This document shows positions 1 through 64,000 of a stretch of 64,000 bases of DNA, piece by piece. The stretch is from Candidatus Dactylopiibacterium carminicum (lineage in GTDB: Bacteria; Pseudomonadota; Gammaproteobacteria; Burkholderiales; Rhodocyclaceae). The position numbers were made by a program, and so were the translations under genes. The notes beneath the pieces were generated by a model. The model saw nothing but the letters and a program-made list of their open reading frames with translations. It ran no database searches and was not told where the DNA came from. Position 1 is the stretch's first letter. Each line of letters begins with the position of its first letter. Where the stretch lies: positions 1-64,000 of the forward strand of contig NZ_MDUX01000005.1 in NCBI RefSeq assembly GCF_014736495.1. Direction: 5' to 3'.

Positions 1-55
1 TGAAAAACAGTATTTCATGAAGCTCGGGGCTGTCTAGGAAACCCGGGGCGATTCA
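1..55. mobile_element. Probable insertion-sequence terminus inside modB
   Basis: Read on the minus strand, modB runs normally to the Phe codon ending at 55 and then changes into unrelated sequence starting TGAATCGCCCCGGG, which brings a stop codon within seven codons. The 5'-TG start is the usual end of IS3-type elements. No transposase or second end is visible because the window begins here, so the element identity is inference. A contig edge at a repeat or an assembly error would look the same. Confidence 0.4.
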
Positions 56-321
56 AAGGGCAGCACGCCCAGGCCGAGAGCCTGGGTGATCTTGCCGACC
101 GGGCCGTTGGGGCCCATCAGCAGCAGCAGATAGAAGCCCAGCACCGTGGGGGGCAGCACCAGAGGCATGGAAACCAGGGCGCTGACCACGCCACGCCAGC
201 GCGAGCGGGTATTGGCAAGCCACAGGGCGAGCGGCGTGCAGAAGACCAGCAGAAGGACCGTGACGGTCGTGGCCAGCTTCAGGGTCAGCCAGACGGCTGC
301 AAGATCCTGTGATTCGAGCAT
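34..321 (-). pseudogene. modB: Molybdate ABC transporter permease ModB, truncated
   Basis: N-terminal part of the inner-membrane permease of the molybdate ABC transporter. The 95 residues hold two hydrophobic helices, and the family-typical stretch PLVLPPTVLGF lies at about residues 54-64. ModB proteins are about 225 residues. This one matches until residue 88 (GLGVLPF) and then reads ESPRVS-stop, foreign sequence assigned to a putative insertion element. The EAA loop that docks onto the ModC ATPase is lost. It lies 73 bp downstream of modA on the same strand, as expected for modABC. modC would lie outside the window. Probably non-functional unless the boundary is an assembly artefact. Confidence 0.75.
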
Positions 322-394
322 CGTTGAATGGAAAGAACGAGAACGGGATGAAAAGGGAGGGGAGGCCCTCCCGCGTGCTTCTGCTGCCGGGCGA

Positions 395-1159
<765 letters not shown>

Positions 1160-1173
1160 TTAGGGAAGAAAAA

Positions 1174-2004
1174 TCATTCGAAGGAGCACAGCATCACGCT
1201 GGAGGCCTTGAACACTGCGCAGGCGCGCGAGCCTTCGCGAAGGCCGAGTTCCTGCAGGGATTCACGGGTGATCAGGGCGGATACCGTGCGCCCTCCGGGC
1301 AGGGCCAGCACCACGTCGACCGACACCGGCCCTTCGTGGATGCGCAGGACTTCGCCCCACAACTGATTACGCGCAGAGATACGCAGGGATTCATCGGTCA
1401 TCAGAATCACCGCCGAGGAATTCACCCAGGCATGCAGCTCGCGGCCCAGCGTGAGCTGCAACTGCTCAGCGCCCTCGCGCGAGATCTGGGCGACGATCTC
1501 GTTCATGCCATCGAAGCGGATGCCGACCTCGAAAGTGACTTCGCCCGCGCGCAGCGTGGTGACCGGACCGACAAACTGGTTGCGTGCCGAGGGGGTGATG
1601 CTGACGCTGCGCATCAGCCGACGCAGGGTCTGCGGGTTGCTGTCTTCCGCGTTGTCCAGGCTGGCCGCCACACGATCCAGCGCCTGCTGGTATTCCGCCT
1701 CCATCGCCCGATACAGCGCCACCACACGCTTGCCATAGGCGGTCAGCGTGGTGCCGCCGCCATGCTTGCCGCCCACCGCGCGTTCCACCAGGGGCGCTTC
1801 GGAGAGATTGTTCATGGCATCCACGGCATCCCAGGCGGCTTTGTAGGACAAAGGCACCTCGCGTGCGGCCTGTGAAATCGAGCCAGTGAGCTCGATGGCT
1901 TCGAGCAGGCGGATGCGTGTGTCGCCCAGGAAATTGCCAGCGGCGAGATCCATGCCGAAGCGGCCGATCAATCGTGTGCTTCTATTCATTTCTGGCGAAT
2001 CCAT
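1174..2004 (-). CDS. modE: Molybdenum-responsive transcriptional regulator ModE
   Basis: DNA-binding sensor that binds molybdate and represses molybdate-uptake genes. An N-terminal winged helix (about residues 20-120, LTGSISQAAREVPLSYKAAWDAVD helix-turn-helix) is followed by two Mop domains (about 140-205 and 210-275; SARNQFVGPV and SARNQLWGEV starts) that form the oxyanion sites. The 276-residue length is normal for full-length ModE. Either Met1 or Met6 may be the start; neither has a strong ribosome site. A palindromic ModE box lies 13 bp upstream, indicating autoregulation. It is transcribed away from modG and ahead of modA-modB. Confidence 0.93.
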   Translation of the reverse strand: MDSPEMNRSTRLIGRFGMDLAAGNFLGDTRIRLLEAIELTGSISQAAREVPLSYKAAWDAVDAMNNLSEAPLVERAVGGKHGGGTTLTAYGKRVVALYRAMEAEYQQALDRVAASLDNAEDSNPQTLRRLMRSVSITPSARNQFVGPVTTLRAGEVTFEVGIRFDGMNEIVAQISREGAEQLQLTLGRELHAWVNSSAVILMTDESLRISARNQLWGEVLRIHEGPVSVDVVLALPGGRTVSALITRESLQELGLREGSRACAVFKASSVMLCSFE

Positions 2005-2016
2005 TCATATGAAATT

Positions 2017-2040
2017 CGCTATATAAGTATTTATATAGCA
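2017..2040. promoter_or_regulatory. ModE box between modE and modG
   Basis: Half-sites CGCTATATA and TATATAGCA are separated by six bases and form a near-perfect palindrome of the kind ModE binds (CGTTATATA-type halves). It lies just upstream of modE and 133 bp before modG, so ModE-molybdate bound here could repress modEAB and also affect modG. Confidence 0.85.
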
Positions 2041-2172
2041 ATCCAGATTTAAAACGGAGTTGAATCGGCTGTCCACGGATTCCGTTATGGTTGTGATATC
2101 GCAATGAGCCCGGATAGGATTCAAACCATTATTTTTTCGTTGAAATACAACGGATATCTGAAAGGCCGCATC

Positions 2173-2601
2173 ATGAAGATCAGTGCACGCAATGTTTTCG
2201 AAGGCAATATCAGCGCCATCACGGCGGGTCCGGTCAGCGCGGAGGTCGAACTCACCACGGTCGGTGGCGACCGCATCGTGGGCACCATCACCCAGGCCAG
2301 CGCCGCTTCGCTCGGGCTGGCCGTGGGCAAGCCGGCCGTGGCACTGGTGAAGGCCAGCAGCGTGATGGTGATGACCGATGGCAGCGATGTGCAGCTTTCC
2401 GCGCGCAACTGCCTGGCTGGCAGCGTGAAGAAATATGTGCCCGGTCCGGTCAGTGCCGAGGTGGTGATCGGCCTGCCCGGCGGCGCGGAGATCTTCGCCA
2501 GCATCACGCGTGAGGCTGCGGGCGATCTGGGCATCAAGGAGGGCTTGTCCGCCACGGCCGTGATCAAGGCTTCGTCCGTGATCATCGGCGCCAGGCGCTG
2601 A
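2173..2601 (+). CDS. modG: Molybdate storage/homeostasis protein ModG (two Mop domains)
   Basis: Cytoplasmic molybdate-binding protein (molbindin) thought to buffer or store molybdate. The 142 residues consist of two Mop domains in tandem: MKISARNVFEGNISAITAGPV (1-70) and LSARNCLAGSVKKYVPGPV (75-142), each ending in the KASSVM/I strand. The ATG at 2173 was chosen because it starts exactly at the first Mop domain; an upstream in-frame ATG at 2104 adds 23 residues with no family counterpart. It is divergent from modE and shares the ModE-box region. Length matches Azotobacter-type ModG rather than single-domain Mop proteins. Confidence 0.9.
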   Translation: MKISARNVFEGNISAITAGPVSAEVELTTVGGDRIVGTITQASAASLGLAVGKPAVALVKASSVMVMTDGSDVQLSARNCLAGSVKKYVPGPVSAEVVIGLPGGAEIFASITREAAGDLGIKEGLSATAVIKASSVIIGARR

Positions 2602-2660
2602 GACTTTCTCCGCCTGCCGGAAGCGGGTTTCACTTCCAGCTTTCCGTTGTTCCGGCGATT

Positions 2661-3359
2661 TCATGCGGGATTCCCCGCCCGCCGCATTGCCGCGAAGACC
2701 AGCGCCGAAACCAGACCTAGCAATACCGTCAGCACCATCGCACGGTCGAAATCCCCGCCGCTCACGGCGTTGAAGATCTCCAGCGACAGCGTATTGGTGC
2801 GGCCCACGATGTTGCCGCCCAGCATCAGCGTGATGCCCACCTCGCCTAGCGAGCGCCCCAGCCCCAGCGCGAGGCCGGCCAACAGGGCCTTCCTGACGTT
2901 GGGCAGCAGCACGAAGAGCAGGATTTCCCATTCGCGCTTGCCCAGCGTGCGTGCCACCTCCGCAAGCCGCGCGGAGAGCGTCTCCATCGCGGCCTGCACC
3001 GGTTTGACCACCAGCGGCAGGCCGGCGATGAAACTCGCGAGCACCACGGCCGGCTTGGTGAACACGAAGCCTTCCCCGGCGGCCGCCAGCCACCAGCGTC
3101 CCAGCCAGTCCTCGCGCCCCATCAGCAGCAACAGCACGAAACCCAGCGCCATCGGCGGGAACACCAGCGGCAGCGTGATGGCGATATCCAGCAGCGACCG
3201 CCCGCGCCAGCCCGGGCGCGACAGCGCGTAGCCCAGCAGCACGCCGGCAACGGCCTGCAGGCACAGCACGTAGAGCGCCACCTCGGCGGTGAGCCGTAGC
3301 GCCAGGCGTACGCCCGGATCGGACAGCGTCGTCTGGAACGTGGTGAGGAGGGCGCTCAT
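2661..3359 (-). CDS. ModB-like ABC transporter permease (second system)
   Basis: Inner-membrane permease of an oxyanion-type ABC importer. The 232 residues give about five hydrophobic segments, the ITLPLVFPPMALGFVLLLLMG motif seen in ModB, and an EAA-type loop (ARTLGKREWEILLFVLLPNVRKALLAGLALGLGRSLGE split over about 130-170). It lies 16 bp after a substrate-binding protein gene in an operon preceded by a ModE box, so molybdate or tungstate is the likely substrate. No ATPase gene follows before modG on the other strand, so this permease must use an ATPase encoded elsewhere. It is complete, unlike the modB at the window edge. Confidence 0.85.
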   Translation of the reverse strand: MSALLTTFQTTLSDPGVRLALRLTAEVALYVLCLQAVAGVLLGYALSRPGWRGRSLLDIAITLPLVFPPMALGFVLLLLMGREDWLGRWWLAAAGEGFVFTKPAVVLASFIAGLPLVVKPVQAAMETLSARLAEVARTLGKREWEILLFVLLPNVRKALLAGLALGLGRSLGEVGITLMLGGNIVGRTNTLSLEIFNAVSGGDFDRAMVLTVLLGLVSALVFAAMRRAGNPA

Positions 3360-3375
3360 CGCACGGCATCACGCA

Positions 3376-4131
3376 TCACAGGCCGTAGCGCTTGAAGATC
3401 TCCTGCACGGCAGGTGTCCGCAGGTAATCCGCGAAGGCCGGCAGGGCGGGCGAGCTGTTGCCGGAGACGATGCCGGCGGCGATGTTGACCGGGGTGTAGC
3501 TCTCCTGCGGCAGTTCGACATAGCCGCCGATCTTGTCCAGCACACCCAGGGCTTCGGTGAGGTTGATGAAGCCGGCATCGATCTCGCCGCTCTGCAGCCA
3601 GGCCGCTACCTGAGGCACCGTTGGCGCGGTGATCAACCGGGGTTCCAGCCGGTCGAACAATGCAGCATGGGTGAGACTCTCCCGCGCGGCCTTGCCGAAG
3701 ATCGCCTGTTTCATGTCTGGGATGCCGATGCGTTCCACACCGGCGGCGAGCAGATCCTGCGGCCCCTTGTAATTGCGGTTCTTCGGCCAGGCCAGAACCA
3801 GGCGACCGCGCCCCACGGGCAGCAGTTGCTCGAACCTGACGTTGGGATCCTTCTCCAGCACCGCCTGTTCGCCGAACACCACGGCCACCTTGCCGCTGAC
3901 GCGCGCCTGGGTCATGACCATCCCCATGTGCCCGTATACGCGCTCCACATGGGCCTTGCCACCGGCTTCGAAGCCATTGGCGATCTCTTCGACCGGCCGC
4001 TTGTAGCCCGCGCCCGCAGCCACCAGCAAGGTGGCAGGCTCGGCATGGGCACCGAGGCTGGCGAGACAGCCCCCAGCGACCAGCAGAGACAGGAACAGGC
4101 GGCGCATGGAATTCGGGACAGCATGGTTCAT
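3376..4131 (-). CDS. ModA-like periplasmic substrate-binding protein
   Basis: Periplasmic solute-binding protein paired with the following ModB-like permease. The 251 residues begin with a signal peptide (RRLFLSLLVAGGCLASLGAHA, cleavage near residue 30), then LLVAAGAGYKRPVEEIANGFEA, which resembles the ModA ligand loop but with AGAGYK in place of the AANFT-type loop of classical ModA. Together with the GHMGMVMTQARVSGKVAVVFGEQAVL block this suggests a related oxyanion ligand, possibly molybdate or tungstate. Its ATG overlaps the stop of the upstream gene (ATGA), implying translational coupling. Substrate is inferred from the ModE box of the operon. Confidence 0.8.
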   Translation of the reverse strand: MNHAVPNSMRRLFLSLLVAGGCLASLGAHAEPATLLVAAGAGYKRPVEEIANGFEAGGKAHVERVYGHMGMVMTQARVSGKVAVVFGEQAVLEKDPNVRFEQLLPVGRGRLVLAWPKNRNYKGPQDLLAAGVERIGIPDMKQAIFGKAARESLTHAALFDRLEPRLITAPTVPQVAAWLQSGEIDAGFINLTEALGVLDKIGGYVELPQESYTPVNIAAGIVSGNSSPALPAFADYLRTPAVQEIFKRYGL

Positions 4132-4535
4132 CGCGGCATTTCTCCGGAGAAGGTGAAAAAGGATTGCGAGGCCTGACAGTCCTCGCCCTGGAAGATCTGG
4201 CGCCGGATCAGCCAGCGGTCGTCGATGAGGCGCCAGCCGGTGAGCTGCTCGCCGTAGAGCGGTGCCATGAACCAGGTTTCGTCGTCATCACTGCGTAGCT
4301 CGGTGATCAGCACGTCGTAATGGCAATAGCAGGGGCGATCTTCGTATTCGTAACCGGTGACCCGGGTGGCATCGACCTCGTAGTCACGGTGCGTGGAGAA
4401 GAAGACCGGCCGTACCACCTGCGTCAGCCACGCAAGGGGCAGGCCGGTGCGCCATTCGAAATGATCGTGCTTGCCGCATTGCCTGGGACGGAGTGTTTTT
4501 TCTTCCGCGCGGGCAGGATTCATGTCTGGATGCAT
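4128..4535 (-). CDS. Uncharacterised protein, first gene of ModE-box operon
   Basis: I do not recognise this 135-residue protein. It has no signal peptide or membrane helix and is rich in acidic and aromatic residues (THRDYEVDATRV, YEYEDRPCYCHYDV, WRLIDDRWLIRRQIF), with four Cys (near 20, 70, 72, 119). An earlier in-frame TTG at 4586 would put the ModE box inside the gene, so the ATG at 4535 is preferred. Its stop overlaps the start of the ModA-like gene by 4 bp, so the two are probably translated together. Its placement suggests a role tied to molybdenum or tungsten, but no function can be assigned. Confidence 0.7.
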   Translation of the reverse strand: MHPDMNPARAEEKTLRPRQCGKHDHFEWRTGLPLAWLTQVVRPVFFSTHRDYEVDATRVTGYEYEDRPCYCHYDVLITELRSDDDETWFMAPLYGEQLTGWRLIDDRWLIRRQIFQGEDCQASQSFFTFSGEMPR

Positions 4536-4549
4536 GTTTCGCTCGTTTT

Positions 4550-4573
4550 CGTTATTTACAACGATATATAGCG
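4550..4573. promoter_or_regulatory. Second ModE box
   Basis: Half-sites CGTTATTTA and TATATAGCG with a six-base spacer have the same geometry as the box upstream of modE. It lies 14 bp before the start of the 4128-4535 gene and after the modD stop, so it should control the operon of that gene, the ModA-like protein and the ModB-like permease. Confidence 0.75.
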
Positions 4574-4607
4574 AATACCGTGCCAAATTACGGCCGGCCT
4601 CCGGCGA

Positions 4608-5453
4608 TCAGTGGGAGAGGAATGTCACCTTCACGTCGCGTGGCGGTGAGAAGTACGGTGCGGAACTGATCAGGAAATCCGCGCCGGCAGCGGCGTAGGC
4701 CAGTGCGTTGGCCAGCGTGACGCCCCCGGCCGGTGCCAGTTGTGCTCCCAGGCCCTGCCCGGCGAAGCGTTCCCGGCAGGCCTGCAGGGCTTCGGGGCTG
4801 AAACGCTCGAGCTGGATGATGTCGGCGCCGCACGTAGCCAGCCACAGCGCCTCGTCCGCATCGCCCGCTTCGGCCACGAGTTTCTTTTCCGGGTACTGGC
4901 GCCGAATCGTCGCGAAGCGTTCAGCCAATGTGGCCTTGTCGACAAACACCCGGTGATCGGGAAACACCAGCAGGGTTTCCGACAAACCCAGGCGGTGCGC
5001 CACGGCTCCGCCTGCCGCGACGGCCTTGGCCGCCAGTCTGCGGTTGCCGGGGAAATTCTTGCGTGTGCACGCCAGGGGCTGGCTGAAGCCGGCGTTGCGC
5101 AGGGCATCGACAATGGCTGCTGCGCCCGAGGCGAAGCCGGACAGGTATTCGACCAGTGTCTGCGCGGTCTTCCAGGCCAGATGCAGGGCTTCTACATCCC
5201 CCTGGGCACGCAGGAAGCGGGTGCCGGCGGCCAGCCGACTGCCGCTGGGCAGGCATTCCAGGATACGGGCGCCGGCCAGCTCGAAAAGGCGTGCGGCTTC
5301 TTCGCTGCCGCACAGGCACATGCCGCCACGCGCGGCCATGTCCAGGGTGCCCGGCAGTGCACCGATGCCGAGGGCGCGCGTGGTGAGGTCGCCGAAGGGG
5401 GCGTCCTCTTCCAGCATCGCGGTCAGTACCGCGTCGGGCACGCAGGGGCGCAT
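4608..5453 (-). CDS. modD: ModD, NadC-like phosphoribosyltransferase homologue
   Basis: Member of the quinolinate phosphoribosyltransferase fold known as ModD, found with molybdate transport genes; its reaction is not established. The 281 residues start DAVLTAMLEEDAPFGDLTTRALGIG (the NadC/ModD N-terminal signature), then CTRKNFPGNRRLAAKAV and an alpha/beta barrel end AQLAPAGGVTLANALAYAAAGADFLISSAPYFSPPRDVKV. The ATG at 5453 lies two bases after the nifQ stop and was preferred over an upstream in-frame start inside nifQ. The pairing with nifQ and a sigma-54 promoter suggests it serves molybdenum delivery during nitrogen fixation. True NadC is less likely because of the context and the ModD-type ending. 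Confidence 0.82.
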   Translation of the reverse strand: MRPCVPDAVLTAMLEEDAPFGDLTTRALGIGALPGTLDMAARGGMCLCGSEEAARLFELAGARILECLPSGSRLAAGTRFLRAQGDVEALHLAWKTAQTLVEYLSGFASGAAAIVDALRNAGFSQPLACTRKNFPGNRRLAAKAVAAGGAVAHRLGLSETLLVFPDHRVFVDKATLAERFATIRRQYPEKKLVAEAGDADEALWLATCGADIIQLERFSPEALQACRERFAGQGLGAQLAPAGGVTLANALAYAAAGADFLISSAPYFSPPRDVKVTFLSH

Positions 5454-5455
5454 GC

Positions 5456-5995
5456 TCAGTTCTCCGGTCCGAAGCAGACGGGGTGGTCTACGCAGTCCGT
5501 GCAGTTCGGGGATTTGCAGATCGGCACGCCCGCGCGTTCGCAGAGCTGGCGGTAGAAGAATTTCTTCCACTTCATGTCAGCGCTGTTGGCGGCGACAAGC
5601 CCGGGGAAGCGTTGACGCAGGATGGCATTGAGCTCGGTGCGCGAGGGCAGGCCCAGGTCCTGCCACAGATGGTTGTCGCGCTGCGCCGCGCTGGCGATGG
5701 CGGCGGCCAGCCATTTGGCCATGCGGTCGGCCGGTGTCGCGTATTCCATCAGCAGTTGGTAGAGCTCTTCGAATTCGTCGAAGGTCGTCGATTGCGCCTG
5801 CCCGCTGTTGTCCAGATCGATGCCGGCCAGTGTGGTGGCACAGAGTACGGCGAATGACGCTGCGCTGAGACCGCGGATCAGCGGCCGCGCGCCGACGCGT
5901 TGCGATTCGGCGAGCATGCAGGCCAGCACCTGGACTTCGAGCGAAGGCGCGCGGGCGGCCAGGCGTTGCAGCGGGGGCAGGTCAGGGGCATTCAT
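5456..5995 (-). CDS. nifQ: NifQ, molybdenum donor for FeMo-cofactor synthesis
   Basis: NifQ carries a Mo-Fe-S cluster and delivers molybdenum to the NifEN/NifH machinery that builds FeMo-co. The 179 residues end with the diagnostic cluster motif C-x4-C-x2-C-x5-C (CKSPNCTDCVDHPVCFG), preceded by MKWKKFFYRQLCERAG, typical of the family. The ATG at 5995 has a good ribosome site (AGGAGG) and fits the family length. It forms a tight pair with modD (2-bp gap). A -24/-12 promoter and a NifA-type upstream site precede it, so it should be induced with nitrogenase. Confidence 0.93.
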   Translation of the reverse strand: MNAPDLPPLQRLAARAPSLEVQVLACMLAESQRVGARPLIRGLSAASFAVLCATTLAGIDLDNSGQAQSTTFDEFEELYQLLMEYATPADRMAKWLAAAIASAAQRDNHLWQDLGLPSRTELNAILRQRFPGLVAANSADMKWKKFFYRQLCERAGVPICKSPNCTDCVDHPVCFGPEN

Positions 5996-6038
5996 GTCGA
6001 TTCCTCCTGCCCTTGCCTTGCAAGCTTTGCGCCATGAG

Positions 6039-6053
6039 GCAAGGCCCTTGCCA
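6039..6053 (-). promoter_or_regulatory. Sigma-54 promoter of nifQ-modD
   Basis: On the minus strand the sequence reads TGGCAAGGGCCTTGC: GG and GC are at the exact -24/-12 spacing. Transcription would begin near 6027, about 33 bases before the nifQ ATG. Confidence 0.72.
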
Positions 6054-6078
6054 GCGCTGGAAGTCGTGATTGCGGGTC

Positions 6079-6094
6079 TGTCGGCTTTGATACA
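6079..6094. promoter_or_regulatory. NifA upstream activator site for nifQ
   Basis: TGT-N10-ACA (TGTCGGCTTTGATACA). It is only about 26 bp upstream of the -24 element, closer than usual, but the motif is exact. Confidence 0.6.
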
Positions 6095-6264
6095 AAGCGC
6101 CGTCCTGTCCGGCGGAAGCCGGACCCGGGCGTACGAACCGGCAGAGCGGTTTGCAGTCAGGGCACGCGCTTGCGGCGCGTCGTCCGGCCAAGGAGAGCCT
6201 TTGTTTGCGGGTGAATACCGTCCCTTTTCAAGAGGCTGCTGCGCTTCCCGTGCGCACCTCGTAC

Positions 6265-7143
6265 TCAGACCCGCCGGACTGCGTACAGGCCACCGATGGC
6301 CAGGGCTTCGCCTTCGCCCTGCAGCTTGCCGGGGAAGACTTCGTCGCAACAGATGATCTTGGCCAGGGGCACGTCGGTGACGATCACCCGGTCGCCGAAT
6401 TCGCTGGCGCGCTCCGGATCGGTGGAGAAGGAGTTCACGTTGTTGAACAGCACCAGCACCTGGCCATCGCGCTCGCCGAGGCGTTCGTGGGCCTCCCAGC
6501 GGTTGATGCCGCGATACAGGCTCAAGTGCTGTTGCTCGGGGTAGCGGCGTGCCAGTTCGATCTGCGTGAAGGTGTAGACCAGATCCAGCTGGGATTCGAT
6601 GGCATTGGTGTTGTAGAGGCCAGTGGCGCGCTGCTCCAGATAGAGGCGATACGGTTCGCTGGAGAAATCGCGGATCGGTGCGCAGTGGTGGCGCGGCAGC
6701 AGGCCGAAGCGTGATTCCGCCCAGGCTTTCATCACCGCGCCCTCGACGCTGTCGGAGTTGAAATGCCAGCCCCGGATGAGCTTGAGGTAATTGAGCTTGC
6801 CCCGGTTCTTCGGCGTAGCCGTGCTCAGGCCCGCCTCTTCCAGTGCCTCCAGGCGGAAGCACAGATTCATGTAGCTGTAGAACATGGCCACACGTTCTTC
6901 GGCCTGCTGACGTTCGGCGAGCATGCGGAAGAAGTCGCGATGCAGCTCATGCACGCCATCGAGCAGCAGTGGCGAGGGGGATGCCTGGAAGCTGAGGCTG
7001 CCCAGGATGATGGCTGGCAGGTTGCAACGATTGATCGGCAATCGGGCCCACGCGGGCAGGGGCGGATTGGCTGCTGGCTTGTCGCCATCCTGACACTGCG
7101 TCTGGCCTTTGTCGCATGCCACACGGTTCGTTTGCTCCGGCAT
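6265..7143 (-). CDS. draT: DraT, dinitrogenase reductase ADP-ribosyltransferase
   Basis: Switches nitrogenase off by ADP-ribosylating an arginine of NifH with NAD+ when ammonium rises or energy falls. The 292-residue protein shows the DraT core LPINRCNLPAIILGSLSFQ (about 36-54), LDGVHELHRDFFRML, and the R-S-E-type elements LYRGIN and NSFSTDPERASEFG expected of ADP-ribosyltransferases. It is divergent from nifH. Upstream on its own strand is AAGGA at a fitting distance from the ATG. No draG, the reversing glycohydrolase, was found in the window; it is often adjacent. The NifA site for nifH lies within its first codons. Confidence 0.93.
   Translation of the reverse strand: MPEQTNRVACDKGQTQCQDGDKPAANPPLPAWARLPINRCNLPAIILGSLSFQASPSPLLLDGVHELHRDFFRMLAERQQAEERVAMFYSYMNLCFRLEALEEAGLSTATPKNRGKLNYLKLIRGWHFNSDSVEGAVMKAWAESRFGLLPRHHCAPIRDFSSEPYRLYLEQRATGLYNTNAIESQLDLVYTFTQIELARRYPEQQHLSLYRGINRWEAHERLGERDGQVLVLFNNVNSFSTDPERASEFGDRVIVTDVPLAKIICCDEVFPGKLQGEGEALAIGGLYAVRRV
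7080..7095. promoter_or_regulatory. NifA upstream activator site for nifH
   Basis: TGT-N10-ACA (TGTCGCCATCCTGACA), about 100 bp upstream of the nifH -24 element, the usual distance for DNA looping by NifA. It lies inside the 5' end of the divergent draT coding sequence. Confidence 0.8.
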
Positions 7144-7193
7144 GTTTTTAATTTTCCTTGTTTTTCATAGAGTTATGTGTGCGTGCCAGATCC

Positions 7194-7208
7194 TGGCACA
7201 GGCGTTGC
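7194..7208 (+). promoter_or_regulatory. Sigma-54 promoter of nifHDK
   Basis: TGGCACAGGCGTTGC gives GG and GC at -24/-12. The start of transcription would be near 7220, giving a leader of about 80 bases before nifH. The -24 element is the right arm of an exact inverted repeat GTGCCAG-ATC-CTGGCAC. Confidence 0.88.
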
Positions 7209-7257
7209 GATTAGAGCTGCGAGTTGTCAGGCGCTGCGCAGATGGATGCGTTGGTAG

Positions 7258-8178
<921 letters not shown>

Positions 8179-8189
8179 TCGATGCCTTT

Positions 8190-8224
8190 GGCATGGTTCG
8201 CCGGCGTTGCCGGCGTGCCATGCC
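8190..8224 (+). other. Stem-loop between nifH and nifD
   Basis: GGCATGG-tt-CGCCGGC pairs with GCCGGCG-t-GCCATGCC across a GTT loop, an almost perfect 16-bp stem just after the nifH stop. There is no T-run, so a full terminator is unlikely. A 3' stabiliser of nifH mRNA or an attenuator that raises NifH over NifDK is the likely role. Confidence 0.7.
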
Positions 8225-8311
8225 GAGCCCGGCGGACGCCGGGTGCCGTGCGCAAGTCATTCAACATTCTGTGCGCCGTGGCGAGCTATAGCCCGGGGCA
8301 AGGAGAAGCTC

Positions 8312-9790
8312 ATGTCCGAAGAACTCACCCGCGAGCGGGCTCAGGCACTCATTGAGGAAGTGCTTGAGGTCTATCCCGAGAAGGCCAAGAAGGATCGCGC
8401 CAAGCACCTGATGGTCAATGACAAGGCGATCACTCAATCGAAGAAGTGCATCACCTCCAACCGCAAGTCGCTGCCGGGCGTGATGACCCAGCGCGGCTGC
8501 GCCTACGCCGGCTCCAAGGGCGTGGTGTGGGGTCCGATCAAGGACATCATCGACATTTCGCACGGCCCCGTGGGCTGCGGTGCCTACTCGCGTGGTGGCC
8601 GCCGCAACTACTTCGCCGGCACTTCCGGCGTGGATTCCTTCTGCGACATCAACTTCACGTCCGACTTCCAGGAAAAGGACGTCGTGTTCGGCGGTGACAA
8701 GAAGCTCGCCAAGCTGATCGACGAACTGGAAATGTTGTTTCCGCTCTCCAAGGGGATCTCGGTGCAGTCCGAATGCCCGGTCGGCCTGATCGGTGACGAT
8801 ATCGAAGCCGTCTCGAAGAAGAAGGCGGCCGAAATCGGCAAGACCATCGTGCCGGTGCGCTGCGAAGGTTTCCGTGGGGTGTCCCAGTCGCTGGGTCACC
8901 ACATCGCCAACGACGCCGTGCGCGACTGGATCCTTTCCGCCCGCGACGAGCAGCCGTTCGAAGGCACCCCGTACGACGTCTGCATTCTCGGTGACTACAA
9001 CATCGGTGGCGACGCCTGGGCTTCGCGCATCCTGCTCGAGGAAATGGGCCTGCGCGTGGTCGCCCAGTGGTCCGGCGACGGCACGCTGACCGAAATGGAG
9101 AACACCCCCAAGGTCAAGCTGAACCTGCTGCACTGCTATCGCTCGATGAACTACATCGCGCGCCACATGGAAGAGAAGTACAACATCCCCTGGATGGAAT
9201 ACAACTTCTTCGGCCCGACCAAGATCAAGGAAAGCCTGCGCGAGATCGCTTCGCACTTTGACGAGAAGATCCAGGAAGGCGCCGAGCGCGTGATCGCCAA
9301 GTACACCCCGATCATGGATGCCGTGATCGCCAAGTACCGCCCGCGTCTGGAAGGCAAGAAGGTCATGCTCTACGTCGGTGGCCTGCGTCCGCGTCACACC
9401 GTCGGTGCCTATGAGGATCTGGGCATGGAAGTCGTTGGTGCCGGTTACGAGTTCGCCCACAACGACGACTATGACCGCACGATGAAGGACATGAAGGACG
9501 CCACGCTGATCTATGACGATGTCACTGGCTATGAGTTCGAGGAATTCGTCCGTCAGCTCAAGCCCGACCTGATCGGCTCCGGCATCAAGGAAAAGTACGC
9601 CTTCCACAAGATGGCCGTGCCCTTCCGCCAGCTGCACTCCTGGGACTACTCCGGTCCGTACCACGGCTTCGATGGCTTCGCCATCTTCGCCCGCGACATG
9701 GACATGACGGTCAACAACCCCTGCTGGAGCCTCTTCAAGGCCCCCTGGCAGAAGCCGGCCGCAGCCGAGCCAGAGCAGAAGGCTGCCTGA
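8312..9790 (+). CDS. nifD: Nitrogenase MoFe protein alpha chain NifD
   Basis: Alpha subunit of dinitrogenase, which carries FeMo-co and reduces N2. The 492 residues contain P-cluster ligands Cys63 (RGCAYAG), Cys89 ([12 protein letters not shown]) and Cys155 ([12 protein letters not shown]), the FeMo-co cysteine in [10 protein letters not shown], and the FeMo-co histidine in [16 protein letters not shown]. The ATG at 8312 follows AAGGAG; the open frame continues upstream but that part has no NifD similarity. Length is typical. It is followed after 165 bp by nifK, with a REP-like repeat in the gap. Confidence 0.99.
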
Positions 9791-9804
9791 CAGACGACGC
9801 AGAC

Positions 9805-9872
9805 GTAGGGTGCGCCTTGCGCACCATTCGCCTCAAGCGCACGGATGGCAAGGTGCGCGCGGAGCTCCCTAC
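9805..9872. repeat. REP-like GTAGGG..CCCTAC repeat in nifD-nifK gap
   Basis: Imperfect inverted repeat with outer ends GTAGGGTGCGC and GCTCCCTAC, related to the copies at 12134 and 59581. It lies within the nif transcript, between nifD and nifK, without disrupting either gene. Confidence 0.7.
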
Positions 9873-9955
9873 GCATGACCCGTGGCGCGAAAGTGCCGCG
9901 ATCGAACAACCTTCCCCCGCGTCCACGGCTGAGTGGCCGGGCAAGGAGATGCAAG

Positions 9956-11518
9956 ATGCAAACCATCGACAAGATCAAGCCTTGTTTCCCGCTCTTCCAG
10001 GAGCCCGAGTACAAGGAACTCATGGCCAGCAAGCGTGCCAACTTCGAAGAAATGCCTTCGAAGGAAAAGGTCGCCGAGACTTTTGCCTGGACCACCACGC
10101 TGGAATACCAGGAACTGAACTTCAAGCGCGAAGCGCTCTCGATCAACCCGGCCAAGGTCTGCCAGCCTCTGGGCGGCGCCCTGTGCGGCCTGGGTTTCGA
10201 AAAGACCATGGTGTACATCCACGGCTCACAAGGCTGCGTGGCCTACTTCCGTACCTTCTTCAACCGCCACTTCAAGGAGCCGATTGCCTTCATCGCCGAC
10301 TCGATGACGGAAGACGCGGCCGTGTTCGGCGGCCAGAAGAACGTGCATGAGGGTCTGCAGAACGCCACCAAGCTGTATGACGCGAAGATGATCGCCGTCT
10401 GCACCACGTGTATCGCAGAAGTGATCGGTGACGACCTGGGCGCCTTCATCGGCAACGCCCGCAAGGAAGGCTATCTGGACAAGGACTTCCCGGTCCCCTA
10501 CGCCAACACTCCGTCCTTCGTCGGTTCGCACATCACCGGCTGGGACAACATGTGGGAAGGCATCGCCAAGTACTTCACCAGCATGGAAGGCAAGTCGGTC
10601 GGCTCCAACGGCAAGATCAACATCGTGCCGGGCTTCGAGACCTATCTTGGCAACTACCGTGTGATCAAGCGCATCCTCAACGAGATGGGCGTCGAGTATT
10701 CCATGCTCTGCGATCCGTCCGAAGTGCTCGACACCCCGGCCACCGGCGAATACAACATGTATGCCGGCGGCACCACCATCGACGAGATGAAGGATGCGCC
10801 GAACGCCATCACCACGCTCTTCATGCAGCCCACCACGCTCGAGAAGAGCCGCAAGTACGTGGAAGGCGTGTGGAACCACGAAGCGCCCAAGATCAACCCC
10901 CCGATGGGCGTGGAATGGACCGATGAATTCCTGATGAAGATTTCGGAACTCACCGGTAAGGCGATTCCCGAATCGCTGAACATCGAGCGCGGCCGCCTCA
11001 TCGACATGATGACCGACTCGCACGCCTGGTTGCACGGCAAGAAGATGGCCGTCTTCGGCGACCCCGACTTCCTGCTGGGTCTGGTGAAGTTCATGATGGA
11101 ACTGGGCATCGAGCCCACCCACATCGTCTGCACCAACAGCAACAAGCGTTGGGAAAAGGCGATGAAGAAGCTGCTCGAATCCTCGCCCTACGGTGTGCAC
11201 GGCAAGACCTACGGTGGTGCCGACCTGTGGCACCTGCGCAGCCTCTGCTTCACCGACAAGCCTGACTTCGTCATCGGCTCCAGCTACGGCAAAACCATCC
11301 AGCGCGACACGCTGCACAAGGGCCCCGAGTTCGAAGTGCCGCTGATCCGCCTGGGCTTCCCGATCTTTGACCGTCATCACCTGCACCGCATGACCACCCT
11401 GGGTTATGAGGGCGCGATGTACATCCTCACCACGCTCACCAATGCCGTGCTCGAGCGCCTGGACGAGCAGACCAAGTACATGGGTGACACGGATTACAAC
11501 TTTGATGTGGTGCGTTGA
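9956..11518 (+). CDS. nifK: Nitrogenase MoFe protein beta chain NifK
   Basis: Beta subunit of dinitrogenase, sharing the P-cluster with NifD. The 520 residues include Cys69 (AKVCQPLGG), Cys94 (GSQGCVAYFR) and Cys152 (TTCIAEVIGDDL), the three P-cluster ligands, and the C-terminal GYEGAMYILTTLTNAVLERLDEQT. The ATG at 9956 follows AAGGAG at a short spacing and gives the normal NifK start MQTIDKIKPCFPLF. It is the third gene of the nifHDK operon. Confidence 0.99.
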   Translation: MQTIDKIKPCFPLFQEPEYKELMASKRANFEEMPSKEKVAETFAWTTTLEYQELNFKREALSINPAKVCQPLGGALCGLGFEKTMVYIHGSQGCVAYFRTFFNRHFKEPIAFIADSMTEDAAVFGGQKNVHEGLQNATKLYDAKMIAVCTTCIAEVIGDDLGAFIGNARKEGYLDKDFPVPYANTPSFVGSHITGWDNMWEGIAKYFTSMEGKSVGSNGKINIVPGFETYLGNYRVIKRILNEMGVEYSMLCDPSEVLDTPATGEYNMYAGGTTIDEMKDAPNAITTLFMQPTTLEKSRKYVEGVWNHEAPKINPPMGVEWTDEFLMKISELTGKAIPESLNIERGRLIDMMTDSHAWLHGKKMAVFGDPDFLLGLVKFMMELGIEPTHIVCTNSNKRWEKAMKKLLESSPYGVHGKTYGGADLWHLRSLCFTDKPDFVIGSSYGKTIQRDTLHKGPEFEVPLIRLGFPIFDRHHLHRMTTLGYEGAMYILTTLTNAVLERLDEQTKYMGDTDYNFDVVR

Positions 11519-11618
11519 GAGCGGGCGCCACTGAGAGGGGCGAAGGGCGCCGGGGAAACCCGGTCGCCCGGTTGCTCTCCCGGCATCCCTGCTGTCTCCA
11601 CCCTGAACGGAGCTGTCC

Positions 11619-11843
11619 ATGGCCAACATCATGATTCGCAAGAACGCGGAAGGCGGGTTGGTGTTTTACCTGCCCAAGCGCGACATCGAAGACAACATCA
11701 CCTCCATTGAATTCGACGCCCCGGAGAAATGGGGTGGCGAGCTCAAGCTGGCCAATGGCGGCGTGTATTACATCGATCCCATCCCCGCGCCTGCGCGCTT
11801 GCCCATCTCGCTGAGGGCAAAGCGCCTGGACGGGGTGGAGTAA
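11619..11843 (+). CDS. nifT: NifT/FixU family protein
   Basis: Small conserved protein found after nifK in many diazotrophs; its role is unknown and mutants usually have little phenotype. The 74 residues read MANIMIRKNAEGGLVFYLPKRD..EE-type acidic centre..GGELKLANGGVYYIDP..LPISLRAKRL, the standard NifT pattern. A ribosome site (GGAG) precedes the ATG. It lies 100 bp after nifK on the same strand and is probably cotranscribed. Confidence 0.92.
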   Translation: MANIMIRKNAEGGLVFYLPKRDIEDNITSIEFDAPEKWGGELKLANGGVYYIDPIPAPARLPISLRAKRLDGVE

Positions 11844-11927
11844 CACCCAGGCAACGGGAATCGGGTATCGGGGCGCACGCCCCGTATCCGTACCCCAGTA
11901 CCCAAACCCGGTTCAAGGAGAACCATC

Positions 11928-12125
11928 ATGGCAATGAAGATCCTCGTCGCCGAATGCAGCAGCTGTGGTGACTGCGTTTCGGTCTGTCCCACGCAGGCCA
12001 TCTTTGAGAAGGGTGGCATCGTCAAGATCAAGGCAGATGTCTGCAATGAATGCGAGGACAAGGACGACGGCCCCACCTGCCAGTCCACCTGCCCCTCGGG
12101 CGACGGCTGCATCGTTTACATGTAA
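11928..12125 (+). CDS. nif-associated 2[4Fe-4S] ferredoxin
   Basis: Soluble low-potential ferredoxin, a likely electron donor to NifH or to cofactor assembly. The 65 residues carry two cluster motifs: C-x2-C-x2-C-x3-CP (CSSCGDCVSVCP) and C-x2-C-x8-C-x3-CP (CNECEDKDDGPTCQSTCP). The eight-residue insertion in the second motif is the Allochromatium-type pattern, which is associated with very low redox potentials. The gene has an AAGGAG ribosome site. The start may be the ATG two codons later (MKILVAE). It sits between nifT and nafY in the nif operon, where Rnf-reduced ferredoxin would be used. Confidence 0.93.
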   Translation: MAMKILVAECSSCGDCVSVCPTQAIFEKGGIVKIKADVCNECEDKDDGPTCQSTCPSGDGCIVYM

Positions 12126-12133
12126 TCAAGATC

Positions 12134-12186
12134 GTAGGGTGCGCACAGCGCACCGGCATCCGCATGGTGCGCTGTGCGCACCCTAC
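12134..12186. repeat. Perfect GTAGGG..CCCTAC inverted repeat
   Basis: Two exact 21-bp arms (12134-12154 and 12166-12186) around an 11-base loop, directly after the ferredoxin stop. It belongs to the same repeat family as 9805-9872 and 59581-59601. It could act as a strong stem-loop in the nif mRNA. Confidence 0.85.
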
Positions 12187-12213
12187 TCCTGCCCCGCTCT
12201 TCAGGAGAAAACC

Positions 12214-12927
12214 ATGAACACCTCCATCACCCGCGAAGCCGCTCTGCGCATCGGACTGGCCGCGCTGGAACTCAAGGTCGCCCCGCGCGAACTGACGCTC
12301 GCACTGGCCGAAAAGATCGAACTGCCGATCACCGAGGCCAAGCTTGTCGGCTGCTCGGTCGAGTTGCTGCGCGAAGCCATGGATGGTGATGGCGGCGGCA
12401 TCTGCCAGATGGAGAAGGAAGACCTCAAGCGCGCGGTACGCATCCTCTGGGGCGAAGGCGTGGCCGGCAGCGATCTGCCGGTGCGGCAGCCCTATCAGGA
12501 AGGCGACATGCCCGGATCCATCCGCCTGGCCTGTGCCTCCAATGCCGGCGAGATGCTGGATGGCCATTTCGGCTCCTGCGAGCGCTTTCTGGTCTATCAG
12601 GTTTCGGCCACCGAGATGCGCTTGATCGAACTGCGCTCCACGCTGGAGGCCGAGTATGCCGAAGACAAGAATCTGGCACGCGCCGAGCTGATTGCCGATT
12701 GCGATGTGCTCTACGTCCAGTCCATCGGCGGCCCGGCTGCGGCCAAGGTGATCCGCGCCAACGTGCATCCGGTGAAGATCCCGACCTCCGGCCCCGCGCG
12801 CGACAGCGTTGCCCGGCTGCAGCGCTCGCTCGTCAGCCCGCCGCCCTGGCTGGCGCGCGTGATGGGGATCGCGCCCCCCTCGCTGGCGCAGTACGCCAGC
12901 GAACTCGCCGCCGAGGAAGAAGCATGA
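12214..12927 (+). CDS. nafY: NafY/NifX-family FeMo-cofactor-binding protein
   Basis: Protein that binds apodinitrogenase and FeMo-co and aids cofactor insertion. The 237 residues have a two-part layout like NafY: an N-terminal helical domain (about 1-100, REAALRIGLAALELKVAPRELTLALAEKIE) and a C-terminal NifX-type domain (about 105-215, IRLACASNAGEMLDGHFGSCERFLVYQV) with the conserved HFG histidine implicated in cofactor binding. Length favours NafY or NifY over the shorter NifX. The ATG at 12214 follows AGGAG. Its stop overlaps the next start by 4 bp. Confidence 0.87.
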   Translation: MNTSITREAALRIGLAALELKVAPRELTLALAEKIELPITEAKLVGCSVELLREAMDGDGGGICQMEKEDLKRAVRILWGEGVAGSDLPVRQPYQEGDMPGSIRLACASNAGEMLDGHFGSCERFLVYQVSATEMRLIELRSTLEAEYAEDKNLARAELIADCDVLYVQSIGGPAAAKVIRANVHPVKIPTSGPARDSVARLQRSLVSPPPWLARVMGIAPPSLAQYASELAAEEEA

Positions 12928-13235
12928 GCGAGGTCTGCGCACCGGATGCCGGCACGGTCACGCCGGCGCTCATCGAGCAGGTGTGCCAGGCATTGGCCGG
13001 TGGCAATGCGGCGCGCCCCGACATTGATGCCGAACTGCGTCAGGCCTTCCCCGGCTTCATCTTCTCGTGCTGTCTGGACAACGACATTCCCTCCCGGCTG
13101 CGGCCGCTGGCCGAAGGCAAGGGCTTCACGCTCTATGGCATCGCCACGGCGGGCCACTGTGCCCAGCTCACCCCGCATATCGAAGCGGCCACCGGCCTGA
13201 CCATCGCCCTGAAAGACGACGATGACGATGAATGA
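12924..13235 (+). CDS. DUF6129 nif-cluster protein
   Basis: Small soluble protein of 103 residues seen in nif operons next to NafY or NifX genes; function unknown. Features: IDAELRQAFPGFIFSCCLDNDIPSRLRPLAEGKGFTLYGIATAGHCAQLTPHIEAATGL, split here across about residues 32-95, which matches the DUF6129 pattern with a CxD-type pair and a conserved HC before the predicted C-terminal helix. The tail is highly acidic (DDDDDE). It overlaps nafY (ATGA) and cowN, so the three are translationally coupled. Confidence 0.8.
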   Translation: MSEVCAPDAGTVTPALIEQVCQALAGGNAARPDIDAELRQAFPGFIFSCCLDNDIPSRLRPLAEGKGFTLYGIATAGHCAQLTPHIEAATGLTIALKDDDDDE

Positions 13236-13539
13236 ACCGCCTTGCCTGTGCCAGGGCAAGACCGAGGAGCAGGACCGCTACGTCAGCTTCATCGGGCTCG
13301 ACTGCGATGGTCAGGCTCGCCGGTTGGTCGGGATGCTGCGCCCTTACATGGAAGACGAAGCGCGCAGCAATGCCTTCTGGCAGCTTCTCGCGCGCAAGCT
13401 CAACCCCGTGAGCGGCCCCCGGCACGACGAGCTTTTCCTGATCCATGCCCACCTCAACATCCTGCGCGATCAGCTCGAAGCTGCGGACGATGTCGAGGCA
13501 CTGCTGCTGCTCGACAAGATCGAGCTCGAATGCTGCTGA
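13222..13539 (+). CDS. cowN: CowN, N2-fixation sustaining protein (CO protection)
   Basis: Protects Mo-nitrogenase from inhibition by carbon monoxide so that growth on N2 continues. The 105 residues show the CowN pattern DRYVSFIGLDCDGQARRLVGMLRPYMED, ARSNAFWQLLARKLNP, DELFLIHAHLNILRDQLE and a C-terminal ECC. The N-terminal extension PPCLCQGKTEEQ has two extra cysteines. The gene overlaps the preceding DUF6129 gene by 14 bp, and a second ATG at 13228 is possible. It is part of the nif operon. Confidence 0.92.
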   Translation: MTMNEPPCLCQGKTEEQDRYVSFIGLDCDGQARRLVGMLRPYMEDEARSNAFWQLLARKLNPVSGPRHDELFLIHAHLNILRDQLEAADDVEALLLLDKIELECC

Positions 13540-13562
13540 TCATCCATCAAGGAGGCGTTGCC

Positions 13563-13763
13563 ATGTGCCAGGGTCATCTCACCACCGAACCGCGCAACCT
13601 GCATGAGAAGTTCTGCCATGCCACCCAAGGCATCCCCTGTCGTGCGGCCCATGCGGTGCGCTCCTTGCTGGCATTGATCGTGGGCCGCAGTGCGCCGGCC
13701 CGGGATTGCTGCAGCGGCGAAGAGGGGCATTCCTGTGGCTGCGGCAGCGCCGAAAAGACCTGA
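13563..13763 (+). CDS. Small cysteine-rich nif-linked protein, unrecognised
   Basis: A 66-residue protein I cannot assign. It has seven cysteines: one at position 2 (MCQGH), an FCHATQGIPC pair, then a C-terminal CC..C.C cluster (DCCSGEEGHSCGCGSAEK) that could bind metal or an Fe-S cluster. A central stretch RAAHAVRSLLALIVG may form an amphipathic helix. It has an excellent ribosome site (AAGGAGG at 8 bases) and sits 23 bp after cowN and 29 bp before the next gene, which supports it being real. The CQG tripeptide also occurs near the CowN start. Confidence 0.72.
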   Translation: MCQGHLTTEPRNLHEKFCHATQGIPCRAAHAVRSLLALIVGRSAPARDCCSGEEGHSCGCGSAEKT

Positions 13764-13792
13764 AGATTCAAACACCACACAGGAAATACACC

Positions 13793-14359
13793 ATGCTGCT
13801 CAAGAACTACGAACAGGCCGGTCTGTTCTTCAACATGAACTTCCTCGAAGCCACCGAGGATGCCAAGGCGGTGGCCTATCGCGGCGAGCTGATCGTCATC
13901 GAAGGCGAGATCGGGGATGCCTCCGGCCGCCGCAAGCCGCCGGTCAAGGTGCTCACCCAGGTCAATGCGCTGTCCGACGGCGAAGGCCTGGTTTTCCTGG
14001 CCGGTCTGGTGGACACGGTTGCCGACGTGCCGGACATCGTCGTGAAGTATGGTCAGGACATCCGCGCCGCGACCAGCGTGCTGCTGTTCGTGCCCGATAT
14101 CACCCAGGCCACGGTGGTGGAAGCGAATGGCGCCCGTTTGGTGCTGCTGCCCATCGATGAGGGGCTGGTCTGGACAGAGCTGATGGACCTGGCCGCGCTG
14201 GAAAAAGGCGACCTGAAGAGCCTGTCGAGCGCCGACAAGATCCGCGCCGTGGCCGCCGAGCTCACCAGCTACCAGCCGCGCAAGTCGGCAGCCGCCGAGC
14301 TCTCCGGTCTGGCCGCGCTGAGCAACGGCAAGTTCCGCGAAACGCGCGGCGCGGTATGA
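13793..14359 (+). CDS. Unrecognised nif-operon protein
   Basis: A 188-residue soluble protein starting MLLKNYEQAGLFFNMNFLEAT. I do not recognise the family. It is rich in beta-strand-like segments (AVAYRGELIVIEGEIGD, VKVLTQVNAL, EGLVFLAGLVDT, ATVVEANGARLVLLPID) and ends in an Ala-rich helical stretch. There are no cysteines, so no cluster binding is expected. The ATG follows AGGAAA and lies 29 bp after the Cys-rich gene. Position within the nif transcript suggests an accessory function in nitrogen fixation. Confidence 0.8.
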   Translation: MLLKNYEQAGLFFNMNFLEATEDAKAVAYRGELIVIEGEIGDASGRRKPPVKVLTQVNALSDGEGLVFLAGLVDTVADVPDIVVKYGQDIRAATSVLLFVPDITQATVVEANGARLVLLPIDEGLVWTELMDLAALEKGDLKSLSSADKIRAVAAELTSYQPRKSAAAELSGLAALSNGKFRETRGAV

Positions 14360-14405
14360 GTGGCCGGGCCCGTTCTTGCGGCGATACCTCGGCACGAGCG
14401 GGTTC

Positions 14406-14505
14406 GTAGGGCGTCAATGAGCGAAGCGAATTGCGCCGGATGTTTCGTTTTGCCGCATCCAACCGGCGCAATTCGCTTCGCTCATTGTTCCCTGCGGCGC
14501 CCTAC
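14406..14505. repeat. Long GTAGGGCGTC..GCGCCCTAC inverted repeat
   Basis: Arms containing CAATGAGCGAAGCGAATTGC face each other around a loop near 14443-14455; the right arm has a short extra insert before CCCTAC. It is the same family as the perfect copy at 59688-59778. It lies between two nif-operon genes. Confidence 0.85.
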
Positions 14506-14592
14506 ACATGGCCGACGCACTCCCCGGGCTGGGACACAGAATTCGTCGGGTGCGCAATGCGCACCAGCACCTGGAAAGCATCCGAGGTTTGC

Positions 14593-14988
14593 ATGAAGAT
14601 CGCCATTCCGACCCGTGATTTCGTCAGCCCCGCCGGGCATGCCGGCAAGTCCCGCAAATGGCTGGTGTATTCTCTGCTGGAGCCGCTCGATGCTTCCGCG
14701 CCCGTGCCTTCGCCCGAGCGCATCGAGCTCACCAACCAGCAGGTGATCCACAATTTCGAGGGGGATGGCCCGCATCCGCTGGATGGTGTGCAGCTGATCC
14801 TGACCTACAGTGCCGGCGACGGTTTTTTCCGCAAGATGCAGCAGCGCGGCTGTGAGGTGCTGCTGACCGGCGCTGCCGATCTGGCCGGGGCCGTGCGCGC
14901 TTGGCTTGCCGGCGAGCCGCAGCCCGAGCCGCCGTTCGATATCACCGCCAAATTCTGCTGGGTGCATGACCTCTTCTCGCGCCATTGA
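14593..14988 (+). CDS. NifX/NifB-type FeMo-co-binding domain protein
   Basis: A stand-alone dinitrogenase iron-molybdenum cofactor-binding domain. The 131 residues start MKIAIPTRDFVSPAGHAGKSRKWLVYSL, where AGHAGKS is the counterpart of the DGHFG loop in NifX/NafY, then LDGVQLILTYSAGDGFFRKMQQRGCEVLLTG. It could bind NifB-co or FeMo-co, or be a regulator. It is the last plus-strand gene of the nif block, separated from the previous gene by a long inverted repeat, so it may be less strongly expressed. Confidence 0.8.
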   Translation: MKIAIPTRDFVSPAGHAGKSRKWLVYSLLEPLDASAPVPSPERIELTNQQVIHNFEGDGPHPLDGVQLILTYSAGDGFFRKMQQRGCEVLLTGAADLAGAVRAWLAGEPQPEPPFDITAKFCWVHDLFSRH

Positions 14989-15332
14989 GCAGGCACGGCG
15001 GCGATCCCGCTCACGTCAGACAACGCTGTCATTCCGGCGCAAGCCGCAATGACGCAGATTTGAGAGGGCTAGGGCTTAATTGAACGGCATTACGGGCACG
15101 GCAGGATTGTCAAACCTGCGGTCAAATGACTGAAGCCCTGATTGGCCCACGCCTCGAATCCGCTGCGCGACGCTCAGTGTGAGCGGATTCTGGTGGGCAA
15201 GGGCGCATCGCCCCGACCCTCCAAAGCCACTCGTGCTGAGCCTGTCGAAGCATGGGCGGGTTCAATCCGGCGCGAACCGCCCTGTTTTTGCCCGGCCCGA
15301 ATGGCTTGACCCGACACAGCTGCGCCTGCCGC
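14989..15332. other. Intergenic region with dispersed repeats
   Basis: No gene is seen. It contains a TCATTCCGGCGCAAGCCG-type fragment near 15029 and a GTGCTGAGCCTGTCGAAGC fragment near 15233, both of which are widespread intergenic repeat types in proteobacteria. The nif operon and the minus-strand nirK converge here; no clear T-tailed terminator was found. Confidence 0.6.
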
Positions 15333-16493
15333 TTACTTCTCCGCCGGCAGCGACAGGTCCGTCGACGGTCTGATCGGTCCGACAGGCGACGGCGTGGTCA
15401 TCAGGTCGTGGTTCCACTGTTTGCCCTCGACCTGGATATGCGCGGCCGCGCCGAGCAGGATCGCCTCGATCAGGTTGTGGTTGAGATACACATGCAGACC
15501 GGGCTGGCGAAAGGTGTACAGCGCGGCGCCGGCGGAGCCGCCGCGGATGAACCACGTCTCCAGGTCGCGCAGCGGCGGGTTGTTGAACTTTCCTTCCTCC
15601 CACACGTAGTCGCCGTGGCCGCCGATCAGGTGCGGACGGCTGTCGCGGTTGGCCTGCGAATGCACCAGCAACACCGTTTCGCCGACCTTGCTGGTCAGTG
15701 CGCGCTCGCCGGTCAGTGCGCCGACCGCGCCGTTGAAGACAACGTGAGAGGGCGTCAGCCCGCGCATCGTTGCCAGGGTATCGGGCAGGGCTTCGGCATG
15801 CGAACCGTAGGATTTGAAATTGCCTTCCGCATCGCGCGGGATGTAGAACTCGGTTTCGCCGATGTAGTAGGCGCGGTCATAGCGCAGCGGCTTGCCGTTG
15901 CCATCCTTCAGACCGCCGCGCGGCAACACCATCACCGTGCCGTGCATGCCGGCCACCACGTGCCACGGCGTCATCGGGCCGGCCGGTGCGCAGTGATAGA
16001 CGAAGGTGCCGGGCCGGGTGGCCTTCCAGCGCAGGGTGACTTCTTCACCGGGGGCCACGAGGGTGAGATCGCCACCGCCCAGGGCACCGGTCGCGGCATG
16101 GAAGTCGATGTTGTGCACCATGGTGTTGCCAGCTGGATTTACCAGGGTCAGCTCCACGTAATCGCCTTCATGCACCACCATCAGTGGCCCGGGGATGGAG
16201 CCGCCGAAGGTCATCGCGTGCATCTTCGTGCCCAGCTCGTCGATGACGATTTCCTTCTCCACGATCGGCAGCGTGAACTGCACGACCTTGGGCCCGCCTT
16301 TTGCCACCTGCTCATGTTCGTGTACGAAAGGCGGGCGTCTGAGCTTGACCTGCTGGCGGGGCAGTCTGGCGAGATCGGGAGCCTGTGCAAGGCTCTGGCC
16401 GACCAATTGCAGCGCGTCGGTGGCATGGGCTGGAACGGCCATGAGGCAGAGCACCGCAATGGCGGCGGACAGCGACCGGATGAAGGCATTCAT
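15333..16493 (-). CDS. nirK: Copper nitrite reductase NirK
   Basis: Periplasmic trimeric enzyme reducing nitrite to nitric oxide in denitrification. The 386 residues have a signal peptide (ALPAHA-like, MAVPAHA near residue 27), two cupredoxin domains, and type-1 copper ligands in [23 protein letters not shown] with type-2 histidines in MVHNIDFH and in the second domain. The ATG at 16493 follows AAGGAG; the longer frame upstream is not needed. It lies 137 bp downstream of azurin on the same strand. No nor or nos genes are in the window. Confidence 0.95.
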
Positions 16494-16630
16494 GATTGTC
16501 TCCTTGTCTGTTCGTGTTGTGAGCCGGACCGCGCGCCGCATCGGCGCGTGCCGGCACCACCACGGACCGTCGTGGGCGGTCCGCGGGGGGTATTCCTGAT
16601 GGGGCTGGATGCGCTTGTGCGGCTGCGCCG

Positions 16631-17086
16631 TCAGGGCGTGACGACGAGCTTGCCGCGCATCAGCATCGAATGACCGGGGAAGGAGCAGAAGAAGCTGTAG
16701 TCCTCACCGGCTTTCAGGGCCGTGCCTGCGAGCGTGGTACTGGTTGTCTGGCCGCCGCCGATCATCTTCGTCGCCGTCAGCACGCGCTTGTCGCCCGCTT
16801 GCAGATAACCGGCCACCGCGCCGGCCTTGAGGCCATCCCGCGCCACCGCGTCGGCGTCGGCCGTGCGGCTGATGACAACGTTGTGCCCCATCGCCGCCAC
16901 CGGCAGCTTGCCGGTGTGCGTCAGTTTGAGGGTGATGCTCTCGCAGGCGGCAGATACGGTCAGGGTCTTCTGGCTGAATTGCATCTGGTCATTGGAACCA
17001 AGCCTGATCGTGCAGTCCGGCGCGGCCTGTGCCCATCCGGCGGTGCCGAGCAAGGCCAGTCCGAGGAAAATCGCGTGGGTCTTCAT
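16631..17086 (-). CDS. azu: Azurin, periplasmic blue copper electron carrier
   Basis: Small copper protein that carries electrons from the cytochrome chain to NirK. The 151 residues begin with a signal peptide (to about GWAQA) and show the azurin copper site: His in AAMGHNVVI and the C-terminal [14 protein letters not shown] block with Cys, His and Met. Two ATGs lie 6 bp apart; the inner one at 17086 has the better spacing to GGAGG. The upstream FNR-type site suggests induction under low oxygen, together with nirK. Confidence 0.95.
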
Positions 17087-17160
17087 CTGCATGTACCTCC
17101 GTGACGGATCGGAAAGCTGCGTTGTGGCAGCATGATTCCGCGCGGGGTCCGGCCGGCGCC

Positions 17161-17174
17161 TTGATTTCGATCAT
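17161..17174. promoter_or_regulatory. FNR/DNR-type binding site upstream of azurin
   Basis: TTGAT-TTCG-ATCAT matches the TTGAT-N4-ATCAA consensus with one mismatch and is centred about 80 bp before the azurin start, suiting a class II activation site at -41.5. Confidence 0.75.
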
Positions 17175-17234
17175 TTTTCAAAAACCGTCCCCAATGCCGA
17201 TGTCTGATCAGGCAGAGACCGATTTTTCAGAATG

Positions 17235-17264
17235 GACGTCATTCCGGCGAAGGCCGGAATCCAG
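17235..17264. repeat. GTCATTCCGGCG..GCCGGAATCCAG intergenic repeat
   Basis: Short palindromic element (ATTCCGGC / GCCGGAAT) of a type dispersed in proteobacterial genomes; related copies occur near 15029, 28906, 46586, 46725 and 48390. The surrounding 17175-17407 stretch shows no gene. Confidence 0.65.
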
Positions 17265-17407
17265 CCCGGTAGGGTGCCGCAATACGCACCGCGTCCGGAT
17301 GCAGGCAGGAGTTCGGGGCGTCTCCCCATGCAGCCCATTCGTGGATTCCGCGCCATCGATGCGCCTGCGGTCCGAGGAGGCCGGGATTGCGCGATCGTGG
17401 CTGCGCT

Positions 17408-17872
17408 TCAGCCGCGCAACCGTTTGCGCCAGTTGCCCAGTTGCGTTTCCTGCCAGCCGAGGTGGCGGTAGAAGGCGAGTGCCGGCGCATTGTCCTGATC
17501 GGCCAGCAGTTGCAGCCGCAGCATGCCGCGGCCAAGCGCCCAGGCTTCGGCCGCGGCGAGCAGCGCACGCGCGATGCCCTTGCCACGATGCGTAGCGGCC
17601 ACCACCACATCCTCGATCACGCCTGCCGGGCCGCCTTCAGCCGTGGAGATCACGGTTTGCACCGAACAGAAGCCCACCACGGCGCCATCGAGTTCCGCCA
17701 CCTGCAACAGGATGTCGGCCCGGTCCAGCATCTGGCTGAGCGCAGCCTGCTGGCGGGTGCTGTCAGCGCTGAAGTCGGATTCGATGGCGAACAGCGCAGC
17801 GAGCAAGCCGGCGATGGCCGGGATGTCCTCGGCGCGCGCCGGGCGCAGCAGGGGCAGGGCCGGTGCGGACAT
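17408..17872 (-). CDS. GNAT-family N-acetyltransferase
   Basis: Acetyl-CoA-dependent acyltransferase, substrate unknown. The 154 residues show the GNAT fold with motif A as VIEDVVVAATHRGKGIARALLAAAEAWALGRG (about 85-115) and motif B near LRLQLLADQDNAPALAFYRHLGWQET. Its ATG overlaps the rnfH stop (ATGA), so it is translated as the last gene of the rnf operon. This linkage hints at modification of an Rnf or nitrogenase-related target, but that is inference. Confidence 0.87.
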   Translation of the reverse strand: MSAPALPLLRPARAEDIPAIAGLLAALFAIESDFSADSTRQQAALSQMLDRADILLQVAELDGAVVGFCSVQTVISTAEGGPAGVIEDVVVAATHRGKGIARALLAAAEAWALGRGMLRLQLLADQDNAPALAFYRHLGWQETQLGNWRKRLRG

Positions 17873-18156
17873 CAATCGTCGTCGCTGTCGAGCTCGAAGC
17901 CGGGGCGGCGTGGCACGCTCAGCGGATCGCAGGTGATCTGGCGGTAGATTTCCACGCGGTCTCCTTCGCGCAGGGCGACGTCCGGTTTGGTGGGCTTGCC
18001 GAAGATGCCGATGCGCTGGCTGGCGAGGTCGATATGGGGAAATTGCTGCAGCACGCCCGAGGCATCGATGGCCTCGCGGACGGTGACGCCCTCGGGCAGA
18101 TCCAGCATCTTCCAGGCCTGTCGGCTGCCTTCGGTGTAGGCGACGGATACGCGCAT
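17872..18156 (-). CDS. rnfH: RnfH family protein
   Basis: Small ubiquitin-like beta-grasp protein encoded at the end of rnf operons; its role in the Rnf complex is undefined. The 94 residues contain MRVSVAYTEG..LDLPEGVTVREAIDASGVL, IGIFGKPTKPDVALREGDRVEIYRQI and end in the acidic tail DSDDD. It lies 18 bp after rnfE and overlaps the GNAT gene. Confidence 0.92.
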   Translation of the reverse strand: MRVSVAYTEGSRQAWKMLDLPEGVTVREAIDASGVLQQFPHIDLASQRIGIFGKPTKPDVALREGDRVEIYRQITCDPLSVPRRPGFELDSDDD

Positions 18157-18174
18157 GATGTTTTCTCTCGGGAA

Positions 18175-18867
18175 TCAGACGGTACAGCAAGCGTTTTCGG
18201 TTTGGCTCGGGGCATTGCGTCTGGCCAGGCGGGCGTCGAGCTTGCGCTTGGCCACGAGCAGGAAGCCCAGCACGAGGAAGCCCCCCGGCGGCAGGATCAT
18301 CATCAGCACGCCGCCATACTGGGGAATCACGGTGATCTCCAGGAAGGAGAAGGCCGGGCCGAGCAGCAGGCTGGCCTGGGCGAACAGCGTGCCGCTGCCG
18401 ATCAGTTCGCGCATCAGGCCCATGACCGTCAGCGACAGCGTGAAGCCCAGGCCCATGGCGAGACCATCGAAGGCCGAAGCCACTACGCCATTCTTCGAGG
18501 CGAAGGCCTCGGCACGGCCGAGGATGGCGCAATTGACCACGATCAGCGCGATGAACAGGCCCAGCACCTTGTGCAGCTCGTGCAGCCAGGCGTTGAGCGA
18601 CATGTCGACCAGGGTCACGACGGTGGCGATCACCACGATGAAAATGGGAATGCGGACCTGATCGGGCACCAGATGCCGGATGGCGGAGAGCAGGATGTTC
18701 GTCACCGTGAGCACGGCGGTGGTCGCCAGGCCCATGCCCAGGCCGTTGGTGCCGGAAGTGGTCACCGCCATGGTGGGGCAGAGTGCCAGCAATTGGGTGG
18801 TGACGACGTTCTGGTCCCACAGGCCGTCACGGAAGAGTTTGCGGATGTCCGGGCGGTTCATGGTCAT
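18175..18867 (-). CDS. rnfE: Rnf complex subunit RnfE
   Basis: Integral membrane subunit of the Rnf ferredoxin:NAD+ oxidoreductase. The 230 residues form about six hydrophobic helices with the family motif LLALCPTMAVTTSGTNGLGMGLATT (about 27-50) and VVNCAILGRAEAFASKNGV (about 108-126). The start overlaps the rnfG stop; a second ATG two codons on has better ribosome-site spacing (AGGAG). The C-terminus has an unusual CC pair. Confidence 0.95.
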   Translation of the reverse strand: MTMNRPDIRKLFRDGLWDQNVVTTQLLALCPTMAVTTSGTNGLGMGLATTAVLTVTNILLSAIRHLVPDQVRIPIFIVVIATVVTLVDMSLNAWLHELHKVLGLFIALIVVNCAILGRAEAFASKNGVVASAFDGLAMGLGFTLSLTVMGLMRELIGSGTLFAQASLLLGPAFSFLEITVIPQYGGVLMMILPPGGFLVLGFLLVAKRKLDARLARRNAPSQTENACCTV

Positions 18868-19475
18868 TCTCCTGCGATCTCGTTGGCATGGGCGGCATAG
18901 AAATCCAGCCCCAGCTTGACGGCCTTGACCACTGCGTGCGGCGTGATGGTGGCGCCGGCGAACTGATCGAAGATGCCGCCGTCCTTCTTCACCGCCCAGC
19001 GCTCGGGTGCCAGGTTCTGTAGCGATTTGTGCTCGAAGCCGCGGATCCAGCCGGCCTTGGCGATCTCGATCTTGTCACCCAGGCCGGGGGTCTCGGCGTG
19101 CTTGAGGACGCGCACCCCCATCACCGTGCCGCCGGCGTCCACGCCGATCAGCACACGTATTTCACCGGCATAGCCGATGGCGCTGGATTCGAACACGGCC
19201 GCCGCGTATTGGCCGGCCTTGCTGCCGCGATATACGGTGACCGACGCGCCGTTCTCCGTCAGGATCTGGCGGGCATCGCGCAGCATGTCGTTATCCACCA
19301 TGCCCTCGGGTAGCACCTGGGTCAGCGAGGATTGCAGGTCGGCCCGTGCGGCGCGCTCGATCGCGGGCGCCGTGAGCTGGTTGGAGAACACCAGCGCGGC
19401 GCTGGTAATCAGCAGGCAGGCGGCCAGTGTGCCGGCCTGGTAGGGAATCCGTTCGCGCAGGAGTGCAAGCTGCAT
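18864..19475 (-). CDS. rnfG: Rnf complex flavoprotein subunit RnfG
   Basis: Periplasm-facing subunit with covalently bound FMN. The 203 residues start with a single anchor helix (AGTLAACLLITSAALVF), then an FMN-binding domain ending in AGATITPHAVVKAV, where the threonine of the (S)GAT motif carries the flavin. The ATG at 19475 was chosen to match family length (about 200). It is 5 bp after rnfD and overlaps rnfE. Confidence 0.95.
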   Translation of the reverse strand: MQLALLRERIPYQAGTLAACLLITSAALVFSNQLTAPAIERAARADLQSSLTQVLPEGMVDNDMLRDARQILTENGASVTVYRGSKAGQYAAAVFESSAIGYAGEIRVLIGVDAGGTVMGVRVLKHAETPGLGDKIEIAKAGWIRGFEHKSLQNLAPERWAVKKDGGIFDQFAGATITPHAVVKAVKLGLDFYAAHANEIAGE

Positions 19476-19480
19476 GATGC

Positions 19481-20548
19481 TCAGTCCTTTTTCTGCAGGC
19501 GGGGGTTGCCGCGCCAGTCGCGGCCATAGATGCGCGGCTGGATGAAGCGGTCGATGGCGGGTGTCAGCGCGTTCATCAGCAGCACGGCGAAGGCCACGCC
19601 CTCGGGATAGCCGCCGTAACTGCGGATCACCCAGGTGAGGAAGCCGCAGCCGGCGCCGAACAGCAACTGGCCGGCGCGCGAGGCGGGCGAGGTGACGTAG
19701 TCCGTGGCGATGAAGAAGGCGCCCAGCACAGCGGCGCCCGAGAGCAGGTGCGTCGTCGGGTCCAGGTAGCGCGCGGGATTGAGCGCATGGCCGATGGCCG
19801 CCGGAATGGCGAGGGCGAGCAGCATCGCCAGCGGGATGTGCCAGCTGATCACGCCCATCAGGATCAGCGCGATGCCGCCGAGGGCGAGCAGCAGTACGGC
19901 GGTCTCGCCCAGGCTGCCGGGGCGCTCGCCCTGCCAGCTGGTGGGCAGCCCCTGGCTGAAGGCCTGGAACAGATCGGCGCCGCGCGCCAGCTCGGTCTTG
20001 GCGTGACCGAGCAAGGTGGCACTGGTATAGGCATCCGGCACCGGCGCGCCGAAGGTGATGCCGAGGCCTTCGCGCAGGCCGGGTTCGGCTTCGGGCGAAG
20101 CCCAGGCCGTCATCAGCACCGGGAAAGAGACCAGCAGTGCCACACGGGCCACCATGGCAGGGTTGAAGAGGTTGCAGCCCAGACCGCCGAACAGTTGCTT
20201 GGCGATCATGGTGGCGAACAGGCCTCCCAGCACGCCCAGCCACCAGGGTGCCCAGGGCGGCAGCGACATCGCCAGCAGCCAGCCGGTGAGCAGCGCCGAG
20301 CCATCGCGCAGCGTGGCGAGGATGGGCTTGCCCATCAGGCGCAGGCAGATCGCCTCGCCGGCCAGTGCGCTGGCGCAGGTCAGCACCCACAGCAGGACGG
20401 CCGGCAAACCGAAGAACCAGAAGCCGCACAGGGTGGCGGGGGTCAGCGCGGCGATCACCTTGAGCATGATGCTGCTGACGCTGTCCTGCCCGACGGCATG
20501 GGGAGAGGCGGCGACGCGTGTGAGGGTGGCGCTCAAGGGGGTGTTCAT
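19481..20548 (-). CDS. rnfD: Rnf complex subunit RnfD
   Basis: Membrane subunit of Rnf related to NqrB, with about nine to ten helices and covalent FMN. The 355 residues contain the flavinylation motif DAYTSATLL (about 175-183), LFGGLGCNLFNPAMVARVALL, and the end SYGGYPEGVAFAVLLMNALTPAIDRFIQPRIYG. The ATG at 20548 starts the recognisable protein; the longer open frame runs back into rnfC and is not used. It lies 26 bp after rnfC. Confidence 0.95.
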   Translation of the reverse strand: MNTPLSATLTRVAASPHAVGQDSVSSIMLKVIAALTPATLCGFWFFGLPAVLLWVLTCASALAGEAICLRLMGKPILATLRDGSALLTGWLLAMSLPPWAPWWLGVLGGLFATMIAKQLFGGLGCNLFNPAMVARVALLVSFPVLMTAWASPEAEPGLREGLGITFGAPVPDAYTSATLLGHAKTELARGADLFQAFSQGLPTSWQGERPGSLGETAVLLLALGGIALILMGVISWHIPLAMLLALAIPAAIGHALNPARYLDPTTHLLSGAAVLGAFFIATDYVTSPASRAGQLLFGAGCGFLTWVIRSYGGYPEGVAFAVLLMNALTPAIDRFIQPRIYGRDWRGNPRLQKKD

Positions 20549-20574
20549 GCGGACTCCTTGTGATCTGCTGGCGC

Positions 20575-22074
20575 TCAGGCGCCTGTTTCCTGAGGTCTTG
20601 CGGCAGCGGCCTTTTCGGCGGCCAGCTGGGCGGCGCGTTCGGCCTTGCGCCGGGCGGCGGCTTCGGCGCGTTCGCGCGCTTCGCGCGCCTGACGCTCGAT
20701 GCGTGCCTGCGCCAGCTGCTTGGTGAATTCGTTGCGTTTCTTCTGCTGCGCGCGTTTCCAGATCTCGCCCTTGGCATGCGAGAAGGCGTGAACCAAGGGC
20801 AGGTTGGAGGGGCAGACGTAGGCGCAGCAGCCGCAGGAGAGGCAATCGTCGAGCTGCAGCTTTTCCGCGCCGTCATAATCCCGCGCTGCCACGCGTGCGG
20901 CGATTTCCATCGGCAGCAGGCCCATCGGGCAGGCGCGTGCGCAGCTGCCGCAGCGCACGCAGGGCGAGGGCTCCGGCTTGGCGATCTCGGCGGCAGTGAG
21001 CGCGAGGATGCCGCCGCACCCCTTCACGGTCGGCACCGCGCCATGCGGCAGGGCTGCGCCCATCGTCGGGCCGCCCATCACCAGGCGCGCGGGTGTTTCC
21101 TTGAGGCCGACGAAGGCGAGCAGATCTTCCACCAGCGTGCCCACTGGCACCCGCACGTTGCCGGGCCGGGCCACGGCCCCGCCGTTGATGGTGACGATGC
21201 GGTGTATCAGGGGCTCGCCCAGGCGCAGCGCGCGATGGATAGCGGCGCAGGTGCTGACGTTGTTGACCAGCACGCCGATGCTTGCAGTGCGTGCGCCGGC
21301 AGGTACTTCGAGCCCGGTGAGCACTTGTACCAACTGCCGGTCGGAGCCCATCGGGTAGCGTGCCGGTACAGGGCAGACGCGGATTTGCTGAATACCTGTG
21401 GCAGCCGCCCGCATCGCGGCGATGGCTTCGGGCTTGTTGTCCTCGATGCCGATCAGGGCTTCGCTGGCACCCGTGGCATGCAGCAGGATGCGCACGCCAT
21501 CCACCACCTCGTTGGAGTTGCTGCGCATCACGCAGTCATCGCTGGAGAGATAGGGCTCGCACTCGCCACCGTTGATCACCAGCGTGCGTACCGCATGTTT
21601 GCGCCCCAGCTGTGCCTTGGGCGCAGAAGGGAAGGTGGCGCCGCCGAGGCCGACGATGCCGGCTTCGGCAATGCGGCGGGTGACTTCCTCGGGCGCCAGC
21701 ATCAGCGGATCTTCCACGGCCGTGAATTCGACGGCGCGGTCCTCGCCATCCAGATCGATCGTGATGGCGTCGAAATCCAGGCCGGATGGATGTGGCGCGG
21801 TGACCGGGCCGATGGCGCTCACCACGCCCGAGCTGGGTGCATGGATCGGCGCGGAGACGTTGCCCTGTGCAGCGGCGATCAACTGCCCGCGCAGCACCTG
21901 GTCGCCTACCGCCACCAGCGGCTTGGCCGGTGCGCCCACGTGCTGCAGCAGCGGCACGGCCAGGCGCTTGGGCAGGGGAAGCCCGCGCAACGGGACGTCG
22001 GCTGCCGGGCGCTTGTGATCCTCGTGCGGATGCACGCCCCAACTGGTCTTCAGGAATTTGTCCAGGATGCCCAT
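20575..22074 (-). CDS. rnfC: Rnf complex subunit RnfC
   Basis: Peripheral subunit expected to bind NADH and FMN and two [4Fe-4S] clusters. The 499 residues open with the biotin-carrier-like region (HEDHKRPAADVPLRGLPLPKRLAVPLLQH), then VVINGGECEPYLSSDD-type core at about 190-205, and two cluster motifs CVRCGSCARACPMGL and CLSCGCCAYVCPSNLPL. The C-terminal 70 residues are a charged Ala/Arg/Glu helix, common in RnfC. Nitrogen-fixing Rhodobacter Rnf is the closest functional precedent. Confidence 0.95.
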   Translation of the reverse strand: MGILDKFLKTSWGVHPHEDHKRPAADVPLRGLPLPKRLAVPLLQHVGAPAKPLVAVGDQVLRGQLIAAAQGNVSAPIHAPSSGVVSAIGPVTAPHPSGLDFDAITIDLDGEDRAVEFTAVEDPLMLAPEEVTRRIAEAGIVGLGGATFPSAPKAQLGRKHAVRTLVINGGECEPYLSSDDCVMRSNSNEVVDGVRILLHATGASEALIGIEDNKPEAIAAMRAAATGIQQIRVCPVPARYPMGSDRQLVQVLTGLEVPAGARTASIGVLVNNVSTCAAIHRALRLGEPLIHRIVTINGGAVARPGNVRVPVGTLVEDLLAFVGLKETPARLVMGGPTMGAALPHGAVPTVKGCGGILALTAAEIAKPEPSPCVRCGSCARACPMGLLPMEIAARVAARDYDGAEKLQLDDCLSCGCCAYVCPSNLPLVHAFSHAKGEIWKRAQQKKRNEFTKQLAQARIERQAREARERAEAAARRKAERAAQLAAEKAAAARPQETGA

Positions 22075-22086
22075 GTCGATCTCCGG

Positions 22087-22608
22087 TCAGGCGGCGAGCG
22101 GATGCGCCCAGTTCCAGTTCTGCAGCGTCTGGGCCTGTGGTTGCAGCGCAATGGCCCCGGTGGGGCACAGGTCCAGACAGCCTCCACAACCGGTGCAGGC
22201 CTCGTCCAGTACGCCGTGGATCTGTTTGGCTGCGCCCAAGATGGCGTCGGTCGCACAGGCCTTGGCGCACTTGCTGCAGCCAATGCAGATGTCTTCGCTG
22301 ATGGTGGCTACCTTGGGACCGCTGTCTTCCATCGCGCCGAGCGGGATACCCAGCCTGGCAGCGATGGCCTCGGCCAGTGCCGCGCCACCCCCGGGGCAGA
22401 CGGTGGCCGGGGCCGTGCCCTCGATCAGTGCGTCGGCCGCCGCCTGGCAGCCGGCCAGGCCGCACTGACCGCAGTTGGTGCCCGGCATCATGGCTACGAT
22501 TTCGGCGGTCACGCTGTCGCTCTCCACATGGAAGACGCGGGCGGCGATGCCGAGCAGGGTTCCCAGGATCAGGCCGAGCAGGGTGAGGCTGGTGATCGCG
22601 ATGAACAT
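22087..22608 (-). CDS. rnfB: Rnf complex Fe-S subunit RnfB
   Basis: Electron-entry subunit that exchanges electrons with ferredoxin. The 173 residues have an N-terminal anchor helix, a [4Fe-4S] motif of the Rnf/ArsA type (PGTNCGQCGLAGCQ with a later CPGGG), and two ferredoxin motifs CIGCSKCAKAC and CTGCGGCLDLCP. It is 12 bp from rnfC. Together with the nif-operon ferredoxin this forms the likely route of low-potential electrons to nitrogenase. Confidence 0.95.
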   Translation of the reverse strand: MFIAITSLTLLGLILGTLLGIAARVFHVESDSVTAEIVAMMPGTNCGQCGLAGCQAAADALIEGTAPATVCPGGGAALAEAIAARLGIPLGAMEDSGPKVATISEDICIGCSKCAKACATDAILGAAKQIHGVLDEACTGCGGCLDLCPTGAIALQPQAQTLQNWNWAHPLAA

Positions 22609-22627
22609 GGCGTTCTCCTCGGTCCTT

Positions 22628-23209
22628 TCAGTGGAAGTTCAGGCCGGCGAAGCCCATGAAGGCCAGCGCCAGCAGACTGGCAAGGATGAAACTGGCGGGA
22701 ACGCCATCGAAGGCGACCGGCACGCGGATCAGTGCCAGCCGCTCGCGCAGGCCGGCGAACATCACCATTGCCAGCGTGAAGCCGAGCGACGAGCCGAAGG
22801 CGTTCACCAGACTGGTGAGCAGGCTGCTGCCTTCCTGCACGTTGAGGAGGGCCAGCCCCAGCACCGCGCAATTGGTGGTGATCAGCGGCAGGTAGATGCC
22901 CAGGGCCTTGTAGAGGGCGGGCACGCTTTTCTTGATCACCGCTTCGATGAACTGCACGGTGGCTGCGATCACCACGATGAAGGTGAGGATGCGCAGGAAA
23001 GTGAGGTTCAGTGGGGTGAGCAGCAGGTAGTCGAGCAGCCAGCTGGCGCCTACGGCAACGGTGATCACGAAGGTGGTGGCCAGCCCCATGCCGACAGCGC
23101 TGTCGAGATCCCTGGAAACGCCCATGAATGGGCATAGGCCCAGGAACTTCACCATTACAACGTTATTGACCAGCGCGGTGGTCACGATCAGGGCCAGGTA
23201 TTCAGTCAT
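22628..23209 (-). CDS. rnfA: Rnf complex subunit RnfA
   Basis: Six-helix membrane subunit related to NqrE/RnfE, first gene of the rnf operon. The 193 residues start [30 protein letters not shown] and contain [16 protein letters not shown], both diagnostic, with cysteines expected to hold an intramembrane Fe-S centre. The ATG at 23209 was chosen for family length; the frame extends upstream across the sigma-54 promoter and that part is not coding. Confidence 0.96.
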
Positions 23210-23236
23210 CAGGCATGTCCTCCTGACCCACTTTGT

Positions 23237-23251
23237 GCAGGGAATGTGCCA
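23237..23251 (-). promoter_or_regulatory. Sigma-54 promoter of the rnf operon
   Basis: The minus strand reads TGGCACATTCCCTGC: GG and GC at -24/-12, about 30 bp before the rnfA ATG. This puts the Rnf electron pathway under NifA. Confidence 0.85.
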
Positions 23252-23350
23252 ACTGCCCACAGGTCTGCCCCCCGACGGTGCCATCCGGGTTGTAAACACT
23301 CAGTAAATGAAGCGCAAACGGCATTTCATTGCGTCCGTCGTGGCAAGGCC

Positions 23351-23382
23351 TGTCGCCTTCGTGGCTTGTCACGAAGGCGACA
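23351..23382. promoter_or_regulatory. NifA site within a 13-bp perfect inverted repeat
   Basis: Arms 23351-23363 and 23370-23382 are exact reverse complements around a six-base centre. The right half also forms TGT-N10-ACA (23367-23382), the NifA activator motif, about 117 bp upstream of the rnfA -24 element. It lies between the divergent rnf and nifLA operons and may influence both. Confidence 0.75.
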
Positions 23383-23507
23383 AAGCCATGGCTACTTGCA
23401 ACATTGCGGTACAGCGCATTTGTTGCAGATCAACGGGCTTTGTCGCTTGAATCCAGGGAGGCATGGTTGCTGCATGTATCTCCCCTGACCGCATAACGGA
23501 ACCCGCC

Positions 23508-25043
23508 ATGACCAGCACCAAGCCATCCGCCCGTGTCGCGCCGCTCTCAGCCGACCTTCTGGCCTCTTCGCTGTTCCGTGCCGCCGTGGAACAGGCCGAT
23601 ATCGCCATCTCGATCACCGATGCCCGCGCGGTGATCGAATACGTGAATCCTGCCTTCACGCGCACCACGGGCTACAGCGCCGCCGAAGCGGTGGGGCGCA
23701 ACCAGTCCATCCTGTCCAACAAGACCACGCCGCCGGACGTCTATCAGGCGATGTGGCGACAGATCACCGCGTGTGAAACCTGGCATGGCCGTCTGGTTAA
23801 CTGCCGGCGCGACGGTAGCCGCTATCTGGCGGACCTGACCGTCACTCCGGTGCTCGACGAGACCGGCGGAATCAGCCATTTCCTTGGCCTGCACCGAGAC
23901 GTGACCGAGCTGCACGGCCTTGAATGCGCGGTGCGCAACCAGAAGGCGCTGATCGAATCGGTGGTCGACAGCGCCCCGCTGGTGATGGCGCTGCTCTCGC
24001 TGGAAGATCGCGTGGCGCTGGACAACCAGGCCTACAAGGCACTGATGGCGGATCTGGGCATGCAGGAGCCTGCGCCGGTGCTGCTGGAAGCCGTGCGCGA
24101 TCAGCTCGGCAGCGGCTTCGGGCCTTTCCGCCCGGGCGCCTATGCCTTCGTCGAACAACAGGTGCGCCTGGACTGTCCGCTGTGGCACTCGCCGCGCTGG
24201 TACGCCTGCTCCGGTGTCTGGGTGGCGGCGGATCGCAGCGATGCCGATGCGTTCTACGAGGCCCGCAGCGAACCCTATCTGTTACTGGTGGCGAACGATG
24301 TGACGCGCCAGACCGTGGAGCAGGAGAAGGCCCGCGTGGCCGCGTTGCAGGCGGTGATGACCGAAGAGGTGCGCCAGCAGTCCCTGCGCGAAAGTCTGGC
24401 AGCGGCGGCGTATCAGATCGAGGGGCCGCTGAACGTGATCGATTCGGTGGTCACCCTGATGGGGCGGCGCGGCTGCGATCCTGCCCAGGCGGCGCTCACG
24501 GAAGCCCTGCGCGCCGGGCAGGCGGCCGTCGAGGCGCTCAAGTCCGCCTTGCCGCCACCGCCGCCGCAGCGTTCCACCTCGGTCAATCTCAACGAAGTGG
24601 TGCGTGACGTGCTGGATCTCTCTGCCTATGCCTGCCTGAACGCTGGCGTGACCGTCACCTGGCAGCCGCAACTGGTGCTGCTGATGCTCACCGGTGCGCC
24701 CACGCGGCTGCGTATCCTGCTCAAGGCGCTGGTCGACAACGCCATCGAGGCCATGAACACCAAGGGCTGGCGCCAGCGCGAACTCACCATCACCTCGCGC
24801 ACCAGTGACGGCAGCATCGTCATCGATGTGGCCGACAGTGGCCCGGGGCTGGACACCACCTTGCGCTTGCGGGCCTTCGAGCCCTTCTTCACCACCAAGA
24901 AGGGGCGTGGCCAGCATCTGGGTACCGGGCTGGCCTCGGCGCAGCAGATCGCCGTGGAGCACGGAGGAGGAATCGAGTTGCTCGAGGCGCCGGGCGGAGG
25001 GTGCCTGGCGCGTGTGAGCCTGCCCTTGAGGCGGCAGGCCTGA
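23508..25043 (+). CDS. nifL: NifL, redox- and nitrogen-sensing anti-activator
   Basis: Flavoprotein that binds NifA and blocks it when oxygen or fixed nitrogen is present. The 511 residues show an N-terminal FAD-binding PAS domain (about 25-130, NPAFTRTTGYSAAEAVGRNQ, LSNKTTPP), a second PAS-like region, and a C-terminal GHKL ATPase domain with N-box DNAIEAM, DVADSGPGL and GTGLASAQQIAVEHGG. The H-box position reads AAAYQIEGPLNVI, with Tyr where kinases have His, so it is an ATP/ADP sensor, not a kinase. An upstream in-frame ATG at 23463 is possible. nifA follows after 52 bp. Confidence 0.94.
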   Translation: MTSTKPSARVAPLSADLLASSLFRAAVEQADIAISITDARAVIEYVNPAFTRTTGYSAAEAVGRNQSILSNKTTPPDVYQAMWRQITACETWHGRLVNCRRDGSRYLADLTVTPVLDETGGISHFLGLHRDVTELHGLECAVRNQKALIESVVDSAPLVMALLSLEDRVALDNQAYKALMADLGMQEPAPVLLEAVRDQLGSGFGPFRPGAYAFVEQQVRLDCPLWHSPRWYACSGVWVAADRSDADAFYEARSEPYLLLVANDVTRQTVEQEKARVAALQAVMTEEVRQQSLRESLAAAAYQIEGPLNVIDSVVTLMGRRGCDPAQAALTEALRAGQAAVEALKSALPPPPPQRSTSVNLNEVVRDVLDLSAYACLNAGVTVTWQPQLVLLMLTGAPTRLRILLKALVDNAIEAMNTKGWRQRELTITSRTSDGSIVIDVADSGPGLDTTLRLRAFEPFFTTKKGRGQHLGTGLASAQQIAVEHGGGIELLEAPGGGCLARVSLPLRRQA

Positions 25044-25095
25044 GCCGGTGTTTTTTCCTCCGCAACCCGAATGGCAGCAAACAAGGTAAATCACC

Positions 25096-26631
25096 ATGGC
25101 TCTCGATGCAGAAGGCGCCCTGAACCGCACCCTGATGGAAACGCTCTATTCCGTGAGCGTGATCCTTTCGCGTGCGCTGGACGTGAAGCAGGCGCCGCAC
25201 GAAATCCTGCGCGTACTCGAAGAATCCGCCGGGCTGACGCGCGGCATGATCAGCGTGCTGGACCCGGAATCCGGCGAACTGGTCGTCAATGCGGTCCAGG
25301 GGATCGAACCCGAAGATTTTGAACCCGTGCGTTACCAGAGCGGCGAAGGCGTGCTCGGCCTGATCCTGGAGGAAGGCAAGACGCTTGCCCTGCCGGCGGT
25401 CAGCAGTGAGCCGCGCTTTCTCAACCGCTTGGGCATCTATGAGCGGCGCCTGCCTTTCGTGGCCGCGCCTATCCACGTAGGGGGGGCTCTGCAGGGGGTG
25501 CTGGCGGTGCAGCCGAACCGGCTTGATGACGGTCTGTTGCCGGTGCGTGCGCGTTTCGTCGAGATGGTGGCCAACCTCATCGGCCAGAGCGTGAAGCTGT
25601 CGCTGGACGTGGCCGAGGAGAAGAAGAACATCGCCGAGGAGCGCGATACCCTGAGGCGTACGGTGCGTGCGCAGCATGGTTTCGACAACATCGTCGGCCA
25701 CTCGATGGGCATGCGTAAGATCTTCGAGCAGATCCGCATGGTGTCGAAATGGAACACCACGGTACTGATCCGCGGCGAGACCGGTACCGGCAAGGAACTG
25801 ATCGCCAACGCCATCCACTACAACTCGCCGCGCGCGCGTGGTCCTTACGTGCGGCTGAACTGTGCCTCGCTGCCCGAGAATCTGCTCGAATCCGAGCTCT
25901 TCGGCCATGAGAAGGGGGCCTTCACGGGGGCCGTGGCGCAGCGGCGCGGGCGCTTCGAGATGGCCGATGGCGGCACGATCTTCCTTGACGAGATCGGCGA
26001 AATCTCACCGGCCTTCCAGGCCAAGCTGTTGCGCGTGCTGCAGGAAGGCGAGCTGGAACGCGTGGGTGGCGGGCGCACGCTGAAAGTGGATGTACGCGTG
26101 ATCGCGGCAACCCACCGCGATCTGGAGGATGCGGTCGATGCGGGCAAGTTCCGCGAGGACCTGTATTTCCGGCTCAACGTGATGCCGATCAAGTTGCCGG
26201 CGCTACGCGAGCGTCTGGAGGATGTGCCCGAGATCGGGCGCCATCTGCTGGTGCGTATTGGCCAGATGCAGGGGCGTGCGCTGAATCTCACCGAAGCGGC
26301 GCTCACCCGCCTCACGCAATACACCTGGCCTGGCAACGTGCGGGAGCTGGAGAACTGTCTGGAGCGGGCTGCGGTGATGTCGGAATCCGGTCACATCGAT
26401 GCCGATCTCATCCGCATCGACCGCCAGCGTGAGGTGGCGGGGGGCGCGATGAGCAGCGCGGCGAGCCGCATCGATCTGGAAGATCCCAGCCTGGACGAGC
26501 GCACACGCGTGATCGCGGCACTGGAGCAGGCGGGCTGGGTGCAGGCCAAGGCCGCACGTTTGTTGAACATGACGCCCCGGCAGATCGCCTACCGCATTCT
26601 GACTCTGGGAATCGAGGTCAAACAGTTCTGA
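25096..26631 (+). CDS. nifA: NifA, sigma-54 activator of nif genes
   Basis: Enhancer-binding protein that activates sigma-54 nif promoters. The 511 residues contain an N-terminal GAF domain (about 20-165), an AAA+ domain with Walker A GETGTGKE (about 225), the sigma-54 contact loop GAFTGA, Walker B GGTIFLDEIGE, and a C-terminal Fis-type helix-turn-helix (AKAARLLNMTPRQIAYRI). The linker between AAA+ and DNA-binding domains lacks the paired cysteines of oxygen-sensitive NifA proteins, in keeping with control by NifL. The exact TGT-N10-ACA sites at 6079, 7080 and 23367 are its probable targets. Confidence 0.97.
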   Translation: MALDAEGALNRTLMETLYSVSVILSRALDVKQAPHEILRVLEESAGLTRGMISVLDPESGELVVNAVQGIEPEDFEPVRYQSGEGVLGLILEEGKTLALPAVSSEPRFLNRLGIYERRLPFVAAPIHVGGALQGVLAVQPNRLDDGLLPVRARFVEMVANLIGQSVKLSLDVAEEKKNIAEERDTLRRTVRAQHGFDNIVGHSMGMRKIFEQIRMVSKWNTTVLIRGETGTGKELIANAIHYNSPRARGPYVRLNCASLPENLLESELFGHEKGAFTGAVAQRRGRFEMADGGTIFLDEIGEISPAFQAKLLRVLQEGELERVGGGRTLKVDVRVIAATHRDLEDAVDAGKFREDLYFRLNVMPIKLPALRERLEDVPEIGRHLLVRIGQMQGRALNLTEAALTRLTQYTWPGNVRELENCLERAAVMSESGHIDADLIRIDRQREVAGGAMSSAASRIDLEDPSLDERTRVIAALEQAGWVQAKAARLLNMTPRQIAYRILTLGIEVKQF

Positions 26632-26908
26632 AATTCATGAATCATACGGAGAAGCCTGTCCTGCAAGGGCTTCCGCGGCCAGCCCGGCGTGGTCAGTCAG
26701 ACCCTGCTGACGGGGCGATTACAGCGGCAATTAGTTCGTAAGAAAAACACTCGTGCCGTCTGTAAGAACTACCGATGCAAACTGCCCAATCGGGTGCTAA
26801 TGTGTTCCGGATGTCCTTCGAACGAGGGGCATCACGGAGGCAGGGTCCGGTTGTTCCATCCGGACGGCAGGGCTAGCCAAAACAATATGATTCATGGAGA
26901 CAAACGTC

Positions 26909-28417
26909 ATGCAATACCAACTCAAGGGTTCCGTTGCCGTGCTGGCAATGGCCCTCTGTGGCAGCGCTTTAGCTGCGCAAACCGGTGGTTTCGCCACTAC
27001 CGACGGCGGCAATATTTCGGGAGCCCAGTCGTTTACGGCCTCGACCTATACCGAAATCAACACCATCATCGCCAACGCGTTTCTTGATCCGAGCACCGGC
27101 AAGAAAGTCAGCGGCGGCGCCTACCCGGTGATCATCACCTACACGGGGAACGAGGATTCGCTGATCAACCAGATCATCAAGGATCACACGGTCGACTCTT
27201 CCGGCAATTGCCCCAAGGCGCACTGGAACGATACCTACCGCGAAGTGCAGATCAAGGAGTTCACCAAGGGCATCACCATCCAGGGGGCTAATGGTTCCTC
27301 GGCAAACTTCGGCATCACGATGATCAAGAGCGCCAACATCATCGTCAAGAACATGAAGATCGGTGCGCTGGGCGGAGCCAACAACGATGCGGACATGCTG
27401 CGCATCGACAACAGCTCCAACATCTGGGTCGATCACAACGAGCTGTTCGCGGTCAATAACGAGTGCAACGGCTCCCCTGACGGTGACCTGACCTTCGAGA
27501 GCGTGATCGACATCAAGAAGGACGCGCAGAACATCACGGTTTCCTACAACGTGATCCGCGACAGCAAGAAAGTGGGCCTGATGGGCCACACCCAGAGTGG
27601 CGGCACGACTGACTACCAGCGCACCGTGACCTATCACCACAACATCTATCGCAACGTCAACGGCCGTCTGCCGTTGCAGCGCGGTGGTGTGGCCCACATG
27701 TACAACAACCTGTACGACCAGATCACGGGCTCGGGTATCAACGTGCGTGCCAGCGGCAAGGCGATCGTCGAACGCAACTGGTTCGAGAACTCCAAGAATC
27801 CGCTGACCTGCCGGTTCGATACCAACGGTTGCGGTACCTGGCACCTGATTGCCAACAACACGACCAGTTCTGCCAGCAATGCGACCTACGGCATCACCTG
27901 GGATGATCCGGGCTCGGGTGGCATCAACGCCGACACTTGGACCTCCACCCTGGCCGCCAAGCCCTCGCTGTCCTACACCTACGAGCCGGTGACGGCCCAG
28001 TGCGTGAAGGACAAGCTGGCAAGCTACGCCGGTGTGGGCAAGAACGGCGCACAACTGACGGCTTCCGTCTGCGGCAGCAGCGGCAGCTCGTCGAGCAGCA
28101 GTTCGTCCTCGAGCAGCAGTTCGAGTTCTTCGTCCAGCAGTTCCTCGTCGAGCAGCAGCTCCTCCAGCAGCTCGTCGTCGAGCTCCAGCGGCGCACCGAC
28201 GCTGTCGGGGACCGGTAACTATCCGAGCGGTTTCTCGAAGTGTTCCGATGAAGGCAGCACCTGCTCTGTCACCAAGGGGACCGGTTGGGTGGCCTTCGGT
28301 CGCAAGGGTAGCTGGGTGGCCAAGTATGTGGGCGTGGGCAACAGCATCGCCTGTACCGTGGCAGCCTTCGGCTCCAATCCTGCGGGCAATCCCAACAAGT
28401 GCTCGTACCAGAACTGA
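26909..28417 (+). CDS. pel: Secreted PL1-type pectate lyase with polyserine linker
   Basis: Cleaves de-esterified pectin by beta-elimination outside the cell. The 502 residues have a signal peptide (to about CGSALAAQ), then a right-handed beta-helix catalytic domain (about 25-375) with GFATTDGG, NSSNIWVDHNELF, DGDLTFESVIDIKKDAQNITVSYN and YHHNIYRNVNGRLPLQR motifs of family 1. An almost pure serine linker of about 40 residues (28072-28191) joins a 60-residue C-terminal domain with four cysteines, perhaps carbohydrate-binding. The ATG at 26909 has GGAG at nine bases. Polyserine linkers are typical of secreted plant-wall enzymes in Cellvibrio-like bacteria. Confidence 0.94.
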   Translation: MQYQLKGSVAVLAMALCGSALAAQTGGFATTDGGNISGAQSFTASTYTEINTIIANAFLDPSTGKKVSGGAYPVIITYTGNEDSLINQIIKDHTVDSSGNCPKAHWNDTYREVQIKEFTKGITIQGANGSSANFGITMIKSANIIVKNMKIGALGGANNDADMLRIDNSSNIWVDHNELFAVNNECNGSPDGDLTFESVIDIKKDAQNITVSYNVIRDSKKVGLMGHTQSGGTTDYQRTVTYHHNIYRNVNGRLPLQRGGVAHMYNNLYDQITGSGINVRASGKAIVERNWFENSKNPLTCRFDTNGCGTWHLIANNTTSSASNATYGITWDDPGSGGINADTWTSTLAAKPSLSYTYEPVTAQCVKDKLASYAGVGKNGAQLTASVCGSSGSSSSSSSSSSSSSSSSSSSSSSSSSSSSSSSSSSSGAPTLSGTGNYPSGFSKCSDEGSTCSVTKGTGWVAFGRKGSWVAKYVGVGNSIACTVAAFGSNPAGNPNKCSYQN

Positions 28418-28459
28418 GCTGTGCTGAAAGGCCGGCCTCTCCTCCGGCCTGACTGACCG

Positions 28460-28485
28460 AACCCCCGCTCCGTGCGGGGGTTTTT
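28460..28485 (+). terminator. Rho-independent terminator after pel
   Basis: ACCCCCGC-TCCGT-GCGGGGGT stem followed by TTTTTG, 43 bp after the stop codon. Confidence 0.92.
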
Positions 28486-28683
28486 GTTTCCGGGGATCGT
28501 CCCGAGATTCCATCTGTATACTTGCAGGAGCGCGCCGCCAATCCAGCGGCATGTATCAGGGATGTTTTGGTTGACTGTCTGATACGGGAGTTGCTGGAGA
28601 CCTTTCCTGTGGCTTTGCTGTGGCTTTGTTAGACTGCTTCCAGCAGCTGTCCGGTCCGGCGGCTGCATGCTGGAGTGATCCAA

Positions 28684-28878
28684 ATGGCCAAGAAATTCCC
28701 CATCCATCCCAAGCATCCGGAGCGCATCTGCTGGGGTTGCGACAAGTACTGCGCCTCCACTGACATGTCCTGCAGCAATGGCTCTGAGCGCACGCCGCAT
28801 CCCGTCGAAACCTTCGGTGACGACTGGTTCGAGTGGTTGCAGGCCTCCGAGGCGTCTGCCGGTTCCGTGGCGAACTGA
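28684..28878 (+). CDS. DUF3079 family protein
   Basis: Small conserved cytoplasmic protein of unknown function, 64 residues. It reads MAKKFPIHPKHPERICWGCDKYCASTDMSCSNG-SERTPHPVETFGDDWFEW; three or four cysteines (WGCDKYC and SCSNG) could bind zinc. The ATG at 28684 has GGAG upstream and was preferred over one three codons earlier. It stands alone between the pectate lyase terminator and the DUF475 gene. Confidence 0.88.
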   Translation: MAKKFPIHPKHPERICWGCDKYCASTDMSCSNGSERTPHPVETFGDDWFEWLQASEASAGSVAN

Positions 28879-28974
28879 TCCGACGGGCAGCTCTCCGCGA
28901 GGAGTCATCCCGGCGCAGTCCGGATGAGGCAGACTAGGTGCGTCCAGGTGTCTGCACGCATCCGTCCGCCGATC

Positions 28975-30015
28975 ATGCTGCTCAAGTACTTTGGTAGTTC
29001 CCTGCTGTTCTCGGCCGTCTGCCTGATACTGGCCGTGGTTGCCGGGGCCTTCTACGGCGGGCCCGTCACCGCGCTGGCCTACTTCATCAGCTGCCTGACC
29101 CTGGGCATCCTCGAAACCGCGGTGTCGCTGGACAATGCCGTGGTCAATGCGAAGTATCTCCAGCACATGAACGAGCGCTCACGCCGCTGGTTCATCACTT
29201 GGGGTATGGTGATCGCCGTGTTCGGCATGCGCCTGGTGTTCCCCGTGCTGATCGTTTGCCTGGCTGCCTGGACCGATCCGGTCAGTGCCGTGAGGATGGC
29301 GCTTTTCCAGCCGGATGAGTACGCGTACCACATGGAGGAATCGCACCACGAGGTGATGGCCTTCGGCGCGGCCTTCCTGTTGATGGTGGCGATTGACTTC
29401 TTCTTCGACCCTCGAAAGAAGATTCACTGGATTCCCGGCCTGGAGCACATCGCGGCCCTGATCGGCCGTTTTCCGCAGGCGGAAGTGCTCATTGCTACGC
29501 CGCTGATCCTCTTGGCCGCGCTGCTGGCGCCCACCGAGAATCGGGAGATCCTGCTTTCAGGATTCGGCGGCATGCTTTCCTTTTATCTGGTGCACGGCGT
29601 CAAGGATCTGCTGGAGGAGCTGGACGAGGGCATGAAGCAGGCCGTGCCGGACGCTGGCCGGCTGATGGTGGGCTCACTGCTGTTTCTCGAAGTACTGGAT
29701 GCCAGTTTCTCTTTCGATGGCGTGGTCAGCGCTTTCGCGATCACCAACAACTTCATCCTCATCGCGTTAGGCCTGGGCATCGGTGCGATGTTCGTGCGAT
29801 CGATGACGATCTATCTGGTGGACAGGAACACCATGTCCAAACTGCGCTTCATCGAGCATGGCGCTTTTTTCGGCATCGCCTGGCTGGTGGCCGCCATGAC
29901 GCTAAGCCTGTACGGCGTAGCGTTGGGCGAGGTGATCGTGGCTGGAGTGGCAGCCACGATCATCGTCATCTCCGTGATCCATTCTCTGTTCCACCGCTCG
30001 CAGGTGGAGGGCTGA
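28975..30015 (+). CDS. DUF475 / TerC-like integral membrane protein
   Basis: Polytopic inner-membrane protein of 346 residues with about nine helices, of the DUF475 family distantly related to TerC. The repeated acidic intramembrane motifs LETAVSLDNAVVNAKYLQHM (about 43-62) and EVLDASFSFDGVVSAFAITNNF (about 243-264) are the family signature and resemble metal or ion transport sites. TerC relatives are linked to manganese export or metallation, but the function of this branch is unproven. The ATG at 28975 is the first at the start of the hydrophobic protein; the ribosome site is weak. Confidence 0.85.
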   Translation: MLLKYFGSSLLFSAVCLILAVVAGAFYGGPVTALAYFISCLTLGILETAVSLDNAVVNAKYLQHMNERSRRWFITWGMVIAVFGMRLVFPVLIVCLAAWTDPVSAVRMALFQPDEYAYHMEESHHEVMAFGAAFLLMVAIDFFFDPRKKIHWIPGLEHIAALIGRFPQAEVLIATPLILLAALLAPTENREILLSGFGGMLSFYLVHGVKDLLEELDEGMKQAVPDAGRLMVGSLLFLEVLDASFSFDGVVSAFAITNNFILIALGLGIGAMFVRSMTIYLVDRNTMSKLRFIEHGAFFGIAWLVAAMTLSLYGVALGEVIVAGVAATIIVISVIHSLFHRSQVEG

Positions 30016-30134
30016 CGCCTTGCGCCAGGCTGGTGCGCGATGTTTGGCCCCATGCTGGAGCATGCCCGCCACTGGTGCCGCTGTGGCGGTTTTCCGCCGG
30101 GTGATACGGCTAGGCGCGGGTTGCACGCTCCTTG

Positions 30135-30259
30135 CTAAGAACCCGCTCATAGTCTTGCTGCGCTGCTCGGCATCCTCATGTATTTGCATACACTCCGGTT
30201 TCCGTGCTGCTCTTCACCTGCTGAGAGCCTCTCGCGACAGACTTTGAACAGGTTCTAAG
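30135..30259. repeat. Candidate MITE-like element with terminal inverted repeats
   Basis: Left end CTAAGAACCCGCTCATAGTC and right end, read inward, CTTAGAACCTGTTCAAAGTC are imperfect inverted repeats of about 29 bp bounding 125 bp without an open frame. A single related end occurs near 48318 (AGGAACCTGTTCAACGTC). It fills most of the 30016-30292 gap. Confidence 0.5.
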
Positions 30260-30292
30260 TGGCTCAGGTCTCCATTTGCCAGGAAACCGATA

Positions 30293-33200
30293 ATGTCCAT
30301 CCATGTTGCGCTGAACCACGTTACCCATTATCGCTATGACAGGCCGGTGACGCTGGGGCCGCAGGTGGTGCGGCTGCGGCCCGCACCACATTCGCGCACA
30401 CGGGTGCTTGCCTATTCGCTGCGCGTGGCGCCGGAACAGCATTTCATCAACTGGCAGCAGGATCCCCAATCGAACTATCTCGCGCGGCTGGTCTTCCCGG
30501 AGAAGACACGTGAATTCCGCGTCGAGGTCGATCTGGTCGTCGAAATGGCGGTGCTCAACCCCTTCGACTTCTTTCTCGAACCCGAGGCGATGCACTACCC
30601 CTTCGCCTACAACGCCCAGCTCGCCACCGAACTCGCCCCCTATCTGGTCAAGCTGCCACTCGAGTCACGCTTCCGGACGCTGCTCGATTCGGTGCCGCGC
30701 GAGCAGGCGGCCACCATCGATTTCCTGGTCGCGCTGAATCAACGCCTGCAACGCGAGATCCGCTATCTGGTGCGGCTGGAGCCTGGCGTGCAGACGCCCG
30801 AGGAAACACTGCAGAAGGCTTCCGGCTCCTGCCGCGATTCGGCCTGGCTGCTGGTGCAGCTGTTGCGTCATCTGGGGCTGGCGGCGCGTTTCGTCTCCGG
30901 CTACCTGATCCAGCTGAAACCGGATGTGAAGTCGCTGGATGGCCCCTCCGGTACCGAAGTCGACTTCACCGACCTGCACGCCTGGTGCGAGGTCTACCTG
31001 CCCGGCGCCGGCTGGATCGGTCTGGATCCCACTTCGGGTCTGCTTGCCGGCGAAGGTCACATTCCGCTGGCTTGCTCGCCGGAGCCTTCGTCGGCCGCGC
31101 CCATCGAGGGCGGGCTGGAGCCATGCGAGGTCTCATTCGAGCATCACATGCGCGTCGACCGCATCTGGGAGGCCCCGCGCGTTACCCGGCCTTATACCGA
31201 GGAGCAATGGACGGCGATCAATCGGCTCGGCGAGCGTATCGACGGCGATTTGAAGGGCTGCGACGTCCGGCTCACCCAGGGGGGCGAGCCGACCTTCGTG
31301 TCGGTCGATGACCGCGATGGCGCCGAATGGAATACCGAGGCGCTGGGGCCTACCAAGCGTGGTCTTTCCGCCGAGTTGCTGGAAAAGCTCAAGGCGAAGT
31401 ACGCACCGCAGGGTCTGCAGCATTTCGGCCAGGGCAAGTGGTATCCGGGCGAGCAGTTGCCGCGCTGGTCGCTGAACCTTTTCTGGCGCAAGGATGGCGA
31501 GCCACTCTGGGCCAATCCGGCGCTGTATGCCGACGAGAAACAGGATTACGGAATCTCCGAGGCGCAGGCGGGGGACTTTCTGCGTGCGGTAGCCGAGCGC
31601 TTGGGGCTGGCACCCCGATACGCTTTCCCGGCCTTCGAGGATGTCTGGTACTACCTGTGGCGCGAACGCAAGCTGCCGGCCAACGTCGATCCCCTCGATG
31701 CACGCCTGGAAGACCCGCTGGAGCGCGAGCGTCTGCGCCGCGTGTTTGCACGGGGGCTGGACAAGGTCGTCGGCTGGGTACTGCCGATCGCGCGCGATGC
31801 TGCCGGCCAGCAATGGCAGACCGGCCCCTGGTTCCTGCGCGATGAGCGCTGCTACCTGGTCCCGGGCGATTCGCCCCTGGGCTACCGTCTGCCGCTGGAC
31901 AGCCAGCCCTGGGCCTCGGCTGGCGACTACCCCTGGCTGCATCCGGCAGACCCGTCGCAGCAGCGTGCGCCATTACCTGCCCATGCCGCCCTGCGGCACC
32001 AGGATGTGCGTGGCAGGGCCGCCTCTGTCGCGGCATCGAGACCGGAATCTGCGGGAAGCGAATCGGCGACGGATCGCCGTCCCGGTGCCTTCGAATCCGC
32101 AGGCTGGATCATGCGTACCGCAATGTGTGCACAGCCGCGCGAGGGCAAGCTCTATCTCTTCATGCCCCCCACGCGTGCGTTGGAAGACTACCTGGAGGTC
32201 GTTGCCGCCATCGAGGCCACGGCCGAGGCCATGCAGCTGCCCGTGGTGCTGGAAGGCTATGAGCCGCCCAGAGACCCACGTCTGCAGGTGTTGCGCGTCA
32301 CGCCCGACCCTGGCGTGATCGAGGTGAACGTCCACCCGGCCTCGAGCTGGCCCGAGCTAGTCGAGCAGACCACGCACCTTTACGACATCGCTCACCACAC
32401 GCGGCTATCCACCGAGAAATTCATGCTCGATGGCCGTCACACCGGCACTGGTGGCGGCAACCACTTCGTGCTTGGCGGGGCTACGCCAGCCGATTCGCCT
32501 TTCCTTCGGCGGCCGGATCTGCTTGCCAGCATGCTGGCCTACTGGCACAACCACCCCTCGCTGTCCTACCTCTTCAGCGGGCTCTTCATCGGTCCGACCA
32601 GCCAGGCCCCGCGCATCGACGAAGCACGTAACGACTCGGTCTACGAGATCGAAGTTGCGCTGCAGGAGATGCGTCGTCAGAACGAACGGTCCGGTTCGCG
32701 CCTGGGGGCCGTGCCGCCCTGGATGATTGACCGCCTGATGCGTAACCTGCTCATCGATGTCACCGGCAATACCCACCGCGCCGAGTTCTGCATCGACAAG
32801 CTGTACTCGCCCGATTCCGCTTCCGGCCGCCTCGGGCTACTGGAGATGCGCGGCTTCGAGATGCCGCCGCATGCCGAGATGAGTCTCGCGCAGCAACTGC
32901 TGATGCGGGCGCTGCTGTCGCGCTTCTGGCAGCAGCCCTACGCGCCGCGCCGCCTCAAGCGCTGGGGCACCGAACTGCACGACCGCTTCATGCTGCCACA
33001 TTTCGTCGAGGATGATTTCCGCGACGTGATCGAGGAACTGCAGGATTTCGGCTACCCCATCGAAGCCGGCTGGTTCTCGCCGCACCTCGAATTCCGATTC
33101 CCCAAGCTGGGGGATTTCGCCGCGAAGAATGTCGACGTGGAGCTGCGGCTCGCGCTGGAGCCCTGGCATGTGATGGGCGAGGAGGGCATGACCGGTGGTA

Positions 33201-33634
33201 CGGTACGTTTCGTCGATTCTTCGGTCGAACGTCTGCAGGTCAAGGTGCAGGGGCTGGTGGACGAGCGCCATGTGCTCACCTGCAATGGCCGTGCCGTGCC
33301 GCTGCAGCCCACCGGCAAGATCAGCGAGTTCGTTGGTGCGGTGCGTTACCGTGCCTGGCAGCCGCCTTCCTGCCTGCATCCCACCATTGGCGTGCACGCA
33401 CCGTTGAGCTTCGACCTCGTCGATGGCTGGATGCAGCGCTCTCTGGGGGGCTGCCAGTACCACGTGGCGCATCCGGGCGGGCGCAATTACGCCACCTTCC
33501 CGGTGAATGCCTACGAGGCCGAAGCCCGGCGGCTGGCGCGTTTCTTCCGCTTCGGGCACACCCCTGGACGGATCGCTCCGCCGGACGAGGAGCGCAATCC
33601 GGATTTCCCGTTCACCCTGGATCTGCGCAAGTAA
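30293..33634 (+). CDS. Large transglutaminase-like protein with DUF2126
   Basis: Cytoplasmic protein of 1113 residues: an N-terminal beta domain (about 1-90, VALNHVTHYRYDRPVTLGPQVVRLRPAPH), a transglutaminase-like core (about 150-270) and a long DUF2126 region (about 300-1100). The catalytic triad is intact: Cys in GSCRDSAWLL, His in TDLHAWCEVYL and Asp in GLDPTSGL. Such proteins are genomically linked to circularly permuted ATP-grasp and alpha-E proteins and are predicted to cleave or form peptide or isopeptide bonds, but their substrate is unknown. The fused ATP-grasp/alpha-E gene follows after 133 bp. It is the first gene of this locus. Confidence 0.9.
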   Translation: MSIHVALNHVTHYRYDRPVTLGPQVVRLRPAPHSRTRVLAYSLRVAPEQHFINWQQDPQSNYLARLVFPEKTREFRVEVDLVVEMAVLNPFDFFLEPEAMHYPFAYNAQLATELAPYLVKLPLESRFRTLLDSVPREQAATIDFLVALNQRLQREIRYLVRLEPGVQTPEETLQKASGSCRDSAWLLVQLLRHLGLAARFVSGYLIQLKPDVKSLDGPSGTEVDFTDLHAWCEVYLPGAGWIGLDPTSGLLAGEGHIPLACSPEPSSAAPIEGGLEPCEVSFEHHMRVDRIWEAPRVTRPYTEEQWTAINRLGERIDGDLKGCDVRLTQGGEPTFVSVDDRDGAEWNTEALGPTKRGLSAELLEKLKAKYAPQGLQHFGQGKWYPGEQLPRWSLNLFWRKDGEPLWANPALYADEKQDYGISEAQAGDFLRAVAERLGLAPRYAFPAFEDVWYYLWRERKLPANVDPLDARLEDPLERERLRRVFARGLDKVVGWVLPIARDAAGQQWQTGPWFLRDERCYLVPGDSPLGYRLPLDSQPWASAGDYPWLHPADPSQQRAPLPAHAALRHQDVRGRAASVAASRPESAGSESATDRRPGAFESAGWIMRTAMCAQPREGKLYLFMPPTRALEDYLEVVAAIEATAEAMQLPVVLEGYEPPRDPRLQVLRVTPDPGVIEVNVHPASSWPELVEQTTHLYDIAHHTRLSTEKFMLDGRHTGTGGGNHFVLGGATPADSPFLRRPDLLASMLAYWHNHPSLSYLFSGLFIGPTSQAPRIDEARNDSVYEIEVALQEMRRQNERSGSRLGAVPPWMIDRLMRNLLIDVTGNTHRAEFCIDKLYSPDSASGRLGLLEMRGFEMPPHAEMSLAQQLLMRALLSRFWQQPYAPRRLKRWGTELHDRFMLPHFVEDDFRDVIEELQDFGYPIEAGWFSPHLEFRFPKLGDFAAKNVDVELRLALEPWHVMGEEGMTGGTVRFVDSSVERLQVKVQGLVDERHVLTCNGRAVPLQPTGKISEFVGAVRYRAWQPPSCLHPTIGVHAPLSFDLVDGWMQRSLGGCQYHVAHPGGRNYATFPVNAYEAEARRLARFFRFGHTPGRIAPPDEERNPDFPFTLDLRK

Positions 33635-33767
33635 CATGAGCCGCCCCCGGGCAGGGGAAGGGTCGTCAGCACCGCGCGACGTCGTATCATCGGCGTCGCG
33701 CAGGGTCGAGCGGGTGTGGTTTCCCCCTGACCGCGCGGTGTATCAAAGTCCAGAAAAACAGATATCC

Positions 33768-36236
33768 ATGCCAAGACAGATCCTCGCCGAATACTCGGAC
33801 GACGACGCCCGCTTCGACGAAATGTTTGCCGCGCGTGGCGAACCACGCCCGCATTACGGGGCGCTTTACGAACGTCTGCTGAAGCAGACCGCGCCCCAGT
33901 TGCGTGAGCTGTTCGACGATGTCGATCGCCAGATTCGCAACAACGGTGTGACCTACAACGTCTATGACGACGAGGAAGGCGCAGGTCGCCCCTGGGCCAT
34001 GGACCCGCTGCCGCTGATCATCCCGGCGGCCGAGTGGGCCGGCGTCGAGCGTGGCGTGGCGCAGCGTGCAAAACTGCTCAACAGCCTGCTGGCGGATTTT
34101 TACGGGCCGCAGACGCTGTTTCAGAAAGGCCGGCTGCCGCCCGCGCTGATTCTCGGCCATCCCGGCTTCCAGCGCCCGGCTTTCGGCATCACGCCGCCCG
34201 GTGGCGTCTTCCTGCATGTCCTCGCCGTCGATCTGGCGCGCTCGCCCGACGGGCAATGGTGGGTCATCAACGACCGCAGCCAGTCGCCATCCGGCATGGG
34301 CTACGCGCTGGAGAACCGCCTCATCACCTCGCGCCTGTTTCCGGATCTTTTCTGTGAGCTGCGCGTTACCCGGCTGGCCAACTTCTTCGCCGCGCTGCGC
34401 GATGCCATCGCCACCTATGCGCCACGTGACGAAGGACGCACCAACACCGTGGTGCTCACGCCGGGGCCGTACAACGAAACCTATTTCGAGCATGCCTATC
34501 TGGCGCGCTACCTGGGTTTCCCGCTGGTCGAAGGGCAGGATCTGATCGTGCGCGATGGTTGCGTATGGCTGAAGACCCTCTCCGGCCTGCGCCGCGTACA
34601 CGCCATCCTGCGCCGCATGGATGACGACTTCTGCGATCCGCTGGAGCTACGCGCCGATTCCGTGCTGGGCGTGCCCGGCCTGATGGATGTGGTGCGGCGC
34701 GGCAACGTGCTGCTGGCTAACGGCATCGGTGCCAGCGTGATCGAGACCGGCGCACTGGCGGGCTTCCTGCCCGGCCTGTGCCAGCATCTGCTGGGCGAGG
34801 AAATGCTGATGCCCAGCGTGGCCACCTGGTGGTGTGGCGAAGGGCCGGTGATGGAGGATGCGCTGGCAAAGGCCGACCATCTGGTGTTCAGGAGTGCGGT
34901 GCCACATCCGCAGGGGCGCCGAGTGGAGCCCGTGTTCGGCGAGGATCTGGACGAAGACGGCCTGGTCCGCCTGGCCGCCCGTGTGCGCGCCAATCCGCGT
35001 GACTGGTACGCGCAGGAACTGGTCGCCCTCTCGCGCGCCCCGCTGCTCGATCGTGGCCATGGCCGCAAGCTGCTGGGCCGCCCCGTGGGCCTGCGTGTGT
35101 ATGCCGTGGCCACGCCCGAAGGCTATATGGTGATGCCCGGCGGGCTGGCGCGTACTGCCAGCGAGCGCGACGTGCGCATCCTTTCCAATCAGCGCGGCGG
35201 TGGCAGCAAGGACGTGTGGATCTGCGGCAGCGCCGTGGCGTCCAGCGTCTCCCTGTTGCGCCGGCCAGTGGATGCGGCCGACCTGGTGCGCAGTGGCTCG
35301 GGGCTTTCCAGCCGCGTGGCCGAGAATCTCTTCTGGTTCGGCCGCTATGCCGAACGTTGCGACAATCTGGCGCGTTATCTGCGAGTGACCCTCAATCGCC
35401 TCTCCGACAGCCTCGACAATCCCGGCGAATGGAAGGCCTTGTCGGCACTCGGGCGCACCATCGGCCTGCTGCCGGAGGACTGCAACGAGCGCGAAGCGGT
35501 GCGCCCGCTGCTGCGCGCCACCTTCGACGCGCAGCATCACGGCGGCCTCGCTTCGCATGTGCTGCATCTGTCGCGAACCGGTTTCCAGTTGCGCGAGCGG
35601 TTGTCGCTGGACAATTGGCGCACCCTCAACGCACTGGCGCAGCAGATCGGCAGCAAGCCTTTCGAGCGCGTGGGCATCTTCGAGGCGCTGGCGCAACTCG
35701 ATGAGTACATCACCAGTTTCATGACGCTGGCGGGCTTCGCGCTTGACGGCATGACACGCGACCACGGTTGGCGCTTCCTGTCTCTGGGGCGGCGCATCGA
35801 GCGTCTGCAGTTCCAGACCGAGGCCATCGAAGCCGCCATGAAGATGGGCGTACGCGGCAACCCGGAATGGCTGCTCGAAGTCTCGGACTCCATCGTCACC
35901 TATCGCGCGCGCTACATGGCGCGCCCGGAGTGGATCGCCGTGCTGGATCTGCTGATCGCGGATGACACCAATCCGCGCGGCATCGTCTTTCAGACCACCG
36001 GCCTGTGCGACTACATCGAGCGCTTCAACGCCTCGCTGGGGGACATGCCTGACTGCGGCCTGGAAGCCCTGCACCGGCGCCTGCTGGCGCTGGACCCCGG
36101 GCTGGACTTCCATCCCGGCTCGCAGGCGCTGAGCGAGGCCCTGGGGACGTTGCGCACGGCGGCTGCCAGTCTTTCGGACCAGATCAGCGTGCATTACTTC
36201 AGCCACGCCGAGGAGCGGGCGAGGGTGATCGCATGA
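33768..36236 (+). CDS. Circularly permuted ATP-grasp fused to alpha-E domain
   Basis: An 822-residue fusion. Residues about 1-490 form a circularly permuted ATP-grasp (DUF404/DUF407; GVTYNVYDDEEG, VINDRSQSPSGMGYALENR, VVLTPGPYNETYFEHAYLAR, RRMDDDFCDPLELR and a C-terminal QRGGGSKDVW), expected to ligate an amino acid or amine using ATP. Residues about 500-815 form an all-helical alpha-E domain (DUF403; LSSRVAENLFWFGRYAERCDNLARYLRVTLNR). ATG 33768 gives the family start. Its stop overlaps the following transglutaminase gene (ATGA). The same two domains are separate genes at 54695-56155 and 53745-54692. Confidence 0.9.
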   Translation: MPRQILAEYSDDDARFDEMFAARGEPRPHYGALYERLLKQTAPQLRELFDDVDRQIRNNGVTYNVYDDEEGAGRPWAMDPLPLIIPAAEWAGVERGVAQRAKLLNSLLADFYGPQTLFQKGRLPPALILGHPGFQRPAFGITPPGGVFLHVLAVDLARSPDGQWWVINDRSQSPSGMGYALENRLITSRLFPDLFCELRVTRLANFFAALRDAIATYAPRDEGRTNTVVLTPGPYNETYFEHAYLARYLGFPLVEGQDLIVRDGCVWLKTLSGLRRVHAILRRMDDDFCDPLELRADSVLGVPGLMDVVRRGNVLLANGIGASVIETGALAGFLPGLCQHLLGEEMLMPSVATWWCGEGPVMEDALAKADHLVFRSAVPHPQGRRVEPVFGEDLDEDGLVRLAARVRANPRDWYAQELVALSRAPLLDRGHGRKLLGRPVGLRVYAVATPEGYMVMPGGLARTASERDVRILSNQRGGGSKDVWICGSAVASSVSLLRRPVDAADLVRSGSGLSSRVAENLFWFGRYAERCDNLARYLRVTLNRLSDSLDNPGEWKALSALGRTIGLLPEDCNEREAVRPLLRATFDAQHHGGLASHVLHLSRTGFQLRERLSLDNWRTLNALAQQIGSKPFERVGIFEALAQLDEYITSFMTLAGFALDGMTRDHGWRFLSLGRRIERLQFQTEAIEAAMKMGVRGNPEWLLEVSDSIVTYRARYMARPEWIAVLDLLIADDTNPRGIVFQTTGLCDYIERFNASLGDMPDCGLEALHRRLLALDPGLDFHPGSQALSEALGTLRTAAASLSDQISVHYFSHAEERARVIA

Positions 36237-37198
36237 ACGCTGCTGCCCAGGCTTCGGTGCGCTACCACGTCATCCACGAGACGCTGTACCGCTACGGCTC
36301 TCCGGTGAGCCTCTCGCAGCATCTGCTGCATCTGGCGCCACGCGAATGCAATTTCCAGCATGTCGAGAAGCATCAGATCGAGATCACGCCGGAGCCTTAT
36401 CGCTGCGAGGCATTGACCGACTGGTTCGGTAATCCCGGGCGCTGGCTGGCCATCCGCCAGCCGCACGAGATGCTGCGCCTGATCGCGGCGAGCACTGTCG
36501 AGGTGCTGCCGCGCCCGGCGCAGTGGCGCGAGGCCTCCGGCCCGGCCTGGGAAACGGTGGCCGCGATGCTGACGGCCTTCCCTTCCTCCGCGCCGCTGGA
36601 CGTGCAGGAGTTCGCGCTTGCCTCGCAACATGTACCGCTGCTCGAGGAACTGCGCGAATGGGCGCTGGTGAGCTTCTCGCCGCAGCGCCCCTTGCTCGAG
36701 GCTTGCCGCGCGCTGACGGCGCGTATCTTCAAGGAATTCGAATTCGATCCGAAGGCCAGCAGCATCGCCACGCCAGTGGTCAGGACTTTCGAGGCGCGGC
36801 GCGGCGTCTGCCAGGATTTTGCCCACCTGATGCTTTGCGCGCTGCGCTCGCTGGGGCTGCCCGCCCGCTACATGAGTGGCTACATCCTCACCCACCCCGC
36901 GCCCGGTAAACCGCGCCTGATCGGTGCCGATGCCTCCCATGCCTGGGTGGCGGTGTGGTGCCCCGAGAATGGCTGGGTCGGCTTCGACCCCACCAACAAC
37001 CTGCAACCGCACCTGGAGCACGTGATCCTTGGCTGGGGGCGGGATTTCAACGACGTCAGCCCGATGCGCGGGGTGATCCTCGGTGGTGCTGCGCACGAGG
37101 TCGAGGTGCAGGTCACCATGATGCCGACCGGGCTGCGCTCGTTCGAGGATCTGCTGGCCGAGGTGCAGGCACGTTCGCTGGAAACCGAGGAAAAATAG
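36233..37198 (+). CDS. Transglutaminase-like protein (active triad)
   Basis: A 321-residue cytoplasmic protein: N-terminal beta domain (YHVIHETLYRYGSPVSLSQHLLHLAPRE) and a transglutaminase-like core with Cys in GVCQDFAHLML (about residue 194), His in ASHAWVAVW and Asp in GFDPTNN, so catalysis is expected. Family members may act as peptidases or transglutaminases. It overlaps the ATP-grasp/alpha-E fusion by 4 bp, completing a three-gene set. The ribosome site for the next gene, an outer-membrane efflux protein, is 179 bp away. Confidence 0.9.
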   Translation: MNAAAQASVRYHVIHETLYRYGSPVSLSQHLLHLAPRECNFQHVEKHQIEITPEPYRCEALTDWFGNPGRWLAIRQPHEMLRLIAASTVEVLPRPAQWREASGPAWETVAAMLTAFPSSAPLDVQEFALASQHVPLLEELREWALVSFSPQRPLLEACRALTARIFKEFEFDPKASSIATPVVRTFEARRGVCQDFAHLMLCALRSLGLPARYMSGYILTHPAPGKPRLIGADASHAWVAVWCPENGWVGFDPTNNLQPHLEHVILGWGRDFNDVSPMRGVILGGAAHEVEVQVTMMPTGLRSFEDLLAEVQARSLETEEK

Positions 37199-37377
37199 AC
37201 TGCGCGGTCAGCCGCCTCGTGGCATCGTGCGTTGCTGCCACGAGGGAACCGCCGTGCGGCTGTGCCGGTCCGAGGGGCTTGCGGACGGGCTTGACATGCC
37301 GGTGCCGCCGCCGCATCTTCTCCGGCCAGTGTTCCGGGTGCGGGCGCCCACACCCGTCCGGAAGAAAAGGATCAAGC

Positions 37378-38850
37378 ATGTTCAGCTGTATCGTGCGCCA
37401 GCCAGTCTGGTGCGCGCTCTGTCTTCCCCTCCTCCTTTATGGATGCAAGGTCATGGGCCCGGATTACAAGGCGCCCGTGCTGTCGGAAACCGATGTACCG
37501 GCGCAATGGACTTCGCCTGCCAATGCCGGTGAGCATCAGGTGCCAGCCGCGCGCTGGTGGACCGAGCTCTCCGACCCGGTGCTCGACCGCCTCGTCGACC
37601 AGGCCTTTCTTGGCAGCCCCACGCTGGAAGCTGCCATGGCCAGGCTTTCGGAATCGCGGGCCTATCACGTTCAGGCCGATGCCGCTGGCCGGCCGGATGT
37701 GAGTTCCGGCGCGGGCACGCAGCGCACGGGGCAGACGCGGGATGCCACACCCGGGGGCTATTCCTGGCTCTCGCTGAGTTCTTCCTGGGAGCTGGATCTG
37801 TTCGGTGCGGTCAGCCGTGGCAAGGAAGGCGCCACCGCGCGCGAGGAAGCCAAACTGGCGACGCTGGGCGATGCGCGGGTCAGCCTGGCGGCCGACGTGG
37901 CCGATGCCTACCTGAGCTATCGCGCCTGCCAGTCGCAACTGGCGCTGCGGGAAAAGGATACGGAATCCCGCGACGCCACGCGCAAGCTCACCGAAGAAAG
38001 CGTGGAGGCCGGTTTCACCGCGCCGTATGAAAGCATCCGCAGCACGGCCTCGGTGGCCGAGGCGAAGACCCGTCTGGCTAGCACCCGTGCTGAATGCCAG
38101 CAACTGGAGAACCTGATCACGCGGCTCACCGGGATTCCGCGCCCGGTCCTGGCGACCATGCTGCTCGACCGACCGATCGGTCTGGATCGCCTGCCGGAGC
38201 CCCGGCATTTCGACGTGGCGATTCCGGCTCAGGCCGTGATGCAGCGTCCGGATGTACGCGCGGCGGAGCGTGCGCTGGCCGCCGCGTCGGCCGACATCGG
38301 TCTGGCCGAGGCGGACCGCTATCCGCGCGTTTCGCTCAACGGCAGTTTCGGCTATTCGACCACCACGTCCAGCAGCAGCGGCTCGGTGTCGCTGGGCTCC
38401 TGGTCATTCGGCCCGTCGATCAGCCTGCCGATCTTCGATGGTGGTCGTCGCGTGGCAGCCGTGCAGGCCGCGCAGGCCCGCTATGACGAAGCGCTGGCGG
38501 CCTATCGCGCCAGGGCGCGAAGCGCCATCCAGGATGTCGAAAACGCGCTCACTCGTTACGCAGCCGCCAACGACCGTGCCGAGAACGCGCGCATCGCGGC
38601 CAGCCAGTATCAGCAGTACTTCGACGCCGTCGAATCCCGCTATCGCGAAGGCGCCAGCAACCTGCTGGCGCTGGAGGATGCCCGCCGCGTCATGCTGGAT
38701 GCGCGCCAGACCTTGCTGGGCGTGCAGAAGGAGCGGCTGCAGGCCTGGATCACGCTGAACCGCGTCACCGGCGGCGGTGCGCAGTACGTGCCCGAATCTC
38801 CGCAGATGCAGCAGGCCGTCGCAGCCCGCCCCGCATCCGCCAACCCATGA
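37378..38850 (+). CDS. Outer-membrane efflux lipoprotein (NodT/TolC family)
   Basis: Outer-membrane channel subunit of tripartite export systems. The 490 residues start with a lipoprotein signal (LCLPLLLYGCKVMGPDY, lipid-linked Cys about residue 23) followed by two OEP repeats (about 60-250 and 275-465; ASADIGLAEADRYPRVSLNGSFGY, RSAIQDVENALTRYAAANDRAENA). A Ser/Thr-rich strand lies at about 335-350. Its end overlaps the membrane-fusion gene. No inner-membrane pump is adjacent. It lies downstream of the transglutaminase operon on the same strand. Confidence 0.92.
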   Translation: MFSCIVRQPVWCALCLPLLLYGCKVMGPDYKAPVLSETDVPAQWTSPANAGEHQVPAARWWTELSDPVLDRLVDQAFLGSPTLEAAMARLSESRAYHVQADAAGRPDVSSGAGTQRTGQTRDATPGGYSWLSLSSSWELDLFGAVSRGKEGATAREEAKLATLGDARVSLAADVADAYLSYRACQSQLALREKDTESRDATRKLTEESVEAGFTAPYESIRSTASVAEAKTRLASTRAECQQLENLITRLTGIPRPVLATMLLDRPIGLDRLPEPRHFDVAIPAQAVMQRPDVRAAERALAAASADIGLAEADRYPRVSLNGSFGYSTTTSSSSGSVSLGSWSFGPSISLPIFDGGRRVAAVQAAQARYDEALAAYRARARSAIQDVENALTRYAAANDRAENARIAASQYQQYFDAVESRYREGASNLLALEDARRVMLDARQTLLGVQKERLQAWITLNRVTGGGAQYVPESPQMQQAVAARPASANP

Positions 38851-40007
38851 GCCCCGTCATGCCCCTCTTCGCTGAATTCCCACCGCGCGCCGGTCAATCC
38901 GTCGGCGGCCTGTGCAGCCTGTTGTCCATGGTGCTCTGCCTGGCGCTGCCGGCCCAGGCCGCAGGCACGGCGCCCGTGGCGGAGCAATCCGCTGCCGCCG
39001 TGCCTGCCGCACCAATCCAGCCGGCCGCGCCGGTCGTGCGCGCCGTGAGCCTGGTCAAACCGCGCTTCGAGCAATGGTCCGAGCGGGTCGATGTGCAGGG
39101 CAACGTCATGCCTTGGCAGGAAATCCGCATCAATACCGACACCGGCGGCCTTCGGCTCACCAGTGTGCAGGTCAATATCGGGGATTCCGTCACGCGCGGG
39201 CAGACGCTGGCGCAACTGGACACCACCAGTGTGGAGGCCGAACTGGCGAGTGTGAATGCCCAGCTTGTCGAGGCGGAGGCCACTTTTGCCCAGGCCGATG
39301 CCACCTTGAGTCGTGCCAACCGGCTGGCGACCTCGGGCGGTGTCAGCAAGCAGGAACTGACGCAGTATGAAACCCAGAAGCAGACCGCCGGTGCACGGCT
39401 GGCCGTGGCCCAGGCACGCGTCAAAACCCAGCAGATCAAGCTTGCGACGGCCAAGCTGGTTGCCCCCGACGATGGCGTCATCTCCGCGCGTTTCGTCGAT
39501 GAGGGCGACATCGTGCGCTCCGGCAGCGAATTGTTCCGCCTGATCCGCCAGGGCAAGCTCGAATGGCATGCGGAAGTGCCGGGTGAAACCCTGCTGCGTA
39601 TTGATCCCGGGCAGGAAGCCGTGATCATCAGTCCGCTGGGCGACGAGGTCCGCGGCCACGTGCGCCGCATCTCGCCGACCATCGATATCAAGACACGCAC
39701 CGGCCTGGTCTATGTCGAATTGCCGGCCAGCGCACGTTTCAAAGCTGGTCTGCTCGTCTCGGGCAGCCTCACCATCCAGCGCCGCGCGCTGGTGTTGCCC
39801 GCCAAGGCCGTGCAGCAAAGTGAAGGCAATGCGGTCGTGTTCACCGTGGGCGCCGACAACAAGGCCCAGGCGGTTCCCGTGAAACTCGGCCGCAGCCAGG
39901 ACGGCAAGCAGGAGGTACTTTCCGGTGTGAATGACCGCAGCCGTGTCATCCAGGACGCCACAGGGCTTCAGGCTGGTGTGCCGGTCAAGGAAGCGGCGGG
40001 GTCATAG
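38847..40007 (+). CDS. RND-type periplasmic membrane-fusion protein
   Basis: Adaptor linking an inner-membrane pump to the outer-membrane channel. The 386 residues have a signal sequence (to about ALPAQAAG), a Pro/Ala-rich stretch, a lipoyl-type domain with VNIGDSVTRGQTLAQLD, an alpha-hairpin (about 125-200), the second lipoyl half LVAPDDGVISARFVDEGDIVRSG, and a beta-barrel. An ATG four codons later is possible. No RND, MFS or ABC pump gene follows; the next gene is on the other strand, so a pump elsewhere must be used. Confidence 0.9.
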   Translation: MSPVMPLFAEFPPRAGQSVGGLCSLLSMVLCLALPAQAAGTAPVAEQSAAAVPAAPIQPAAPVVRAVSLVKPRFEQWSERVDVQGNVMPWQEIRINTDTGGLRLTSVQVNIGDSVTRGQTLAQLDTTSVEAELASVNAQLVEAEATFAQADATLSRANRLATSGGVSKQELTQYETQKQTAGARLAVAQARVKTQQIKLATAKLVAPDDGVISARFVDEGDIVRSGSELFRLIRQGKLEWHAEVPGETLLRIDPGQEAVIISPLGDEVRGHVRRISPTIDIKTRTGLVYVELPASARFKAGLLVSGSLTIQRRALVLPAKAVQQSEGNAVVFTVGADNKAQAVPVKLGRSQDGKQEVLSGVNDRSRVIQDATGLQAGVPVKEAAGS

Positions 40008-40062
40008 TCCGGGAGGGCCGGTTGCCCGGCCTCGGTGTCGCAAGCGGTTGCAGCCAGCCGTT

Positions 40063-41220
40063 TCAAGGCTGGCGCTTGAACTGGCGATCGAGCCAGTTGT
40101 ACGCGTAATCCTGCTGATCGGCCTCGAAGACATGGCCGCCCGGCCAGACCTTGCTTTCGAAGCGGTCGTCCGCCTGCCAGGCAGACCAGACGCGGCGCAT
40201 GCCGGCAAAGGCCGTGCGGACCGAGTCGAGCGGGAACAGCGCATCCTTCTCGCCAGCGTAGATCAGCATCGGCCCCGGTGCGGCCAGGCTGGCGACATCC
40301 GGGTAGTCCAGGTAGGCCAGGATCCCCGGGTGCAGCATCTGCCAGGCCGAACCGCCGCGCAGCTGGTTGTTGCCTGGCACCATCAGCCTTTCGGCGGTCG
40401 CCATCCAGTTGACGGCTACCGTGGCGGTCACCGCGTCGGTGAGCGCTGCCGCCTGCCAGGCGCGGAAGGCTCCCATGGAAAAACCGATGGCTGCCACCCG
40501 GCGCTTGTCCACCTGTGGCAGGCTGGCCAGGAACTCGGCTGTGCGTGCATCTTCGAGCGCCATCAGACCGGCCAGCGAGGAGCCCATGTTGAACATGTTG
40601 GCAGCCAGTGCCTGCTGCATATCGTAGGTCATGCCGCCCCGGTCTCCCCAGCCGAGCGCGTCAGTGGCCAGCACCACGTATCCGCGCCGCGCCAGTTCAT
40701 CGCCGGGAAAGCGGCTGGAAAAGAATTTCGCAGCCCATCCCTTGGCGGAAGCCAGCCGGGCATCATCGCCCCAGGGCTCGATCCACTTTTCCTTGCCGAT
40801 GTCGAACTTGGAGCCGTGGTCGTGATACATCACTGCGGCGGGAAACGGCCCCTGGCCCTTGGGGACCAGCAGCAGCGCCGAGACGCGGCTGTCCGCCGTG
40901 AGATTGAAGCTCACCTTGCGGGCGAGGTAGCTGCCGCGATCGATCTCGTCGATCAGCTGCAGATTGAACGGCGTGTGGTCCGGCGCCTGCCAGGTGAGTT
41001 CCCAGAGTTTTGCGCGCCCGGCCTTGCGCCAGGTGGCGAGATCCTTGACCTGGGGTGTCCAGGCCAGTCTGGCATTCAGACGGCTTTTGATCTGACCGGC
41101 GATGATCGGCAGGTTGTCCTTGGTTACGCCCATTTGCTGATAGTCGATGTCTGTCGCGTGGCCCGTTCCCATGGTCGCGACGACCATGGCAGCAGCCAGC
41201 AGCGGGTTGCGGATATTCAT
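40063..41220 (-). CDS. Secreted dienelactone hydrolase/acetyl xylan esterase-like
   Basis: Alpha/beta hydrolase, probably a periplasmic or extracellular carbohydrate esterase. The 385 residues have a signal peptide (to about TGHAT), then an alpha/beta core with VMYHDHGSKFDIGKEKW, the nucleophile elbow GFSMG, acid region AGEKDALFPLD and a late His in GGHVFEADQ. It groups with putative acetyl xylan or pectin esterases, but the substrate is not certain. It is divergent from a rhamnogalacturonan acetylesterase, with a palindromic operator between them. Confidence 0.82.
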   Translation of the reverse strand: MNIRNPLLAAAMVVATMGTGHATDIDYQQMGVTKDNLPIIAGQIKSRLNARLAWTPQVKDLATWRKAGRAKLWELTWQAPDHTPFNLQLIDEIDRGSYLARKVSFNLTADSRVSALLLVPKGQGPFPAAVMYHDHGSKFDIGKEKWIEPWGDDARLASAKGWAAKFFSSRFPGDELARRGYVVLATDALGWGDRGGMTYDMQQALAANMFNMGSSLAGLMALEDARTAEFLASLPQVDKRRVAAIGFSMGAFRAWQAAALTDAVTATVAVNWMATAERLMVPGNNQLRGGSAWQMLHPGILAYLDYPDVASLAAPGPMLIYAGEKDALFPLDSVRTAFAGMRRVWSAWQADDRFESKVWPGGHVFEADQQDYAYNWLDRQFKRQP

Positions 41221-41268
41221 GGATGTCTCCTCAAGTCTTGTTTTGTGGTACAGCACACGAATGGTGTT

Positions 41269-41280
41269 GTTACCGGTAAC
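41269..41280. promoter_or_regulatory. LacI/GntR-type operator between divergent esterases
   Basis: Perfect 12-bp palindrome GTTACCGGTAAC, 49 bp before the minus-strand esterase and 158 bp before the plus-strand one. The CG-centred form is typical of LacI-family sites. The regulator is not adjacent; the LacI at 59818 appears to use a different palindrome. Confidence 0.65.
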
Positions 41281-41437
41281 TTGTGGCCGCCAAGATACCT
41301 CAGACCATCTCCGGAAAACAGGGGGATAAGGGAATCTCCGAAGGGGCGGAAGAAGCTTCATCTTGAGCAATCCCCGTCAGGAGGCGAATTCCGTTCCGCG
41401 CTAGAGTGCCGGCTTCCATGATAAGGAGAAACACAGC

Positions 41438-42184
41438 ATGTACCCGATTGCGTCCCTTCCTTTCCGCCAGCTCGTCTGCGCCGCCCTGCTGGGGCTTGCC
41501 GGTTTTGTTCAGGCTGCTGAACTCAAGCCGATCAGCGTCGCCCTCATCGGGGATTCCACCCAGACCGAGCGCCAGGGCTACGGCACCGGTTTCTGCGCCA
41601 ATCTGGTGGAGGAAGTCACCTGCATCAACGAGGCCAAGGGGGGCGCCAGCACCAGGACCTATCGGCGCGATGGCCTGTGGGACAAGGCGCTCGCACGCAA
41701 GCCGGACTGGATGCTGATCCAGTTCGGCCATAACGATGTCGAAAGCAAGGCGCACGCGGATCGCGAAACCAAGCTTGAAACCGAATATCCGGCCAATCTG
41801 CGTCGCTTCATCGAGGAAGCCCGTGCAGCCGGCATCCGGCCGGTTCTCGTCACCTCCATCGCGCGCCGTTACTACCAGCCGGACGGCAAGATCCAGGATG
41901 ATCTGATGGGCCACGTGGCGGCCATGAAGAAGGTGGCCGAAGAGATGCAGGTGCCGCTGGTCGACCTGCATACCGTCAGCCAGGCCCACATGGAAAAGCT
42001 TGGCGAGGTCGAAGGGCACAAGCTCGGCCCCACCAAGCGCGACCCCGAGGGCAACACCGTGCCGGACAAGACCCACTTCAACCGTGCCGGCTCCTTCGTC
42101 TTCGGTCGCATCGCGGCAGAAGCCGTGGCGGACGCGGTGCCCGAGCTGGCGCCCTATGTGAAGGCCGAGGCCGCCCAGCCTTGA
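41438..42184 (+). CDS. Rhamnogalacturonan acetylesterase (SGNH, CE12-like)
   Basis: Secreted esterase expected to remove acetyl groups from rhamnogalacturonan. The 248 residues have a signal peptide (to about GFVQAAE), block I GDST (catalytic Ser), a Gly-rich block with NEAKGGASTRTYR, block III FGHND, and the C-terminal D-x-x-H (DKTHFN). This order is that of the rhamnogalacturonan acetylesterase group of SGNH hydrolases. AAGGAG precedes the ATG. It shares an intergenic operator with the divergent esterase, suggesting joint induction by a pectin breakdown product. Confidence 0.88.
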   Translation: MYPIASLPFRQLVCAALLGLAGFVQAAELKPISVALIGDSTQTERQGYGTGFCANLVEEVTCINEAKGGASTRTYRRDGLWDKALARKPDWMLIQFGHNDVESKAHADRETKLETEYPANLRRFIEEARAAGIRPVLVTSIARRYYQPDGKIQDDLMGHVAAMKKVAEEMQVPLVDLHTVSQAHMEKLGEVEGHKLGPTKRDPEGNTVPDKTHFNRAGSFVFGRIAAEAVADAVPELAPYVKAEAAQP

Positions 42185-42236
42185 GTCCGGCCTGCCAGCG
42201 TGGGCCGGCAAGGTTCGCGCTGGCAGGAAGGGATCA

Positions 42237-45200
42237 CTACATGGTCATCAGGCTTGCATTTCCTCCCGCCGCCGTGGTGTTGATGCTGACGACGCGTTCG
42301 ATGACCAGGCGCTCCAGCGGGATGGCGGCACCTGCTGGCAGGTGCGTGATGCCCACCACTGGCCCCGGGCGTTGGGCCAGAACGCCCAGCCAGTGGCGAA
42401 GCTCCGCCTCGCTGCCCTGGTGCAGTACGGCATCGAAGCTGGCCCTGGCGAGATCGGTGGCCAGGCTGACGTGCTCGCGCAATGCTTCCGGCAGGCGGTC
42501 ACGCAATGCGGCTGCCTGTGAATCGTTGGCAGGCCATATCGCGCGGCTGCCCACGGCCAGGATGGCGGCAAGCTGGGCGAGTCTTTCCGCATTTTCCGTG
42601 GCGAGGCTCAGCACCGCCTTGCGCGGCAGCACCTGATAGTGATTGCTCTCGCCCGTGGGGCCGGGCAATGCAAGACGCGCGCCGCAGAAGAAGGGGACCG
42701 GTGCAGGCAGCCTGCTGCCTCGGGCCTCGCGCCACTGCTGCAGGATCTGCAAGGCTGGGCGCTCGGGGGCTGCCTGCAACTCGGTTTGTGTGCCGAAAGG
42801 CCTGGCGAGTGCGGCATCCGGCCGGCTGGCCAGCAGGCGATACAGGTAGAGCGGCCCGCCGGCCTTGGGACCGGTGCCCGAGAGACCTTCGCCACCGAAG
42901 GGCTGGACGCCCACCACCGCACCCACGATGTTGCGGTTCACATACAGGTTGCCGACCTGCGCATGGTTGGCGACCTGAGCGACGGTTTCGTCGATGCGCG
43001 TGTGCAGGCCCATGGTCAGGCCGTAGCCGAGGGTATTGATGCTTTCGATCAGCGCGGGCAGCTGGTCGCAGCGATAGCGCACGAAGTGCAGAACCGGGCC
43101 GAACACCTCGCGGGTGAGCCCGGCGAGATCCGGCAGCTCGATCAGCGTGGGGGGCACGAAGTGGCCGCCGCCTGTATCGGTGTTCCGCGGGCCGGGCTGA
43201 TGGACAGGACGGCCCTGGGCGCGTTGCATTTCGATGTGACGCTGGATGCTGGCCATGGCATCGGCATCGATCACCGGGCCGACATCGTTGGCCAGTTGTG
43301 CGGGATTGCCCAGGCGCAGTTCGGCCATCGCTCCCTTGAGCATGGTGAGCACGCGATCGGCGGCCTCTTCCTGCACGCACAGTACGCGCAGCGCGGAGCA
43401 GCGTTGGCCGGCGCTGTCGAAGGCCGATGACAGTGCGTCGATGACCACCTGCTCGGTCAGTGCCGAGGAATCCACGATTATGGCGTTCTGGCCGCCCGTC
43501 TCCGCGATCAGCGGGATCGGCAGGCCGGCAGGAGACAGGCGCTGCGCGAGCATGCCCTGCAGCAGGCGGGCGACTTCGGTCGAGCCGGTGAACATTACGC
43601 CTTGCACCCGGGCATCGCCTGCGAGCTGTGCGCCTACGCGCTCACCCCGGCCGGGCAACAACTGTAACGCGGCGAGCGGAATACCGGCCGCATGCAACAG
43701 ACGGACCGCGCATGCTGCGATCAGCGGAGTCTGCTCGGCCGGTTTTGCCAGCACGGTATTGCCGGCGGCCAGGGCGGCGGCGATCTGGCCTGTGAAGATG
43801 GCCAGCGGGAAGTTCCAGGGGCTGATGCAGACCACCGGGCCGAGCGGGCGATGCGTGGCGTTGTCGAAACCGGCCTGTACCTGAGTGGCGTAATAGCGCA
43901 GGAAGTCGATGGCTTCGCGCACTTCGGCAACGGCGTTGCCACAGGTCTTGCCGGCTTCGCGCGCCAGCAGGCCGAGGAGCGACTGCTGCTCGGCCTGCAG
44001 GGCGTCTGCCGCGCGCAGTAGCGCCGCGGCACGCTCGGCCGGCAGCACGGCAGCCCAGTGTGGTGCATATTCATGCGCCGTTTGCAGGGCAGCCTCCACC
44101 TCGGCAGAGGATGCTTCGCGCATATGGCCCACCACGTCACCGTGGTCGGCCGGGTTGAGGATGGTATGTCCGGCCTCCGTCGTCGCGATCGGCGTGGCAA
44201 TCATCGGTTCTGCGTATCGGGTCGTCGGGCCATTCAGCAGTGTCTGTGCCAGCGTACGCAGGGCCTGTTCGTCGTTCAGATCCAGCCCTGTGGAATTTTG
44301 CCGCGCGCTGCCGTAAAGATCGCCTGGCAGGGCAATGCCAGGATGCGGCAGGCCTGCCTGGCCATCGTGGGCGGCCATCGCTTCGACCTGCTCGACCGGG
44401 TTCTGCACCAGGGCTTCCAGTGGTACGGCCTCGTCCGCGATCTGGTTCACGAAAGAGGAATTAGCGCCGTTTTCCAGCAGGCGGCGCACCAGATAGGCGA
44501 GCAGGGTCTCATGCGTGCCGACCGGGGCGTAGATCCGACAGGGGCGGCCGAGGCGGCCTTCACTCACGGGGCCCACCACCTGTTCGTACAGGGGCTCGCC
44601 CATGCCGTGCAGGCACTGGAATTCGTATTGCTCGGGGTGGAAATCCTGTGGGCCGGCCATCTCGTGGATGGTCGCCAGCGTGTGCGCGTTGTGGGTGGCG
44701 AACTGCGGATAGACTGCGTCCGGGGCGGCCAGCAGCGTGCGTGCGCAGGCGAGATAGGCCAGATCGGTATAGGGCTTGCGCGTGTAGACCGGGTAATCCG
44801 CCAGGCCAGCTTCCTGACTGCGCTTGATCTCACTGTCCCAGTAGGCACCCTTGACCAGACGGATCATCAGCCGGCGGCCGCTGCGCCGCGCCAGATCGAT
44901 CACATGCCCGACCACGCCGGGGGCGCGCTTCTGGTAGGTCTGAATCACGAAGCCCAACCCCTGCCAGCCTGTCAGTGAAGGTTCGGTGCAGAGCCTTTCC
45001 AGCAGGTCCAGCGAGATATCCAGGCGGTCCACTTCTTCTGCGTCGATGCTCAGCCCGATGTCGTACTGGCGCGCCTGCTGGGCCAGGGTCAGCAGGCGCG
45101 GATACAGTTCGTCCATCACGCGCCCGATCTGTGCGCGGCAGTAGCGCGGGTGCATGGCCGATAGTTTGATCGAGATCCCCGGTCCGGCATACACCCCGCG

Positions 45201-45947
45201 CCCGCCCGACGCGCGACCAATGGCTTCGATCGCCTGGGTGTAGTCGCGGAAGTAGCGGTCGGCATCCGCCGCGGTCAGCGCGGCTTCGCCGAGCATGTCA
45301 TAGGAATAGCGGAAGCCCCTGGCCTCTAGCGAGCGTGCATGGGCCAGCGCCTCGGGCATGGTTTCGCCGGTGACGAACTGCTCGCCCATCATGCGCATGG
45401 CCATGTTCACGCCCTGGCGGATCAGTGGCTCGCCACCCCGCGCGATCAGCCGCCCGAGCGAGCCCGCCATGCCTTCCTGGCTGTGGCTGGAAACGAGCTT
45501 GCCGGTCAGCATCAGCCCCCAGGCTGCGGCATTCACGAACAGCGAATCGCTCTGGCCCACATGCCCCTTCCAGTTGCCTTGACTGATCTTGTCGCGGATG
45601 AGCGCGTCACGCGTGGCGCTGTCCGGGATGCGCAGCAGCGCCTCGGCCAGACACATCAGGGCAATGCCTTCCTGTGACGACAGCGAGAACTCCTGCAGCA
45701 GGCCCTGCACCATGCCGGCCTTGATGCCGCTGGCCTTGCGCGTACGCAACGTGCCTGCAATGCGCAACGCGAGCTGGCGACTGCGTTCGGCCAGTTCCTG
45801 CGGCAGGCGGGCCTGTTCCAGCAGGCACGGAATCAGCTCGATTTCTGGCGTGCGGCAGGCAGCCGTGATGGCTGCACGCAATGGCATTTGCTCAGGCAGT
45901 GGCGTGAGCTGTGCGAACGGCGAGGGGGCAGGCTGCGGTGCGTTCAT
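42237..45947 (-). CDS. putA: Bifunctional proline dehydrogenase / P5C dehydrogenase PutA
   Basis: Oxidises proline to glutamate in two steps with FAD and NAD+. The 1236 residues comprise a proline dehydrogenase barrel (about 180-480, RLVKGAYWDSEIKRSQEAGL), the P5C dehydrogenase domain (about 560-1010; LIAETGGQNAII, SAGQRCSALRVL with the catalytic Cys) and a C-terminal ALDH-like domain. There is no ribbon-helix-helix DNA-binding domain at the N-terminus, so it cannot repress itself as enteric PutA does. A divergent Lrp-type gene probably controls it. Confidence 0.97.
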   Translation of the reverse strand: MNAPQPAPSPFAQLTPLPEQMPLRAAITAACRTPEIELIPCLLEQARLPQELAERSRQLALRIAGTLRTRKASGIKAGMVQGLLQEFSLSSQEGIALMCLAEALLRIPDSATRDALIRDKISQGNWKGHVGQSDSLFVNAAAWGLMLTGKLVSSHSQEGMAGSLGRLIARGGEPLIRQGVNMAMRMMGEQFVTGETMPEALAHARSLEARGFRYSYDMLGEAALTAADADRYFRDYTQAIEAIGRASGGRGVYAGPGISIKLSAMHPRYCRAQIGRVMDELYPRLLTLAQQARQYDIGLSIDAEEVDRLDISLDLLERLCTEPSLTGWQGLGFVIQTYQKRAPGVVGHVIDLARRSGRRLMIRLVKGAYWDSEIKRSQEAGLADYPVYTRKPYTDLAYLACARTLLAAPDAVYPQFATHNAHTLATIHEMAGPQDFHPEQYEFQCLHGMGEPLYEQVVGPVSEGRLGRPCRIYAPVGTHETLLAYLVRRLLENGANSSFVNQIADEAVPLEALVQNPVEQVEAMAAHDGQAGLPHPGIALPGDLYGSARQNSTGLDLNDEQALRTLAQTLLNGPTTRYAEPMIATPIATTEAGHTILNPADHGDVVGHMREASSAEVEAALQTAHEYAPHWAAVLPAERAAALLRAADALQAEQQSLLGLLAREAGKTCGNAVAEVREAIDFLRYYATQVQAGFDNATHRPLGPVVCISPWNFPLAIFTGQIAAALAAGNTVLAKPAEQTPLIAACAVRLLHAAGIPLAALQLLPGRGERVGAQLAGDARVQGVMFTGSTEVARLLQGMLAQRLSPAGLPIPLIAETGGQNAIIVDSSALTEQVVIDALSSAFDSAGQRCSALRVLCVQEEAADRVLTMLKGAMAELRLGNPAQLANDVGPVIDADAMASIQRHIEMQRAQGRPVHQPGPRNTDTGGGHFVPPTLIELPDLAGLTREVFGPVLHFVRYRCDQLPALIESINTLGYGLTMGLHTRIDETVAQVANHAQVGNLYVNRNIVGAVVGVQPFGGEGLSGTGPKAGGPLYLYRLLASRPDAALARPFGTQTELQAAPERPALQILQQWREARGSRLPAPVPFFCGARLALPGPTGESNHYQVLPRKAVLSLATENAERLAQLAAILAVGSRAIWPANDSQAAALRDRLPEALREHVSLATDLARASFDAVLHQGSEAELRHWLGVLAQRPGPVVGITHLPAGAAIPLERLVIERVVSINTTAAGGNASLMTM

Positions 45948-45988
45948 GATGTGTTGGCCGGAAATGCAAGGTTGTTGAATGTTTGCTA

Positions 45989-46008
45989 ATCATTTCAAAA
46001 TTCATGAT
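45989..46008. promoter_or_regulatory. AT-rich dyad between putA and lrp-like gene
   Basis: ATCAT-N10-ATGAT in an AT-rich stretch, a plausible binding site for the divergent Lrp/AsnC-type regulator. It is 42 bp from putA and 46 bp from the regulator gene. Confidence 0.45.
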
Positions 46009-46053
46009 AAATAATTCGCTATATTTGTCTGACTGACTGGTGAAATATTCAGC

Positions 46054-46530
46054 ATGGCCGCCTCGCAAATCGATCTCGACCGTACCGACCTTCGCATCCT
46101 CAAATTGCTGCAGGAAGATGGCCGCCTCTCCAATCTCAAGTTAGCCGAAGCCGTGGCTCTATCACCCACGGCAGTACTGGCGCGCGTGCAGCGGCTGACG
46201 CGCGACGGCTACATCCTGGGGTACGAGGCGCGGCTCAACCCGCTGAGGCTGGGCGCCGGCATGCTGGTGTTCGTGGAGGTGCTGCTCGATCGCACCACGC
46301 CAAACGTATTCGAGCAGTTCAAGGTGGCGGTGCAGCTGCGCCCGGAAATCATGGAATGCCACATGGTGGCGGGGGGCTTCGATTACCTGATCAAGACACG
46401 CACGGCCGACATGGCAGCCTACCGGGCCTTTGCCGGCAACGTGCTTTGGCAGTTGCCGGGGGTGCGCGAAACACGCACTTATGCCGTGATGGAGGAGATC
46501 AAGAACACCTCGCGCCTGCATCTGGGCTGA
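46054..46530 (+). CDS. Lrp/AsnC-family regulator (PutR-like)
   Basis: Transcription regulator of 158 residues. It has an N-terminal winged helix-turn-helix (DLRILKLLQEDGRLSNLKLAEAVALSPTAVLARVQRL, about 11-47) and a C-terminal RAM ligand-binding domain (about 70-150; VAGGFDYLIKTRTADMAAYRAF). The divergent arrangement with putA is that of PutR-type activators that respond to proline, so activation of putA is inferred. Confidence 0.92.
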   Translation: MAASQIDLDRTDLRILKLLQEDGRLSNLKLAEAVALSPTAVLARVQRLTRDGYILGYEARLNPLRLGAGMLVFVEVLLDRTTPNVFEQFKVAVQLRPEIMECHMVAGGFDYLIKTRTADMAAYRAFAGNVLWQLPGVRETRTYAVMEEIKNTSRLHLG

Positions 46531-46585
46531 GCCGGCGTGGCTGCCGTTCGCGCGAATGGAGGGCTGATGGGCATCGACTGCGTGT

Positions 46586-46751
46586 CTGGATTCCGGCCTG
46601 TTGCCGGGATGACGCCTGTCGGCAGGTGATCTTGCATCTGGCGTGATGGTTGGGCGGCCAGGGCGGAGAGCGAAAATTTGGCGCCGTAATGCCCGGCATG
46701 AGGCGCTGATTCCTTCGCTTCGGCGTTATCCCGGCGAAAGCCAGGATCCAG
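46586..46751. repeat. Two GGATTCCGG/CCGGGATGACG-type repeats
   Basis: Segments 46586-46614 and 46725-46751 belong to the dispersed 'GTCATTCCGGCG..AAGCC' family in opposite orientation. Nothing else is visible in the 46531-46778 gap. Confidence 0.55.
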
Positions 46752-46778
46752 AGGAACCGGACAGCATTACATCCAGGT

Positions 46779-47132
46779 TCAGCGCCGTGTTTCTTCTTCC
46801 GGTACTTCGCGGATCACTTCGCCTTCGAGCACGATGCCGTCGTCTCTGGCTTCCGGCTTCGCATCGCTGGATGCACGCTGACGGAACACAGCTTCCGCCA
46901 TGCCGGCCTGTTCGCGCATCTGACGGCGCAGTGTGCGGGTTTTCCACCACAGATAGGCCCAGGCGATGGCGCCGCCCACGACGCCGACCGCCAGCACGAC
47001 GACCGAGAACATCAACGAAAGGGCGAGCAAGCCCAGCGCGGCGACGGTTGCCACCACTTTGCCGAGCAGACCGGTTGAACGGCCGCTAGGGCGGGAGAGT
47101 CGCGCGAAGCGGATGTTTTGTTGTGAATACAT
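46779..47132 (-). CDS. Small uncharacterised membrane protein
   Basis: A 117-residue protein with a basic N-terminus, a hydrophobic region of about 35 residues (about 27-62, VVATVAALGLLALSLMFSVVV.. long enough for one long or two short helices), the charged KTRTLRRQMREQAG helix and an acidic C-terminus (EGEVIREVPEEE). I do not recognise a family. ATG at 47132 was chosen since the upstream frame shows no sensible protein. It is monocistronic, divergent from the radical SAM gene. Confidence 0.7.
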   Translation of the reverse strand: MYSQQNIRFARLSRPSGRSTGLLGKVVATVAALGLLALSLMFSVVVLAVGVVGGAIAWAYLWWKTRTLRRQMREQAGMAEAVFRQRASSDAKPEARDDGIVLEGEVIREVPEEETRR

Positions 47133-47379
47133 GCTTTTCCTTGCGGCAGCGTCCGGCTGCATGAAGTGATCGTGCGGGTCTGAGCCCGAAATGGCGGAAA
47201 GATTCCCGGCGGGCGTCGGCGTGCTGCGAGGGAGGCGGGTTTTATCCCTCGGATATGGGGTGACTCTGCCGGGTTTCAATGCCTGCGCCGTGTCGGCCAG
47301 TCGTGGCTTCGATCTGAAACAAGGCGCTGGCGCCTGTTGCGCGGCAACATGGTTGTTTGCAAGCTGAAGTCCTGCCGCC

Positions 47380-48309
47380 ATGAAATACCTGTTTGGTCCG
47401 GTCAACTCCCGCCGTCTCGGCAGGTCGCTGGGCATCGATCTGCTCCCTTTCAAGACCTGCTCGCTCGACTGCATCTATTGCGAATGCGGCTGGACCACCA
47501 CACGCACACTGGAGCGGGCTGAATGGGTGCCTACGGAGGATGTGCTGGGCGAACTCGACAGCGTGCTCGCCGACGCTCCCGAGCTGGATTACGTTACTTT
47601 CTCAGGCTCCGGTGAGCCCACGCTACATCGGGGCATTGGCCGGGTGATCAAGCATCTGAAGACCCGCTATCCGCAGTACAAGGTGGCCGTGCTCACCAAT
47701 GCCACGCTGTTGGGCGACAAGGCCGTGCAGGCCGAGCTGATGGCCGCGGACCTGGTGTCTCCCTCGCTGGACGCTGCTACACGCAAGGCCTTTGCGCGCA
47801 TCTGCCGCCCGGTGCGCGGTGTGCACATCGATTCCTTGATCGAAGGCATCACGGATTTTCGCAGGAATTACACCGGGCAGTTGCTGCTGGAAGTGTTCAT
47901 CGCTCCCGGCATCAATGATTCCGACATCGAGCTGGCGGCACTGAAAGCCGCCCTGGAGCGCATCGAACCCGATGCCATCCAGCTCAACCGCCTTGACCGC
48001 CCGGCTCCCGAGCCAGGATTGGTAGCGATCGCCAGCAACGAACAACTGGAAGCCATCCGCGCGTACCTGCAACCGCTGCAGGTGCAGATCGTACGCCAGC
48101 GTCAAGCCGGCGAGCCCGCGCCCTGGGACAGCACAGCGCTCTTCCGCGAAATCCTCGCCGTGATCGACAAGGGCATCACCCGGCTCACGCCCCTGTCAGT
48201 CGCCACCGGCATCCGCGAAGGCGACCTCGCCAAGACCCTGCAACGGATGGCTGCGCAGCAACTGATCGTGGTCGACGGGGAAACAGGTGCGGTGCGAGGC
48301 AGGTTTTAG
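47380..48309 (+). CDS. Radical SAM protein (COG0731-like)
   Basis: Radical S-adenosylmethionine enzyme of 309 residues, substrate unknown. The cluster motif C-x3-C-x2-C is present as CSLDCIYC (about 28-35), followed by VTFSGSGEPTLHRGIG (SAM-binding GGE-like motif) and LTNATLLGDKAV. The N-terminal MKYLFGPVNSRRLGRSLGIDLLPFKTCS is the family's start. The last 60 residues resemble a small winged-helix (TRLTPLSVATGIREGDLAKTLQRMAAQQLI). It has no operon partners. Confidence 0.9.
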   Translation: MKYLFGPVNSRRLGRSLGIDLLPFKTCSLDCIYCECGWTTTRTLERAEWVPTEDVLGELDSVLADAPELDYVTFSGSGEPTLHRGIGRVIKHLKTRYPQYKVAVLTNATLLGDKAVQAELMAADLVSPSLDAATRKAFARICRPVRGVHIDSLIEGITDFRRNYTGQLLLEVFIAPGINDSDIELAALKAALERIEPDAIQLNRLDRPAPEPGLVAIASNEQLEAIRAYLQPLQVQIVRQRQAGEPAPWDSTALFREILAVIDKGITRLTPLSVATGIREGDLAKTLQRMAAQQLIVVDGETGAVRGRF

Positions 48310-49146
48310 CCATGATCTAGGAACCTGTTCAACGTCTTCCATATGCCATGTAAACCTCTCCCCACCCCTTAATCCCGTTCGCTCAAGACGATGCCGTCAT
48401 TCTGGCACTAGTCGGAGTCTCGTGTCTTGGGGCGCATCCGGATCCCGGTTTGCGCCGGGATGACGTTGATTTGACAGGGTTTCGGCTTGAGTGACCGGCA
48501 TCCCGCCGCAGCCCTCCCGTTATCAGAATGAGGTCGGGAGGGGGGCAAAAAAGGCTTATGCCATCGCTGGCTTTATGCCATTAAAAGCAGCTTCCGAGCC
48601 TTGATACGCTGCTTATCTCCACGGTTGCGGCCGTCTCCCCGTGCTGCGATCCGACTGAAACCGGACCTGCAAGGCGTGTGCGGTCCCGGCGGGCGGGCCT
48701 TGCGTGGCGAACCGGCTGCGGCAGCACAACGCAATGTGCTGCTGTTTGCCCTCCACGTTGATGGTCTCTCACGACAGATCGCAGACAAATCCTGCGTCCA
48801 AGCACCCATTGAACCTGGGCTGCGTGTGTCGAGAGTCTTGCCCGGTAATCGTTGCAGGGACGCTGTCTGCAGCGAGCCGATGCCGGGGGCTCCGTACGTG
48901 CTTTTAGATCAGTCGTTCCGGACGTCGCATGCAGGAGGGCAGGGTGAGGCGGTGCTGCATCACGTACGGTCGGTGATCCGCCAGGAGACCTCTTGCGTCG
49001 CTACGCCCCGAACTGCTCAAAGCAAGACTGGGCAAGGTTCTCGGTTTGTTAATACCTTTTTACAACTAATATCGGTTGAGCCGGTTTAGCATGAATTGTC
49101 AAGTTGGCTGCACCTTTCGCCATTTCACGTACTTTGTTCCTGCGAC
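48310..49146. other. Gene-poor region with degenerate repeats
   Basis: No convincing gene is seen. It contains a solo end of the 30135-type element (48318), a TCATTCTGGCAC..CCGGGATGACG repeat (48390-48465), a CCCTCCCG..CGGGAGGGG hairpin (about 48513-48545) and a CTGAAACCGGACCTGCAAGG repeat-like block near 48654. Short open frames here are translations of these repeats. The last part should hold the promoter of the regulator at 49147. Confidence 0.6.
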
Positions 49147-50403
49147 ATGCCCAAGCTCACAGATCTTGCCGTCGATCCACAGGTGGGAGTCATCCCGAAG
49201 AGGTGCCGCCGCGCTTGCCATGGGCTGACGCAGTCTTTCCGTGTGGTCCTGTTGCTCAAGGCGAAAGGGCGTTATGGTCGCAGCATCATCGAAGGAGTCT
49301 GTGACTATGTGAAGTCGACCCGCTGTGGTTGGGAAGTCCTGCTCGAGGAGGACTTCCGCTCGCACGTGGAATGTATTTCGGATTGGGATGGCGATGGTGT
49401 CATTGCCGACTTCGACGATCCCGAACTGCTCGACCTGCTTGTGGGTGGCCATCTTCCGGTGGTGGGAGTCGGCGGCTCTTACCAGAGCAATGCGGCGTAC
49501 CTGAAAGGCATTCCTTATGTCGCCTCCGACAACCCAGCATTGGTCAGGATGGCGTATGAGCATCTGATCGATATGGGCTTGTCGCATTTCGCCTTTTATT
49601 CGATCGTGCCGACCTCCCACAATCGCTGGGCGGGAGAGAGGGAAAAGGCTTTCAGCTGCCTCGTGACGGCAGATCGGCACGAAGTGCTGGTCTATAGAGG
49701 GATTCCGACCTTCGCCCCAGACTGGACCACCATTCCCGAAAATCTGGCTGACTGGATCAAGACTCTGCCGAAGCCCGTGGGCATCATTGCAGTCACTGAT
49801 TCGCGCGCACGACAGGTCATGCAGGCATGTGCTTCATTGGGGCTTTCCGTGCCGGAAGAGGTGGCCGTCATCGGAATTGACGATGACCCTTTGATGAGCC
49901 TGCTGAACCGTATTCCTCTGAGTTCGGTCGCACAGGGTACGCATGAGATGGGACGCATCGCCGCCCAGATGCTGCATCGGCGTCTGACCAGCACACTACC
50001 AGTCGCGCCTCACCAGACGGTGTTGCCTGAAGGCGTCAACGCGCAAGCATCAAGCCTTCACAAGCCGCTGCACGACCCCTATGTGATGCGGGCGAAGCAC
50101 TTCATCCGGCAGTTTGCCGCTCAGGGTATCCGCGCCCCTCAGGTTGCGGACTATGTCGGAGTGACCCGCACGACGCTTGATGCACATTTCCTCCGGGAGT
50201 TAGGGCATACCGTGCATGAAGAGATCTTTTCCTTCAAGTTACGCCAGTCTCAGATCCTGCTCAAGGCAGGCATGCTGAGCTATTCGAAAGTTGCGCAGTG
50301 CAGTGGATTTACCTCGCTTCAGTACATGTATGCCGTATACAAGCGGGAATTTGGATGCACGCCTGTTGAATACCAGATGCGTCATCAGGGGAACTCCCTT
50401 TGA
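49147..50403 (+). CDS. XylR-type AraC-family regulator with LacI-like sensor
   Basis: Sugar-responsive activator of 418 residues. The N-terminal two-thirds is a periplasmic-binding-protein-like sensor (RVVLLLKAKGRYGRSIIEGVCDYV, IGIDDDPLMSLLNRIPLSSV), and the C-terminal 100 residues form an AraC double helix-turn-helix (IRAPQVADYVGVTRTTLDAHFLRELG, YSKVAQCSGFTSLQYMYAVYKREFGCTPVEYQ). E. coli XylR has this architecture, but the ligand here may be another pentose or a pectin-derived sugar. ATG 49147 was taken; a TTG at 49096 would add 17 residues. The next gene, with direct repeats in its promoter, is the likely target. Confidence 0.88.
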   Translation: MPKLTDLAVDPQVGVIPKRCRRACHGLTQSFRVVLLLKAKGRYGRSIIEGVCDYVKSTRCGWEVLLEEDFRSHVECISDWDGDGVIADFDDPELLDLLVGGHLPVVGVGGSYQSNAAYLKGIPYVASDNPALVRMAYEHLIDMGLSHFAFYSIVPTSHNRWAGEREKAFSCLVTADRHEVLVYRGIPTFAPDWTTIPENLADWIKTLPKPVGIIAVTDSRARQVMQACASLGLSVPEEVAVIGIDDDPLMSLLNRIPLSSVAQGTHEMGRIAAQMLHRRLTSTLPVAPHQTVLPEGVNAQASSLHKPLHDPYVMRAKHFIRQFAAQGIRAPQVADYVGVTRTTLDAHFLRELGHTVHEEIFSFKLRQSQILLKAGMLSYSKVAQCSGFTSLQYMYAVYKREFGCTPVEYQMRHQGNSL

Positions 50404-50997
50404 TAAAGATGCCAAGGGTCTGTTGACTCTGCTGGCCGTGCTCGTCCGAAAGCGCGGACAGGGCAGTATCTGGCAACGAAGGCAGGTGCACGATCATCGC
50501 GTGTCTTGCTGGCGCTCTCCTGACAAGGAAAGGCCAGGGGCACAGGGGCATGGCCCAACCCCTTTCGGCCAAGACATGGCCGTCCTCCGGCGCAAGCAGG
50601 AATCTAGTGTGTTTTCGAGTGCCTTTGAATCCCCCGTTGACCAGGGGATTCATCCCCCAAGCCGCAGGATCCAGGTGAGCGGCATTAGAGGTCGGGGTGG
50701 GGCGGAGTAAAGCTGGGCCGTGGTCGGTTTCAGGACGCAGAAAAGAGCGCCAACAGGCCCCTCCTACTTGCATGGCAACACATCACGCCGGCTGATCGCC
50801 GCGGATGCAATTCGCAGCCAGAAAAAACATAAAAGCGATTTGTATGGCAACCGAGCCAGTATTTGGCATGCGTGTCAGGCAATTTTGGGCGCGAGGGGGA
50901 TTGTTGTCAGGCAGTTTTGGCAACGTCTGGACATATCGGGCGTTTTCAACGTGGAAGCGCCAAGCAATAAATCAAAACCACAACAAAGGAATGATCA
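50404..50997. other. Intergenic region upstream of GH140-like gene
   Basis: No gene is supported in these 594 bp. Small open frames have no recognisable content. The distal part carries the direct repeats described separately, and base composition drops toward AT near 50820-50990, as expected for a promoter. Confidence 0.55.
50874..50920 (+). promoter_or_regulatory. Tandem direct repeats, likely AraC/XylR-type operator
   Basis: GTCAGGCAATTTTGG (50874-50888) and GTCAGGCAGTTTTGG (50906-50920) are 14/15 identical in the same orientation, 32 bp apart start to start (about three helical turns). They end 78 bp before the GH140-like gene. AraC-family proteins bind such direct repeats. Confidence 0.65.
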
Positions 50998-52539
50998 ATG
51001 CGTAATCTGGCAATGCTTCTCTGTGCGGTCCTCACTCTGGGGGCCTGCGGTGGGGGTGGCGACGGCGGAGATGAGGTCGCGTCTTCCCCGCTGCCTGTAT
51101 CGCCGTCTTACTCCTGGCCCTTGGAGGTCTCGAGCAACGGGCGTTTTCTCGTTCACTCGGAGGATAACTCCCCGTTCTTTTGGCTGGCCGATACGGCGTG
51201 GTTAATGTCTTACAAATTGACCCGCGAGGAAATCAATACGTATCTCGAAAATCGTCGCGACAAGGGCTACAACGTGCTGCAGATCTCGCCCTTGCACAGC
51301 ATGTTGAAGCCGAACGTTTATGGCGCAACGCCGCTGAAAAAAGGTGATCTTGCCAAGATCAATACCACGCCAGGAAGCGATTTCGGCGACGCAGCCCAAT
51401 ACGATTACTGGGACAATCTCGATTACCTGATCGATAAGGCTGCCGAGTACGGGATTTACGTGGCCATCGTGCCGATCTGGGGCTCCAACGTCGTCGCCAC
51501 CACGTCAAGCGCCAATGTTCCTGTTGTGGTCACGGTAGATTCCGCCACGGCGTATGCCAAGTTCCTCGCGGATCGCTACAAGAACAGGCCCAATATCGTC
51601 TGGTTCGTGGGCGGTGACCAGAAGGGGAGTATCCGGAGTGAGATCTGGGATGCGATGGGGCAGGCGTTCCGCGACAACGACCCTAATCACCTGATCTCCT
51701 ATCACCCGCGTGGCCGCTGGAATTCCTCGGAATGGTTCCACAACAAATCGTGGCTCGATTTCAACATGTTCCAGTCGGGGCACCGGACCTATGCGCAGGA
51801 CACACCGGAAAACAATCCGGGTGAGCATAACTACGGCGAGGACAACTACAAGTATGTGCAGGCGGACTACCTCTTGTCGCCCGTGAAGCCGACGCTCGAT
51901 GTGGAGCCTTCCTATGAGGACTACCCCAAGGGGATCAGCAAGAATACCGATGGCACGCGTTGGCAACCGGAAGATGTACGCCGTTATGCCTACTGGGCCG
52001 TGTTTGCCGGTGCCTTCGGCCACAGCTATGGGCACAATTCTCTGATGCAGGTCTACCGCGTGGGCGATGGAACCGATGGAGCCTTGTTCTCGGCAGACGA
52101 TTTCCCCCGTGATTACTGGAATGTAGCGCTGGAGGCGGCGGGTGGAGTGCAATTGCCGATCCTCAAGAAACTCATGCTGTCGCGCTCATACCTGACCCGT
52201 GTGCCAGACAACAGCATGGTGGCCGACCAAGGGACGCAATACGACTACGTTGCGGCAACCCGAGGCGAAGGCTACGCATTCTTCTACACGTACACCGGGC
52301 GCAACTTCACGGTCAATCTTGGTGTTATCGAAGGTACCCAGGTTAAGGCGACATGGTTTGACCCGCGTAGCGGCCTGACTCAGGTTGCCAGTGCCTCCGG
52401 CAATGCCACGGGCATTTACGCGAATACCGGCACGCAGACCTTCGACCCGCCGGGAACGGCTGCGTCTGCCGCACCGACGCGTCCGGCCGGATTGGCCTAT
52501 GGCAATGACTGGGTACTGATCCTCGACAGCGTCAAGTAA
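50998..52539 (+). CDS. DUF4038 glycoside hydrolase lipoprotein (GH140-like)
   Basis: Secreted, lipid-anchored glycosidase of 513 residues. A lipobox LTLGAC puts the lipid-linked Cys at about residue 17, followed by a Gly/Asp-rich spacer and a TIM-barrel DUF4038 domain (about 45-410; NGRFLVHSEDNSPFFWLADTAW, GYNVLQISPLH, RPNIVWFVGGDQ, DVEPSYEDYP) and a C-terminal putative collagen-binding beta domain (about 425-510). DUF4038 proteins include GH140 apiosidases acting on rhamnogalacturonan II; substrate here is inferred. The gene follows a XylR-type regulator. Confidence 0.85.
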   Translation: MRNLAMLLCAVLTLGACGGGGDGGDEVASSPLPVSPSYSWPLEVSSNGRFLVHSEDNSPFFWLADTAWLMSYKLTREEINTYLENRRDKGYNVLQISPLHSMLKPNVYGATPLKKGDLAKINTTPGSDFGDAAQYDYWDNLDYLIDKAAEYGIYVAIVPIWGSNVVATTSSANVPVVVTVDSATAYAKFLADRYKNRPNIVWFVGGDQKGSIRSEIWDAMGQAFRDNDPNHLISYHPRGRWNSSEWFHNKSWLDFNMFQSGHRTYAQDTPENNPGEHNYGEDNYKYVQADYLLSPVKPTLDVEPSYEDYPKGISKNTDGTRWQPEDVRRYAYWAVFAGAFGHSYGHNSLMQVYRVGDGTDGALFSADDFPRDYWNVALEAAGGVQLPILKKLMLSRSYLTRVPDNSMVADQGTQYDYVAATRGEGYAFFYTYTGRNFTVNLGVIEGTQVKATWFDPRSGLTQVASASGNATGIYANTGTQTFDPPGTAASAAPTRPAGLAYGNDWVLILDSVK

Positions 52540-52566
52540 GCAGGCAGGGTTCAGACGTTCTTGCAA

Positions 52567-52602
52567 GGGGCTTCCCTCGCGAAATGCGGGGAAGCCCTTT
52601 TT
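52567..52602 (+). terminator. Rho-independent terminator after GH140-like gene
   Basis: GGGCTTCCC..CGC pairs with GCG..GGGAAGCCC and is followed by a run of five T, 28 bp after the stop codon. Confidence 0.92.
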
Positions 52603-52863
52603 GTATCCTTCCTTTACGGTTTTCTGCTTGTACAGTCACACAAAGTGAGACCGTCCGAAGTGTTCTGCGCAATGCTTTAACGCCGGGCTAGCACGATGCT
52701 TCTGTCCTTCAGGACAGTATTCCGGTTCGCCACCGGTTGATAGCGGAAGGCGGCGTTTGAGTGTGCATGCTAATGGCCTGCTGAAGCGCCGCTTGTGGAG
52801 CCTGTGTACGGTGCCTGCCGGCTCACGTCGTGATGGAGCGCTTACCCATCGTGTCCCCAGTAA
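52603..52863. other. Intergenic region between converging genes
   Basis: With the terminator it makes up a 324-bp gap (52540-52863) between the GH140-like gene and the minus-strand transglutaminase-like gene. No gene or strong hairpin is visible in this part. Confidence 0.5.
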
Positions 52864-53649
52864 TCACATCATCCGCACCGTCACCCGAACCTCTTCCTGG
52901 CCGCCCCCTTGATGCATGCTGCGCATCGGGCAGGCGTCGAGATAGTCGCGGCCGACGGCAAGGCGGATCTGGTGGCCGCTGGCGAGTTCGCCACGGCGGG
53001 CGTCGAAGCTGACCCAGCCGCCGGCGGCTTCGAGCCAGATGCCGGCCCAGGCGTGTTCGCGCACGCGTTCGCCGAGCTGGTAGCCGCTGACGAAGCGGGC
53101 GGGCAGGCCGACTGCACGGCAGGCGGTGAGCAGCACATGGACCTGGTCGGGCAGGGTGGCTGCCTGGCGGGTGAAGCTTTCGGCTGCGCCGCGCAGGGGC
53201 TCGCCGCCGGAGGGCGTGGGGCGCAGATGAGCGCGCAGGGCTTCGAGCAGGGCGAGCACGTCGGCGATGTGCTGTGGTGCCCGGCCCAGGTGCGTCCGGG
53301 CGAGTGCGGAAAGTGCGGCATCGGGCTGGGTGAGGCTGGTACTGGCAAGGTAGATCGGCAGTGTCAGGCCATCGCAGTCGGTGCCGATCAGGGCTTGTCC
53401 CTGGTCCGGAATCTCGACTTCGCCGGTGACCACGATGCGTACATTTTCGTGGGGTGCGGTGAGGCTCAGCAGGTGCGTGGTATTGCCCCAGGCATCGACG
53501 CTGCGGCTGCTGCGCGCCGGGGTGTTCACCTCCCAGCGTGAGATCTTCACGCCTCCTTCTTCCCGCGGAGTGATGCGCAGCTTGCGGATGGAGTAACTGG
53601 CCGGGCTGTCATAGTGGCAGCGGGTTTCGTGACGGATGCTGTACTTCAT
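52864..53649 (-). CDS. Transglutaminase-like protein lacking catalytic Cys
   Basis: A 261-residue homologue of the protein at 36233-37198, with the same N-terminal domain (YSIRHETRCHYDSPASYSIRKLRITPRE) and core fold (TACRAVGLPARFVSGYQLGERVREHAWAGIWLE, SFDARRG). Aligning GVCQDFAHLML of the paralogue with ATLPDQVHVLL here puts Leu where the catalytic Cys should be; His and Asp positions are kept (EHAW, SFDA). It is therefore probably inactive as a thiol enzyme and may be a binding or regulatory subunit. GGAGG precedes the ATG. It follows the alpha-E gene by 95 bp. Confidence 0.85.
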   Translation of the reverse strand: MKYSIRHETRCHYDSPASYSIRKLRITPREEGGVKISRWEVNTPARSSRSVDAWGNTTHLLSLTAPHENVRIVVTGEVEIPDQGQALIGTDCDGLTLPIYLASTSLTQPDAALSALARTHLGRAPQHIADVLALLEALRAHLRPTPSGGEPLRGAAESFTRQAATLPDQVHVLLTACRAVGLPARFVSGYQLGERVREHAWAGIWLEAAGGWVSFDARRGELASGHQIRLAVGRDYLDACPMRSMHQGGGQEEVRVTVRMM

Positions 53650-53744
53650 TTCGAAACCTCCGGTTGTTCAGGACAGGGCAACCAGGACTCAGGATTGCGT
53701 GCATTCACGCGCCTGCAAAGCTGGCGAAAATGCTGCCTCGGACC

Positions 53745-54692
53745 TCAGGTTGTAACAGGTACCAGGAAGTCGCTGGCGATGCGGTTGCCGATGTCGTTGA
53801 TGCGGATGATGAAGCGGGTCAGGTAGCTGTGGACGCCCGCTTCCAGCACGTCGTCGATGCGGCCGTAGCGCAGGCTGGAGGCGAGCTCGCCGGCACGGCG
53901 TTGGGTTTCGTCCGAACGCGTGTTGGCGACTTCGTGCAGGAAGCTGAGCATCTCGTCGGTGCAATAGGCGAGCGAGCGGGGCATGTCCCGCCGCAGGATC
54001 AGCAGTTCGGCCACGCGCGAAGGGGTGATCTGGTCGCGATAGACCTTGCGGTAGATCTCGAAAGCGGACACCGAGTGCAGCAGTGAACTCCACTGGTAAT
54101 ACTCGCCGGCATCGTTGCGGCGTGGCGCTTCGTTGATGAAGTTGTACTTCACGTCGAGGATGCGGGCGGTATTGTCGGCACGCTCGATGAAGGTGCCCAG
54201 GCGCAGGAAACAGTTGGCCTCGTCGCGCATCATGGTGGCGAAGGAGACGCCGCGGAACTGGTGCGAGCGCAGTTTCACCCACTCGAAGAAGGCATCCAGT
54301 TCGTCGGCGCCCATGCGCGCGATGTCGAACTTGCCCAGATCGAGCCAAGTGGCGTTGATGGTTTCCCACAGTTCGGCGGTAAGCGTGCCGCGCACGGCGT
54401 GTGCGTTTTCCCGCGCGGCGCGCAGGCAGGAGTAGATGCTGCCGGGGTTGGCGCGGTCCAGTGCCATGAAGTGCACCACTTCGGCTGGCACGAGCTTCTC
54501 GCCGTGCGTGTTGAAGTAGGTCTGCAGCAGCCCGATGGAGTCCAGCGTTTCGCGCCACAGGCGCACGTTCTCGCGGTCGCTCTGAGGCATCAGCAACATG
54601 CGGTTGTTCACGTCCAGCATGCGCGCGAGGTTTTCGGCGCGCTCGACGTAGCGGGCCATCCAGTACAGGTGATCGGCGGTACGCGAAAGCAT
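53745..54692 (-). CDS. Alpha-E domain protein (DUF403)
   Basis: All-helical protein of 315 residues with the alpha-E signature LSRTADHLYWMARYVERAENLARMLDVNNR at the start, matching the C-terminal half of the fusion at 33768-36236. Its biochemical role is unknown; it always travels with circularly permuted ATP-grasp proteins and may help peptide ligation or substrate binding. It begins 2 bp after the ATP-grasp stop codon, so the two are surely cotranscribed. Confidence 0.92.
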   Translation of the reverse strand: MLSRTADHLYWMARYVERAENLARMLDVNNRMLLMPQSDRENVRLWRETLDSIGLLQTYFNTHGEKLVPAEVVHFMALDRANPGSIYSCLRAARENAHAVRGTLTAELWETINATWLDLGKFDIARMGADELDAFFEWVKLRSHQFRGVSFATMMRDEANCFLRLGTFIERADNTARILDVKYNFINEAPRRNDAGEYYQWSSLLHSVSAFEIYRKVYRDQITPSRVAELLILRRDMPRSLAYCTDEMLSFLHEVANTRSDETQRRAGELASSLRYGRIDDVLEAGVHSYLTRFIIRINDIGNRIASDFLVPVTT

Positions 54693-54694
54693 GC

Positions 54695-56155
54695 TCAGTC
54701 CTCCAGAACCCAGGTGTCCTTGGTGCCCCCGCCTTGCGAGGAGTTCACCACCAGCGAGCCTTCCTTGAGCGCCACGCGCGTGAGCCCGCCCGGCACGAAG
54801 CGCACTTCGTGGCCCGAGAGCACGAAGGGGCGCAGGTCGATGTGGCGCGGCGCGATGCCGGTATCCACGAAGGTGGGGCAGGTGGAGAGCGAGAGCGTGG
54901 GCTGGGCGATGTATTTCTCGGGGGCGGCGAGGATGCGTTTGCGGAAATCCTCGATCTCGGCCTGGGTCGATGCCGGGCCGACCAGCATGCCGTAGCCGCC
55001 AGCACCGTGAACTTCCTTCACCACCAGCTCGGGCAGGTGCGCCAGCGTGTAGGCGAGGTCGTCAGGCTTGCGCAGCATGTAGGTGGGCACATTGTTGAGA
55101 ATGGGCTCTTCGCCGAGGTAGAAGCGCACCATGTCGCCCACGTACGGGTAGATGGATTTGTCGTCCGCCACGCCGGTGCCGATGGCGTTCGACAGCGTGA
55201 CGTTGCCGGCGCGGTAGGCCGAGAGCAGGCCCGGCACGCCGAGCATCGAATCTGGGCGGAAGGCGAGAGGGTCGAGGAAGTCGTCATCGATGCGGCGGTA
55301 GATCACATCCACGCGCTGCGGGCCTTGTGTGGTGCGCATGAAGACCTGCTCGTCGCGCACGAAAAGATCCTGCCCTTCGACGAGCTCCACGCCCATCTGC
55401 TGGGCGAGGAAGGCGTGTTCGAAATAGGCGCTGTTGAAGCTGCCCGGCGTGAGCACGACCACGGTGGGATCGAGTACGCCCTTGGGCGCCACGGCACGCA
55501 GGGTGTCGAGCAGCAGGTCGGGATAGTGCTCGACCGGGGCAACGCGGTTCTTGGCGAAGAGTTCGGGGAAGAGCCGCATCATCATCTTGCGGTTTTCGAC
55601 CATGTAGCTCACGCCGGAGGGGACGCGCAGGTTGTCTTCCAGCACGTAGAACTCGCCCGCGCCAGCCCGCACGATATCCACGCCAGCGATCGCCGCGTAG
55701 ATGTTGTTGGGCACATCCACGCCTTGCATCTCGGGGCGGTACTGCGCGTTGGAGATCACCTGTTCGGCTGGAATGCGGCCGGCCTTCAGGATCTCCTGGC
55801 CGTGGTAGATGTCATGGATGAAGGCGTTCAGCGCCTTCACGCGCTGGCGCAGGCCATCGGCCAGCGAGCGCCATTCATGTGCGGGGATGATGCGCGGGAT
55901 CACGTCGAAGGGGATCAGGCGCTCGGCGCCGGCTTCGTCACCGTAGACCGCGAAGGTGATGCCGGAGCGCCGGAAAAGTGCGTCGGCCTCGTGGCGCTTG
56001 CGCCCCGTGCGCTCGGCGCTCATGCCGTCGAACCAGTCCACGTACGCCTGATAGTTCGGACGCAGCTCGCCGCTGGCGCTGCTCATCTCGTCGTAAAACC
56101 GCGTATTGCCTGCCCGGGTCGGGAATTGCTCTTTTGTATCTTTTGTCGGGGCCAC
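54695..56155 (-). CDS. Circularly permuted ATP-grasp protein (DUF407/DUF404)
   Basis: Predicted ATP-dependent ligase of 486 residues. Motifs: GITFAVYGDEAGAERLIPFD, VLEDNLRVPSGVSYMVENRK, VVVLTPGSFNSAYFEHAFLAQ, RRIDDDFLDPLAFRPDS, ELVVKEVHGAGGYGMLVGP and the final SSQGGGTKDTWVLED. These match the N-terminal half of the 33768 fusion. No ATG fits the family start; GTG at 56155 has AGGAG at six bases and is taken. First gene of the operon ATP-grasp, alpha-E, transglutaminase-like. Confidence 0.9.
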   Translation of the reverse strand: MAPTKDTKEQFPTRAGNTRFYDEMSSASGELRPNYQAYVDWFDGMSAERTGRKRHEADALFRRSGITFAVYGDEAGAERLIPFDVIPRIIPAHEWRSLADGLRQRVKALNAFIHDIYHGQEILKAGRIPAEQVISNAQYRPEMQGVDVPNNIYAAIAGVDIVRAGAGEFYVLEDNLRVPSGVSYMVENRKMMMRLFPELFAKNRVAPVEHYPDLLLDTLRAVAPKGVLDPTVVVLTPGSFNSAYFEHAFLAQQMGVELVEGQDLFVRDEQVFMRTTQGPQRVDVIYRRIDDDFLDPLAFRPDSMLGVPGLLSAYRAGNVTLSNAIGTGVADDKSIYPYVGDMVRFYLGEEPILNNVPTYMLRKPDDLAYTLAHLPELVVKEVHGAGGYGMLVGPASTQAEIEDFRKRILAAPEKYIAQPTLSLSTCPTFVDTGIAPRHIDLRPFVLSGHEVRFVPGGLTRVALKEGSLVVNSSQGGGTKDTWVLED

Positions 56156-56476
56156 GCTGATCTCCTGCTGGCTGGGTGCCGTCGGTGGACAGGCTGTCTT
56201 TGCGAGAAGCGTGCTATGTACGCGCAAGCCGGGTTTTGTGTTCGCCCGTTGATGCGCATGCTCCGTCGTGGTGCATGCCGGCAGGATGCCGCTCAGGCTG
56301 GTGCGGTCATCGGGGGCGTCTCTTCCCGACACCGATCAGGGGAGGCAGGTGGAGGCAAAGGTTGGCGTTTCAGGCCTTTTGTGGGGCACCCGGTGAGGAC
56401 GGGGGATGCAAATCGGCCGACGGCCAGTCCCGGGAGGACTGGTCGTCGGCCGATGTTGTCTTTTCCGGAGCGACGG
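56156..56476. other. Intergenic region with strong hairpin
   Basis: Between two minus-strand genes. A hairpin at 56412-56454 (ATCGGCCGACG/CGTCGGCCGAT plus CCAGTCC/GGACTGG) lies just downstream of the 56477-58183 gene and probably terminates or stabilises its transcript, although the T-run is short. No gene is seen. Confidence 0.65.
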
Positions 56477-58183
56477 TCAGTAGCTCAGGTCGATCTGGTA
56501 GATCGCGGTGCTGCCGCTGGTTTCGTTGCCGACGATGAGCAGCGGCTTGCCATTCGGCGAATCCGCCGCCGGAACCACGGCCAGGCCTTCGGGGCCGCGG
56601 TCGCCGGTTTCACCTGCGCGCGGATTCACGTAGGTGACGAAAGCGGGGGCGGCAGGCGTGGTGATGTCATACACCATCACGCCGCCTACGCGCTCGAGGC
56701 CGATGAAGGCGTAGGTCTTGCCACCGAAATGCCCCAGTACCACGCCTTCAGGTTCGGGGCCCTTGGCCGTGCTGCGTGCATCCAGCTTGTCGTTGTCGTT
56801 GCTGGCATTGAAATTCACGTTGCTCAGCGCCTGGGTGCGTTGCTCGAATTCGTCGCCGGAGTCATAGACCTGTCTGGCATCGGTCTTCCAGATCGAGAAG
56901 GAGCGTGCTCCGAAGGAATACAGGGCGGTGCAGGTGCCGCTGGTGTCCTTGCCGGTGTCGATGCTGCCGCCGTTGTAATTGGCGGTGATCTTGAGGCGAC
57001 CCAGATTGCTGTCACGGATCGCGTTGGCGGCATCGGCGAAAGCCGTGGCATCCAGGCTGTCGCAGTGCGCACGCACGCGAACTTTCTCCGCGAATCCGTC
57101 GTACTCGCGGGCATCGCCCTCGTTGGCCGTCACCAGGTAGGTCTCGCCGCCCACGGTGTAGGAGGCGATGGCGTCCGGCATGTACATCCCCTTCACAGGG
57201 ACCGTGCGGATCTTGATGGCGGGCGTGCCGTTGTTGGTGTTCTCGCCCCCATCTTCGTCGCTGACGTCCATGCCGTTGCCGGCGAGGCTGTGGTCCTTGA
57301 GGCCGAAGGGGCGGATCGCGGTGATGGTCTTGCTGGCGATGTCCAGTTCGGCCACGGCATTGTTTTCCTGCAGCGTGATCCAGGCCTTGCTGCTGTCCGC
57401 AGCAACGGTGATGTACTCGGGCTCGAGATCCTGCGCCACGCTGGCATTCGGGCCGAAGATGCGTACGCCGGCAGCGCGCAGGCTGTCGATCTGGCTGTTG
57501 TAGGCCGTGAAGCCGGCTTGTGTGGCGGTCATGCTGACGCTGGTCACGGTCGGGCCGAGAGGGCCTAGCGCGATCACGCTGATCGAACCTTCCGGGTCGA
57601 TGGAGTCCGACTGGTCGTAGCTGCTCGGTTCGCCTTCGTTGGCCACCAGCAGGGTCTTGCCGTCGGGCGTGAAGGTGAGCATGTCGGGCAGCGCACCGAC
57701 GCTGGCAGTGCCGAGCGTGACGAGGTCCGAGGCTCGGAGCAGGGCGGCGATGCCGTTGCTGGTTTTGGGGTTGGCTTCGATGGTCAGCGCCACCACGCCA
57801 TCATGCACGGCGACGCTGTTGACGCCGCCCAGGCCGCTGCCGAAGCTGGCCGTGCTGATCGAGCTGATCAGTGTGGGGGCGGTCGGGTCGGCAAGATTCA
57901 GTACGTCCACCGTGCCCAGCGCGCCATTCACCACGAACAGGCGTTTGCTCAAAGGGTCGTAGGCGGTGATTTCCGCCGAGCTTGCGCCGCCATCGTGCTG
58001 GAAGCCGCCAATCTTGCTCAGCGTCAGCCCCGTAGGCGTGGGTTCCACGCTGCTTGCAGAGCTGCTGGAGGCGCTGCTGCCTGACTGTGTCGTGTCGCTG
58101 TCCGAGCCACCACAGGCGGCAATGAGGATTGCGCTGAGGATCAGCGAGCCGGCGAGGGCTGCGCGGAATTTAGGTTTGTTCAT
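56477..58183 (-). CDS. Choice-of-anchor I family lipoprotein
   Basis: Exported beta-propeller-like protein of 568 residues. It begins with a lipobox signal (LILSAILIAACGGS, lipid-linked Cys about residue 24), a Ser-rich spacer, then repeats such as GGFQHDGGASSAEITAYDPLSKRLFVVNG, PEYITVAADSSKAWITLQENNAVAELD, TVGGETYLVTANEGDAREYDGF and the C-terminal GPEGLAVVPAADSPNGKPLLIVGNE, which fit the choice-of-anchor I group. Related proteins bind phosphate esters or phytate-like ligands, but the role here is unknown. ATG 58183 starts the signal peptide. Confidence 0.87.
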   Translation of the reverse strand: MNKPKFRAALAGSLILSAILIAACGGSDSDTTQSGSSASSSSASSVEPTPTGLTLSKIGGFQHDGGASSAEITAYDPLSKRLFVVNGALGTVDVLNLADPTAPTLISSISTASFGSGLGGVNSVAVHDGVVALTIEANPKTSNGIAALLRASDLVTLGTASVGALPDMLTFTPDGKTLLVANEGEPSSYDQSDSIDPEGSISVIALGPLGPTVTSVSMTATQAGFTAYNSQIDSLRAAGVRIFGPNASVAQDLEPEYITVAADSSKAWITLQENNAVAELDIASKTITAIRPFGLKDHSLAGNGMDVSDEDGGENTNNGTPAIKIRTVPVKGMYMPDAIASYTVGGETYLVTANEGDAREYDGFAEKVRVRAHCDSLDATAFADAANAIRDSNLGRLKITANYNGGSIDTGKDTSGTCTALYSFGARSFSIWKTDARQVYDSGDEFEQRTQALSNVNFNASNDNDKLDARSTAKGPEPEGVVLGHFGGKTYAFIGLERVGGVMVYDITTPAAPAFVTYVNPRAGETGDRGPEGLAVVPAADSPNGKPLLIVGNETSGSTAIYQIDLSY

Positions 58184-58381
58184 AGGCTTTGCGGTCCATG
58201 CGGCCTTGCCTTCAAACGCATGACCGTGCCGGGGCGCCCCCGTCTTGTCCTGCGCGTGCCTGCAAAGCCGCATCCGTAGTGGAAGGGAGTCCCGGATTCT
58301 CGTTGCGGGGTGTGACATCCCCATGACGCCGCTGCCGGGTGCGCTATCCTTGCGCCCCCAATACGCAGTAATCGTCCGTTC

Positions 58382-59470
58382 ATGTCCCTGCAGCCCGACC
58401 CCGCGCAATACGAATCGCAGCTTGCGATCAAGCTCGCTGCCTTCGAGGCCGACTTCGTGCCTTTCGGCGTGCCTGCGCCTGCGGTGTTCCGTTCCGCGCC
58501 CTTGCATTTCCGCCAGCGGGCGGAGTTCCGCATCTGGCATGAGGGAGATGCCATCGCGTACGCGATGTTCGATCCGGCCGAGCCGAAACGCCCGGTGCTG
58601 ATGGAGGACTTTCCGGTGGCTTCCAGTGCCATCTGTACGCTGATGCCCCGATTGCGCGCGGCGCTGCAGGCGGATGCCGAGCTCAGGCGCAAGCTCTTCC
58701 AGGTGAATTTCCTCAGTACGCTTTCCGGCGAGATGCTGGTGACCCTGCTCTACCATCGCAAGCTGGAAGCCGCCTGGGAAAAGGCTGCGCGTGCCCTGGC
58801 GGCGGAGCTGGGCATCCTGCTGATCGGCCGTAGCCTAAAGCAGAAGATCGTGCTGGCGCGAGACTGGGTGCAGGAGGAGTTGCTGGTCGGTGAGCGCCGT
58901 CTGCGTTATCAGCAGATCGAAGCTTCCTTCTCGCAGCCGAATGCTGGCGTTTGTCAGCAGATGCTGGGCTGGGCCTGCGAGCAGGCGAGCGGTCTGGGAG
59001 GTGACCTGCTGGAGCTGTATTGCGGCAACGGCAATTTCACCGTGGCGCTGGCGCCACAGTTCGGGCGTGTGCTGGCAACCGAGATGAGCAAATCCTCGGT
59101 GCGTGCGGCCAGTCACAATCTCGCCGCCAATGGCGTGGACAACGTGACGATGGTGCGCATGGCAAGCGAGGAGATCAGCGATGCACTGGCGCGTGTGCGG
59201 CCCTTCAATCGGTTGCGCGACGTGGATCTGGACAGCTACCGCTTCTCCACGCTGTTCGTCGACCCGCCGCGTGCCGGGCTGGACGATGGCACGGTGGCAT
59301 TGGCGCGCAACTTCCGGCACATCCTCTACATCAGCTGCAATCCGCAGACCCTGCGTGACAACGTGGCTGCGCTGGCCGACACCCACGCGATCAGCACCGC
59401 CGCCGTGTTCGACCAGTTTCCCTATACCCACCACCTGGAGTGCGGGCTGCTGTTGAGCAGAAGATCCTGA
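58382..59470 (+). CDS. trmA: tRNA (uracil-5-)-methyltransferase TrmA
   Basis: Makes ribothymidine at position 54 of tRNA using SAM. The 362 residues are close to E. coli TrmA in length (366). Motifs: AFEADFVPFGVPAPAVFRSAPLHFRQRAEFRIWH at the start, SFSQPNAGVCQQML, LLELYCGNGNFTVALA (SAM site), TLFVDPPRAGLDD and the catalytic Cys in ILYISCNPQTLRDN, ending in PYTHHLECGLLL. It is a single-gene transcript. Confidence 0.96.
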   Translation: MSLQPDPAQYESQLAIKLAAFEADFVPFGVPAPAVFRSAPLHFRQRAEFRIWHEGDAIAYAMFDPAEPKRPVLMEDFPVASSAICTLMPRLRAALQADAELRRKLFQVNFLSTLSGEMLVTLLYHRKLEAAWEKAARALAAELGILLIGRSLKQKIVLARDWVQEELLVGERRLRYQQIEASFSQPNAGVCQQMLGWACEQASGLGGDLLELYCGNGNFTVALAPQFGRVLATEMSKSSVRAASHNLAANGVDNVTMVRMASEEISDALARVRPFNRLRDVDLDSYRFSTLFVDPPRAGLDDGTVALARNFRHILYISCNPQTLRDNVAALADTHAISTAAVFDQFPYTHHLECGLLLSRRS

Positions 59471-59817
59471 ACGATCCTCGCCAATGCGCCCCGGATTCCG
59501 GCCTGCATCCGGGCTATGGACCCACGGTGTGGTAAGCGGTGCGCATTGCGCACCTACATAACCATGCATCCTGCCATCCCGTAGGGTGCGCACCGCGCAC
59601 CACCGATATTGGTTTGCAAGCTCCGGCTGACGAACCGCGAAGACGCGACGCGCGGGCCCGGGCTCACCGCGTACGGCGCCAATCCCCGTAGGGCGTCAAT
59701 GAGCGCAGCGAATTGCGCCGTAGGTCACCTCTTGCCCCCTCCTTACGGCGCAATTCGCTGCGCTCATTGACGCCCTACTTTCGCAAGCTGGGGCAGACGC
59801 GATGCGCGGGCCCGGGC
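59471..59817. other. Repeat-filled gap between trmA and lacI-type gene
   Basis: No gene. It contains a CGGTGCGCATTGCGCACCTAC element (about 59537-59557), a GTAGGGTGCGCACCGCGCACC element (59581-59601) and the long inverted repeat 59688-59778. Two copies of CGCGCGGGCCCGGG-like sequence (59650, 59807) flank the latter. Confidence 0.7.
59688..59778. repeat. Perfect 35-bp inverted repeat, GTAGGGCGTC family
   Basis: Arms 59688-59722 and 59744-59778 are exact reverse complements with a 21-base loop. The same core CAATGAGCG(A/C)AGCGAATTGC occurs at 14406-14505 in the nif operon. Confidence 0.9.
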
Positions 59818-60843
59818 TCAGGTGCTTTCGCGTTGTACCAGCTGGTGCCTCAGCGGCGGCAGTTCGATGTGTGGCGGCTCTTCGCCGTACAGCGCAGCAA
59901 CCTCGCGCACCAGTGCCAGTACCGCATGTTCGCCGTGACGGTGCTTGTCCTGGATCACGGTCGTCAGCGGCGGATGAAAGCAAGCGCTTTCGAGAATATT
60001 GTCGAAGCCCACCATCGCCAGATCCTGCGGCACCGGGATACCACGACGGTGCGCCGCAAGCAGAGCGCCCAGCGCCATGCGGTCGTTGCCGACGAAGACG
60101 GCATCCAGGTCCGGTACGCGATTCAGCAGACGTTGCATGGCGGCCTCCCCCGAGAGGGGAGACCAGTCGCCCGCCTCGACCCAGGCATCCAGTGCGGGCA
60201 GGCCGGCTGCTTCGAGTGCCGTGCGCCAGCCCCGGATACGCTCGCGTGCTACCCACCAGCCTTGCGGCCCGCTAACGTGGCCGATGCGTGTGCGCCCGGC
60301 CGAGATCAAAGCCTGCGTGGCGACAAAGGCGCCCTCGGCGTTGTCGAAACTCACGGTACTGATGCCCGGACGCGGTTCGGTGGACATGAACAGCACCGGC
60401 ACACCGATGCGGCGCAGCCGCTCGGCATTGATCCAGTCGCTGCGGCCGTCGGCATCCGGGATGGCCCACAGCACGCCGTCGATTTCCATGTCGGTGAGGC
60501 CGAGCAGCAGTTTCTCGACGGTTTCGGCGCTGGGGTTGGCCAGCGTGCGCAACATCAGCGAGTAGCCCAGGGCCTGTGCCTGTTGCGCTGCGCCCTGGTA
60601 GAGCTCGGTGGCGAGGAAGCCCGTATTGGAGCCAACTACGGCCAGCGTGTGGCTGCGCCCGTGGCAGAGCGTGCGGGCTGACACGCTGGGGCGATAGCCG
60701 AGCTGCTCGATGACGGTCAGCACATGCTGGCGGGTTTCCTCGGCCACATCCTGGCGACCGTTTACCACGCGTGACACCGTTTGTTTCGAAACCTGGGCGG
60801 CCGCAGCCACATCCACGAGCCTGACCCGGCTTTTCTTGAGCAC
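59818..60843 (-). CDS. LacI-family transcriptional regulator
   Basis: Repressor of 341 residues: N-terminal helix-turn-helix VRLVDVAAAAQVSKQTVSRVVNGRQDVAEETRQ (about 7-40) and a sugar-binding sensor domain (AVVGSNTGFLATELYQGAAQQ to VGFDNILESACFHPPLTTVIQDK). The start is GTG at 60843, preceded by AGAGGG. Two palindromes GTTCCCGGGAAC in the divergent intergenic region, 75 bp apart, are its likely operators. It probably controls the divergent PL11-like gene and transporter in response to a pectin oligosaccharide or sugar. Confidence 0.93.
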   Translation of the reverse strand: MLKKSRVRLVDVAAAAQVSKQTVSRVVNGRQDVAEETRQHVLTVIEQLGYRPSVSARTLCHGRSHTLAVVGSNTGFLATELYQGAAQQAQALGYSLMLRTLANPSAETVEKLLLGLTDMEIDGVLWAIPDADGRSDWINAERLRRIGVPVLFMSTEPRPGISTVSFDNAEGAFVATQALISAGRTRIGHVSGPQGWWVARERIRGWRTALEAAGLPALDAWVEAGDWSPLSGEAAMQRLLNRVPDLDAVFVGNDRMALGALLAAHRRGIPVPQDLAMVGFDNILESACFHPPLTTVIQDKHRHGEHAVLALVREVAALYGEEPPHIELPPLRHQLVQREST

Positions 60844-60948
60844 CTTGTTCCCTCTGTTCGTGTTGCTTCAGGCTGGATTGTGCCTTGAGTTGGTTAGGTT
60901 TTGGCAAGTGTCGTGCCAGTTGCTGGACAGACTCACTATAAAACTTTC

Positions 60949-60962
60949 CGTTCCCGGGAACG
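60949..60962. promoter_or_regulatory. LacI-type operator 1
   Basis: Perfect palindrome CGTTCCCGGGAACG, 106 bp before the LacI gene and 107 bp before the divergent 61069 gene. Confidence 0.85.
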
Positions 60963-61024
60963 GTTTTCTTTAAATAGGGTGTAGTATGAAAAAACGGATT
61001 CAGCGGGAATGATTGTTGAGAATT

Positions 61025-61036
61025 GTTCCCGGGAAC
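61025..61036. promoter_or_regulatory. LacI-type operator 2
   Basis: Perfect palindrome GTTCCCGGGAAC, 33 bp before the 61069 gene; identical core to operator 1, allowing repression by looping. Confidence 0.85.
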
Positions 61037-61068
61037 GAAAGTCTGTAAAAGACTAAAGAAAGTGAAAA

Positions 61069-63081
61069 ATGAGCACCCAAACGATATTCAGCGACCATTT
61101 CGACGCGTTCCGCATCGGCCCCTTCCCTTATGACCCGAAACACTCGGCCATCGGCGAGTATCACTACTGGCCCACCGAGGGCTTCAAGGGTGCCTGGCAC
61201 GACCCCGTCGTCTGGTATGGCTGGCTCGGTCCGAGCTGGATCGTCACCGAGAACGAGGGCGCCAAATACATGGAGCAGACGCGTCTGCAAGTGGCGATCA
61301 CCGACCACTGGCCGACGCTCACCGCTGGCGAGACCAGCTGGCGCGACTATACCGCCGGCGTGACGATCCGTCCGCTCGCCACCGATTCACACATCGGTCT
61401 TGCCTTCCGCTACGTTCATGCACGCAGCTATTACTTCCTGGGATTCGAAGGAGGCCAGCTCCGCTTGCTGCGCCGCGACCAGGAAGTGGTGCATGAATTG
61501 GCTTCAGTGCCCTGCGCCATCGACAGCGACACCCATTACCGGTTGGAGGTTCGTTGCGAGGGATCGCGGCTTGTGGGTGTCCTCGACGGCGTGGAGTATC
61601 TCGCCGTCGAGGACAACGCCCTCGATGCCGGCAAGGTCGCGCTGATCGCCCGGGTGCCTGCGCAGTTCACGGCCGTGGAGGTCGGCATGGGGCCGGCTGC
61701 GCATCAGGCCTGGCTGACTGCCGAAGCGCAGGCTGCATGCGAGCTCGCCGAGCTACGTGCGCACTATCCGCAACCCCGTCTGTGGAAGACCATCGACCTG
61801 CAGGATTTTGGCACCGGGCGCCAGATCCGTTTTGGCCACCTGACTGGCGACGGCACGATGCACATCGTGCTCGCCCAGCATCAGAAGCGCGGCTACAAGG
61901 ATGCCTATGCGCACATCAGCTGCCTCACCGCCATCGATCTCGATGGCCGGGTGCTGTGGCAGATCGGCACGCCCAGTACCGAGCCGGATCACGCCATCGT
62001 CTCCTGCGACCTGCCGCTCCAGCTCCACGACATCGATGGCGACGGCGCCGACGAGGTGATCGTTTCGCGCGACTTCAAGCTGATGATCCTCGACGGGGCG
62101 ACGGGCAAGGTGCGCCGCTCCATTCCCACGCCGCGCTCGGATGTGCCGGATGAATCGCTGCACAGCCTGCCGCACAAGCACTATGCCTTCGATCGCGTGA
62201 ATATCGATGCCATCCGCATCTGCAATTTCCGCGGGCTGGACAAGCCGCGCGACATTCTCGTCAAGGATCGCTACAGCCGCCTGTGGGCCTATGACGATCA
62301 ACTGAATCTGTTGTGGCATTTCCACGAAGGCATCACCGGCCATTTCCCCTATACCGCCGACATCAATGGCGACGGGCGTGAGGAAATGTTCGTCGGCTAC
62401 CACCTCGTGAATGCCGATGGCCAGTTGCAGTGGACGTTGCCTGTGCCGACCGACCACACCGACGAAATTCTGATCGGTCGCTGGAATCCTGCCTGCCCGG
62501 CAGAGCAGATCGCCATCGCTTCAGGGGACGAAGGCTTCATGATCGCCAGTCTGGAAGGCGAGATCCTGGTGAAGGAAATGATCGGCCACGCCCAGCGCAT
62601 CAGCACCGGCAACTATCGGCCGGATCTGCCCGGGCTGGAGCTGAGCGTGACGACCTATTGGGGCTACCAGGGAATCATCTATCTCTACGACTGCGAGGGG
62701 AATTTGCTGCACGCGTTCGAGCCCACCAGCAACGGCAATCTGATCACCCCGGTCAACTGGACCGGCGACGGGCACGACCTGCGCCTGCTGCATGGCAACC
62801 GCGATCACGGCGGGCTCATAGATGCTTGGGGACGCCGCGTGGTGGTGTTCCCGGATGACGGTCACCCGGATCTGTGCGCCGAGGTGGTCGGCCTCACCGG
62901 TGACGCACGCGACGAGATCGTGCTGTGGGATCAACGCCGGATGTTCATCTACACGCAGGATCGGCCCGCCAAGGGGCCTGTCTGCACCCCGAGGAAATAT
63001 CCCCATTACAACGCCTCGAACTATCGCGGCGAATACCACTATCCGCAGCCTGTCGCGGGCGAGGCGGAGGCCGGGTCGTGA
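61069..63081 (+). CDS. Cytoplasmic PL11-like beta-propeller protein with LamG-like domain
   Basis: A 670-residue protein without signal peptide. Residues about 1-215 resemble a concanavalin-type (LamG/DUF1080-like) jelly roll (WRDYTAGVTIRPLATDSHIGLAFRYVHARSYYFLGF), and the rest a beta-propeller with calcium-binding-type repeats DIDGDGADEVIV (about 320), DINGDGREEMFVG (about 430) and TGDARDEIVLW, as in rhamnogalacturonan lyases of family 11. Catalytic identity is uncertain. LacI operators precede it and a solute-binding protein gene follows after 136 bp, so it probably acts on an imported pectic oligosaccharide. Confidence 0.68.
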   Translation: MSTQTIFSDHFDAFRIGPFPYDPKHSAIGEYHYWPTEGFKGAWHDPVVWYGWLGPSWIVTENEGAKYMEQTRLQVAITDHWPTLTAGETSWRDYTAGVTIRPLATDSHIGLAFRYVHARSYYFLGFEGGQLRLLRRDQEVVHELASVPCAIDSDTHYRLEVRCEGSRLVGVLDGVEYLAVEDNALDAGKVALIARVPAQFTAVEVGMGPAAHQAWLTAEAQAACELAELRAHYPQPRLWKTIDLQDFGTGRQIRFGHLTGDGTMHIVLAQHQKRGYKDAYAHISCLTAIDLDGRVLWQIGTPSTEPDHAIVSCDLPLQLHDIDGDGADEVIVSRDFKLMILDGATGKVRRSIPTPRSDVPDESLHSLPHKHYAFDRVNIDAIRICNFRGLDKPRDILVKDRYSRLWAYDDQLNLLWHFHEGITGHFPYTADINGDGREEMFVGYHLVNADGQLQWTLPVPTDHTDEILIGRWNPACPAEQIAIASGDEGFMIASLEGEILVKEMIGHAQRISTGNYRPDLPGLELSVTTYWGYQGIIYLYDCEGNLLHAFEPTSNGNLITPVNWTGDGHDLRLLHGNRDHGGLIDAWGRRVVVFPDDGHPDLCAEVVGLTGDARDEIVLWDQRRMFIYTQDRPAKGPVCTPRKYPHYNASNYRGEYHYPQPVAGEAEAGS

Positions 63082-63217
63082 GGCCTGACCCGGTTGTTGT
63101 GCGGCCCGCGGACGTATTGCATGGGGCGAAAGCAGCCTGAGAGCTGTGCCCGAGCTGTCTCCGGCAGATCAGAGAGGCCGGAGACCTGTTCAAGCATCGA
63201 CAACAAAGGAGACGTTC

Positions 63218-64000
63218 ATGAGCATCATCCGAACACAGGGCGTGGCCCTCGGGCTGCTGGGCTGTCTTGCACTGTCCGCACCCGCACTGGCCTACCAGGA
63301 GGCGCCGCTGCTCGGGCAGCGTGTGAAGGCCGGCGAGTTGCCCGTACTGGCCAGCCGCCTGCCGGCACAACCCGAGGTCGTCAAGCCGCTGGACCGCGTC
63401 GGTAGCTTCGGTGGCACCTTGCGCACCGCGATCCGCGCCAGTGGTGACCACAACGCCATCCTGCGCCTGGTGGGCAACCAGGGGCTGCTGCGCTGGAGCA
63501 CGGACTTCAACGATGTGGTGCCGAATGTGGCCGAGAGCCTGGCGATCAATGCCGACGCCAGCGAATACACCTTCAAGCTGCGCCGTGGCATGAAGTGGTC
63601 CGACGGCTCGCCCTTCACGGCGGATGATGTGCTGTTCTCCATGAAAGATCTGATCGGCAACGAGGAGTTCATCTCCAAGCCGCCCTCGGCCTACGTCACC
63701 AACGGCAAGTTCGCCGAAATCACCAAGATCGATCCCTATACCGTGCGCTTCAAGTTCGCCGCGCCCTACCTGGCGTTTCGCGAAGCGCTGGCGTTGCCGG
63801 TGAATCAGCATCCCACGCTGTATCAGAAAAAGTACTGCTCGCAATTTCACCCGAAGTACAACCCGAGCGTGAGCCAGCAGTTCCGTGGGGCCAACGTGCA
63901 GGACTGGGCGGCGCTGATGCGCATCAAGTGCGGTGACATCGAACTGCCCACGCGCTGGGGCAACGTCGAGCGGCCCACGCTGGATCCGTGGATCATCAAG
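63218..64000 (+). CDS. ABC transporter substrate-binding protein, family 5 (partial)
   Basis: N-terminal 261 residues of a periplasmic oligopeptide/oligosaccharide-type binding protein, cut by the window end. Signal peptide to about SAPALA; then the family pattern VPNVAESLAINADASEYTFKLRRGMKWSDGSPFTADDVLFSMKDLI. AAAGGAG precedes the ATG. Family 5 binds peptides, but members in carbohydrate loci bind oligosaccharides, and its position after the LacI-controlled PL11-like gene favours a pectic or plant-derived ligand. Permease genes should follow outside the window. Confidence 0.9.
   Translation, partial: MSIIRTQGVALGLLGCLALSAPALAYQEAPLLGQRVKAGELPVLASRLPAQPEVVKPLDRVGSFGGTLRTAIRASGDHNAILRLVGNQGLLRWSTDFNDVVPNVAESLAINADASEYTFKLRRGMKWSDGSPFTADDVLFSMKDLIGNEEFISKPPSAYVTNGKFAEITKIDPYTVRFKFAAPYLAFREALALPVNQHPTLYQKKYCSQFHPKYNPSVSQQFRGANVQDWAALMRIKCGDIELPTRWGNVERPTLDPWIIK

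Follow-up and report, generated by a model that had tools for sequence, protein, structure and literature searches.

The minus-strand gene at positions 52864 to 53649 of the window, by which we mean the whole 64-kb stretch of DNA analyzed here, raises the question of why a bacterium should keep a transglutaminase-like protein that has lost its catalytic cysteine. A first-pass annotation of this DNA was right about the residue and probably also right in taking the protein for a pseudoenzyme. What it did not contain is that the operon is of the Anbu type but has no Anbu. This Anbu-less Anbu operon, together with the coincidence of the cysteine and Anbu losses, is what is new here; the finding is directly testable, and phylogenetically it is a single case.

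Transglutaminase fold and active-site residues

The open reading frame has an ATG start preceded by GGAGG and encodes a 261-aa protein that matches Bact_transglu_N (PF08379; E 2.2e-18, 67.2 bits against a cutoff of 27) and Transglut_core (PF01841; E 1.5e-12, 48.2 bits against a cutoff of 23); an NCBIfam search tried with six proteins gave zero family assignments. In an AlphaFold2 model with a mean pLDDT of 92.2, the closest solved structure is 3isr (Z 23.8, rmsd 2.9, 242 residues aligned), which is also the top match by sequence among solved structures (E 2.3e-10). Further structural matches include protein 4.2 (Z 9.1) and many active transglutaminases (Z 9 to 11). By sequence and predicted fold, the protein belongs to the bacterial transglutaminase-like family, outside its catalytic members.

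The leucine that had been reported at the cysteine position is indeed there. In a multiple alignment, Leu166 (ATLPDQVH) is aligned with the cysteine of GVCQDFAH in relatives, and the cysteine of AGVCRDFAH in 3isr sits opposite the same residue. The codons of T165-L166-P167 in this former catalytic motif (53149 to 53157, minus strand) stand where canonical GVCQD orthologues have V-C-Q, and in the model a predicted helix, 166-179, starts at Leu166. Three congeners, to whose orthologues the window gene is about 74, 71, and 58 % identical, have suffered the same loss: the cysteine column reads Leu, Leu, Leu, and Val in the window's own genome (G000), G011, G122, and G150, respectively, with no cysteine within one residue on either side. 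Two of these genomes were identified through identical proteins, G011 as Uliginosibacterium aquaticum IMCC34675 and G150 as Rhodocyclaceae bacterium UBA1310. The catalytic aspartate is kept in all four Cys-less proteins, whereas the catalytic histidine has become tyrosine in G011, G122, and G150, so that what was said earlier, that the His and Asp regions are still there, is true of the window protein, with His199 (HAW) and Asp216 (FDARR), and fails for the histidine of its three congeners.

Because the genome is a 122-contig draft, one might suspect a sequencing or assembly error, which had been named as something that could overturn the reading. However, leucine or valine is found at this position in the assemblies of three other species, two of which match named deposits, and the residues around the cysteine position have changed too. 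We rejected this explanation on the strength of the three congeners, and the probability left to it is practically negligible.

Another cysteine, Cys177 of LLTACRAV, lies near the motif in sequence, and the first-pass annotation had allowed that it might fall into the active site; that it replaces the missing nucleophile is highly improbable. Cys177 coexists with the catalytic cysteine in all 23 canonical orthologues (a set without loci L196 to L198), which led us to reject it as nucleophile. It is cysteine likewise in all 13 distinct Methyloversatilis-type proteins, in the Anbu-bearing congener G152, in each of the four Cys-less proteins, and throughout another alignment of 12 rows, and the column holds alanine in three of three distant relatives and leucine in four of four paralogues. 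Moreover, by the helix register of the model, it comes twelfth in helix 166-179, at a distance from the N-terminal end, where the nucleophile sits. Read from the alignments, Cys177 is a residue of the subfamily and no substitute nucleophile.

The protein would still be an enzyme if another residue in a rebuilt pocket had taken over, for example, Thr165 helped by Glu198 and Asp216. A164, T165, E198, R218, and R219 are invariant across the four Cys-less orthologues, T165, E198, R218, and R219 occur in none of the 23 canonical ones, and the Methyloversatilis proteins have a cysteine at the 165-equivalent position in 13 of 13 distinct sequences. However, new invariant residues are only weakly enriched near the triad (5/27, versus 17/234 elsewhere; p 0.06) and their clustering is not significant, the histidine is missing in three of the four proteins, and the model helix starts at 166, with residue 165 just before it. 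We know of no precedent for a rebuilt nucleophile in a transglutaminase fold and regard this explanation as quite improbable. The same five residues, A164 included, might also form a new charged pocket for a peptide or tag that the ATP-grasp/Alpha-E pair makes, the protein then acting as a reader in the position otherwise filled by an active transglutaminase and Anbu; a site retooled in this way is in our judgment unlikely.

An Anbu-type operon without Anbu

Three genes lie in order on the minus strand from 56332 to 52864: a gene for a circularly permuted ATP-grasp protein of the split type (54695 to 56332; PF14403, E 8.8e-169), 545 aa as called with a true start that may be further in; a gene for a 315-aa Alpha-E protein, also of the split type (53745 to 54692; PF04168, E 5.8e-99); and the transglutaminase gene. 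For three genes, this is the layout of the Anbu operon, which passages of PMC5666114 and PMC6376114, both citing Iyer et al. 2009, give as ATP-grasp, Alpha-E, transglutaminase, and Anbu. At the place that Anbu takes in related operons, the next gene past the transglutaminase encodes an Apiosidase-like protein on the opposite strand (50998 to 52539, plus strand; identified as an open reading frame and by Pfam), marking the absence of Anbu. A hairpin of 19 pairs with a T-rich tail after it (56412 to 56454) lies in the interval separating the ATP-grasp gene from its upstream neighbor, and a promoter scan of 52400 to 56800 found none.

No Anbu was found in the 64-kb window. With the Anbu protein of G152 as the query (E <= 0.001), there was no match in G000, G011, G122, G150, G151, G153, or G074, and the query recovered itself in G152 as a control. 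The proteasome family PF00227 was not found in six of the eight genomes of the genus (G000, G011, G122, G150, G151, and G153); this profile scores the Anbu of G152 only near the cutoff, and more weight goes to the Anbu protein search. HslV, too, is apparently absent from the same six genomes, in which no PF00227 protein was found. G152 has a second weak proteasome-family match (C73:34089-34592, locus L201; 22.3 bits), which the Anbu protein search did not report.

The window also carries a paralogous, fused-type locus (30293 to 37198, plus strand), made up of a transglutaminase-DUF2126 fusion that keeps its cysteine (SGSCRDSAWL; 30293 to 33634, from Pfam and the motif), a fused ATP-grasp and Alpha-E protein (33507 to 36236), and a second transglutaminase (36233 to 37198), in whose translation we saw the intact GVCQDFAHLML that had been ascribed to it. 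In four congeners (L045 to L048) the fused-type and split-type loci are convergent and close, with about 0.4, 0.9, 2.2, and 2.7 kb between the transglutaminase genes, of which the 2.7 kb lie beyond Anbu; in the window they are 15.7 kb apart (37198 to 52864).

Distribution of the cysteine and of Anbu in relatives

The genus is represented by eight genomes, including the window's own, and five of them have a split-type transglutaminase gene. The gene is missing from G074, G151, and G153, even though Alpha-E is present; in G151, the Alpha-E gene is at a contig end with no split-type transglutaminase downstream. The fifth gene is that of G152 (L048:9790-10578), the congener with Anbu, which has GASCD, that is, serine at the cysteine column and a cysteine one residue later, and which keeps its histidine.

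In a survey of the window protein's own split-type subfamily across 395 genomes of the family, a threshold of E <= 1e-50 yielded 25 genes: 7 with canonical GVCQD, 13 with the cysteine one residue early, that of G152, and 4 without the cysteine. Anbu lies directly downstream of 20 of the 25, and the 4 without Anbu are exactly the 4 Cys-less genes; in G066, counted as Anbu positive, the gene is truncated where its contig ends, and the rest of a matching gene, with Anbu after it, is on a second contig. The question, raised in the first-pass annotation, of whether orthologues in split loci also lack the cysteine can thus be answered: the three congeners do, with Leu, Leu, and Val, and the Anbu-linked orthologues have it at the column or one residue away. 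Only three genomes besides the window's own reached E <= 1e-45 in a survey of 369 genomes of the class, all with both the cysteine and Anbu.

The early cysteine is a property of Methyloversatilis, as genus g6 proved to be from identical proteins of named loci. All 13 genomes with the gene have GC[SG][AT]D (GCSAD, GCGAD, or GCSTD) in place of GVCQD, and all are Anbu linked (L053 to L055, L125, L126, L128, L135, L141, L165, L184, L187, L189, and L190). Serine or glycine fills the canonical cysteine column, and in a model of a Methyloversatilis protein, Cys163 stands one residue before helix 164-177.

We also collected named loci through Alpha-E, taking the best 80 of at least 580 and dropping 7 for an incomplete locus, and scored Anbu only if it began, on the strand of Alpha-E, no more than about 2.8 kb downstream of that gene. 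Within the 73 readable loci among these best 80 of at least 580, cysteine and Anbu occur together in 17, a shifted cysteine and Anbu in 8, Anbu without a split-type transglutaminase alongside in 17, and neither gene in 29; the remaining 2, Cys-less and without Anbu, are G011 and G150 again. ATP-grasp and Alpha-E are therefore found without an adjacent split-type transglutaminase in 46 of the 73 readable loci (best 80 of at least 580), and in none of the 73 does a Cys-bearing split-type transglutaminase occur without Anbu. The named and family sets overlap, so that their counts are not additive. An unrecognized transglutaminase after Alpha-E was considered for the 29 loci with neither gene and rejected when a split-type profile search of all 29 gave none; inspection by eye of up to five open reading frames after Alpha-E in 15 of the 29, over the first 90 residues of each, likewise found nothing transglutaminase-like. 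Two of the 29 loci (L105 and L111), from Ferrovaceae and Ferrovum metagenome-assembled genomes, have, directly after a split-type Alpha-E gene and thus at the expected place of a split-type transglutaminase, a long gene like transglutaminase-DUF2126, the DUF2126 part of which is presumed from length and motif.

In the wider class, where 68 genomes had a match, we examined 30 Anbu loci over 1.5 kb upstream (less for L064 and L067), and only in L077 was Anbu directly preceded by a transglutaminase match. Outside the split-type subfamily, the four genes do not generally occur in this arrangement.

Phylogeny and selection

For the transglutaminase alignment set, identical proteins were counted once, and L195 (the contig-end gene of G066, the same gene as L016 and L056) was left out. 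In the transglutaminase tree, in which long branches were flagged, the four Cys-less proteins form one clade with G152 as its sister, and the loss of the cysteine and of Anbu was therefore probably one evolutionary episode. The Methyloversatilis transglutaminases are on a long stem branch of this tree. In a tree of Alpha-E and ATP-grasp, G152 falls outside (99.9/100), followed by U. gangwonense and Candidatus Dactylopiibacterium and then by the Cys-less species; the inner nodes have moderate SH-aLRT/bootstrap values (77.8/85 and 80.5/72), and the order of G122 and G150 is not resolved. U. gangwonense and Candidatus Dactylopiibacterium have, in this tree, ATP-grasp and Alpha-E with neither transglutaminase nor Anbu alongside. 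From the tree and from G151, which is without the gene, it follows that some members of the Anbu-less part of the genus have no such gene and others keep a dead copy.

Among the four Cys-less genes, dN/dS (NG86) is 0.17 to 0.29 over six pairs, and the same species pairs give 0.11 to 0.20 for the Cys-bearing paralogue, 0.08 to 0.15 for Alpha-E, and 0.06 to 0.08 for ATP-grasp, all of these values being rough because dS is high. The Cys-less gene exceeds the paralogue in five of the six pairs. Pairs with G152 give higher values throughout (transglutaminase, 0.39 to 0.57; paralogue, 0.26 to 0.36; Alpha-E, 0.25 to 0.40; ATP-grasp, 0.11 to 0.17). Between G000 and G011, identity is about 73 % for the transglutaminase, 87 % for Alpha-E, and 93 % for ATP-grasp, which makes the transglutaminase gene the fastest evolving in the operon.

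A conservation of at least 90 % among the 23 canonical orthologues defines 82 columns. All four Cys-less proteins retain 50 of these, and 26 are gone from three or all four of them. Losses concentrate at the triad: of the conserved columns no more than 4 residues from it, 8 of 13 have been lost, versus 18 of 69 elsewhere (p 0.016), whereas a control clade that keeps its cysteine has lost 1 of 14 near the triad and 5 of 68 elsewhere. The corresponding figures are 5/13 versus 11/69 for Methyloversatilis (p 0.07) and 6/13 versus 22/69 for G152 (p 0.25).

These data bear on the possibility that the gene is a relic on its way out, under relaxed selection since Anbu and the cysteine were lost and persisting only for lack of time. 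That three of the eight genomes of the genus lack the gene fits such a view and makes its function dispensable, and so does its place as the fastest-evolving gene of the operon, with a dN/dS above that of the Cys-bearing paralogue in all but one pair. However, the frame is open over its full length in four species, down to 57 % identity, dN/dS is in the range given above, 50 of the 82 conserved columns are kept in all four proteins, and the losses are focused on the triad and not spread. We rejected simple neutral decay as the main reading on the basis of dN/dS and kept it as a rival, one that we hold to be unlikely. A retained pseudoenzyme, rather than a product of neutral decay, is supported by the triad-focused losses, the dN/dS of 0.17 to 0.29, and the predicted fold. 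The earlier proposal of a likely pseudoenzyme fits with the loss, within the clade, of the cysteine in four of four proteins and of the histidine in three of four, with losses around the triad, and with the coding constraint that has been kept.

Interpretation and relation to known systems

The explanation that we favor, and consider probable, is that the protein is a transglutaminase-like subunit, catalytically dead, from an Anbu operon that has been reduced, and that it has a fold under selection, most likely as a partner of the ligase pair or its product. The full operon encodes a circularly permuted ATP-grasp ligase, Alpha-E, a transglutaminase-like enzyme with a Cys-His-Asp triad, and the proteasome-like protein Anbu. 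One Uliginosibacterium-type lineage is without Anbu and has a transglutaminase without its nucleophile, while the ligase pair remains under strong constraint. No thioester could then form at the usual site, catalysis would be required only alongside Anbu, and the retained fold may bind, or act as a scaffold for, the ATP-grasp/Alpha-E pair or the peptide that the pair makes.

As far as the comparison of sequences goes, the protein is most likely a noncatalytic, dispensable accessory of the ATP-grasp/Alpha-E pair. The earlier suggestion that it binds the product or regulates this pair may hold: ATP-grasp, Alpha-E, and transglutaminase are linked in all four species, but a strong partner role is opposed by the many lineages in which the pair stands without a split-type transglutaminase. 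The association between the loss of the cysteine and that of Anbu is suggestive; it comes from one clade and may be the coincidence of a single episode, and G152 and Methyloversatilis count against the favored explanation in that the canonical cysteine can go while Anbu stays.

In the sampled loci (best 80 of at least 580) the genes are nested, in that Anbu without a split-type transglutaminase occurs and a Cys-bearing split-type transglutaminase without Anbu is unseen. If this nesting holds elsewhere, transglutaminase chemistry would serve the Anbu branch and ATP-grasp with Alpha-E would be a self-standing core, and the Cys-less species would serve this idea as naturally occurring separation-of-function mutants.

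The nearest known system is the Anbu operon, with which the window operon shares the same three kinds of protein in the same order, and family orthologues have Anbu directly downstream; it differs in that the operon and the genome are without Anbu and the transglutaminase is without its cysteine. Passages of PMC5666114 and PMC6376114 (2017) offer hypotheses for the function of the Anbu operon, none of them confirmed according to one of the two. In the parts of PMC6376114 that describe Yersinia bercovieri, pull-downs with Anbu as bait did not specifically recover any other protein of the operon, the pairing of ATP-grasp with transglutaminase being outside their scope; the ATP-grasp protein freed phosphate from ATP, and Anbu had no peptidase activity on the substrates tried. 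In those portions of the literature that the search covered, there was no mention of an Anbu operon whose transglutaminase lacks the cysteine.

A dead transglutaminase domain encoded in one operon with an ATP-grasp gene is described, in sections of PMC12239564, for RloB of Pseudomonas aeruginosa. According to the same sections, RloB differs in that its domain is joined to seven membrane helices and its partner is a secreted aspartic protease, and the main text of that paper leaves Alpha-E unmentioned. We considered and rejected an RloB-type protein here: the 261-aa protein consists of two transglutaminase domains with no fusion to seven transmembrane helices, and every helix of the model is 14 residues or shorter.

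The top match by both sequence and fold, 3isr, a transglutaminase-like putative cysteine protease of Cytophaga hutchinsonii, differs in having the cysteine of AGVCRDFAH and is 20 % identical in the structural alignment. The paralogue at 36233 to 37198 has the same two Pfam domains and is 28 to 32 % identical to the window protein but has a full Cys-His-Asp triad and lies in a fused-type locus, beside the fused ATP-grasp and Alpha-E gene. Erythrocyte protein 4.2 (EPB42) serves in binding or as a scaffold, a role that the window protein may share. Termed catalytically inactive in a passage of PMC10318531, it is eukaryotic and multidomain and its context is unrelated, but, with a Z of 9.1 to the model, it offers a parallel to the presumably inactive window protein as a transglutaminase fold that has no activity.
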